Source: an uncultured Prochlorococcus sp.
GTDB lineage: Bacteria > Cyanobacteriota > Cyanobacteriia > PCC-6307 > Cyanobiaceae
Length of the DNA stretch: 32,333 bases
Assembly (NCBI GenBank): GCA_902537445.1
Contig: CACBBI010000010.1
Location: forward strand, 1 to 32,333
Direction: 5' to 3'
In this document: piece by piece, positions 1 through 32,333 of the stretch
Numbering within the stretch: the stretch's first letter is position 1
Layout of the letters: the number at the start of each line of letters is the position of its first letter
The notes under the pieces: generated by a model
Databases searched by the model: none
What the model was told of the DNA's origin: nothing
What the model saw: the letters and a program-made list of their open reading frames with translations, nothing else
Translations under genes and position numbers: made by a program

Positions 1-454
1 CTTTAAAACTATTTCTGGGGCAAATTTCTTTTTAGAGAGAAAGTTTAAGACATGGATTACACCACATAGCAAAGAATTTGGAAGATTATTTCCTAATATC
101 AATTCTAAGACCAATGTTGGGCTTGTTCGTGAAGCGGCAAAAAAATTTAATATCAGTATTCTGTTAAAAGGCGCTAACAGCATAGTTGCTGATAATAAAA
201 AAGTATGGCAACTTTTTGGAACCGATTCTCAGACAGCTCGAGCTGGATTGGGTGATCTTTTATCTGGTTTTGTAGCTGGTAGTTCTGCGATTGATTTAAC
301 CTTGTGTAGAAATATATCAACAGATTTTTTTGCTAAATATGTACTTTTGCATTCATTTGCTGCATCGAAGTGCAAAAGTGGGTCAAATGCTTCTGCTATT
401 GGTGATGAACTGACAAAATTAATGAGAAATATAAAAACGAGACAAATATCTTGA
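1..454 (+). CDS. nnrD: ADP-dependent (S)-NAD(P)H-hydrate dehydratase, C-terminal part (5' end outside window)
   Basis: The reading frame is already open at base 2 and runs to a TGA at 452-454, giving about 150 visible codons. The translation resembles the carbohydrate-kinase-like C-terminal domain of YjeF/NnrD: a WITPH segment followed by EFGRLF (the TPHxxE(F/M)xRL signature), then LLKGANS, then GTDSQTARAGLGDLLSGF, corresponding to the family's glycine-rich G-x-G-D catalytic and nucleotide-binding motif. The enzyme repairs damaged nicotinamide cofactors by dehydrating the S form of hydrated NAD(P)H with ADP. In many bacteria it is fused to an NnrE epimerase domain at the N-terminus; whether that is so here cannot be seen. 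The ATG at 248 is internal and not the true start. It reads toward the sigma factor gene across a 139-base gap. Confidence 0.8.
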   Translation, partial: FKTISGANFFLERKFKTWITPHSKEFGRLFPNINSKTNVGLVREAAKKFNISILLKGANSIVADNKKVWQLFGTDSQTARAGLGDLLSGFVAGSSAIDLTLCRNISTDFFAKYVLLHSFAASKCKSGSNASAIGDELTKLMRNIKTRQIS

Positions 455-575
455 AAGAAACAATTTAAGAGAGTTATTTATAGTTTTAAACACATAAGTG
501 TACAAATATTACTTGAAATCTGAAGCGCGCATTAAATATTTGGCCATTTCTTTAAAAATGTAGGAGAGTTTTACT

Positions 576-587
576 ACCTAATTAGGT
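576..587. promoter_or_regulatory. 12-bp perfect palindrome just upstream of the sigma factor start
   Basis: ACCTAATTAGGT is self-complementary and ends 6 bases before the ATG at 594. Its right arm contains the only AGG at ribosome-binding distance from that ATG. A stronger Shine-Dalgarno-like TAGGAG at 561-566 lies about 28 bases upstream, and a TAA in the sigma frame at 579-581 excludes an earlier start. The palindrome could be an operator or could partly mask the ribosome-binding site. Its function is inferred only. Confidence 0.3.
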
Positions 588-593
588 TAAAAA

Positions 594-1535
594 ATGATCT
601 CATCATTACCTACTCAATCAGAACAACCAAAAAGGAGAAGTAATGATCCAATAAGTTGGTATTTGCAGAATATAGGCAGAGTTCCCTTATTAACACCTGC
701 CGAAGAGATTGAATTGGGTAATCAAGTCCAGAAGATGATGATTCTTACAGAAGATGGACAATTAAATGAAAAAATTAATGATTTTACAACTCAGCAAAAA
801 AGAACTATAAAAATTGGTCGAAGAGCTAAAGAAAGAATGATGAAAGCTAATTTAAGATTAGTTGTCAGTGTGGCAAAAAAATATCAAGGTAAAGGATTGG
901 AATTACTTGATTTAGTACAAGAAGGTTCTCTTGGGTTAGAGAGGGCTGTTGAAAAATTTGATCCGACAAGAGGATATAAGTTTTCTACTTATGCCTTTTG
1001 GTGGATTAGGCAGAGTATGACAAGAGCAATTGCCTGTCAATCAAGAACAATCCGTTTACCTGTTCACTTAAGTGAAAGGTTAGCTTCTATTAGAAAAGTT
1101 AGTAGAGATTTGGCTCATAAGCTTGGTGCAATGCCAAGCAGAATTGAAATTGCAGAGGCTATGGAAATTGATGTTGAAGAATTGGATTCTGTTTTAAGGC
1201 AAGCTTTATCGACAAGTAGTTTAGATGCTCCAGTAAATGGTGATGATGGCAGGAGCTTTTTAGGTGATTTAATTGCAGATAGTAATAATGAAGAGCCTTT
1301 AGATCAAGTTGAACAGAAAATGCATCAAGAGCAACTTGGTAAGTGGTTAAGTCATTTAAGTGAGCAAGAACAACATGTTCTCAAACTAAGGTTTGGACTT
1401 GATGCAAATGAGAGACATACGCTTGCAGAAATTGGAAGATTATTAGAAGTTTCAAGAGAAAGAGTAAGACAAGTTGAACTTAAGGCACTAAGAAAATTAA
1501 GAAATTTAACCAGAAAATTACCTAGCGGTATTTAA
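594..1535 (+). CDS. Group 2 (RpoD-like) RNA polymerase sigma-70 factor
   Basis: A 313-residue sigma-70 family protein that directs RNA polymerase to promoters. Region 1.2 is at about residues 18-50 (DPISWYLQNIGRVPLLT). Region 2 is at about 80-152, with the melting and -10 recognition segment FSTYAFWWIRQSM at 130-142. Region 3 is at about 155-215. Region 4 is at about 245-307, with the -35-binding helix-turn-helix LAEIGRLLEVSRERVRQVE at 277-295. The long acidic region 1.1 of primary sigma factors is absent, and the protein is short, so it fits the non-essential group 2 sigma factors that cyanobacteria use in light, circadian and nutrient responses. Which paralogue it is cannot be told from the window. 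The stop lies one base from the stop of convergent pdhA. Confidence 0.93.
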   Translation: MISSLPTQSEQPKRRSNDPISWYLQNIGRVPLLTPAEEIELGNQVQKMMILTEDGQLNEKINDFTTQQKRTIKIGRRAKERMMKANLRLVVSVAKKYQGKGLELLDLVQEGSLGLERAVEKFDPTRGYKFSTYAFWWIRQSMTRAIACQSRTIRLPVHLSERLASIRKVSRDLAHKLGAMPSRIEIAEAMEIDVEELDSVLRQALSTSSLDAPVNGDDGRSFLGDLIADSNNEEPLDQVEQKMHQEQLGKWLSHLSEQEQHVLKLRFGLDANERHTLAEIGRLLEVSRERVRQVELKALRKLRNLTRKLPSGI

Positions 1536-1536
1536 T

Positions 1537-2610
1537 CTAATCTTCTGCCCAAATATATTTGGTTAATTCTTCTGAAGGAGGTTCAGGAGCTTCAATTGCA
1601 TTCTTAACTGACTCCGATATTTCAGCATCAATTTTCTTTTCAATAACTTTTAATTCTTCTTCCGTTGCGAATTTACCGTCAATAATTTCTTGAGCTAATT
1701 TCTTAATAGGATCTCTTTTCCCCCAAAACTCCTTCTCTTTTTCAGACCTTAATTCATCTGGATCTGCAAGAGAATGCCCTCTATATCTATATGTTAAACA
1801 TTCTAAAAGTGTGGGCCCTTCTCCTGCTCTAGCTCGCTCAATTGCTCTTTGTGCTGCCCCTCTTACTGCTAATACATCCATTCCATCAACTTCCTCGCCG
1901 TGCATGCCAAAAGCAGACGCTTTTCTCCAGATTTCAGGATTACTAGTAGCTCTATCATGAGCCATACCAATAGCCCATTTATTATTCTCAACAACAAAAA
2001 TTATGGGTAATTTCCATAACTGGGCCATATTTAAACATTCAAAAAACTGCCCATTATTGCAAGTCCCATCCCCAAAAAATGCTGCAGTTACCGCATCACT
2101 ATTACTATTTCCAGAGACTTCCTTTTTGTATTTACTTGAAAAGGCTGCCCCTAAGGCAACTGGAATTCCCTCTCCAATAAATGCATATCCTCCTAGGAGG
2201 TGATGCTCTCTTGAAAATAAGTGCATGGATCCACCTCGGCCTTTGCTACAACCAGTGGATTTACCAAAAAGTTCACTCATTACTTCAAATGAGGGAACAC
2301 CCGCACTTAGTGCATGAACATGATCGCGATAGGTACTACAAAACCAATCATGTTTCTTTTTCATGGCGCCAATTACTCCCGTGCTTATAGCCTCTTGGCC
2401 GTTGTATAAATGAACGAAACCAAACATTTTTCCCCTGTAATACATTTCTGCACACTTATCTTCAAACCTACGACCAAGCGTCATGTCTTCATAAAGGAAT
2501 AATCCGGTTTCTCGATCTAATTCGGCTTTTTTTATGTCTTGAAGATTTGAGATTCTCTCTACGTGTGTTTCCAAGAAAAATACCTTAACGAAGTTTTGAT
2601 TTGTTAACAT
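1537..2610 (-). CDS. pdhA: Pyruvate dehydrogenase E1 component, alpha subunit
   Basis: Thiamine-diphosphate-dependent E1 alpha subunit, which decarboxylates pyruvate with the E1 beta subunit and feeds acetyl-CoA synthesis. Visible landmarks are GRGGSMH at 125-131, the ThDP/Mg motif GDGTCNN at 180-186 continuing to VVENN at 206-210, and the regulatory loop [12 protein letters not shown] at 274-285. No E1 beta or E2 gene is adjacent. From the ATG at 2610 the protein has 357 residues, but the first 12 look unlike the family and this ATG has no Shine-Dalgarno site. A TTG at 2574, preceded by TAAGGT at normal spacing, would start the protein at ETHVERIS and give 345 residues, close to the family length, so it may be the real start. 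Confidence 0.95.
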
Positions 2611-2663
2611 TCTAAGCCGTGATGGGCGATTTTCATGATTTTTTTTAATAACTCTGTAAGACC

Positions 2664-2693
2664 TTGTGAAAAAATTTTTTAACTTGATAAAAT
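2664..2693 (+). promoter_or_regulatory. Candidate promoter of the ftn2/zipN gene
   Basis: TTGTGA at 2664-2669 and TAAAAT at 2688-2693 are separated by 18 bases. The predicted start near 2700 would leave a leader of about 24 bases containing an AGGAT ribosome-binding-like sequence before the TTG start at 2724. Consensus match only. Confidence 0.35.
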
Positions 2694-2723
2694 TTGTCTA
2701 AGAATTTTCAATAGGATATTTGT

Positions 2724-4826
2724 TTGGAACTTCCTTTAGACCATTTTCGTTTAATTGGCGTAAGCCCCTCTGCAACTTCTGAGGAAATATTAAGGGCGTT
2801 TCAATTGCGGTTAGATAAAACACCTGATGAAGGTTTTACTTATGAAGTTTTAACCCAAAGATCTGAGCTGCTTCGCCTCACTGCAGATCTACTTACAGAT
2901 CCAGAAAGCAGAAGAGAGTACGAAAATTTGTTATTAAATGGGAATTCTGGATTGGATTTTTCCTCAAATAGAGAAGTAGCAGGATTAATACTTCTTTGGG
3001 AATCAGGTTCACCAAAAGAAGCTTTTAAAATTACGAGAAAAGCATTGCAACCCCCACAAACTCCAGCTTTAGGAAGTAGTAGAGAAGCTGATTTAACATT
3101 ATTGGCTGCTTTAACAGCTAGAGATTCTGCAATTCAAGAACAACAGCTTAGATCCTATTCGAACGCGGCAGACTTTTTACATGAGGGTATACAACTTCTA
3201 CAAAGAATGGGAAAGCTTGGAGAAATAAGAAAAGAACTTGAAGAAGATCTGGTTGCTTTGCTTCCTTACAGAATCCTAGATCTACTTAGTAGAGATCTAA
3301 ATGATCAAGAGTCTCATAAAAAAGGCTTAAGTATGTTGGAAAATTTAATAATCAAAAGAGGTGGTTTGGAAGGTAATAATAAATCGGAGTATAAAGATTA
3401 TTTAAATCAGCAAGAGTTTGAAGTTTTTTTTCAACAAATTAAGCCATTTTTGACAGTGCAAGAACAGATTGATTTGTTTCTTGAATTACAAAAAAGAGGA
3501 TCATTAGAAGCAGGATTTTTAGCGTTTCTATCCTTAACAGCTATTGGTTTCTATAGAAGAAAGCCAGAAAAATTATTTGAAGCGAGGAGAATTTTAAAGA
3601 AACTAAATTTATCTGGTCTTGATTCAATGCCTCTAGTTGGCTGTTTAGATTTGCTTTTAGCTGATATTGACCAAGCTTCTGCAAGGTTTTCAAGTAGTTC
3701 TGACGAAAATTTACGAGATTGGCTTAATAATTATCCTGGAAATAAGTTAGAAGCGATATGTATTTTCTGCAAAAATTGGTTAGAGAATGATGTTTTAGTT
3801 GGGTATAGAGACATTGACTCAAAAGAGGTGGATTTAGATTCTTGGTTTGAAGATAGGGAAATTCAAGAATTTATTGAAAAATTAGAAAAGAAATCAAATA
3901 AAATTGCAATTAGATCAAATCTTCAAAACCAACAAACTGAGAAGGAATCCCCCACAAAAACGACTGAAGATTTTGATAATATATTGGGTAATATTGATGA
4001 AAGAAGATTACCTTGGCCTGGTGGCATAAAACAAGGCTATGAAAAGGTTGAGACCAAAGAAATCGAATTCAATGAGGAATACTTTAAGAAAAAACCAATA
4101 GAGTTTTATAATTTTTTAATTGAAAAAATTGCTGAATTAAAGTTTAGTTTTGGGGAATTCTTAAAGGATAAAGAGATAATAAATCGGTCGCCTTATTTAA
4201 TTTATATCTATGCGTTTTTGATCTTATTTGTATTTGGTATTGGTATTGGATTTTTAAGAAATAATTTAAAAAAATCAATTCAGGACGAATCTATTGCTGA
4301 AAAACCTTTAATTGCAATAGATAAAAATCAAAAGCTTAGTGAGATAGATATTCAAGAAATAAAAAAAAATCCTTCAAGCAAATTGAATTCTATTTCTGAG
4401 AAATCTACTTCAATTATTTCCTATGAACTCAAAGAACTTAATACTGCTTCACCTTCTTTGGAAGATATAAGGAATTTAATTAATAGATGGCTTCTTAGTA
4501 AAAGTAATTACTTAGCGGGAAAAAGTGAAATTAATCTTTCTAAGATTATTAGTAAAGGTCTAATTGATCGAACAATCGAAGAAAGACAGAACGATATCAA
4601 GAAAGGAATTTATAAGGAGATTAATTCCCAAATACGTAAGATTGATTTGGAATCGCAAACTTCGTCTCGGATAGTTGTTTTAGTAGAATTGAATTATCTA
4701 GAAAGGTTAGTAAAGAATTCTGGAGAATTTATTAATGAAACATCATTAAATCCCCTTAAAGTTAAATATATTTTGGGTTTTTCAAATAAATCATGGAAAT
4801 TGGTTGATTTCGTGAGCGGTTTGTAA
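2724..4826 (+). CDS. ftn2: Ftn2/ZipN/ARC6-type cell division protein
   Basis: A 700-residue membrane protein related to cyanobacterial Ftn2 (ZipN) and plant ARC6, which tethers FtsZ to the membrane and organises the divisome. The N-terminus is a divergent J-like domain (FRLIGVSPSATSEEILRAF, then LLTDPESRREYE) without the HPD tripeptide needed to stimulate DnaK. A long helical cytoplasmic region follows, then a low-complexity charged stretch (about 390-480), one transmembrane helix at about 489-513, and a C-terminal domain outside the membrane (about 570-700) matching the position of the ARC6 IMS domain. The start is a TTG preceded by AGGAT, which begins the protein with ELPLDHFRLIGV. It is transcribed away from pdhA and toward ffh. 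Confidence 0.88.
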   Translation: MELPLDHFRLIGVSPSATSEEILRAFQLRLDKTPDEGFTYEVLTQRSELLRLTADLLTDPESRREYENLLLNGNSGLDFSSNREVAGLILLWESGSPKEAFKITRKALQPPQTPALGSSREADLTLLAALTARDSAIQEQQLRSYSNAADFLHEGIQLLQRMGKLGEIRKELEEDLVALLPYRILDLLSRDLNDQESHKKGLSMLENLIIKRGGLEGNNKSEYKDYLNQQEFEVFFQQIKPFLTVQEQIDLFLELQKRGSLEAGFLAFLSLTAIGFYRRKPEKLFEARRILKKLNLSGLDSMPLVGCLDLLLADIDQASARFSSSSDENLRDWLNNYPGNKLEAICIFCKNWLENDVLVGYRDIDSKEVDLDSWFEDREIQEFIEKLEKKSNKIAIRSNLQNQQTEKESPTKTTEDFDNILGNIDERRLPWPGGIKQGYEKVETKEIEFNEEYFKKKPIEFYNFLIEKIAELKFSFGEFLKDKEIINRSPYLIYIYAFLILFVFGIGIGFLRNNLKKSIQDESIAEKPLIAIDKNQKLSEIDIQEIKKNPSSKLNSISEKSTSIISYELKELNTASPSLEDIRNLINRWLLSKSNYLAGKSEINLSKIISKGLIDRTIEERQNDIKKGIYKEINSQIRKIDLESQTSSRIVVLVELNYLERLVKNSGEFINETSLNPLKVKYILGFSNKSWKLVDFVSGL

Positions 4827-4846
4827 TTACGAAATTCAAGATCATC

Positions 4847-4852
4847 TATAAT
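4847..4852 (+). promoter_or_regulatory. Candidate -10 element of ffh
   Basis: TATAAT lies 21 bases upstream of the ffh ATG at 4874, in the short gap after ftn2. No convincing -35 box is at 16-18 bases; a TTGTAA at 4821-4826 is 20 bases away. It could supply ffh and the following rpsP independently of ftn2. Confidence 0.3.
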
Positions 4853-4873
4853 AATTAAAATTACTTTTTAATA

Positions 4874-6280
4874 ATGTTTGATGAACTCTCGTCACGCTTT
4901 GAAGACGCAGTAAAGGGTTTAAGAGGCGAGGCAAAAATTAGTGAAAATAATATAAACGATGCCTTGAAGGAGGTAAAAAGAGCACTCCTTGATGCAGACG
5001 TTAGTTTGTCTGTAGTAAAAGAGTTTATATCAGATGTCAAAGATAAAGCTATTGGAGAAGAAGTAGTTCGGGGTGTAAACCCAGGACAAAAATTTATAGA
5101 AGTTGTAAATAAAGAATTGATTAACATTATGGGGAATGAAAATTCTCCATTAAAGGAAAATGAAAATAGTCCTACAGTCATTTTGATGGCTGGACTTCAG
5201 GGTGCGGGTAAAACAACTGCAACAGGAAAATTAGGACTTTATCTAAAGGAAAAAGATAAAAAAGTTCTTTTGGTGGCTGCTGATATTTATCGACCAGCAG
5301 CTGTAGAGCAGCTTAAAACATTGGGAAGTCAATATGAATTAGAGGTTTTTTCAGCTAAAGAAAAAAATAGCAAACCAGAAGAAATAGCAAAGGAAGCATT
5401 GATTTTTGCTAGTGATAATGATTTTGATTCGATAATTATTGATACCGCAGGAAGACTGCAAATTGATGATTCCATGATGAATGAAATGGTTCGAATAAAA
5501 GAAGTTTCTAATCCTGATGAGGTTTTGCTTGTTGTTGATTCAATGATTGGGCAAGAAGCTGCAGACTTAACAAAATCATTTCATGAAAAAGTAGGAATCA
5601 CAGGGGCGATATTAACTAAGTTGGATGGTGACTCAAGAGGTGGAGCTGCTTTATCAATAAGAAAAATAAGTGGTAAACCAATCAAATTTATAGGTGTAGG
5701 TGAAAAAATAGAGGCATTGCAACCATTTCATCCAGAGAGAATGGCTAGCAGAATTTTAGGCATGGGCGATGTATTGACACTTGTTGAAAAAGCTCAAAAA
5801 GAAGTTGAACTTGCTGATGCAGAAGCGATGCAAAAGAAACTTCAAGAAGCGACTTTCGATTTTAATGATTTTGTAAAGCAAATGAGATTAATTAAAAGAA
5901 TGGGTTCACTTGGTGGATTGATTAAATTGATTCCTGGAATGAATAAAATAGATGATGGAATGATAAAAGATGGAGAAGATCAACTTAAGAAAATAGAATC
6001 TATGATCTCGTCAATGACTCTTGAGGAGAAACAAAAGCCCGAAGTTCTTGCCGCTCAACCCTCAAGAAGACAAAGAATCGCTCAAGGTAGCGGTTATGAA
6101 GCAAAAGATGTAGATAAAGTTTTAGCCGATTTTCAAAGAATGAGAGGTTTTATGAAACAAATGTCTAACGGAGGGATGCCAGGAATGGGAGGGATGCCAG
6201 GAATGGGAGGGATGAGTGGTAATAAGCCAATGAAAAAACAAAAAAATAATAAAAAGAAAAAAGGTTTTGCCGATTTATAG
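4874..6280 (+). CDS. ffh: Signal recognition particle protein Ffh (SRP54)
   Basis: The SRP GTPase, which binds signal sequences on ribosomes together with SRP RNA and delivers them to FtsY and the membrane, including thylakoid targeting in cyanobacteria. The protein has 468 residues. An N-terminal helical bundle comes first. The G domain has a P-loop GLQGAGKTT at 107-115, DTAGR at 190-194 and TKLDGD at 248-253. The methionine-rich M domain follows from about 300, with the conserved MGSLGGLIKLIPGM segment. The C-terminus carries a Gly-Met-Pro tandem repeat and a lysine-rich end. It is directly followed by rpsP, as in many bacteria, although rimM and trmD do not come next here. Confidence 0.97.
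   Translation: MFDELSSRFEDAVKGLRGEAKISENNINDALKEVKRALLDADVSLSVVKEFISDVKDKAIGEEVVRGVNPGQKFIEVVNKELINIMGNENSPLKENENSPTVILMAGLQGAGKTTATGKLGLYLKEKDKKVLLVAADIYRPAAVEQLKTLGSQYELEVFSAKEKNSKPEEIAKEALIFASDNDFDSIIIDTAGRLQIDDSMMNEMVRIKEVSNPDEVLLVVDSMIGQEAADLTKSFHEKVGITGAILTKLDGDSRGGAALSIRKISGKPIKFIGVGEKIEALQPFHPERMASRILGMGDVLTLVEKAQKEVELADAEAMQKKLQEATFDFNDFVKQMRLIKRMGSLGGLIKLIPGMNKIDDGMIKDGEDQLKKIESMISSMTLEEKQKPEVLAAQPSRRQRIAQGSGYEAKDVDKVLADFQRMRGFMKQMSNGGMPGMGGMPGMGGMSGNKPMKKQKNNKKKKGFADL
6173..6214 (+). repeat. 18-bp tandem repeat inside ffh
   Basis: The unit gggatgccaggaatggga occurs at 6173-6190 and 6191-6208, and a third partial copy begins at 6209. It encodes MPGMGG-type repeats in the C-terminal tail of Ffh. 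The copy number could vary between strains by slippage without breaking the frame. Confidence 0.85.
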
Positions 6281-6334
6281 TTTCTATATTTTTACCTTTA
6301 AATGATATTATTATTAAAAACACATTAATTTAAG

Positions 6335-6700
6335 ATGATTAAATTGCGCCTTAAGCGCTTTGGAAAGAAAAAAGAGGCAAGTTTCAGAATTGTTGCATGC
6401 AATAGTACTTCCAGAAGAGATGGTAGACCTCTGCAAGAACTAGGTTTTTATAATCCACGAACTAAGGAAACCAGGCTTAACACAGAAGCTTTAAGAACAA
6501 GACTTACTCAGGGTGCTCAGCCAACTGATGTTGTGAGAACTTTATTAGAAAAGGGAGGGTTATTAGAAAAAAAAGAAAGACCCTCTATCGCAATTGGTAA
6601 AGCAAAGTTAGAGAAGGAAAAATTAGCTAAGGCTAAAACTAAAGACGAAGAAAATGATAGTAGTAAAGCTGAAAGCGAGGGTAATGAAGCTGAAAGCTAG
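6335..6700 (+). CDS. rpsP: 30S ribosomal protein S16
   Basis: Small-subunit ribosomal protein S16, needed for 30S assembly. The N-terminal 80 or so residues carry the family signature: [20 protein letters not shown], then [16 protein letters not shown]. At 121 residues it is about 40 longer than the E. coli protein; the extra part (from about residue 84) is a charged, low-complexity tail rich in Lys, Ala and Glu, ending in acidic residues. The ATG at 6335 starts the protein exactly at the conserved N-terminus. It lies 54 bases after ffh. Confidence 0.96.
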
Positions 6701-6736
6701 TGAGTTGATAAATTTTTATTCTTATTCAATAACTAG

Positions 6737-7693
6737 ATGAAGGAAGTTTCCAAAACTGGTCACTTCAAAATAGATTTGCCAAGCTCTGATGCCGCTACAG
6801 CATTATCTGGACCTGGTAATTCTTTCTTAAAAAAATTTGAGTCTCTTACAGGAGTTTCTTTAACTATAAGAGGCTTACAACTTGAGATGAACGGTGTCAT
6901 ATCTAAAATCGAGAGAGCCTCAGCATTAGTAGAACTAACAAGACCAATTTGGGAACAAGGGTTAGAAGTCCCAGAGGTAGATCTTAAAGCGGCTTTAAGC
7001 TCTTTAAATATGGGCGAATCGTCTTCACATGCTGAACTTGGAAAAAAAATTCTTGCGCGTTCCAAAGAAGGAAGATATCTAAGACCAAGAACTATAAGGC
7101 AAAAAGAATATGTTGAATCAATTGAAAACTTTGATCTTACGTTCGCAATTGGTCCAGCTGGAACTGGTAAGACATTTTTAGCAACTGTTTGCGCGGCACG
7201 ACTATTGAACGAGAAAAAAATTGAAAAAATTGTTTTAACCAGACCAGCTGTAGAAGCTGGTGAAAGTTTGGGATTTCTACCTGGTGATTTGCAACAAAAA
7301 GTAGATCCATATTTAAGACCCCTATTTGATTCTTTACATAGTATTTTTGGGTTTGATAGAACAAATTCGTTAATCGATAAGGGAATTATTGAAGTTGCAC
7401 CTTTAGCATTTATGAGAGGTAGAACCTTAGATAACTCGATGGTTATCCTAGATGAAGCACAAAATACTACTTGCTCTCAAATGAGAATGTTTTTAACCAG
7501 ATTGGGTGATAGATCTAAAATGGTTGTAAACGGAGATATTACACAAATTGATTTAAAAAAGGATCAGGAAAGCGGCCTCATCGAAGCATCGAGAATTTTC
7601 TCTGAAACTCAAGGTATAAAATTTTGTTATTTAACAGTTGAAGATGTAGTTCGTCATCCTTTAGTTCAGAAAATTATTGAGGCTTATCAATAA
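6737..7693 (+). CDS. phoH: PhoH-family ATPase
   Basis: PhoH-like P-loop ATPase of 318 residues. The Walker A motif is GPAGTGKT at 139-146 and Walker B ends in LDEAQN with D239-E240. TRPAVEAGESLGFLPGD (about 169-185) and MFLTRLG (about 251-257) are family signatures. The first 120 residues form the N-terminal region common to PhoH proteins. PhoH proteins are often found near ybeY and era and are linked to RNA metabolism; their substrate is not firmly known. Here rpsP and era are near, which fits a ribosome or RNA theme. The ATG lies 36 bases after rpsP, so co-transcription is likely. Confidence 0.93.
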   Translation: MKEVSKTGHFKIDLPSSDAATALSGPGNSFLKKFESLTGVSLTIRGLQLEMNGVISKIERASALVELTRPIWEQGLEVPEVDLKAALSSLNMGESSSHAELGKKILARSKEGRYLRPRTIRQKEYVESIENFDLTFAIGPAGTGKTFLATVCAARLLNEKKIEKIVLTRPAVEAGESLGFLPGDLQQKVDPYLRPLFDSLHSIFGFDRTNSLIDKGIIEVAPLAFMRGRTLDNSMVILDEAQNTTCSQMRMFLTRLGDRSKMVVNGDITQIDLKKDQESGLIEASRIFSETQGIKFCYLTVEDVVRHPLVQKIIEAYQ

Positions 7694-7766
7694 CTTTATA
7701 ACTCTGGAGATCCGTACACTGAAATTTTAAAAATCGAGTAGAATAAGGCCATATTTAAAAAAGAAA

Positions 7767-8504
7767 ATGCCAGCAAGTAGTAATTTCAATCAAGCTATTC
7801 GTGAAGCACAAACTAGTTCAATTGTTGGACCTAATGTTGTTCAAAAAGCTTTACCTTACGTTGGTGGAGGTATGGTTCTAACTTCTTTAGGAGTTTTAGC
7901 AGGTGTCTCACTAATAGCAACAAATCCAGGGCTTTTCCAGCCTCTTTCAATAGTTGCATTAATTGCAGAATTGATTTTGTTTTTTATAGCCACCAGTGCT
8001 GCAAATAATGCAAATAATGCGAAAGCTTTGCCTTTATTAACAGGCTTTAGCTTGTTAACTGGATTCACCTTAAGTGGAATAGTTGCTTTAGCAATAGGAA
8101 CTATTGGTATTGGTTCTGTTGGGACAGCTGCCTTGGCTACAGGTATAACTTTCGTTATTGCCTCTTATACTGGCCAAAGAATGAGTGACAGTGTTGGTCA
8201 AGCACTAAGTGGGGTAGTTGGTCTTGGGTTGATAGGACTGCTTATAGCAATGTTTGTTCAATTAATTGGAGGATTCTTTGCACCAGGAGTTTTTGGAGGT
8301 TCAGGACTCGAATTGATAATTGCAGGATTTGGAACTGTTTTATTTGTTGCAATGTCTTTTGTGGATTTCTATACAATGCCTAGAAGATATAATGATGAAC
8401 AATACCTTGCAGGCGCTTTAGGTATGTATCTAACTTATATAAACCTTTTTGTTTTTATATTGAGATTAATGATTGCGCTTCAAGGCGGTGGGAGAAGAGA
8501 CTAA
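7767..8504 (+). CDS. Bax inhibitor-1/YccA family membrane protein
   Basis: A 245-residue integral membrane protein with about seven hydrophobic segments separated by short loops. It resembles the Bax inhibitor-1/YccA/YbhL family: a mid-protein region with TAALATGITFVIASYTGQ and a late acidic-flanked segment, MSFVDFYTMPRRYNDEQYLAGALGMYLTYINLFVFILRLM (about 191-236), like the family's DxxxI...LYLDxxNLFxxLLR end. Members act as ion or calcium leak channels or interact with FtsH, but no role can be assigned here. A TAGAAT at 7739-7744 could be its own -10 box. The gene ends just before a strong terminator. Confidence 0.85.
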   Translation: MPASSNFNQAIREAQTSSIVGPNVVQKALPYVGGGMVLTSLGVLAGVSLIATNPGLFQPLSIVALIAELILFFIATSAANNANNAKALPLLTGFSLLTGFTLSGIVALAIGTIGIGSVGTAALATGITFVIASYTGQRMSDSVGQALSGVVGLGLIGLLIAMFVQLIGGFFAPGVFGGSGLELIIAGFGTVLFVAMSFVDFYTMPRRYNDEQYLAGALGMYLTYINLFVFILRLMIALQGGGRRD

Positions 8505-8528
8505 AAACATTACGTAAATAATTTACTC

Positions 8529-8554
8529 AAAGCGTAGATTCGTTTCTACGCTTT
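8529..8554. terminator. Bidirectional hairpin terminator
   Basis: A perfect 10-bp stem (AAAGCGTAGA at 8529-8538 pairing with TCTACGCTTT at 8545-8554) encloses a six-base loop, TTCGTT. On the plus strand the stem runs into a T tract; on the minus strand it also ends in T residues. It sits between the convergent ends of the Bax-inhibitor-like gene and the unknown gene at 8556-9083, so it can serve both. Confidence 0.9.
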
Positions 8555-8555
8555 T

Positions 8556-9083
8556 TTATTGGGCGATATCAAGAATTTGTTTTTTTATAAATTCCTTTTG
8601 CTCGGAATCATATTTCACTGAATTATCAAAACTATTGCCCATATCATCTAAGTCTCTAAGAACTTGATTGACAGACTTTGTAACTGACTTAGTTTCTAGC
8701 AGTCTTAAAATAGCCTTACATCTATCTGAAATGTTTTCCGATGTTATCTCATATTCATGATTATTATTTCTTCGATGAATAATAATTTGAGCGGAACTCA
8801 TTATTAAATTTTTTACTATTATTTCTGTTACAGCATCACCACCTTCGTTCAGTTTGTAAATTAGTGAAAAAGGAAGTTTATCTAACAAAAAACAATCTTT
8901 ATCTGATAAAGCGTATGCAAAAAATCCTCTGAGTCCATTTTTTGTTTTAGCCAACTCTGCGATTCTATCTGCTAAAACCTCTTCGCTGAGTAAATCTTCA
9001 CCCCACTCCTTGCACCATTGTGCGGATATGTTTATTGCTTGCGTGAACGAAGCTTCTTTTAAATTTATGGTTTTTTTCTCCAT
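8556..9083 (-). CDS. Conserved protein of unknown function
   Basis: I do not recognise the family. The protein has 175 residues, is soluble-looking, has no signal peptide or membrane segment, and is mainly helical by composition. Distinctive parts are WCKEWGEDLLSEEVLADRI (about 23-41), GLRGFFAYALSD (about 51-62) and a central stretch VTEIIVKNLIMSSAQIIIHRR (about 84-104). Codon use matches its neighbours, so it is a real gene. The ATG at 9083 faces the era start 38 bases away, so the two may share a divergent promoter region. The stop abuts the terminator at 8529-8554. Confidence 0.8.
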   Translation of the reverse strand: MEKKTINLKEASFTQAINISAQWCKEWGEDLLSEEVLADRIAELAKTKNGLRGFFAYALSDKDCFLLDKLPFSLIYKLNEGGDAVTEIIVKNLIMSSAQIIIHRRNNNHEYEITSENISDRCKAILRLLETKSVTKSVNQVLRDLDDMGNSFDNSVKYDSEQKEFIKKQILDIAQ

Positions 9084-9121
9084 TTTTGATCAGAATTTTA
9101 TTATTGATGCATTAAAAGTCT

Positions 9122-10033
9122 TTGGCCAATTATAGATCTGGATTTGTAACTTTACTAGGAAGGCCAAATGTCGGTAAATCTACTTTACTAAATAAATTGA
9201 TTGGAGAAAAAATAACAATTACTTCTCCAATAGCGCAAACTACTAGAAATAAATTAAAAGGAATACTTACTAAAGGCAATGGGCAAATAATATTTGTTGA
9301 TACGCCAGGTGTTCATAAACCTCATCATCGACTGGGAGAGATATTAGTAAAAAACGCAAAATCTGCAATTAATGGAGTTGATATGGTAATTTTTGTAATT
9401 GATTCAAGTGAAGAACCTGGTAGAGGTGATGAATATATTTTGAACTTTCTAATCGCAAATAAAACTGAGTTTATTGTGGCATTAAATAAGTGGGATTTGG
9501 TTAATCAAGAATTTAGGAATTTACGATTAGATCAATATAGAAGATTTTTTGGAATTAATAGAAACTTTCAAATTGTAAGTGCTTCTCAAGGAGAGGGATG
9601 TTCTGGACTAGTCGATATGGTACTTAATTTTCTTCCAGAGGGACCAAAACTTTATGGCGAAGAGACGATTTGCGACCAACCATTAGATAACTTATTATCT
9701 GATTTAGTAAGAGAGCAGGTATTAAAAAATACAAGAGAAGAGGTACCGCATAGTGTCGCAGTAAAGATAGAAAAGAGAGAGGAAATGAAAAGAAAAAATG
9801 GCAAAGTTTTTACAGCTATCTTAGCTACTATTATTGTTGAAAGATCAACTCAAAAAGGCATTCTTATTGGAAAGAAAGGTTCAATGTTAAAAATTATTGG
9901 TCAGTCAGCAAGATCAAATATGTCAAAATTAATTGATGGTCCAGTTCACTTAGAGTTGTTTGTGAAAGTTGTTCCAAATTGGAGAAAAAAAGAATCAAGG
10001 TTAATTGAGTTTGGTTATGAGGAAGATTTCTAG
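9122..10033 (+). CDS. era: GTPase Era
   Basis: Essential GTPase that binds the 3' end of 16S rRNA during 30S maturation. The 303-residue protein has all landmarks: G1 GRPNVGKST at 13-21, the switch I threonine in TTRNK, G3 DTPG at 60-63, G4 NKWD at 122-125, G5 SAS at 153-155, and a C-terminal KH domain with GKKG at 250-253. The start is TTG at 9122, giving ANYRSGFVTLLGRPN, the expected N-terminus; no ATG is suitably placed. The stop (10031-10033) is directly followed by the ATG of trmD-ispF, which suggests translational coupling. Confidence 0.97.
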   Translation: MANYRSGFVTLLGRPNVGKSTLLNKLIGEKITITSPIAQTTRNKLKGILTKGNGQIIFVDTPGVHKPHHRLGEILVKNAKSAINGVDMVIFVIDSSEEPGRGDEYILNFLIANKTEFIVALNKWDLVNQEFRNLRLDQYRRFFGINRNFQIVSASQGEGCSGLVDMVLNFLPEGPKLYGEETICDQPLDNLLSDLVREQVLKNTREEVPHSVAVKIEKREEMKRKNGKVFTAILATIIVERSTQKGILIGKKGSMLKIIGQSARSNMSKLIDGPVHLELFVKVVPNWRKKESRLIEFGYEEDF

Positions 10034-11254
10034 ATGAGTGGTTTTAATTTTGATGTAATTACATTGTTTCCTAAAGCTTTTGAATTAATAAATAATTTAG
10101 GGGTTATAACAAAAGCTTTAGATAAGAATTTGATCGATGTAAATTTACATGATTTAAGAAAATATGGAGAAGGTTCTTACAGACAAGTAGACGACAAGCC
10201 TTATGGAGGTGGAGCAGGAATGCTATTAAAACCTGAACCTATTTATAAGGCATATGAATCAATTAGAAAATTACCTAAAAGTAAAACTTTGCTGATGACC
10301 CCACAGGGTAAAGTCCTAAAGCAAAACGATCTTGTGAGATGGTCCACTTTGGATCAAATAATAATTATTTGTGGTCAATATGAAGGTTTTGATGAAAGGA
10401 TTAGATTTTTAGCTGATGAAGAGATATCTATAGGCGATTATGTACTTTCTGGAGGTGAGATACCCGCTATATCAATAATTAACGGCTTGACTAGATTATT
10501 ACCAGGAACTCTTGGTGATCCAGACTCTTTAGTCGATGAGAGTCATAATTCTTCTTTATTAGAATATCCTCAATACACAAGGCCATTAACTTTTAAAGAT
10601 ATGAAAGTGCCAGATATTCTAGTGAGCGGTAATCATGAAGAGATTAAGTCGTGGAGAAGAAGAAAAAGTTTTGAAAGAACATTGGAGAGAAGAAGTGACT
10701 TAATTTCAAATGAAAACTACAAAAAATCCCCACAAAGTAAGAGAATAATAAAAGAAAATAATCAATTCATGAAATTTAGAATAGGTAATGGATACGATAT
10801 TCACAGACTAGTAGAGGATAGAGATTTAATTATTGGAGGTGTAAAATTGCATCATCCTGAAAAATTAGGATTGGATGGTCATAGTGATGCGGATGTTTTA
10901 AGTCACTCAATAATGGATGCATTATTGGGAGCACTTTCGCTGGGCGACATAGGAAAGTATTTTCCTCCATCTGATGAAAAATGGAAAGATGCTGATAGCT
11001 TGTTTTTGTTATCAAAAGTAATTGACTTGATAAGACAAGATGGTTGGGAAATAAATAATATTGATAGTGTTCTTGTTGCTGAAAGGCCAAAAATCATGCC
11101 ACATATAAAACTAATGAAAAAAAACATTTCTGAAATCTTAAATATTGATGAAAATTTAATCGGGATTAAAGCAACCACGAATGAAAAATTAGGTCCAGAA
11201 GGGAGAGAAGAGGGTATAAGTTGCCATTCAGTAGTTCTACTTGAGAAAAAATGA
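10034..11254 (+). CDS. trmD-ispF: TrmD-IspF fusion: tRNA m1G37 methyltransferase and MEcPP synthase in one frame
   Basis: One uninterrupted frame of 406 codons joins two enzymes. Residues 1 to about 225 are TrmD, which methylates G37 of tRNAs with S-adenosylmethionine: PYGGGAGM at 56-63, [10 protein letters not shown] at 114-123, [11 protein letters not shown] at 132-142, an acidic D168/E169 pair at the position of the catalytic Asp, and YPQYTRP at 178-184. Residues 246-406 are a full-length IspF, which makes 2-C-methyl-D-erythritol 2,4-cyclodiphosphate in the MEP isoprenoid pathway: metal ligands D255 and H257 in GYDIHRL, H291, and ATTNEKLG at 380-387. The linker (about 226-245) is Lys/Asn/Glu-rich. 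M246 (ATG at 10769) is exactly where a separate IspF would begin, so internal initiation could also produce free IspF. TrmD enzymes are dimers and IspF trimers, which makes a physical fusion surprising. Confidence 0.9.
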
Positions 11255-11697
11255 GATTTAATTTAAATTTAAAAAAAAAAATTCAAAGATTTTGTTTATT
11301 ATTAATTTGCTTAGTAGTTTTAACTTTTCAATCTGATATTCCCAATTTAAAAGCTCATACAATGGATAATTTTCAAAGTGAAATGGTTATAGAGGAATTA
11401 AGACTTAAAGTCCCTGCCGATGTAAAAGCAGCATGGTTGAATGCTGAAAAAGAAATATGGGAACCATGGTTATCTTCTCAAGATGGTTTTTTGGGGAGAC
11501 AATTATTTTGGGATAAAGAGAAGGAGGAAGCTTTAATATTGGTAAATTGGAAAAATAAAAAATTATGGAAAAGCATACCAATGTCAGAAGTAAATGTAGT
11601 TCAACAAAAATTTGAAGATAATGTTAAAGCTACTCTAAATGTGGGAGAAAATCCTTTTGAATTAATTTATGAGGGAGAGTTAGATAAACAAAGATGA
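11251..11697 (+). CDS. TIGR03792-like small secreted protein
   Basis: A 148-residue protein. The basic N-terminus followed by a hydrophobic run (about residues 14-28) and LKAHT looks like a signal peptide or membrane anchor. The remainder ([11 protein letters not shown], then [27 protein letters not shown]) resembles a cyanobacterial family I know as TIGR03792, whose pattern suggests a ferredoxin-like, monooxygenase-type (ABM) fold. The function is unknown. The start overlaps the trmD-ispF stop (ATGA, 4 bases) and the stop overlaps the larB start (4 bases), so all are probably translated from one message. Confidence 0.75.
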
Positions 11698-12350
11698 ATT
11701 TTGATATTAAGTTTGATTTTCAAAGAAGAGAGAGGCTTGGGCTTATTGAAGCTATTTGGGGGCAAGACAAGAGTAACGATCAATTGAAAAGATTATCTGA
11801 AAGTGTATTAAGTAAAAATGAGGTTGTTTTCATTACTAGGATTAATAGTGAAAAGGCTAATTATCTTTTAGATTTGTATGATGATGCACGATTCTATGAG
11901 GAAGCAAATTGCCTAAAAATTGGGGAGAATCTGAATAAAATAAATACGAATAAAAAAGTTGCCATAATTTCAGGCGGCTCAAGCGATTTGGCCGTAACAC
12001 TTGAAGCAAAATTAGCGCTTGAAATTTATGGAGTGAATTGTCAATCTTTTATAGATGTTGGAGTAGCTGGACTTCATCGATTGATGAGTCAGTTAGAGGA
12101 AATTAATAAATATGATGTATTAATAGTTTGTGCTGGAATGGAAGGAGCTTTGGCAACAGTTGTAGGCGGATTGTTAGCACAACCGATAATTGCAGTACCT
12201 GTCTCAGTAGGCTACGGCGTTAGCAAGGATGGAGAAACTGCTTTAAATAGTATGTTGTCAAGTTGTTCTCCAGGTATTGCAGTTATGAATATAGATAATG
12301 GTTATGGAGCAGCAATGGCCGCTCTCAGAATTATTAAAAGTATTTCTTAA
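11694..12350 (+). CDS. larB: LarB/CpmA-like protein (PurE-related carboxylase family)
   Basis: A 218-residue protein whose C-terminal two-thirds resemble PurE/AIR carboxylase and LarB. The phosphate-binding ISGGSSDL is at 92-99, DVGVAGLHRL at 121-130, CAGMEGALATVVGG at 146-159, and SVGYG at 171-175. C191 in SSCSPGIAVMNIDNGYGAA lines up with the cysteine of LarB that forms the covalent adduct during carboxylation of nicotinic acid adenine dinucleotide for the nickel-pincer cofactor. The same family includes CpmA, a circadian phase modifier in Synechococcus elongatus. No larC or larE is in this window, so either role is possible. It overlaps its upstream neighbour by 4 bases. Confidence 0.85.
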   Translation: MNFDIKFDFQRRERLGLIEAIWGQDKSNDQLKRLSESVLSKNEVVFITRINSEKANYLLDLYDDARFYEEANCLKIGENLNKINTNKKVAIISGGSSDLAVTLEAKLALEIYGVNCQSFIDVGVAGLHRLMSQLEEINKYDVLIVCAGMEGALATVVGGLLAQPIIAVPVSVGYGVSKDGETALNSMLSSCSPGIAVMNIDNGYGAAMAALRIIKSIS

Positions 12351-12365
12351 ATAATTACTTTTTTT
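12336..12365. terminator. Weak AT-rich hairpin between larB and the downstream short ORF
   Basis: AAAAGTA (12336-12342) pairs with TACTTTT (12356-12362) around a 13-base loop and runs into a T tract on the plus strand. It overlaps the ends of two convergent genes. The stem is short and mostly A-T pairs, so it is only a candidate. Confidence 0.3.
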
Positions 12366-12486
12366 CTATTTCTAATAGGTTTTCTATCCATAAATTAAGT
12401 TGTTTTGATAGCATTCCTTCTTCTCTCATTTTGATTGCCTTTATCACGACTTCTGTATTTACCCACTCTGGAAATCTTTTCGGCAT
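12355..12486 (-). CDS. Short ORF, 43 residues, unknown
   Basis: Found by reading the minus strand of the larB-thiS gap. It begins MPKRFPEWVNTEVVIKAI and ends WIENLLEIEKK, with two tryptophans and an amphipathic helical middle (MREEGMLSKQLNLWIENLL). The 43 codons are followed by TAA at 12355-12357, five bases from the larB stop. The composition is protein-like rather than random AT-rich translation (Trp, Met and Pro present, no long Asn/Lys/Ile runs). There is no clear Shine-Dalgarno site, but this genome rarely uses one. The family is not recognised. Small conserved proteins like this are common in marine picocyanobacteria. Confidence 0.5.
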   Translation of the reverse strand: MPKRFPEWVNTEVVIKAIKMREEGMLSKQLNLWIENLLEIEKK

Positions 12487-12553
12487 TTATTTTTATATTC
12501 AGTAATTTTAATTTGGTACAAATTTTTATAAAAACAAGATCTAAGTAACAAAT

Positions 12554-12721
12554 TTAATCTTTTATGTTTGATTTTGTACCTAATCTAGACAGCTCAGATG
12601 AGGTATGTTCACTTTCTACATTTTTTAATCTTTCAATTAGCTCAGAGAGATCTTTATGTGCTAACTCACCATTCTGCTCCCATTTAAGGGACCTTGAGTT
12701 ATTATCAATTTTTTCTTTCAT
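12554..12721 (-). CDS. Short ORF, 55 residues, unknown
   Basis: A second minus-strand ORF in the same gap: ATG at 12719-12721, stop TAA at 12554-12556. It begins MKEKIDNNSRSLKWEQNGE and continues with the helix-forming LAHKDLSELIERLKNVESE, ending in a polar tail with SRLGTKSNIKD. It is hydrophilic, with no signal peptide or membrane helix. It lies 67 bases upstream (in its own direction) of the 43-residue ORF and about 110 bases downstream of thiS, so it may belong to the same minus-strand transcript. No function can be assigned. Confidence 0.5.
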   Translation of the reverse strand: MKEKIDNNSRSLKWEQNGELAHKDLSELIERLKNVESEHTSSELSRLGTKSNIKD

Positions 12722-12833
12722 TGTTAAATTCAGGTATTAAAAATATATAACGAATACAGGATAATTTTGGTTATTGTTTCACGCCTAAACTTAAAAAATT
12801 ATGAAGATTTTTAATATATGAAGAATTTATCTT

Positions 12834-13043
12834 TTAACCACCACCAACTATTGAAACGATTTCTAAATTATCACCATCTTTAAGCTTCACTTTTTCCCAT
12901 TTCATTGAATTTATAATTAAATTATTTAACTCCACTACAATTGTGTTTGGTTTATATCCCATATGGTTAAGAGCTGTAGATAGTAGAGCATTTTCTTGAT
13001 CAAGTTCTATTTTTTTTTCTTCTCCATTCACCTTAATTTTCAT
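12834..13043 (-). CDS. thiS: Sulfur carrier protein ThiS
   Basis: A 69-residue ubiquitin-fold protein that carries sulfur as a C-terminal thiocarboxylate for the thiazole ring of thiamine. The fold is visible as MKIKVNGEEKKI, a central helix region and DNLEIVSIVGGG. The C-terminal Gly-Gly required for adenylation by ThiF is present (it ends in three glycines). The start overlaps the end of the thiE gene by 11 bases, so the two are co-translated. ThiG, ThiF and the sulfur donor are not in the window. Confidence 0.93.
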   Translation of the reverse strand: MKIKVNGEEKKIELDQENALLSTALNHMGYKPNTIVVELNNLIINSMKWEKVKLKDGDNLEIVSIVGGG

Positions 13044-14088
13044 GAGACAACTCTTTTAAAAACATAATAGCGTCTTCTTTAGGATCTTCAGAATTCATTA
13101 ATTGCGAAACTAAGGCAACTTTTTTCAACCCATTTCTTTTTAAATATGAAATATTATTTGACTTGATTCCTCCAATAGCAAACCAAGGAATATTTAAATC
13201 TTTTGTTAATGTTTTGATTTTTTCAACACCTAAAGGTTTTTTATTCTTTTTTGTTGTAGTTTCAAATACTGGCCCTATTCCTATGTAATCGCAACCCCCC
13301 TTGAGAGCATTTGAAATATCAATTGCATTATTCGCACTTATACCGACAATTTTTGAATGTCCTAATAGTTTTCTTGCGGTTTTTAAGTCTAGATCGTCTT
13401 GTCCAAGATGAATTCCATCCGCGTTAGATGCTAGAGCTATATCGAGTCTATCGTTAACGATAAACAAAGAATTATATCTTTTACATAGATTTTTAATCTG
13501 AATTGCTTCTTGAAGATGATCTTTATCTGTTCCCGTTTTAAATCTATGTTGAATAATTCTTACTCCCGCAATCAAAATCTCTTCTATTATTTCTAATAAA
13601 TTGTCTTTTTGATCTGTGATTACATATAAATCATTTTCTTTTAATATTTCCTCCGATTTCTTAAACTTGCTAAAACTTAATAAGTCAATTTCAACAGTAT
13701 AAATTTCATATCTTATTTCCGAAGCGATTTTTGAAAGCTCATGATTCTGTAGCCTTGAGAATTCTTCTATGACTCTTAATGCTTCTTGAACTCGGGCTGA
13801 ATTAGAACTTATAATTTGCTCAGAAGTTTTTCTGTTGATTTGCTCGTGATGAGTCAATCCTTTACATTTATCCTCAATGTGATTTCTAGATTGTTTATAA
13901 ACTTCTAAATGATTTTTTCCTAAAATTTGTCTAAAATTTTTAATCTTTTCAACATATTTTTCTTTGCCTAGACCAAATCTAGCCCAATCCTCTAATACTC
14001 TTAGTCCTTCTCTAGCTCTATCTAGATTAGCGTCAATAATTTGATAAACTCTTAAATCTTCAGCGTCTTTAGTATTGGAATTCAACAT
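13033..14088 (-). CDS. thiE: ThiD2-ThiE fusion: thiamine-phosphate synthase with N-terminal ThiD2 domain
   Basis: A 351-residue two-domain protein. Residues about 12-140 match the ThiD2 domain found ahead of ThiE in cyanobacteria (YQIIDANLDRAREGLRVLED at 15-34, then SARVQEALRVIEEF at 97-110); ThiD2 is known as a hydroxymethylpyrimidine phosphate kinase. Residues about 150-351 are ThiE, which joins HMP pyrophosphate and thiazole phosphate: LYVITD at 154-159, HRFK at 181-184, NDR at 212-214, DGIHLGQDDL at 224-233, GIGPVFETTTK at 270-280 and the phosphate-binding IGGI at 306-309. HRFK replaces the usual YRxK pattern, so the first aromatic residue differs. The gene lies 7 bases after ribF and overlaps thiS. 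Confidence 0.93.
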   Translation of the reverse strand: MLNSNTKDAEDLRVYQIIDANLDRAREGLRVLEDWARFGLGKEKYVEKIKNFRQILGKNHLEVYKQSRNHIEDKCKGLTHHEQINRKTSEQIISSNSARVQEALRVIEEFSRLQNHELSKIASEIRYEIYTVEIDLLSFSKFKKSEEILKENDLYVITDQKDNLLEIIEEILIAGVRIIQHRFKTGTDKDHLQEAIQIKNLCKRYNSLFIVNDRLDIALASNADGIHLGQDDLDLKTARKLLGHSKIVGISANNAIDISNALKGGCDYIGIGPVFETTTKKNKKPLGVEKIKTLTKDLNIPWFAIGGIKSNNISYLKRNGLKKVALVSQLMNSEDPKEDAIMFLKELSHEN

Positions 14089-14095
14089 TTGTAAT

Positions 14096-15019
14096 TTATT
14101 TTTTGTAGTTTTTAAAAATTTTTAGAGCATTATCTCTATCTTTTTTTATTTGATTAGAAAGTTGATCTATATTTTTGAACTTGATTTGAGATCTAAGTTT
14201 TTCAACTGGTTCTACAGATAGATTTAAACCATATAGATCGATATCTTTATTTATTAAATGTACTTCAACTGCAGATGGCAATAAGGGATTTATTGTTGGT
14301 TGAGAGCCAAGATTCATAACAGATTCAATTTTTTGGTTGGAATTTTCTATTGTTGTCCAAGATGCGTAAACTCCTTCTCCAGGTAAAAATTTTCTGCCAT
14401 CTATTTCAAGATTTGCGGTAGGCCATCCTATACTTTTTCCAATTCCTTTACCTTTTACCACCCTTCCATTAAAACTATAAGGCCTATTAAGAATTTTGAA
14501 AGCATTTTTCAGATCACTTTTCTCTAATAGATCTCTTATTCTGCTGCTGCTGATTCTACCCTCCGTGTCTTCTAAAATTGGAGTAATTTTTAGTTTAATA
14601 TCCTTATCCTTAATCATATTTTTTATCGTATTTATATCTCCACTTCTTCTAAAACCAAATTTAAAATTAGCACCTACAGAAATATTTTTTGCTTGTAATT
14701 GATTTATCAAAATATCTTTTACGAATCTTTCTGCACTTAATTTGGATAGTTCCTTATCAAAAGGAATTAGAACTAATTGTTCAATCCCAAGATCTTCAAG
14801 AATAGGTAGTTTTTCATAAGGGAGATCAAGTCTTAGACGCGTCTCTTTGTATAGAACTTCTCTGGGATGAGGCCAGAAGCTCGCAATTGTTGGGATATAT
14901 TGAGTTTCTTCAACTACACTTTTAATTAATTTCCTATGGCCAGCATGTAGGCCATCAAAACTTCCAATAGCTATTGAAGTAGGATTTTTAACTTCAGATG
15001 GCGATATTAAAGAGATCAA
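14096..15019 (-). CDS. ribF: Bifunctional riboflavin kinase/FMN adenylyltransferase
   Basis: RibF converts riboflavin to FMN and then FAD. The protein has 307 residues, the usual length. The N-terminal adenylyltransferase domain has GSFDGLHAGH at 19-28 (HxGH motif) and RISSSRIR at 155-162. The C-terminal flavokinase domain has GKGIGKSIGWPTANLE at 190-205 and the expected GVYAS at 216-220. The ATG at 15019 gives the standard N-terminus. It heads a minus-strand group with thiD2/thiE and thiS, all cofactor genes, and is divergent from the DUF3611 gene with a 68-base gap. Confidence 0.95.
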   Translation of the reverse strand: MISLISPSEVKNPTSIAIGSFDGLHAGHRKLIKSVVEETQYIPTIASFWPHPREVLYKETRLRLDLPYEKLPILEDLGIEQLVLIPFDKELSKLSAERFVKDILINQLQAKNISVGANFKFGFRRSGDINTIKNMIKDKDIKLKITPILEDTEGRISSSRIRDLLEKSDLKNAFKILNRPYSFNGRVVKGKGIGKSIGWPTANLEIDGRKFLPGEGVYASWTTIENSNQKIESVMNLGSQPTINPLLPSAVEVHLINKDIDLYGLNLSVEPVEKLRSQIKFKNIDQLSNQIKKDRDNALKIFKNYKK

Positions 15020-15087
15020 AAGATTACGTGCAATTTTATGATTTTGATGGCAAATTTGAATAGATTATAGTTTATTCGATCAAATGA

Positions 15088-15621
15088 ATGTCTGACAAAA
15101 TTGATTTTCAGTCCCTTTCATTTGGAATGCGACGCATTGGATGGATACGCTTTTGGCTTCAGTCCATTTTAGGTGTTGTTGTTGCAGCTGTTTTGCTTTT
15201 TTCAAATGTTGTAAATAATAGCGAAGGGCAGCTTGGCTTAGCGCCTGGTCTATCACTTACAACAATATCCTTGATTTTACTACTTTTTAGTCTTTGGCAA
15301 GGTTGGTTAATAGTTAGAACAGGGAGAGCAATCGCAAGTAACGCAAGACCCTCAAGAGGACAAACAAGTAAATTGATAAAACGAGGACTAATAGTTGATT
15401 TATTAGGAGTTTTGTTTGGATTAATTGGATATCAAGCTCTTATGGGTGCCTTATTTATCCAAGCATCTTCTCAAACAACTGGACAATTGATAACAGCGAC
15501 ATCTGATATCCCAATTACTGGGCTTGAAATATTATCAGTTCTCAGTAACACACAAGTTATTGCTGCTCATTTTTTCGGGCTTTGCTTTTCGTTATGGCTT
15601 TTAAGAAGGATTTATAAATAA
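15088..15621 (+). CDS. DUF3611 membrane protein (PIC1/TIC21-like)
   Basis: A 177-residue protein with four hydrophobic segments (about 20-42, 52-74, 100-126 and 150-172). The pattern [17 protein letters not shown] near the N-terminus and [21 protein letters not shown] in the middle matches the cyanobacterial DUF3611 family. Its plant relative PIC1/TIC21 lies in the chloroplast inner envelope and has been proposed to act in iron uptake or protein import. The role in Prochlorococcus is not shown. The last 21 bases overlap the 3' end of convergent surE, and no separate terminator fits between them. Confidence 0.85.
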
Positions 15622-16410
15622 ATTATTAATTTTTGGTAATTTGTCCAAATTACCTCTCCAAAATAAATCTGGTTCAACGGGTGTAAGAGATATTTTATTT
15701 TCTTGTATTTGTGATACGTCACTTGGCCATTTCTTTGGACCATAACCTTTTGATTTAAGATCTAAAACTACCTCACCAGCGAGCCAATAATAATCATCAC
15801 CCCTTGGGTCTTCTCTTTTGGAAAATTGATTCTTATATTTTCTTACTGATAATCTTGTCCATGAAAATTCTTTTATTTTGCTTTTTTCGCAAGGGGGTAT
15901 ATTCAAGTTTAATAGAAGTGAAGTTGGCCAACTATCTTTAATTGCTTGTTCTGCAATATTCATTGCAATTTCTCCAGCAAATTCAAAATTCTTCCATTTA
16001 AAACTAGCAACACTAATTGCCATGGAGGGAACATTTTCTAAAGTGCCTTCCATAGCTGCAGCGACTGTGCCTGAACAAAAAATATCTGTCCCTAAATTTG
16101 GCCCGTGATTTATTCCAGATAGTACTAGATCAGGTTTATGATCTAAGAGTTCAGATAGTGCTAATTTAACGCAATCAGCAGGTGTGCCAGAACATCCCCA
16201 AGCTTCAATTCCTTCTCCAAATAATTCGTCAGCTTTTTCCACTCTTAATGGAGATTGTAAAGTAAGACCATGACCTGTGGCTGATCTTTCTTGGTCAGGA
16301 CAAACTACTTTTACCTTATGTCCTCTTTTTTGCGCTGATTTTGCTAAAGCTCTTATCCCCGCTGCAAAAACACCATCATCATTGCTAATTAATATATTTA
16401 ACGGTTTCAT
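15601..16410 (-). CDS. surE: 5'/3'-nucleotidase SurE
   Basis: Metal-dependent nucleotidase of 269 residues that removes phosphate from nucleoside monophosphates. The N-terminal motif [12 protein letters not shown] (8-19) carries the metal ligands D11 and D12; the phosphate-site serine is S43 in QERSATGHG, and N101 in [25 protein letters not shown] supplies the other metal ligand. The surE-pcm link of proteobacteria is absent. The ATG at 16410 is divergent from pheS with a 68-base gap. The 3' end overlaps the DUF3611 gene by 21 bases. Confidence 0.95.
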
Positions 16411-16478
16411 TAATCAATAAATTTTATTTATGGACGATATTTAAGTAAGATAAAGCAATACTTATTTTTACTATATCA

Positions 16479-17486
16479 GTGAGTCAGATTGAATCATTAA
16501 GTCAAATTGAGGAAAAACTAAATAATCTTTCTCTTACAGCAAACAATAATATAAGTAATTCTAGTACTCATGAAGAACTGGATCAGTTAAGAGTTTCCTT
16601 ACTAGGCAAAAAAGGTGATTTATCAATTATCTTGAAAACAATGGGGCAATTATCTGCTGCTGATAGACCAATTGTTGGCCAGAAGGCAAATTTAATAAAA
16701 ATAAATTTGCAGGAATTAATAACTGAAAGAAAAAATCAACTAAATAGTGAAGCTTTAAACAAAAAGATCAAAAAAGAACAAATTGATGTAACTATCCCTT
16801 CAATTGGAACACCCCCTGGAAATAAACATCCTTTAATTTCAACTCAAGATGAAATAATTGATATTTTTTGTGGTTTAGGATACTCAGTTGAGAGCGGCCC
16901 TGAAATAGAAACTGATTTTTATAATTTTGAGTCTCTCAATATACCCAAAAATCATCCGGCGAGAGATATGCAGGATACTTTTTACTTAGATGAAAATCGA
17001 CTTTTAAGGACCCATACTTCTCCTGTTCAGATAAGATACTTAGAGAAAAATCCTCCCCCAGTAAGAATCATAGCTCCAGGGAGAGTGTATAGGAGAGATG
17101 CTGTAGATGCTACTCATTCCCCTGTATTTAATCAAGTTGAGGTCTTATGTATCGATCAAGACATTAATTTTAGTCATTTAAGAGGAACAGTTCTTACATT
17201 TTTAAAGACCTTTTTTGGAGATATCCCCGTGAGATTTAGAGCTAGTTATTTCCCATTTACTGAACCTTCAGCAGAAGTAGACGTCCAGTGGAAAGGTAAA
17301 TGGTTAGAAGTAATGGGCTGCGGAATGGTAGATCCAAAGGTCTTAGAAAAATTAGGAATAGATTCCGAAAAATGGACTGGTTTTGCCGCAGGATTAGGAG
17401 TTGAGAGATTTTGTATGGTGAGACATCAGATCGACGACATCAGAAAATTTTATACAAATGATATTAGATTCTTAGAACAGTTCTAA
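16479..17486 (+). CDS. pheS: Phenylalanyl-tRNA synthetase alpha subunit
   Basis: Catalytic class II subunit of the alpha2-beta2 phenylalanyl-tRNA synthetase, 335 residues. The first 90 or so residues form the tRNA-binding coiled coil. The catalytic core shows [15 protein letters not shown], then [12 protein letters not shown], motif 2 in [14 protein letters not shown], and motif 3 in [18 protein letters not shown] near the C-terminus. The start is GTG at 16479, giving [13 protein letters not shown]. The beta subunit gene is not adjacent, as is common in cyanobacteria. Confidence 0.97.
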
Positions 17487-17556
17487 TATTATTTAATTCT
17501 TAAATTAGGTTTGTATGGCAAATTAGTTTAAGATAGTCCTAGTTTTAATTCTTTGA

Positions 17557-18465
17557 TTGGTACGTAAAGCAGGGCTAATCGTTAATGATGGAAAGGAACT
17601 AGCTGTTCAAACTGCAACTTCTGTTCAAAAAAAATTGGAAAAATCTAATTTTGAAGTTGTAAGAGTTAGTAGCTCTGGAGGGATGGTTGGTTTCGCAAAT
17701 CCTGATCAACATGTTCGTCCTTTGGGATATACGAATTGTGTTCCAGAGGGGTTTGATTCTTCAATGGAATTTGCAATTGTTCTTGGTGGAGATGGGACTG
17801 TGCTTTCCGCTGCAAGGCAAACAGCGCCCGCTAAAATTCCAATTCTTACAATAAATACTGGTCATTTAGGATTTCTTGCGGAAGCTTATTTATCCAACCT
17901 AGATGAGGCTATAGATAAAATAATTAATGGAAAATGGGATATTGAAGAAAGAACTTGCTTTATCATTAGTGTAATGAGAAATGATCAGAGGAGATGGGAG
18001 TCTCTTTGTCTTAATGAGATGGCTCTTCATAGAGAACCTCTGACAAGTATGTGTCATTTTGAGATTTCTATAGGGCGACATGCTCCTGTGGATATCTCAG
18101 CTGATGGGGTAATTTTATCTACTCCAACTGGCTCTACTGCATATTCTTTAAGTGCTGGAGGGCCAGTAATTACACCTGATTGCCCAGTCGTACAATTAAC
18201 TCCAATTGCACCACATTCATTAGCATCTAGGGCATTAGTTTTTAATGATTCAGAGCCAGTAACTGTTTTCCCTGCAACTCCTGAAAGGTTGGTAATGGTT
18301 GTTGATGGAAACGCTGGTTGTTATGTTTGGCCTGAAGATAGAGTTTTAATAAGAAAAAGTAAACACTCCGTGAAGTTTATTAGGCTTGAAGATCATGAAT
18401 TTTTCCAAGTTTTAAGAAATAAGCTAGGTTGGGGTTTGCCCCATGTGGCTAAACCTAACAAATAA
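17557..18465 (+). CDS. nadK: NAD kinase
   Basis: Phosphorylates NAD to NADP with ATP or polyphosphate. The 302-residue protein shows the catalytic GGDG at 77-80, NTGHLGF at 100-106, NEMALHR at 153-159 and [14 protein letters not shown] at 190-203. The start is TTG at 17557, which gives [13 protein letters not shown], the normal family N-terminus with the substrate-site NDGK. The C-terminus has a typical cyanobacterial extension. It ends 13 bases from the end of the convergent cobalamin gene. Confidence 0.95.
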
Positions 18466-18478
18466 CAATTGTTTAAAT

Positions 18479-19753
18479 TTATTTTTTCCCTTTTAATAGA
18501 AAAACAGGATTATTTGGTTCTAATCTTATTCCCTCAGCGATACTTAAGCTTTTATAGGTTTGAATTAAATTTAAATTTGTTTTGAAATTTTTATCTTCTA
18601 ATTCCTCTTTTAATTCTTTAATAGTTTGAATGTCAATTATTGGGATAACGATAATATCTCCAATATTCATATCTATAGCCAGTTTTTTTATAATTTGAAG
18701 TTTGGTCTTTTTATCACATCCTCCAATTATTAATCTATTAGGTTTTTCAAAAGAACTTAAATTTCTCGTATTCAATGTATTATTTATGTCTTCTTCAAAA
18801 ATAAATTTTGGTTTAACGCTAAGCCTTTTTGAGTTTTCTAATATTAATGACTTTGAACCAATCCTTTTATCGAAACAAAACAAATCTAAATCAGGCATTA
18901 ATCTTAATGCCTCTAAACCAATTGACCCACAACCTGCTCCTATATCCCAGATGACCCCATTTTTAGGTAGCTCTAGATCAGCCAAGATTTGAACGCGAAC
19001 CTCCCTTTTAGTTAATAAGTTTGGTCTATCATTAAAAGTCTTAAAGATTTGGTCACTGATTCCGAAGAAAGGGAGATTATCATTTGAGTAATCTTCCTTT
19101 GTTTTTGTAAGAACAACAATGTTTAAACTCGATATATCAGAGGGTAATGATTCTTTAAGATTTAATTTTCTTATATTTTCTTTGTCGAAGCCTATTTCTT
19201 CAAAGAGCCAAAAATCATAGAATTCAATTAGATTTAATTCTGATAAGTTTTCTTTGATTATTTCTAAACTTTTATTATTTGAATCTGTAATAATTGACAA
19301 ACTTGAAGGCCTTGCTTTAAGGGCCTCAACTAACTTAGTAGAATCTCTGCCGTGAATACTTACATTAATAGTATCTTGCCACGGAATCTTTAACTTACTA
19401 AATGCTAATTGAATACAAGTATTTGAAGGGTAGAAGTTTAATTCATCTTTTGAAAAATTTTCTAGTAATATTCTCCCAATTCCAAACCAAAGTGGATCTC
19501 CTCTAGAAATTAAAATAACATCATTTTTATGAGATCGAAGCCATTCAACAAGTTCGTTATTACTTTTGCTCGAAAAAAATGATTTCTTTTTTTCTAAACC
19601 ACCTTCGCTCCATGATTTAATATCTTCAAAATATGAATTGGGAACTGCAATATTTTCTGTTTCTAAAAATAGATTTTGTAATTTGAAAGATAGATCCTCA
19701 AATTTATAAGAATTAATCCCAATTACATGAATTTTTCTATTAACTTCAGTCAT
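18479..19753 (-). CDS. cobL: Precorrin-6Y C5,15-methyltransferase (decarboxylating), CbiE-CbiT fusion
   Basis: A 424-residue bifunctional enzyme of corrin-ring synthesis. The N-terminal CbiE domain is a tetrapyrrole methylase, with ISRGDPLWFGIG at 82-93 as the S-adenosylmethionine-binding motif. The C-terminal CbiT domain starts near GISDQIF at 231-237 and LTKREVR at 247-253, and has the Rossmann methyltransferase motif WDIGAGCGSIGLEAL at 269-283. It methylates C5 and C15 and removes the acetate side chain. This fits cobalamin-type corrinoid (pseudocobalamin) synthesis in marine picocyanobacteria. No other cob gene is in the window. It is divergent from the next gene with an 83-base gap. Confidence 0.92.
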   Translation of the reverse strand: MTEVNRKIHVIGINSYKFEDLSFKLQNLFLETENIAVPNSYFEDIKSWSEGGLEKKKSFFSSKSNNELVEWLRSHKNDVILISRGDPLWFGIGRILLENFSKDELNFYPSNTCIQLAFSKLKIPWQDTINVSIHGRDSTKLVEALKARPSSLSIITDSNNKSLEIIKENLSELNLIEFYDFWLFEEIGFDKENIRKLNLKESLPSDISSLNIVVLTKTKEDYSNDNLPFFGISDQIFKTFNDRPNLLTKREVRVQILADLELPKNGVIWDIGAGCGSIGLEALRLMPDLDLFCFDKRIGSKSLILENSKRLSVKPKFIFEEDINNTLNTRNLSSFEKPNRLIIGGCDKKTKLQIIKKLAIDMNIGDIIVIPIIDIQTIKELKEELEDKNFKTNLNLIQTYKSLSIAEGIRLEPNNPVFLLKGKK

Positions 19754-19836
19754 CGATATTTAATGAAATGGAACTAAATTATTTGAATGTTTTATTAAAT
19801 TATCTTATTATTATTCGAGTTATCATAGTAAATTAA

Positions 19837-20088
19837 TTGTCTGAAAGGAGAAAGAGATTACATGATTTATTGTTAACTCTAATTAATAAAGATAATGAAT
19901 TTGAGTTTATTGAAGAAGATTCTAGCGATTTAACATCAAGCTATTCTGAAAAAGACACTTTGAATTTATCTCGAGTTATAGAAAAAAATCGTAAAATAAT
20001 CAAAAGATATCAAGCTATTGTAAGAACAGCTGTAACTCTTGATGCCCTGATGGATTCTGAAAATGAAGAAAATTACAAAATCAAATAA
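19837..20088 (+). CDS. Small protein of unknown function
   Basis: An 83-residue protein starting at TTG 19837 (SERRKRLHDLLLTLINKD). It is strongly charged: a basic N-terminus, an acidic middle (EFEFIEEDSSDLTSSYSEKD), and a helical C-terminal half (SRVIEKNRKIIKRYQAIVRT) that could form a coiled coil. It has no signal peptide or membrane segment. It overlaps the DUF3122 gene by 26 bases, which implies co-translation. I do not recognise the family, though the tight linkage and ordinary codon use argue that it is real. Confidence 0.7.
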   Translation: MSERRKRLHDLLLTLINKDNEFEFIEEDSSDLTSSYSEKDTLNLSRVIEKNRKIIKRYQAIVRTAVTLDALMDSENEENYKIK

Positions 20089-20563
20089 AAATATTTTTTT
20101 AAAAAGAATATTACCTTTACTTTTAGTACTATCCTTTGTTTTTAACCCATTAAAAGTATCTGCAGAACTTGCAGAAACAGAAATTAATGGAGTATTAATG
20201 AATGCTAGCAGTGAGTTTTTAAGGGACTTAGACTTTGAAACTTGGCAATTAGTAGCTTATAAATCACCTCTTTTTGAAGATAAATTGATCTTGAGAGTAA
20301 TAGGATATCCAGGAAATCTGAGGATTGATCATCCCACTGACTTGAGAGTTGAATCAGGGAGAAAAGAGTGGCTTTTAGACGATAAAACATTACTTAATGT
20401 GGAATTAGCAAATGATGGAAGACAAGCTGCAGCAGAATTCGATCTTGATCAATTGATCAAAAATTTAGATAAAAATAGACCATTAAGATTATCTTTGTCA
20501 GGAGTTTTTTCTGAGTTACCCGTTCCTCCCTTTGTTGTTAAAGAGTGGAGATCAATAAACTGA
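20063..20563 (+). CDS. DUF3122-type exported protein
   Basis: A 166-residue protein with a clear signal peptide: a lysine-rich start, then LPLLLVLSFVFNPLKVSA and a probable cleavage after VSA (about residue 34). The mature part of about 130 residues is probably beta-rich (LILRVIGYPGNLRIDHPTDL, later SGRKEWLL and SGVFSELPVPPFVVKEWRSI) and matches the cyanobacterial DUF3122 family as I know it. It is likely periplasmic or lumenal. The function is unknown. It sits between a small overlapping gene and ribD, with 15 bases to the ribD ATG. Confidence 0.78.
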   Translation: MKKITKSNKNIFLKRILPLLLVLSFVFNPLKVSAELAETEINGVLMNASSEFLRDLDFETWQLVAYKSPLFEDKLILRVIGYPGNLRIDHPTDLRVESGRKEWLLDDKTLLNVELANDGRQAAAEFDLDQLIKNLDKNRPLRLSLSGVFSELPVPPFVVKEWRSIN

Positions 20564-20578
20564 ATTTGATTTTTGGAA

Positions 20579-21673
20579 ATGTCTGAAAAAAATGTAAGCC
20601 ATAAAAAATGGATGAAAAGAGCAATTTTTTTGGCTTCTTTAGGCAAAAATACAACGAGTCCTAACCCTCGAGTGGGAGCGGTGATACTTGATAAGAATGG
20701 AAACCTTATTTCAGAAGGATTTCATTACAAGGCTGGCATGCCCCACGCTGAAGCAATGGCTTTTGATAATTTAAAAAAAGAGGCTAAAGAAGGATCAATG
20801 TATGTAAATCTTGAACCTTGCTGTCATCATGGTAAAACACCTCCATGTGTAGATAAGGTGATATCCTCTGGTATAAAAAAGGTTTATATATCTATTGAAG
20901 ACCCTGATAAAAGAGTTTCTGGTAAAGGTATTAAGTTGCTAAGAGATGCTGGAATACAAGTTCACTTGGGACTATGTAAAAAGGAATCATTAGATTTAAA
21001 TAAGTCTTTTATTCATAGGAATATTACTAAAAAGGCATTTGGTGTTCTTAAATGGGCAATGAGTATTGATGGAAGAATAGCTTTAAAAAATGGAAAAAGT
21101 AAATGGATTACTAATGAAGAATCAAGGTCATTAGTTCACACTTTTAGAACAGAATTTGATGCAATAATTATTGGTGGAAACACTTTAAGAAGAGACAACC
21201 CAATTTTGACTACTAGAGGTTCAAAAAAACCTGAGCCGTTACGAGTTGTTTTCACAAAAAGTTTAGATCTGCCTTCAAAATCTAATCTTTGGGATTGTAA
21301 TAAGGCAAGAACTTTAGTTATTTATGATTCTTCTACAGCAAATGAAAATTACCTCACAAGGATTCCGAAATGTGTTGAGGTTGAAAAGGTATCATCAGAT
21401 AATCCAGAGTTAATTTCGAAAATACTTGCTAAAAGAGGATGCAATAAAGTTCTTTGGGAATGTGGTCCAAGACTTGCTACCGCAGCTATCCAATGTAATT
21501 GTATTCAGGAAATTATTACTTTTATCGCTCCAAAGATTTTAGGTGGAGAAAATAGTATGAATCCCTTTGGTGATTTTGAATTTAAAAATATGCATGAAAT
21601 TATTAAATTAACTAATTCTCAATTTAGTTTGATTGGGGATGATATATGCGTTAAGAGTTCATTTAAAAACTAA
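20579..21673 (+). CDS. ribD: Riboflavin biosynthesis deaminase/reductase RibD
   Basis: Bifunctional enzyme for the second and third steps of riboflavin synthesis. The N-terminal zinc deaminase domain shows SPNPRVGAV (27-35), HAE at 56-58 and PCCHHGKTPPC at 80-90. The C-terminal NADPH reductase domain begins near WAMSIDGRIA (about 158), with IIIGGNTLRRDNPILTTR (about 190-207) and GGENSMNPFG toward the end. With the ATG at 20579 it has 364 residues; a TTG two codons upstream (20573) is possible but has no better ribosome-binding site. Together with ribF at 14096-15019 it links flavin synthesis to this region. Confidence 0.95.
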   Translation: MSEKNVSHKKWMKRAIFLASLGKNTTSPNPRVGAVILDKNGNLISEGFHYKAGMPHAEAMAFDNLKKEAKEGSMYVNLEPCCHHGKTPPCVDKVISSGIKKVYISIEDPDKRVSGKGIKLLRDAGIQVHLGLCKKESLDLNKSFIHRNITKKAFGVLKWAMSIDGRIALKNGKSKWITNEESRSLVHTFRTEFDAIIIGGNTLRRDNPILTTRGSKKPEPLRVVFTKSLDLPSKSNLWDCNKARTLVIYDSSTANENYLTRIPKCVEVEKVSSDNPELISKILAKRGCNKVLWECGPRLATAAIQCNCIQEIITFIAPKILGGENSMNPFGDFEFKNMHEIIKLTNSQFSLIGDDICVKSSFKN

Positions 21674-21700
21674 TTCTTACAATAATTTCTATGGGTTAAA

Positions 21701-21714
21701 GTACCGTACGGTTC
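21701..21714. promoter_or_regulatory. Palindromic element upstream of ftsH
   Basis: ACCGTACGGT (21703-21712) is a perfect 10-bp palindrome, with the flanking G21701 and C21714 also complementary. It lies in a larger imperfect dyad from GGGTTAAAG to CTTACCC, ending at 21720. It is about 50 bases upstream of the ftsH -10 box and is followed by an A tract rather than a T tract, so an operator is more likely than a terminator for ribD. A related GATACGGAACC occurs at 21736-21746. Confidence 0.4.
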
Positions 21715-21759
21715 TTACCCAAAAAAAACAATACAGATACGGAACCCCTTCGTTTAGTT

Positions 21760-21765
21760 TATAAT
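21760..21765 (+). promoter_or_regulatory. Candidate -10 element of ftsH
   Basis: TATAAT lies 22 bases before the ftsH ATG at 21788, consistent with a short leader. No clear -35 box is visible at 16-18 bases, where the DNA reads GATACGG. The nearby palindrome suggests an activator- or repressor-dependent promoter. Confidence 0.4.
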
Positions 21766-21787
21766 AAGTTCAAAATTGATTACAACC

Positions 21788-23650
21788 ATGCCAATAAGAC
21801 AAGATGATAATCAACCTAATAAAAGATTTGGAATTGTAAATATTATTTTGATAGGAGTTGGTGCATTACTTCTATTTAGTAGCCTCTTCCCGAATCAAAA
21901 TATGCAAATCCCTAGGGTTCCTTACTCATTATTTATAGATCAAGTTAATGATGGAGAAGTTAAGCGTGCATATATAACTCAAGAACAAATTAGATACGAG
22001 TTGAATGGAGCTGACGAAGGTGCGCCTTCTGTTTTAGCAACAACCCCAATATTTGATATGGACCTTCCACAAAGGTTAGAAAATAAAGGGGTGGAATTTG
22101 CTGCTGCTCCTCCAAAGAAACCTAATTTCTTTTCAACTATCTTGAGTTGGGTTGTTCCTCCTTTAATTTTCATTCTAGTTTTACAATTCTTTGCTAGAAG
22201 AAGTATGGGGGGTGGAGGTGCTCAAGGAGCTCTTAGCTTTACTAAAAGTAAAGCTAAAGTTTATGTTCCTGATGATGAATCAAAAGTTACTTTTGCTGAT
22301 GTGGCTGGAGTTGATGAAGCCAAGGATGAATTAACAGAAATAGTTGATTTTCTGAAAAAACCAGAAAGATATACTGATATAGGAGCGAGGATACCTAAAG
22401 GAGTTCTTCTTGTAGGTCCTCCAGGAACAGGGAAAACACTTCTTTCGAAGGCTGTTGCAGGAGAAGCGGAAGTTCCTTTCTTCATTATTTCAGGTTCTGA
22501 ATTTGTCGAACTTTTTGTAGGAGCAGGTGCAGCAAGAGTTAGAGATTTATTTGAACAAGCTAAGAAAAAAGCGCCATGCATAATTTTTATTGATGAGTTA
22601 GATGCTATTGGTAAAAGTCGTTCGGGTTCCATGGGTGTAGTTGGCGGAAATGATGAGAGAGAACAAACCTTGAATCAGCTGCTTACTGAAATGGATGGAT
22701 TTGCCTCAGCTGATAAGCCAGTTATTGTTCTTGCAGCTACTAACCAACCTGAGGTGTTAGATGCAGCACTTCTAAGGCCAGGAAGATTTGATAGACAGGT
22801 CTTAGTAGATAGACCAGATTTATCCGGTAGAAAAACTATTTTAGAGATATATACAAAAAAAGTTAAACTTGCAGATTCAATAGACTTGGATTCAATTGCG
22901 CAAGCTACTAGTGGATTTGCAGGAGCTGATTTAGCTAACATGGTAAACGAGGCTGCTTTGCTTGCAGCCAGAGCCAAAAGAAAGAGTGTAGAGCAACAAG
23001 ATTTAAGTGAAGCGATAGAGAGGGTTGTGGCTGGCTTGGAAAAGAAGAGTCGTGTTTTGCAAGATGATGAAAAGAAAGTCGTTGCTTATCACGAAGTCGG
23101 TCATGCAATAGTTGGTCATCTTATGCCAGGAGGTTCAAAAGTTGCCAAGATATCTATTGTACCAAGAGGTATGAGTGCACTTGGTTATACTCTTCAATTG
23201 CCAACAGAAGAAAGATTTTTGAATTCTAAAGAGGAATTAAAAGGACAAATAGCTACACTTCTTGGAGGAAGGTCAGCAGAAGAGGTCGTTTTTGGAAAGA
23301 TTACTACTGGAGCCTCAAATGACTTACAAAGAGCAACTGATATTGCAGAACAAATGGTCGGTACATTCGGGATGAGTGATATTCTTGGTCCCCTCGCTTA
23401 TGACAAACAAGGTGGAGGACAGTTCTTAGGAAATGGAAACAATCCAAGAAGATCTGTTAGTGATGCCACTGCTCAAGCAATAGATAAAGAGGTTAGAGAT
23501 TTAGTTGATGATGCACACGAAACAGCACTTAATATTTTGAGGAATAATTTACCTCTTCTTGAATCGATTTCTCAAAAAATTCTCCAAGAAGAAGTTATAG
23601 AAGGTGAGGATCTTAAAAACCTCTTAGCAGAGAGTAAAATGCCTGCATAG
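21788..23650 (+). CDS. ftsH: ATP-dependent zinc metalloprotease FtsH
   Basis: Membrane-bound AAA protease; cyanobacterial FtsH complexes degrade damaged photosystem II D1 and other membrane proteins. From the ATG at 21788 it has 620 residues (a TTG four codons upstream is less likely). Two membrane helices are near the N-terminus (about 17-34 and 119-137) with a lumenal or periplasmic domain between. Walker A is GPPGTGKT at 210-217, Walker B contains [11 protein letters not shown], the second region of homology is [21 protein letters not shown], and the zinc site is HEVGH at 435-439. Several FtsH paralogues exist in these genomes; I do not assign a subtype. Confidence 0.96.
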
Positions 23651-23678
23651 TAGAATCTAATTCTCAACATATAAATTA

Positions 23679-24605
23679 ATGCCAAAACCAATCAGGCTTG
23701 CAGTTAAAGATTTTTTATCAAGCTTGGATATTTCAAGAGAAGAAGTTTTCCATATTTTAGAAATTGCAAAAAATTTTAAAAATAATGATTTAAATTTTGA
23801 ACTTAAGAACAAAGTATTAGGTTTAATTTTTGATAAATCATCAACTAGAACAAGAGTAAGTTTTCAAGTTGCAATGTCTAGACTTGGTGGGACTTCAATC
23901 GACTTAAATCCGACCACTTCTCAAATTGGAAGAGGCGAGCCAATTAAAGATACAGCAAGAGTGCTGAGTAGGTATTGTGATGTTCTTGCAGTAAGAACTT
24001 TTAATCAATCTGATTTGGAAGAATATGCAAAGTGGTCATCTAAGCCTGTGATTAATGCTCTCACAGATTTAGAACATCCATGTCAAGCTCTGGCTGATTT
24101 TATGACAATTAAAGAGGAATTTTTTGATTTTAAAAATGTAGTTTTGTCCTTTATTGGTGATGGAAATAATGTTGCTAATTCGCTAATTTTATGTGGTGCT
24201 TTATTGGAAGTAGAAGTCAGAATTGCATGCCCAGTTGGTTATGAACCAAATTCTTTAATTATTAATAAAGCAAAAAAAATATATAAGAATAATAGTTTGT
24301 TGAAAATCACAAATGATCCTTATAAAGCTGTTTCGGGTGCAAATGTTCTTTATACCGATGTTTGGTCATCAATGGGTGAAGAAAATAAAAAATTAGAAAA
24401 AGATAAGGAATTTAATGGATTTACTATTGATAGTGATTTAGTTGATAAAGCAGATAATGATGCAATTGTTTTGCATTGCCTGCCTGCTTATAGATCTAAA
24501 GAAATTACTGATGAAGTAATTGAAAGTAAAAATAGTAGGATTTTTGAACAATCTGAAAATAGATTGCATGTTCAACAAGCGCTTTTGTCCTGCCTTATTT
24601 CATAA
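23679..24605 (+). CDS. argF: Ornithine carbamoyltransferase
   Basis: Makes citrulline from ornithine and carbamoyl phosphate in arginine synthesis. The 308-residue protein shows the carbamoyl-phosphate motif STRTR at 55-59, HPCQALAD at 133-140, the ornithine-loop SMG at 231-233 and HCLPAYR at 266-272. ATG at 23679, 28 bases after ftsH, so co-transcription is plausible. Its end lies only 5 bases before the lexA promoter region. Confidence 0.97.
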   Translation: MPKPIRLAVKDFLSSLDISREEVFHILEIAKNFKNNDLNFELKNKVLGLIFDKSSTRTRVSFQVAMSRLGGTSIDLNPTTSQIGRGEPIKDTARVLSRYCDVLAVRTFNQSDLEEYAKWSSKPVINALTDLEHPCQALADFMTIKEEFFDFKNVVLSFIGDGNNVANSLILCGALLEVEVRIACPVGYEPNSLIINKAKKIYKNNSLLKITNDPYKAVSGANVLYTDVWSSMGEENKKLEKDKEFNGFTIDSDLVDKADNDAIVLHCLPAYRSKEITDEVIESKNSRIFEQSENRLHVQQALLSCLIS

Positions 24606-24610
24606 AAATA

Positions 24611-24639
24611 TTGCAATTTTTCTTTTAAAGAGGTACAAA
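24611..24639 (+). promoter_or_regulatory. Candidate lexA promoter
   Basis: TTGCAA (24611-24616) and TACAAA (24634-24639) are separated by exactly 17 bases. The predicted transcription start is near 24646, about 17 bases before the ATG. The -10 box lies inside the first LexA box, so bound LexA would block RNA polymerase. Confidence 0.5.
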
Positions 24640-24661
24640 TGTATTAAAGTACATTTGTTCC
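24632..24661. promoter_or_regulatory. Two LexA boxes in a dyad (autoregulatory operator)
   Basis: The box at 24648-24661, AGTACATTTGTTCC, fits all positions of the cyanobacterial LexA consensus RGTACNNNDGTWCB. The box at 24632-24645, GGTACAAATGTATT, fits 13 of 14 positions. Together they form a 12-bp inverted repeat with one mismatch around TTAAAG. They cover the -10 box and the whole leader and end one base before the lexA ATG, so lexA is very probably self-repressed. Confidence 0.8.
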
Positions 24662-24662
24662 T

Positions 24663-25292
24663 ATGGCTACTTCTGCGGATAATTCACTCACGGCAGCTCA
24701 AAATGAGCTTTACAAATGGATAAAAAATTATATGAGAGATTTTCAACATAGTCCATCAATAAGGCAAATGATGCAAGCTATGGGTCTAAAATCCCCCGCT
24801 CCAATACAAAGCCGTTTAAAGCATCTTCAGGAAAAAGGATATATTTCTTGGCAAGAAGGAAAAGCTAGAACCCTTCAATTAATTGAAGATATCTTGGAAA
24901 ATCAAATTCCAATAATGGGTTCAATTGCAGCTGGAGGTTTAATAGAGACTTATAGTGACGTTAATGAGACTTTAGATGTTGATTCGATTCTTAATAGAAA
25001 AAATATATTTGCACTCACAGTGAATGGAGATTCAATGATAGATGCCTGCATTGCAGATGGCGATACTGTAATAATTGAACCAATAACTGAAATTTCTCAA
25101 ATAAGAATAGGAACAATTGTAAGTGCGCTAGTTCCTGGTTCTGGTACAACTTTAAAATATTTCAATAGAAAAGGAAATCTTATAATTCTAGAAGCAGCTA
25201 ACCCATCCTATGAACCAATTAAGTTAGATATTTCTCAAGTTATTATTCAAGGAAAACTGATTGCAGTTTGGCGCAGTACAACAAAAATCTAA
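24663..25292 (+). CDS. lexA: LexA repressor
   Basis: SOS-response repressor of 209 residues. The N-terminal winged helix (about 8-70) includes SPSIRQMMQAMGLKSPAPIQ. The C-terminal peptidase domain keeps everything needed for self-cleavage: the scissile Ala-Gly at A90-G91 in GSIAAGG, the catalytic serine S124 in NGDSM, and the lysine K165 in TTLKYF. The ATG at 24663 follows directly on two LexA boxes, with no Shine-Dalgarno site. The stop overlaps the stop of the convergent gene at 25289 by 4 bases. RecA-triggered cleavage is expected from the family. Confidence 0.96.
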   Translation: MATSADNSLTAAQNELYKWIKNYMRDFQHSPSIRQMMQAMGLKSPAPIQSRLKHLQEKGYISWQEGKARTLQLIEDILENQIPIMGSIAAGGLIETYSDVNETLDVDSILNRKNIFALTVNGDSMIDACIADGDTVIIEPITEISQIRIGTIVSALVPGSGTTLKYFNRKGNLIILEAANPSYEPIKLDISQVIIQGKLIAVWRSTTKI

Positions 25293-27109
25293 AAGATATA
25301 GTTCATTTTAATTCCAAATCTTAAATCTTTCGATGTTAGCATTTGTCCTAAATCTAGGGAACCTTCTGCATTACTTATATAGAAATCTATAGATTTATTT
25401 TCATTTGGTAAATACCTTAATATGAAACCTGCATTAGGATTTATTTGTTCTGAAAAAATATAATTAAATTCTGGTATAAGGTAAATTTTTTCTATTAATT
25501 CATAATTAAGACTTACGCCCATGCCTGAAATTGTCTCTATTCCACTCCAAGTAAGTTTAGGATTCAAATTTAGATCTAACTTTGGAGTCAGTTCAATAGT
25601 ACTTATTAATTCTCCAAAGAGATACCCTTGATTTGTTGTTTGTTCTCTACCAAGACTTAATCTGCTCGATAGCCAAAAAGAATCTCCCCTCATCGGACTT
25701 AAAAAATTTAATTTTGTACCAAATCGATTATTAAGATTATTTTTTGCCATAAAAGTATTTCTTAGGGTCTGGAATTTATCATTTTTATCTAAATCAGAAT
25801 TTTTATAAGTACCAATGTTTAGAATTTCAAGTTGCATTAAATTCGAAAATGAATATGCATATGAACCAAAGTAATTTCCTTTGTCATCAAAGTCTATAGC
25901 AACTTGGTTTGTCCCTTGCTCAGGTAAAATTGCATTATTAACAGAGTGACCTTTGTGAATGCGAGATGTTACGTCTTTTGTATAAGGTCTTTGAACGGAA
26001 TCAGGAAAACCTGGATTTATTTTTAGACTTACTTTATATAAAGGAAGATTGCCTGATGGTATAGTTAAGTGCCCTGTTGAAGGGGTTTCTCCAAATGCAT
26101 TGGTTATCGAAGCTCTTAAGTCAAATCTTGGATTTGGATCCCATTTAAAACCAACATTATAAATATTCTCCCTAGAGAATTCTAGACTTTGATTAAAAGA
26201 GTTATATCCTGGTCCTAATTGAAAAGAATAAGAGCCTAATAAGTGTAAATCTTTCTTGATTTTTAAGTCAGTCCCAAAACCAAGTGAAAAATTGTTTCCA
26301 TAAAAATTTTCGATTTTTTTGTTTGAACCAATTGTTGCAGGTAAGAATGATACCCTTGGAGCTAGAGTAAAATTACTTTTATCATTTAATTGGTACGTTA
26401 ATGGAGTTGAAAAAGAACCTATAATTTCAGTTTTACTGTGACGACCTATATCAAGATTTTCCTTTTTGTATACTGTTGCTAATTCCCAAAGTTCTATTGA
26501 TTTATTAATAGATAGTTTTAATTTATTGGAATTATTTAAATTTATCTTTCTATTTATATTTAAGGCATAATTTCTCCAGTAATTTTTTGTTGGAAGTTCT
26601 CCTATGTTTTTTATAGAATAATAATAAGGATCATCCGCTTCGGAGATATAAGCTGAAATAAAAGTTTCGGAGTTTAAACCGTAATCTAATCTATAAGAAT
26701 AGTTTTGATTACCGGTACCTTTAGCTTCTCCTCCACCAAAAGATGATTTCATTGAAAAACTATGAGAAAAATAGCCATCTTTTGGATAATTATTTATCTG
26801 TAAAGTGGGAGAAATTTGTAAAGGCTTTAATTCTCTATGATTTATTGAATTATCATAGGTATTAATAAAATCATTTTTTAAAATATTAGTGTTCTTTTTT
26901 AAGTGTTCTTTTTGATATTCAATGATAAATTCTTTTTCGTCAAATGGAACCCACTTTAATGACTTTTTTTCAATAAACTTCTTATTATTAATTATTCTTT
27001 CCCAATTAATTCTTGAACGATCCTTTGTGGTCTCTTGAGCTATAGATTCAATATTTAATAGTAAAATAAAAATTGTTAAAAATTTAAATCTGAAAAATTT
27101 ATATTTCAT
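25289..27109 (-). CDS. Predicted outer-membrane beta-barrel protein
   Basis: A 606-residue protein that I do not assign to a named family. It starts with a signal peptide (KYKFFRFKFLTIFILLLNI, probable cleavage after SIAQ, about residue 25). A polar N-terminal segment follows (about 26-100), then some 500 residues of alternating short amphipathic strands with turns, for example YSYRLDYGLNSETFISAYIS, FGFGTDLKIKKDLHLLGSYSF-like repeats and LMQLEILNIGTY. The final residues FGIKMNYIF end in Phe with alternating hydrophobics, the usual signal for BAM-dependent insertion. It may be a porin or surface protein. It follows lexA tail to tail with a 4-base overlap and precedes a polysaccharide-type region. 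Confidence 0.65.
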   Translation of the reverse strand: MKYKFFRFKFLTIFILLLNIESIAQETTKDRSRINWERIINNKKFIEKKSLKWVPFDEKEFIIEYQKEHLKKNTNILKNDFINTYDNSINHRELKPLQISPTLQINNYPKDGYFSHSFSMKSSFGGGEAKGTGNQNYSYRLDYGLNSETFISAYISEADDPYYYSIKNIGELPTKNYWRNYALNINRKINLNNSNKLKLSINKSIELWELATVYKKENLDIGRHSKTEIIGSFSTPLTYQLNDKSNFTLAPRVSFLPATIGSNKKIENFYGNNFSLGFGTDLKIKKDLHLLGSYSFQLGPGYNSFNQSLEFSRENIYNVGFKWDPNPRFDLRASITNAFGETPSTGHLTIPSGNLPLYKVSLKINPGFPDSVQRPYTKDVTSRIHKGHSVNNAILPEQGTNQVAIDFDDKGNYFGSYAYSFSNLMQLEILNIGTYKNSDLDKNDKFQTLRNTFMAKNNLNNRFGTKLNFLSPMRGDSFWLSSRLSLGREQTTNQGYLFGELISTIELTPKLDLNLNPKLTWSGIETISGMGVSLNYELIEKIYLIPEFNYIFSEQINPNAGFILRYLPNENKSIDFYISNAEGSLDLGQMLTSKDLRFGIKMNYIF

Positions 27110-27182
27110 GATTAAAATTATTAATATTATTTCTTTATCTTTAAAAGACTCTTAATATATTATCATTAATTGAATACTATAT

Positions 27183-27210
27183 ATTTGGTTGAAGATGTTA
27201 TGAACCAAAT
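27183..27210. repeat. Stem-loop after the GT-C-like gene
   Basis: ATTTGGTT (27183-27190) pairs perfectly with AACCAAAT (27203-27210) around a 12-base loop. It begins 11 bases beyond the stop of the minus-strand gene at 27221. There is no T tract after it in that direction, so it could be a weak terminator, an mRNA 3'-end stabiliser or a binding site. Confidence 0.35.
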
Positions 27211-27220
27211 CCTGATCTAA

Positions 27221-28927
27221 TCACCTATTTTTCACTCGCAAAATATAAGCATATAAACTAGATCCTCCATTAAATATTAGATTATTTTGTTCTATATCTT
27301 TAACGTTCTTTTTTTCAATTTTCTTCAAAACTGAGATTTTGGAATTTTCTAAAAAACATTCTTTATTTTTTTCAACTAAATGGTTTATTTGTTTTTCGTC
27401 TCCAATAAACGGAGTTCTGTGACTATAAACAAATATTTTAAATTCATCTAATTTGCTTATACTTTTTTTATTACAGCTCTTCTCTTTGATTAATTTATTA
27501 AGTTCGGTACTGTATAAAGATAAATCACCAGAAAAAAGAGTATATCTATTAGGTGCATAAAAATCAGACTCCTTAAGCAAATTTATTAAATTATTATTAT
27601 CAGCTTGGGTGTAACTTATTTCTTTCATTGAAAAATAAGAACCTAAAAAATAAAAATTAAATAATAATACAATAATAATTAATTTATAAAACTGATTTTT
27701 ATATCTTATGAACAATTTTTCAGTAGTAATTATTATAGGGATCCAAAAAAGAGGATAAAGAAATATTGTATGACGAGTCGGAGCTAATATAAATTTTCCT
27801 GATAAAGATAATCCAATAGTCGTGATAATACAAAAGATTGAATAAAGAGCAAAATACTTTGTTAGTAAATTTCCCCTACACATCTTAATGTATGCAAATA
27901 CAAATAATCCTAGGTAAAAAAATGAAACTTCAACTTGAGATATTCTGAAAGGGTATAGAGATTGAGTGATTATAGATTTAATACTGAAAATTAATTTATT
28001 TATAATATTAAATGGCTCATTCAAAAAATTCGAAATATCATAGACATCGTTTATTCCTTTGGCCCAAAAACCCGGCGCAGATTTAAAAATAAAAGCCATT
28101 AATGAAAATTTAAATAGATAAGTTAATATAAAAAAAGTTAATGAGAAATATACTAATCGTCTAAAGAATTTATTTCCTACTGATTTAAATAATAAATTAT
28201 ATTTTACTAATATAAACATTGGATTAAAAATCTTCTTTGGCTCTAGTTTGATTTTTGATAAATAGGCATAAATTAATATTGTAGAAACAAATGCAAAAAC
28301 AATTATGGTAGATTGAAAAGTTAAAATTAAGCTAAATATTGTGAACAATATTAAATAATTTTTTTTAAGAAATAAATATTCGCCTGATATAACCTCAAAG
28401 TCTTTGTTATTGATAATAACTAACATTAAAAGGATTATTAATTGTATTGTTATAGTTGCCAAATTATATGGCATATTTGAGTTAGAGTGTAAAAAAATTT
28501 GTGGACTTAACAAATTAAATAAAACACTCAGGATTTCTATAAAGTAATTATTTGTATTAAAATTTCTAGATTTCTGCTTCAAAAGAGAACATATTGAATA
28601 TGTTAAAAATGATGAAATAGTTAATGAGAATAATGAGAGAAATAGGCATATATTTCTTATTGCATCAATGCCTAATGTTTTAAAGATATATGAAAAAAAT
28701 GTAAAATATTGATGAATAGGAGGATAAGAACCCCATCCTAAGATTGAAAGTCTCAGATAATCTTTTGAACTAGATGCATCAAAAAGTGCCTTTAATGGTC
28801 CATAATCATCAATATGTCTCCATGTTGGATCTCCTATCACTAACCAAAATAAAATTGAGATTAATAAAGTTAGATAGAAAAAAGGTGAAGGCTTTTTTAT
28901 TTGAAGATTACTTATCGAGATTTTCAT
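27221..28927 (-). CDS. Multi-spanning membrane protein, probable GT-C-type glycosyltransferase
   Basis: A 568-residue protein with about ten or more hydrophobic segments up to residue 430 and a soluble C-terminal domain of about 135 residues. The layout resembles lipid-linked-sugar glycosyltransferases of the GT-C fold (PMT/ArnT-like): after the first membrane helix comes a loop with two acidic residues, HIDDYGPLKAL (about 37-48), then YPPIHQYFTFF, as in the DD/DE catalytic loop of those enzymes. No closer assignment is possible. The substrate is probably a polyprenyl-phosphate sugar and the site the periplasmic side of the membrane, by analogy. It is very AT-rich (many Ile, Phe, Asn, Lys), more so than the housekeeping genes. 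It is divergent from the aldolase gene. Confidence 0.55.
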   Translation of the reverse strand: MKISISNLQIKKPSPFFYLTLLISILFWLVIGDPTWRHIDDYGPLKALFDASSSKDYLRLSILGWGSYPPIHQYFTFFSYIFKTLGIDAIRNICLFLSLFSLTISSFLTYSICSLLKQKSRNFNTNNYFIEILSVLFNLLSPQIFLHSNSNMPYNLATITIQLIILLMLVIINNKDFEVISGEYLFLKKNYLILFTIFSLILTFQSTIIVFAFVSTILIYAYLSKIKLEPKKIFNPMFILVKYNLLFKSVGNKFFRRLVYFSLTFFILTYLFKFSLMAFIFKSAPGFWAKGINDVYDISNFLNEPFNIINKLIFSIKSIITQSLYPFRISQVEVSFFYLGLFVFAYIKMCRGNLLTKYFALYSIFCIITTIGLSLSGKFILAPTRHTIFLYPLFWIPIIITTEKLFIRYKNQFYKLIIIVLLFNFYFLGSYFSMKEISYTQADNNNLINLLKESDFYAPNRYTLFSGDLSLYSTELNKLIKEKSCNKKSISKLDEFKIFVYSHRTPFIGDEKQINHLVEKNKECFLENSKISVLKKIEKKNVKDIEQNNLIFNGGSSLYAYILRVKNR

Positions 28928-29198
28928 TTAAGGCATTAAATTTTTAATCAAATCTATTTCTAGATTCGTGAAAAAGCTTTTTTATTTTTACATTACATTA
29001 GTTGTAAAAAATATTTTTGGTAGGTTTTTAAATTTAAATTTTACATACTTTTAATGGAATATATTAAATTCTAAATGATTTGAATTTATAAAACTAATCT
29101 TTTATTTATTATTACTTTAATAATTTCAAGTGTAATATTTATTATTTTTTCAATTAAATTAAACCTTTTGATAAGATTTTAATAAGTTAATTATAATT
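28928..29198. other. 271-base intergenic region between divergent surface-polysaccharide genes
   Basis: Extremely AT-rich DNA without a convincing gene. It must hold the promoters of the GT-C-like gene (minus) and of the aldolase gene (plus), but the composition makes any -10 match unreliable; the TATAAT at 29192-29197 is too close to the ATG at 29199 to serve it. A hydrophobic open stretch at about 29087-29180 on the plus strand lacks a start codon. Confidence 0.5.
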
Positions 29199-30209
29199 AT
29201 GGATGAGTCTTTTCTAAAAGCATCAGAAGAAATTGGAAGAAATTTTAATTTAATTCAGGGCGCTGGAGGTAATACCTCATTTAAAAATGATGACTCTATG
29301 TTTATTAAAGCATCTGGTTATAAGCTGAAAGATTCTTTGCAAAAGGATATTTTTGTGAAGGTAAATCTAAAAAAACTTAGAGAATCTATAAAACAAAATT
29401 TGAAGAATCCCTTAGAAGATACTTGGGATAAATCTTTAGGTAAAAGGCCTTCAATGGAAACAAACATGCATGCGATTTTGCCTAATAAATATATATTTCA
29501 TACACATTGTTTAAATACTATTAGCTTATTAGTTCAGAATCAATGCCAATTTAAAATTTCTAAAATCTTCAATGATTTAAAATATAAAATTATTCAATAT
29601 AAGACTCCTGGAATTCCATTGGCAAATGAAATAAAAAAAGTTTTAAAAGAAGATAAACCAGAAATTATTTTTTTATCAAATCATGGATTAGTTGTTTGTG
29701 CAGATGATATTGATACGGCATTAAATTTAACTTATTTAGTATCAAAAAAACTTGATTTTCCTATCCGCGAAAGCAAGAAAGAAAATTTAAAAAAGTTAAA
29801 TAAGATAGCAAGTGGTACTTGTTTTAGACCTACAAGATATAATAATGCTCATGAATTAGCTTTTTCTGAGCATACGATTAAAATTGCATCTTCTGGCTCT
29901 CTATATCCAGATCATGTTGTTTTTCTTGGGAGAAGAACTTTTGTTATTAATACAAAAAATGAACTTGAAGAAATTATTAAAAACAGTACAATTGAACAAA
30001 AATTACCTCTTGTTATCGTCCCCCATGCAGGTATATTAGTACCTGAAAATATAAGTTATGAGGCTGAAGAATTAGTTTTAGCCTTATCAAAAATTGTTGC
30101 AAAAATACCAAATAATTCAAAGATTAATTATCTTAGTCTTAATGATGAACTTCAATTGGAAAAATCTAATTCTGAAAATTACAGATTAAGTTTAAACTCT
30201 AGAATATAA
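29199..30209 (+). CDS. Class II aldolase/adducin-family protein
   Basis: A 336-residue protein. Residues 1 to about 185 are a class II aldolase domain: the phosphate-binding GGNTS at 23-27, the catalytic-type glutamate E87 in ETNMHAILP, zinc-type histidines H101 and H103 in FHTHCL, and SNHGLVV at 160-166 supplying H162. Family members cleave or epimerise sugar phosphates such as fuculose, rhamnulose or ribulose 5-phosphate. The last 150 residues (SLYPDHVVFLGRRTF, then VPHAGILVPENISYEAEELVLAL) are a further conserved part seen in longer members. The next gene starts directly after the TAA, so the products are made together, which suggests a role in making an unusual sugar for a surface polysaccharide. 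The substrate is unknown. Confidence 0.8.
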   Translation: MDESFLKASEEIGRNFNLIQGAGGNTSFKNDDSMFIKASGYKLKDSLQKDIFVKVNLKKLRESIKQNLKNPLEDTWDKSLGKRPSMETNMHAILPNKYIFHTHCLNTISLLVQNQCQFKISKIFNDLKYKIIQYKTPGIPLANEIKKVLKEDKPEIIFLSNHGLVVCADDIDTALNLTYLVSKKLDFPIRESKKENLKKLNKIASGTCFRPTRYNNAHELAFSEHTIKIASSGSLYPDHVVFLGRRTFVINTKNELEEIIKNSTIEQKLPLVIVPHAGILVPENISYEAEELVLALSKIVAKIPNNSKINYLSLNDELQLEKSNSENYRLSLNSRI

Positions 30210-31784
30210 ATGCAACTTATTATCCCGATGTCCGGTCTAGGTGAAAGATTCCTTAAGGCTGGCTACACAGTCCCAAAACCATTAATAGAGGTTGAAAAAC
30301 AGGAAATCATTTCTCATGTTGTAAATATGTTTCCTGGTATAAAATCAATATTTTTTATATGTAATAAAAACCATTTAGAAAACCCTACTTTAGACTTAAA
30401 AAATAAATTGAAGAATATAAGCTCTAATTGCAAAATTATTCCAATTGATCAACATAAAAAAGGTCCTATACATGCAGTCTTAAAATCAATCCAATTCTTT
30501 GATCCTGATGCTCCAACTATAGTTAATTATTGTGATTTCAATTGTATTTGGGATTTTAAAAAGTTTAAGGAACATACCCAATCTTCAGAATGCGATGGAT
30601 GCATTGTAACTTATACGGGTTTTCATCCTCATATGCTTGGCAGTACAAATTATGCATATTTAAAACTTAAAGACTCTAATATTGTAGATATTCAAGAAAA
30701 AAAGCCATTTACTCCTAATCCTATGGGAGAGCATGCATCAAGTGGAACTTATTTTTTTAAATCTGCAAAATTAATGGAAAAATATTTTAAAAAAACTATA
30801 GAAAAAGATTTAAATGTAAATGGTGAATACTATGTTTCAATGAGTTTCAAACCTATGATAGAAGATAAATTAAAATTGACTACTTTTAACTTAGATTATT
30901 TTATGCAATGGGGTACCCCTGAAGATTTAAAGGAATATAATTGGTATTCAAATTTATTTAAAGCTGCAGCTAAAAGAAACAATAATGAAAATAGGTTTTT
31001 GGATAATACAACATTATTAATGCCTTGCGCTGGAGAAGGGAAAAGATTCGCTGATCAAGGTTTTTCAGATCCTAAACCTCTTATTAAATTATCTAATAGG
31101 CCAATGCTTTTTAATGCCGTAGATGATTTACCTAATACAAAAATAAAGAAATTTATTTTCAGAAAAGATATGCAAAAATTGGATCTTATAACTAAGAAAT
31201 TAAAGGATGCATATCCTGAGGCAAGTACTCAGCTCTTAAACAACAAAACTAATGGTCAGGCACATACGTGTTTATTAGGTTTAGAAAATATTGATTTAAA
31301 TAAACCCCTATTAATAAGCGCATGTGATAATGGCTTGATATATGACTTTAACCTCTTTAAAGATTTTATTAATGATGATTCAATTGATATTTTGGTTTGG
31401 GGATGTAGAGAATATCCTGGTGCTATAAGAAATCCTAAAATGTTTGGGTGGATAGAGGAAGAAAATAAAATTATAAAAAAAATTCATGTAAAAGAAATTT
31501 TTAAAGATAAATTTAAAGATCCTATTGTAACTGGGACTTTTTATTTTAAAAAATCTTCAATTTTTAAAGAAATAGCTAATCAATTAATAGCTTGTAATGA
31601 TAAAGTTAATAATGAATTTTATGTTGATAGTTGCATCAATCATGCAATTGATATTGGATATAAAGTAGCTTTCTTCGAAGTTGATTTTTACTTATGTTGG
31701 GGAACTCCTAATGAATTGAAAACGTTTAATTATTGGCAGGAATGTTTTAGTAAAGCAAACTACCATATTTATAAACAAAATTAA
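30210..31784 (+). CDS. Tandem two-domain sugar nucleotidyltransferase-like protein
   Basis: A 524-residue protein made of two related nucleotidyltransferase-fold domains, residues 1-255 and about 266-524. The first has MSGLGERF (7-14), PKPLI (22-26), CDF (108-110), GEHASSGTYFF (173-183), VNGEYYVS (203-210) and WGTPEDL (234-240). The second has PCAGEGKRF (272-280), PKPLI (288-292), CDN (372-374), DPIVTGTFYF (437-446), VNNEFYVDS (466-474) and WGTPNEL (498-504). The spacing between equivalent motifs is constant at 264-266 residues, so this is an internal duplication. Both halves keep the glycine-rich NTP loop, the lysine of PKPLI and the metal-type aspartate, so both may be active. It probably makes nucleotide-activated sugars or sugar-like alcohols. 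It is fused head to tail with the aldolase gene at zero spacing. Confidence 0.8.
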   Translation: MQLIIPMSGLGERFLKAGYTVPKPLIEVEKQEIISHVVNMFPGIKSIFFICNKNHLENPTLDLKNKLKNISSNCKIIPIDQHKKGPIHAVLKSIQFFDPDAPTIVNYCDFNCIWDFKKFKEHTQSSECDGCIVTYTGFHPHMLGSTNYAYLKLKDSNIVDIQEKKPFTPNPMGEHASSGTYFFKSAKLMEKYFKKTIEKDLNVNGEYYVSMSFKPMIEDKLKLTTFNLDYFMQWGTPEDLKEYNWYSNLFKAAAKRNNNENRFLDNTTLLMPCAGEGKRFADQGFSDPKPLIKLSNRPMLFNAVDDLPNTKIKKFIFRKDMQKLDLITKKLKDAYPEASTQLLNNKTNGQAHTCLLGLENIDLNKPLLISACDNGLIYDFNLFKDFINDDSIDILVWGCREYPGAIRNPKMFGWIEEENKIIKKIHVKEIFKDKFKDPIVTGTFYFKKSSIFKEIANQLIACNDKVNNEFYVDSCINHAIDIGYKVAFFEVDFYLCWGTPNELKTFNYWQECFSKANYHIYKQN

Positions 31785-31821
31785 TTGAGTAAAAACTAAG
31801 TAGAAAAAACTATTCAGAAAA

Positions 31822-32333
31822 ATGAAATTCTCACTAATAATTCCTTGCTATAATGAAAACAAAAATTTAAATCATCTTTTTGCAAAGTTAAAGAAAGTTT
31901 TAAATGATAATTTATTTGAAGTAGTGATTGTTGAAAATGGATCAACAGACAAAAGTTTAGAAACTATTAAAAAATATAATTTAAAGTATAAAAATCTAAA
32001 ATACATTAAATTAGATAAAAATGAAGGTTATGGTAACGGTATTCTAAGAGGTTTAGAAATAGCAACAGGAGATTTTCTTTCTTGGACTCATGCAGATTTG
32101 CAAACTGATCCACAAGATATATTAAAAGGTAAGAATTTGTTTTTAGGAAGTAATAAAAAAGTCTTTGTAAAAGGGCTTAGATTTGGCAGGACTCTTAATG
32201 ATAGATTTTTTACAATTGGTATGAGCATTTTTTGTTCATTAATTTTGAGAACTTTTTTGTGGGATATTAATGCTCAACCATCAATTTTTCCAGCATCTTT
32301 TTATAAAACTTGGGAAAATCCCCCTAAAGATTT
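31822..32333 (+). CDS. Family 2 glycosyltransferase, N-terminal part (cut by window end)
   Basis: ATG at 31822, open to the window end; 170 residues are visible. It starts MKFSLIIPCYNENKNL, a GT-A fold opening, followed by VENGSTD at 37-43 (nucleotide site) and SWTHADLQTDP at 87-97, where HADLQ holds the metal-binding aspartate in the place of DxD. The later KGLRFGRTLNDRFF resembles the region after the active site in polyprenyl-phosphate sugar transferases (DPM1/DPMS-like). It may load a lipid-phosphate carrier or build the polysaccharide itself. It lies 37 bases after the tandem nucleotidyltransferase and continues the same operon. Confidence 0.85.
   Translation, partial: MKFSLIIPCYNENKNLNHLFAKLKKVLNDNLFEVVIVENGSTDKSLETIKKYNLKYKNLKYIKLDKNEGYGNGILRGLEIATGDFLSWTHADLQTDPQDILKGKNLFLGSNKKVFVKGLRFGRTLNDRFFTIGMSIFCSLILRTFLWDINAQPSIFPASFYKTWENPPKD

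Follow-up and report, generated by a model that had tools for sequence, protein, structure and literature searches.

Genes at the 3' end of the contig

The window, which is the whole stretch of 32,333 bases analysed here and an entire Prochlorococcus contig, ends with three genes on the + strand, and all three were recovered as open reading frames where the first-pass annotation had placed them (Table 1). Since the contig stops at position 32333, the third gene is cut by the assembly.

Table 1. Genes and domains of the window
Feature	Position	Strand	Evidence
Class II aldolase-family protein (336 aa)	29199-30209	+	ORF; Pfam Aldolase_II, E 2.8e-19
Double nucleotidyltransferase (NTase), 524 aa	30210-31784	+	ORF; Pfam NTP_transf_3, E 2.9e-9, first half
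NTase domain 1 (residues ~1-250)	30210-30959	+	
NTase domain 2 (residues ~265-524)	31002-31781	+	
Family-2 glycosyltransferase (GT2), 170 aa of ~235, 3' open	31822-32333	+	Pfam PF00535, Glycos_transf_2, E 8e-25
Membrane-type protein, possible companion, divergent from cassette	27221-28927	-	no Pfam/NCBIfam family

With the stop codon of the aldolase ending at 30209 and the NTase starting at 30210, the two genes abut with zero gap as had been described, and 37 bases separate the NTase from the GT2 gene. The earlier statement that genes for dTDP-rhamnose and GDP-fucose are not visible agrees with the open reading frames of the window, which ends at the third gene.

The aldolase consists of a domain at approximately residues 8-182 followed by a conserved C-terminal part (approximately 190-336). 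H101, H103, H162, E87, and S85 were identical in 82/82 aligned relatives; N25, S27, and G40 were kept in all 81 relatives with a letter there, and S39 in 80 of 81. We take these residues to be the zinc ligands, catalytic acid, and phosphate loop described in the FucA/RhaD literature. The protein carries the histidines, acidic residue, and phosphate-binding residues of the class II (zinc) aldolase/epimerase family. Its nearest curated models were those of bifunctional aldolase/short-chain dehydrogenases, including the RhaD type, in their aldolase portion, and RhaD-type models fitted it better than the ribulose-1-phosphate (Ru1P) aldolase model NF053831, which the window protein matched at 31.3 bits, under the curated cut-off of 300.

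Both halves of the NTase matched NCBIfam nucleotidyltransferase models; the second half also gave a sub-threshold Pfam match to IspD, and a weak relative was found in the PDB (4evw). The sugar nucleotidyltransferase signature GxGxR...K was present in both domains. In domain 1, GxGxR and Lys were kept in 88/88 proteins with a letter there (89 aligned, one gap), and in domain 2, GxGxR, Lys, and Asp were kept in 89/89. The Asp before the WGTP motif, a candidate metal ligand, was mostly replaced by Gln in domain 1 and was present in 71/89 in domain 2, so that activity of both domains is not assured.

The window GT2 was 43-51% identical to the corresponding GT2 of 11 relatives. The membrane-type protein encoded upstream on the opposite strand had homologs within ~3.5 kb of the related genes at three Prochlorococcus loci (L036, L045, partial, and L046) and at no other searched locus; it was therefore dropped as a member and placed outside the conserved core.

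The genes belong to a conserved cassette

The double NTase was found in 204 loci, of which 80 were fetched, and the 52 that were well flanked form the basis of the counts below; gene content was determined by six-frame profile search. The families found together were the double NTase, usually GtrA, GT2, a GDPD-fold protein, a fusion of a membrane protein with phosphoribulokinase (PRK), a HAD phosphatase, and the aldolase, arranged in two main gene orders. The aldolase, the GDPD-fold protein, the GT-C/PRK fusion, and the HAD phosphatase were each found beside the double NTase in 52/52 loci, GT2 in 48/52, and GtrA in 39/52. The four well-flanked loci without a GT2 match were of the Roseomonas group. 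GtrA was found in 5 of 11 genus relatives, and no GtrA match lay between NTase and GT2 in the window or in the other 6.

Among 151 genomes of the genus, a set that includes the window's own, NTase matches at E<=1e-10 were found in 19. Twelve of these matches were full-length with at least 43% identity, and exactly those 12 genomes held the aldolase (E<=1e-10), as the neighbor of the NTase in every case. The NTase matches in the other 7 genomes were weaker (26-36% identity), with no aldolase match. We judged this linkage to be far beyond chance. Cyanophages also pair a relative of the NTase and a short gene of the class II aldolase family, together with genes annotated as phosphoheptose isomerase.

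Hosts of the cassette included Proteobacteria, cyanobacteria, Acidobacteria, Nitrospira, and two E. coli plasmids. Entire cassettes were found on one E. coli plasmid and one Azospirillum plasmid, and a Hirschia plasmid carried the same families in broken order. The cassette was present in 2 of 5426 E. coli genomes, plasmid-borne in both.

The co-occurrence predicted for the window's genes was thus found in other genomes. What had been described as a cassette of three genes stands as to its linkage, while its real size is six to seven genes. A GT2 that appears by its sequence to be of the lipid-carrier kind, as was proposed, is part of it in the window and in most loci, and the genes that follow in relatives did not form a standard dTDP- or GDP-sugar pathway. 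As judged from sequence, the window carries the first 2.5 genes of this cassette, cut by the contig end. GDPD-like and GT-C/PRK genes were not found in the window's own genome (69.8% complete), so that the cassette is seen there as its first part only. No description of the cassette was found in the open PubMed Central literature; it is widespread but apparently without a name or an assigned product.

Membrane/phosphoribulokinase fusion

The profile of the kinase half matched a solved PRK (6hzk) with E 7e-59 and aligned with the cyanobacteria-specific PRK 9qko/9qkn at profile positions 394-656. An NCBIfam phosphoribulokinase model was matched by 24/25 fusion proteins (best E 6e-62). A uridine kinase model was also matched by 24/25, more weakly, and an assignment as uridine kinase was rejected because its profile E value was 3e-26, against 7e-59 for PRK. 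Three Prochlorococcus members scored 36-47 bits against phosphoribulokinase NF005655, whose curated cut-off is 236. When the predicted model of the fusion was searched with Foldseek, the best matches were PRKs, and the 50 matches listed were all PRK or uridine(-cytidine) kinase, none of them to the membrane half. In this half the GT-C signal was weak (GT87 in 5/25, ALG3 in 2/25), and the fusion profile matched GPI mannosyltransferase 1 with E 2e-6.

At least 14 of 16 checked kinase positions, presumably the PRK catalytic residues, were intact in 62/75 proteins. Both the profile match and the catalytic residues of class II phosphoribulokinase were therefore found in relatives; the window stops before this gene.

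HAD phosphatase and GDPD-fold protein

All 20 HAD members scanned matched the haloarchaeal model of ribulose-1,5-bisphosphate (RuBP) 5-phosphatase, NF053830. It was the top model for both members with full tables, at 178 and 185 bits, under the curated cut-off of 330. The general HAD models TIGR02253 and TIGR02254 also matched 20/20, with weaker best E-values. According to the excerpted text of PMC9700705, RuBP is a demonstrated substrate of the haloarchaeal enzyme, whose partner is a Ru1P aldolase encoded in the same operon.

The GDPD-fold protein had no Pfam match. Its predicted model (pLDDT 96) gave glycerophosphodiester phosphodiesterases as top Foldseek matches, and the TIM-barrel fold and the His, Glu-x-Asp, and His-Asp residues of the GDPD/PI-PLC superfamily are present. 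H6, E24, D26, H38, and K64 were kept in 81/81 members, and D39 was replaced by Glu in 5/81. A profile match of this protein to WbbM in the PDB (E 0.1) was judged to be chance.

Kinase decay and RuBisCO

The kinase site was decayed in 13/75 proteins, and every one of these belonged to Prochlorococcus, Synechococcaceae, or Nitrosomonadaceae. RuBisCO scored above 400 bits in 11/13 hosts of decayed kinases versus 3/62 hosts of intact ones. It was not found in the two remaining decayed hosts, which are incomplete Prochlorococcus genomes, nor in the window's own genome at its 69.8% completeness. RuBisCO and an intact kinase occurred together in Sideroxydans, Hylemonella, a betaproteobacterial MAG, and one Nitrosomonadaceae genome, and the kinase was kept in four same-phylum genomes without full-strength RuBisCO. 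The association of decay with RuBisCO comprised 3 supported independent pairs (5 on the best tree), which are too few for significance. Residues of the aldolase, HAD phosphatase, and NTase remained conserved across the whole set. Decay of the kinase in hosts that have RuBisCO suggests that RuBP feeds the pathway of the cassette.

Proposed pathway and its alternatives

From gene linkage, families, conserved catalytic residues, and the decay pattern, all of which the sequences give, we infer every reaction, the step order, and the product as follows. The PRK domain would convert ribulose-5-phosphate to RuBP; Calvin-cycle hosts already have RuBP, and several of them have let the PRK domain decay. 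The HAD phosphatase would take the 5-phosphate off RuBP to give Ru1P. The aldolase would, by retro-aldol chemistry, most likely convert Ru1P to a pentulose-1-phosphate epimer, for instance xylulose-1-phosphate, or else cleave it; if it only cleaves, no activated pentulose would result. The double NTase would then form a nucleotide-activated pentulose, and the GDPD-fold protein may act on a phosphodiester intermediate. GT2 would put the residue onto polyprenyl phosphate, GtrA, where present, would flip the lipid-linked residue, and the fusion protein would use its membrane half to move it to an outside glycan, as in Gtr three-component systems.

We tentatively propose, at somewhat below an even chance, that the cassette is a Gtr-like glycosylation system with its own donor pathway, which leads from RuBP through Ru1P to an activated pentulose and a surface-glycan product. 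The first-pass annotation had suggested that a sugar phosphate is rearranged or cleaved, activated, and transferred; this is partly borne out, and the additional genes indicate RuBP/Ru1P as the intermediate. There are precedents for parts of this scheme: in the excerpt of PMC10918830, CDP-6-fructose is made by an NTase that activates its ketose phosphate substrate at a non-anomeric position, and PMC8707391, as excerpted, reports xylulose in bacterial surface glycans and names E. coli O95 as a source. A link to xylulose O-antigens through E. coli chromosomal clusters of the O95 type found no support in the 5426 genomes, which may or may not include such serotypes; both E. coli cassettes are plasmid-borne.

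The product might instead be a phosphodiester-linked polyol or ketose phosphate, as in CDP-glycerol, CDP-ribitol, and CDP-glucitol systems, and not a glycosidic sugar, with the GDPD-fold protein trimming or remodelling the phosphodiester. We consider this unlikely. In its favor, the GDPD-fold protein is constant across the loci, with its residues conserved and GDPDs as its best Foldseek matches, and activation of a ketose phosphate at a primary hydroxyl by an NTase has a precedent (CDP-6-fructose, in the excerpt of PMC10918830). Against it, none of the conserved genes could be recognised as belonging to a family of dedicated reductases or polyol-phosphate transferases, and GT2 with GtrA is better suited to a polyprenyl-phosphate sugar.

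It is similarly improbable, in our estimate, that the kinase, HAD phosphatase, and aldolase use another ketose, such as a hexulose or heptulose. The likeness to RuBP enzymes would then be at the superfamily level, and kinase decay would be a coincidence or would avoid interference with the Calvin cycle. This would agree with the curated cut-offs unreached by the members with printed scores, the few independent losses of the kinase, its retention in four hosts bearing RuBisCO, and the phosphoheptose isomerase annotations beside the cyanophage genes. It is countered by the match of every scanned HAD member to the RuBP phosphatase model, by a kinase profile far nearer PRK than uridine kinase, and by decay confined, among the proteins scored, to cyanobacterial and Nitrosomonadaceae hosts. 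A salvage or overflow route that, as in haloarchaea, drains RuBP to DHAP and glycolaldehyde, with the glycosyltransferases linked for some other reason, would agree with the HAD phosphatase and aldolase being the haloarchaeal degradation pair (PMC9700705, excerpt), but is very improbable, since their close linkage to NTase, GT2, GtrA, and a kinase-fused membrane protein indicates biosynthesis of a surface product.

Returning to the activated pentulose, a further possibility, which we hold with less than even confidence, is that an unusual pentulose on the surfaces of many bacteria has the carbon-fixation acceptor RuBP as its committed precursor. Heterotrophs would make RuBP with a private PRK fused to the glycosyltransferase, and obligate Calvin-cycle autotrophs of the Prochlorococcus and Nitrosomonas type would have lost the kinase because they possess RuBP already. 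If this role of RuBP is real, central carbon fixation is tied to the synthesis of surface sugars, and there is a concrete route to nucleotide-activated pentuloses. The apparently unnamed glycan cassette occurs in marine cyanobacteria, in many Proteobacteria, and on two E. coli plasmids. It could account for part of the surface variation of Prochlorococcus and may bear on recognition by phages and grazers.

Comparison with known systems

Gtr systems modify O-antigen with three components: the flippase GtrA, the bactoprenol glycosyltransferase GtrB, and a membrane glycosyltransferase. The cassette resembles them in its frequent GtrA, its nearly constant GT2, its large membrane protein of weak GT-C similarity, and its occurrence on plasmids. 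It differs in adding the double NTase, a PRK fused to the membrane protein, the HAD phosphatase, the class II aldolase, and the GDPD fold, and in lacking a GT2 match at the Roseomonas-group loci and GtrA between NTase and GT2 in the window and about half of its genus relatives. The kinase half is alignable with Calvin-cycle PRK (6hzk; 9qko/9qkn) and mostly intact in its residues, but it is fused to a glycosyltransferase-like membrane protein, and the conserved cassette genes include no carbon-fixation gene.

Synthesis of CDP-6-fructose and CDP-6-glucitol in Campylobacter, as described in the excerpt of PMC10918830, is similar in that a ketose phosphate is the substrate of an NTase on the way to a surface glycan, although that route consists of an NTase and an oxidoreductase. 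As in the haloarchaeal non-carboxylating pentose bisphosphate pathway, a HAD protein related to RuBP 5-phosphatase is clustered with a class II aldolase-family protein, but the aldolase here is nearer the RhaD type than the haloarchaeal model, and the cassette has PRK where that pathway has R1P kinase and R15P isomerase. The haloarchaeal pathway is degradative, leading from guanosine to DHAP and ethylene glycol (PMC9700705, excerpt), whereas the pair in the cassette sits among genes for activation and glycosyltransfer.

Gene content and conservation of the cassette

The first-pass annotation had placed an aldolase, a double nucleotidyltransferase (NTase) and a GT2 at the end of the window; ORF reading bore out all three positions, and family matches agreed with the assignments. 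The aldolase and NTase ORFs abut with a gap of 0, and the aldolase's nearest models are the aldolase halves of bifunctional aldolase/dehydrogenases. The 32333 bases of the window make up one whole contig, from a genome of 1.12 Mb that is 69.8% complete.

Features of the window and of related plasmid and phage loci
Source	Position	Feature	Observation
Window	10034-11254	406-aa ORF	resembles TrmD-IspF fusion (by eye)
Window	25289-27109	606-aa protein	signal-like N terminus (by eye); no match in Pfam and NCBIfam searches; adjoined by LexA-like ORF
Window	27221-28927	membrane-type protein without family match	cassette-linked homologues (within about 3.5 kb) in only three Prochlorococcus loci
Window	29199-30209	aldolase-family ORF	family match
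Window	30210-31784	double NTase ORF	family match
Window	31822 to window end, open	GT2 ORF	family match
L127, IncR plasmid, E. coli from human stool	6022-13224	complete cassette	
L130, cyanophage S-SM2	8001-9569 + 10635-11309	NTase relative, short class II aldolase-family gene	NTase 39.6% identical to window's
L131, cyanophage Bellamy	8001-9575 + 10710-11303	NTase relative, short class II aldolase-family gene	NTase 38.7% identical to window's

An NTase match at E<=1e-10 was found in 19 of 151 genus genomes. It was full-length with at least 43% identity in 12, the other seven having weaker NTase matches only, and exactly the same 12 genomes, and no other of the 151, had the aldolase at E<=1e-10. 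Eleven genus loci besides the window's were inspected out to 20 kb or the contig end. The three-gene co-occurrence that had been suggested for checking was found in 11/11, in one gene order that also took in a GDPD-like protein: aldolase, NTase, GT2, GDPD-like. Nine of these loci also had a GT-C/kinase fusion and ten a HAD phosphatase; in five, a GtrA gene separated the NTase from GT2.

Beyond the genus, searching genome contigs with the NTase alignment turned up 204 relatives, and the analysis went on with the best 80. In the 52 of these loci with at least 9 kb on either side of the NTase, the aldolase, GDPD-like, GT-C/kinase and HAD genes were each found in 52/52, GT2 in 48/52 and GtrA in 39/52. 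All five core partners were present in 48/52 (60 of the best 80 when cut loci were counted too), and the four loci lacking a GT2 match were all Roseomonas-group. Most gaps between adjacent same-strand matches were shorter than 200 bases (424/464, 91 loci). In the 84 loci that have an aldolase, it precedes the NTase by no more than 1.2 kb in 43 and follows HAD by no more than 2.5 kb in 41.

Annotated records show the cassette complete on two plasmids, one an IncR plasmid of E. coli and the other from Azospirillum; a plasmid of Hirschia carried the same families, some on the opposite strand. Two of 5426 E. coli genomes had the cassette, both on plasmids, and it was found on none of the E. coli chromosomes searched. 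The second copy, on a bullfrog isolate's plasmid, was 100.0% identical to that from human stool across the 8963 bases compared. The NTase also matched 19 phage records, 18 of them Synechococcus phages. In S-SM2 and Bellamy the NTase relative is full-length, the short aldolase-family gene lies one gene beyond it, and the surroundings hold sugar genes with phosphoheptose isomerase and kinase annotations.

Fusion, GDPD-like and HAD proteins

The fusion protein of about 690 aa consists of a membrane half that weakly resembles GT87/ALG3/PIG-M and a C-terminal phosphoribulokinase (PRK; E 7e-59 to 6hzk in profile search) that aligns to 9qko/9qkn across profile positions 394-656. Foldseek top hits of its model (mean pLDDT 84) were also PRK. 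For the GDPD-like protein of about 195 aa, no Pfam or NCBIfam match was found for the one member searched; its model (pLDDT 96) matched GDPD structures in Foldseek, its His/Glu/Asp/Lys residues are conserved, and RefSeq names it PI-PLC/GDPD family in the plasmid records. All 20 HAD members scanned matched a haloarchaeal ribulose-1,5-bisphosphate (RuBP) 5-phosphatase model and likewise two general HAD models. For the two members with listed scores, the former ranked first among the models, at scores under its cut-off.

Kinase decay and RuBisCO

We scored 75 fusion proteins at 16 kinase positions, whose roles come from the PRK literature, as intact (at least 14 kept) or decayed (13 or fewer). 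The kinase was intact in 62 and decayed in 13: nine from Prochlorococcus, one from Synechococcaceae, two from Nitrosomonas and one from Nitrosospira, hosts that live by the Calvin cycle. RuBisCO above 400 bits was found in 11/13 decayed-kinase hosts versus 3/62 intact-kinase hosts (Fisher p = 5e-9, kinship ignored). From these surveys, the only decayed hosts without such a match were two incomplete Prochlorococcus assemblies (80% and 90% complete). Six further intact hosts had matches of 43-224 bits, above the Pfam cut-off, which we take for RuBisCO-like proteins, and one had a match below it.

In a quick NTase tree, three supported independent pairs (five on the best tree) followed the association, none opposed it and some showed no difference; three to five independent pairs cannot reach 0.05. 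Four genomes of the same phylum and another class kept the kinase and had no full-strength RuBisCO (one had a 70-bit match). Among additional Nitrosomonadaceae genomes, G662 combined RuBisCO with a decayed kinase and G598 combined it with an intact one. All three plasmid copies have an intact kinase. RuBisCO presence does not force kinase decay. With the residues of HAD, aldolase and NTase conserved throughout the set, the simplest reading is that decayed hosts would obtain the kinase product from another source.

Proposed pathway

In haloarchaea a HAD relative acts on RuBP, and the ribulose-1-phosphate (Ru1P) it yields goes to an aldolase from the HAD gene's own operon (PMC9700705). The cassette PRK would supply RuBP. 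We infer the reactions, their order and the product, and the likely flow runs from ribulose-5-phosphate through RuBP, Ru1P, a pentulose-1-phosphate, an NDP-pentulose and a polyprenyl-linked residue to a glycan. Published work describes xylulose as a rare but genuine surface residue (PMC8707391), and NTase activation of a ketose phosphate away from the anomeric carbon has a precedent (PMC10918830). A serious rival is a product joined by a phosphodiester link, which the GDPD-fold protein would suit.

In the open PubMed Central literature we found no description of this gene set, and gene names in the annotated plasmid records are piecemeal. We favour a Gtr-like glycosylation system whose donor is new and probably derived from RuBP.
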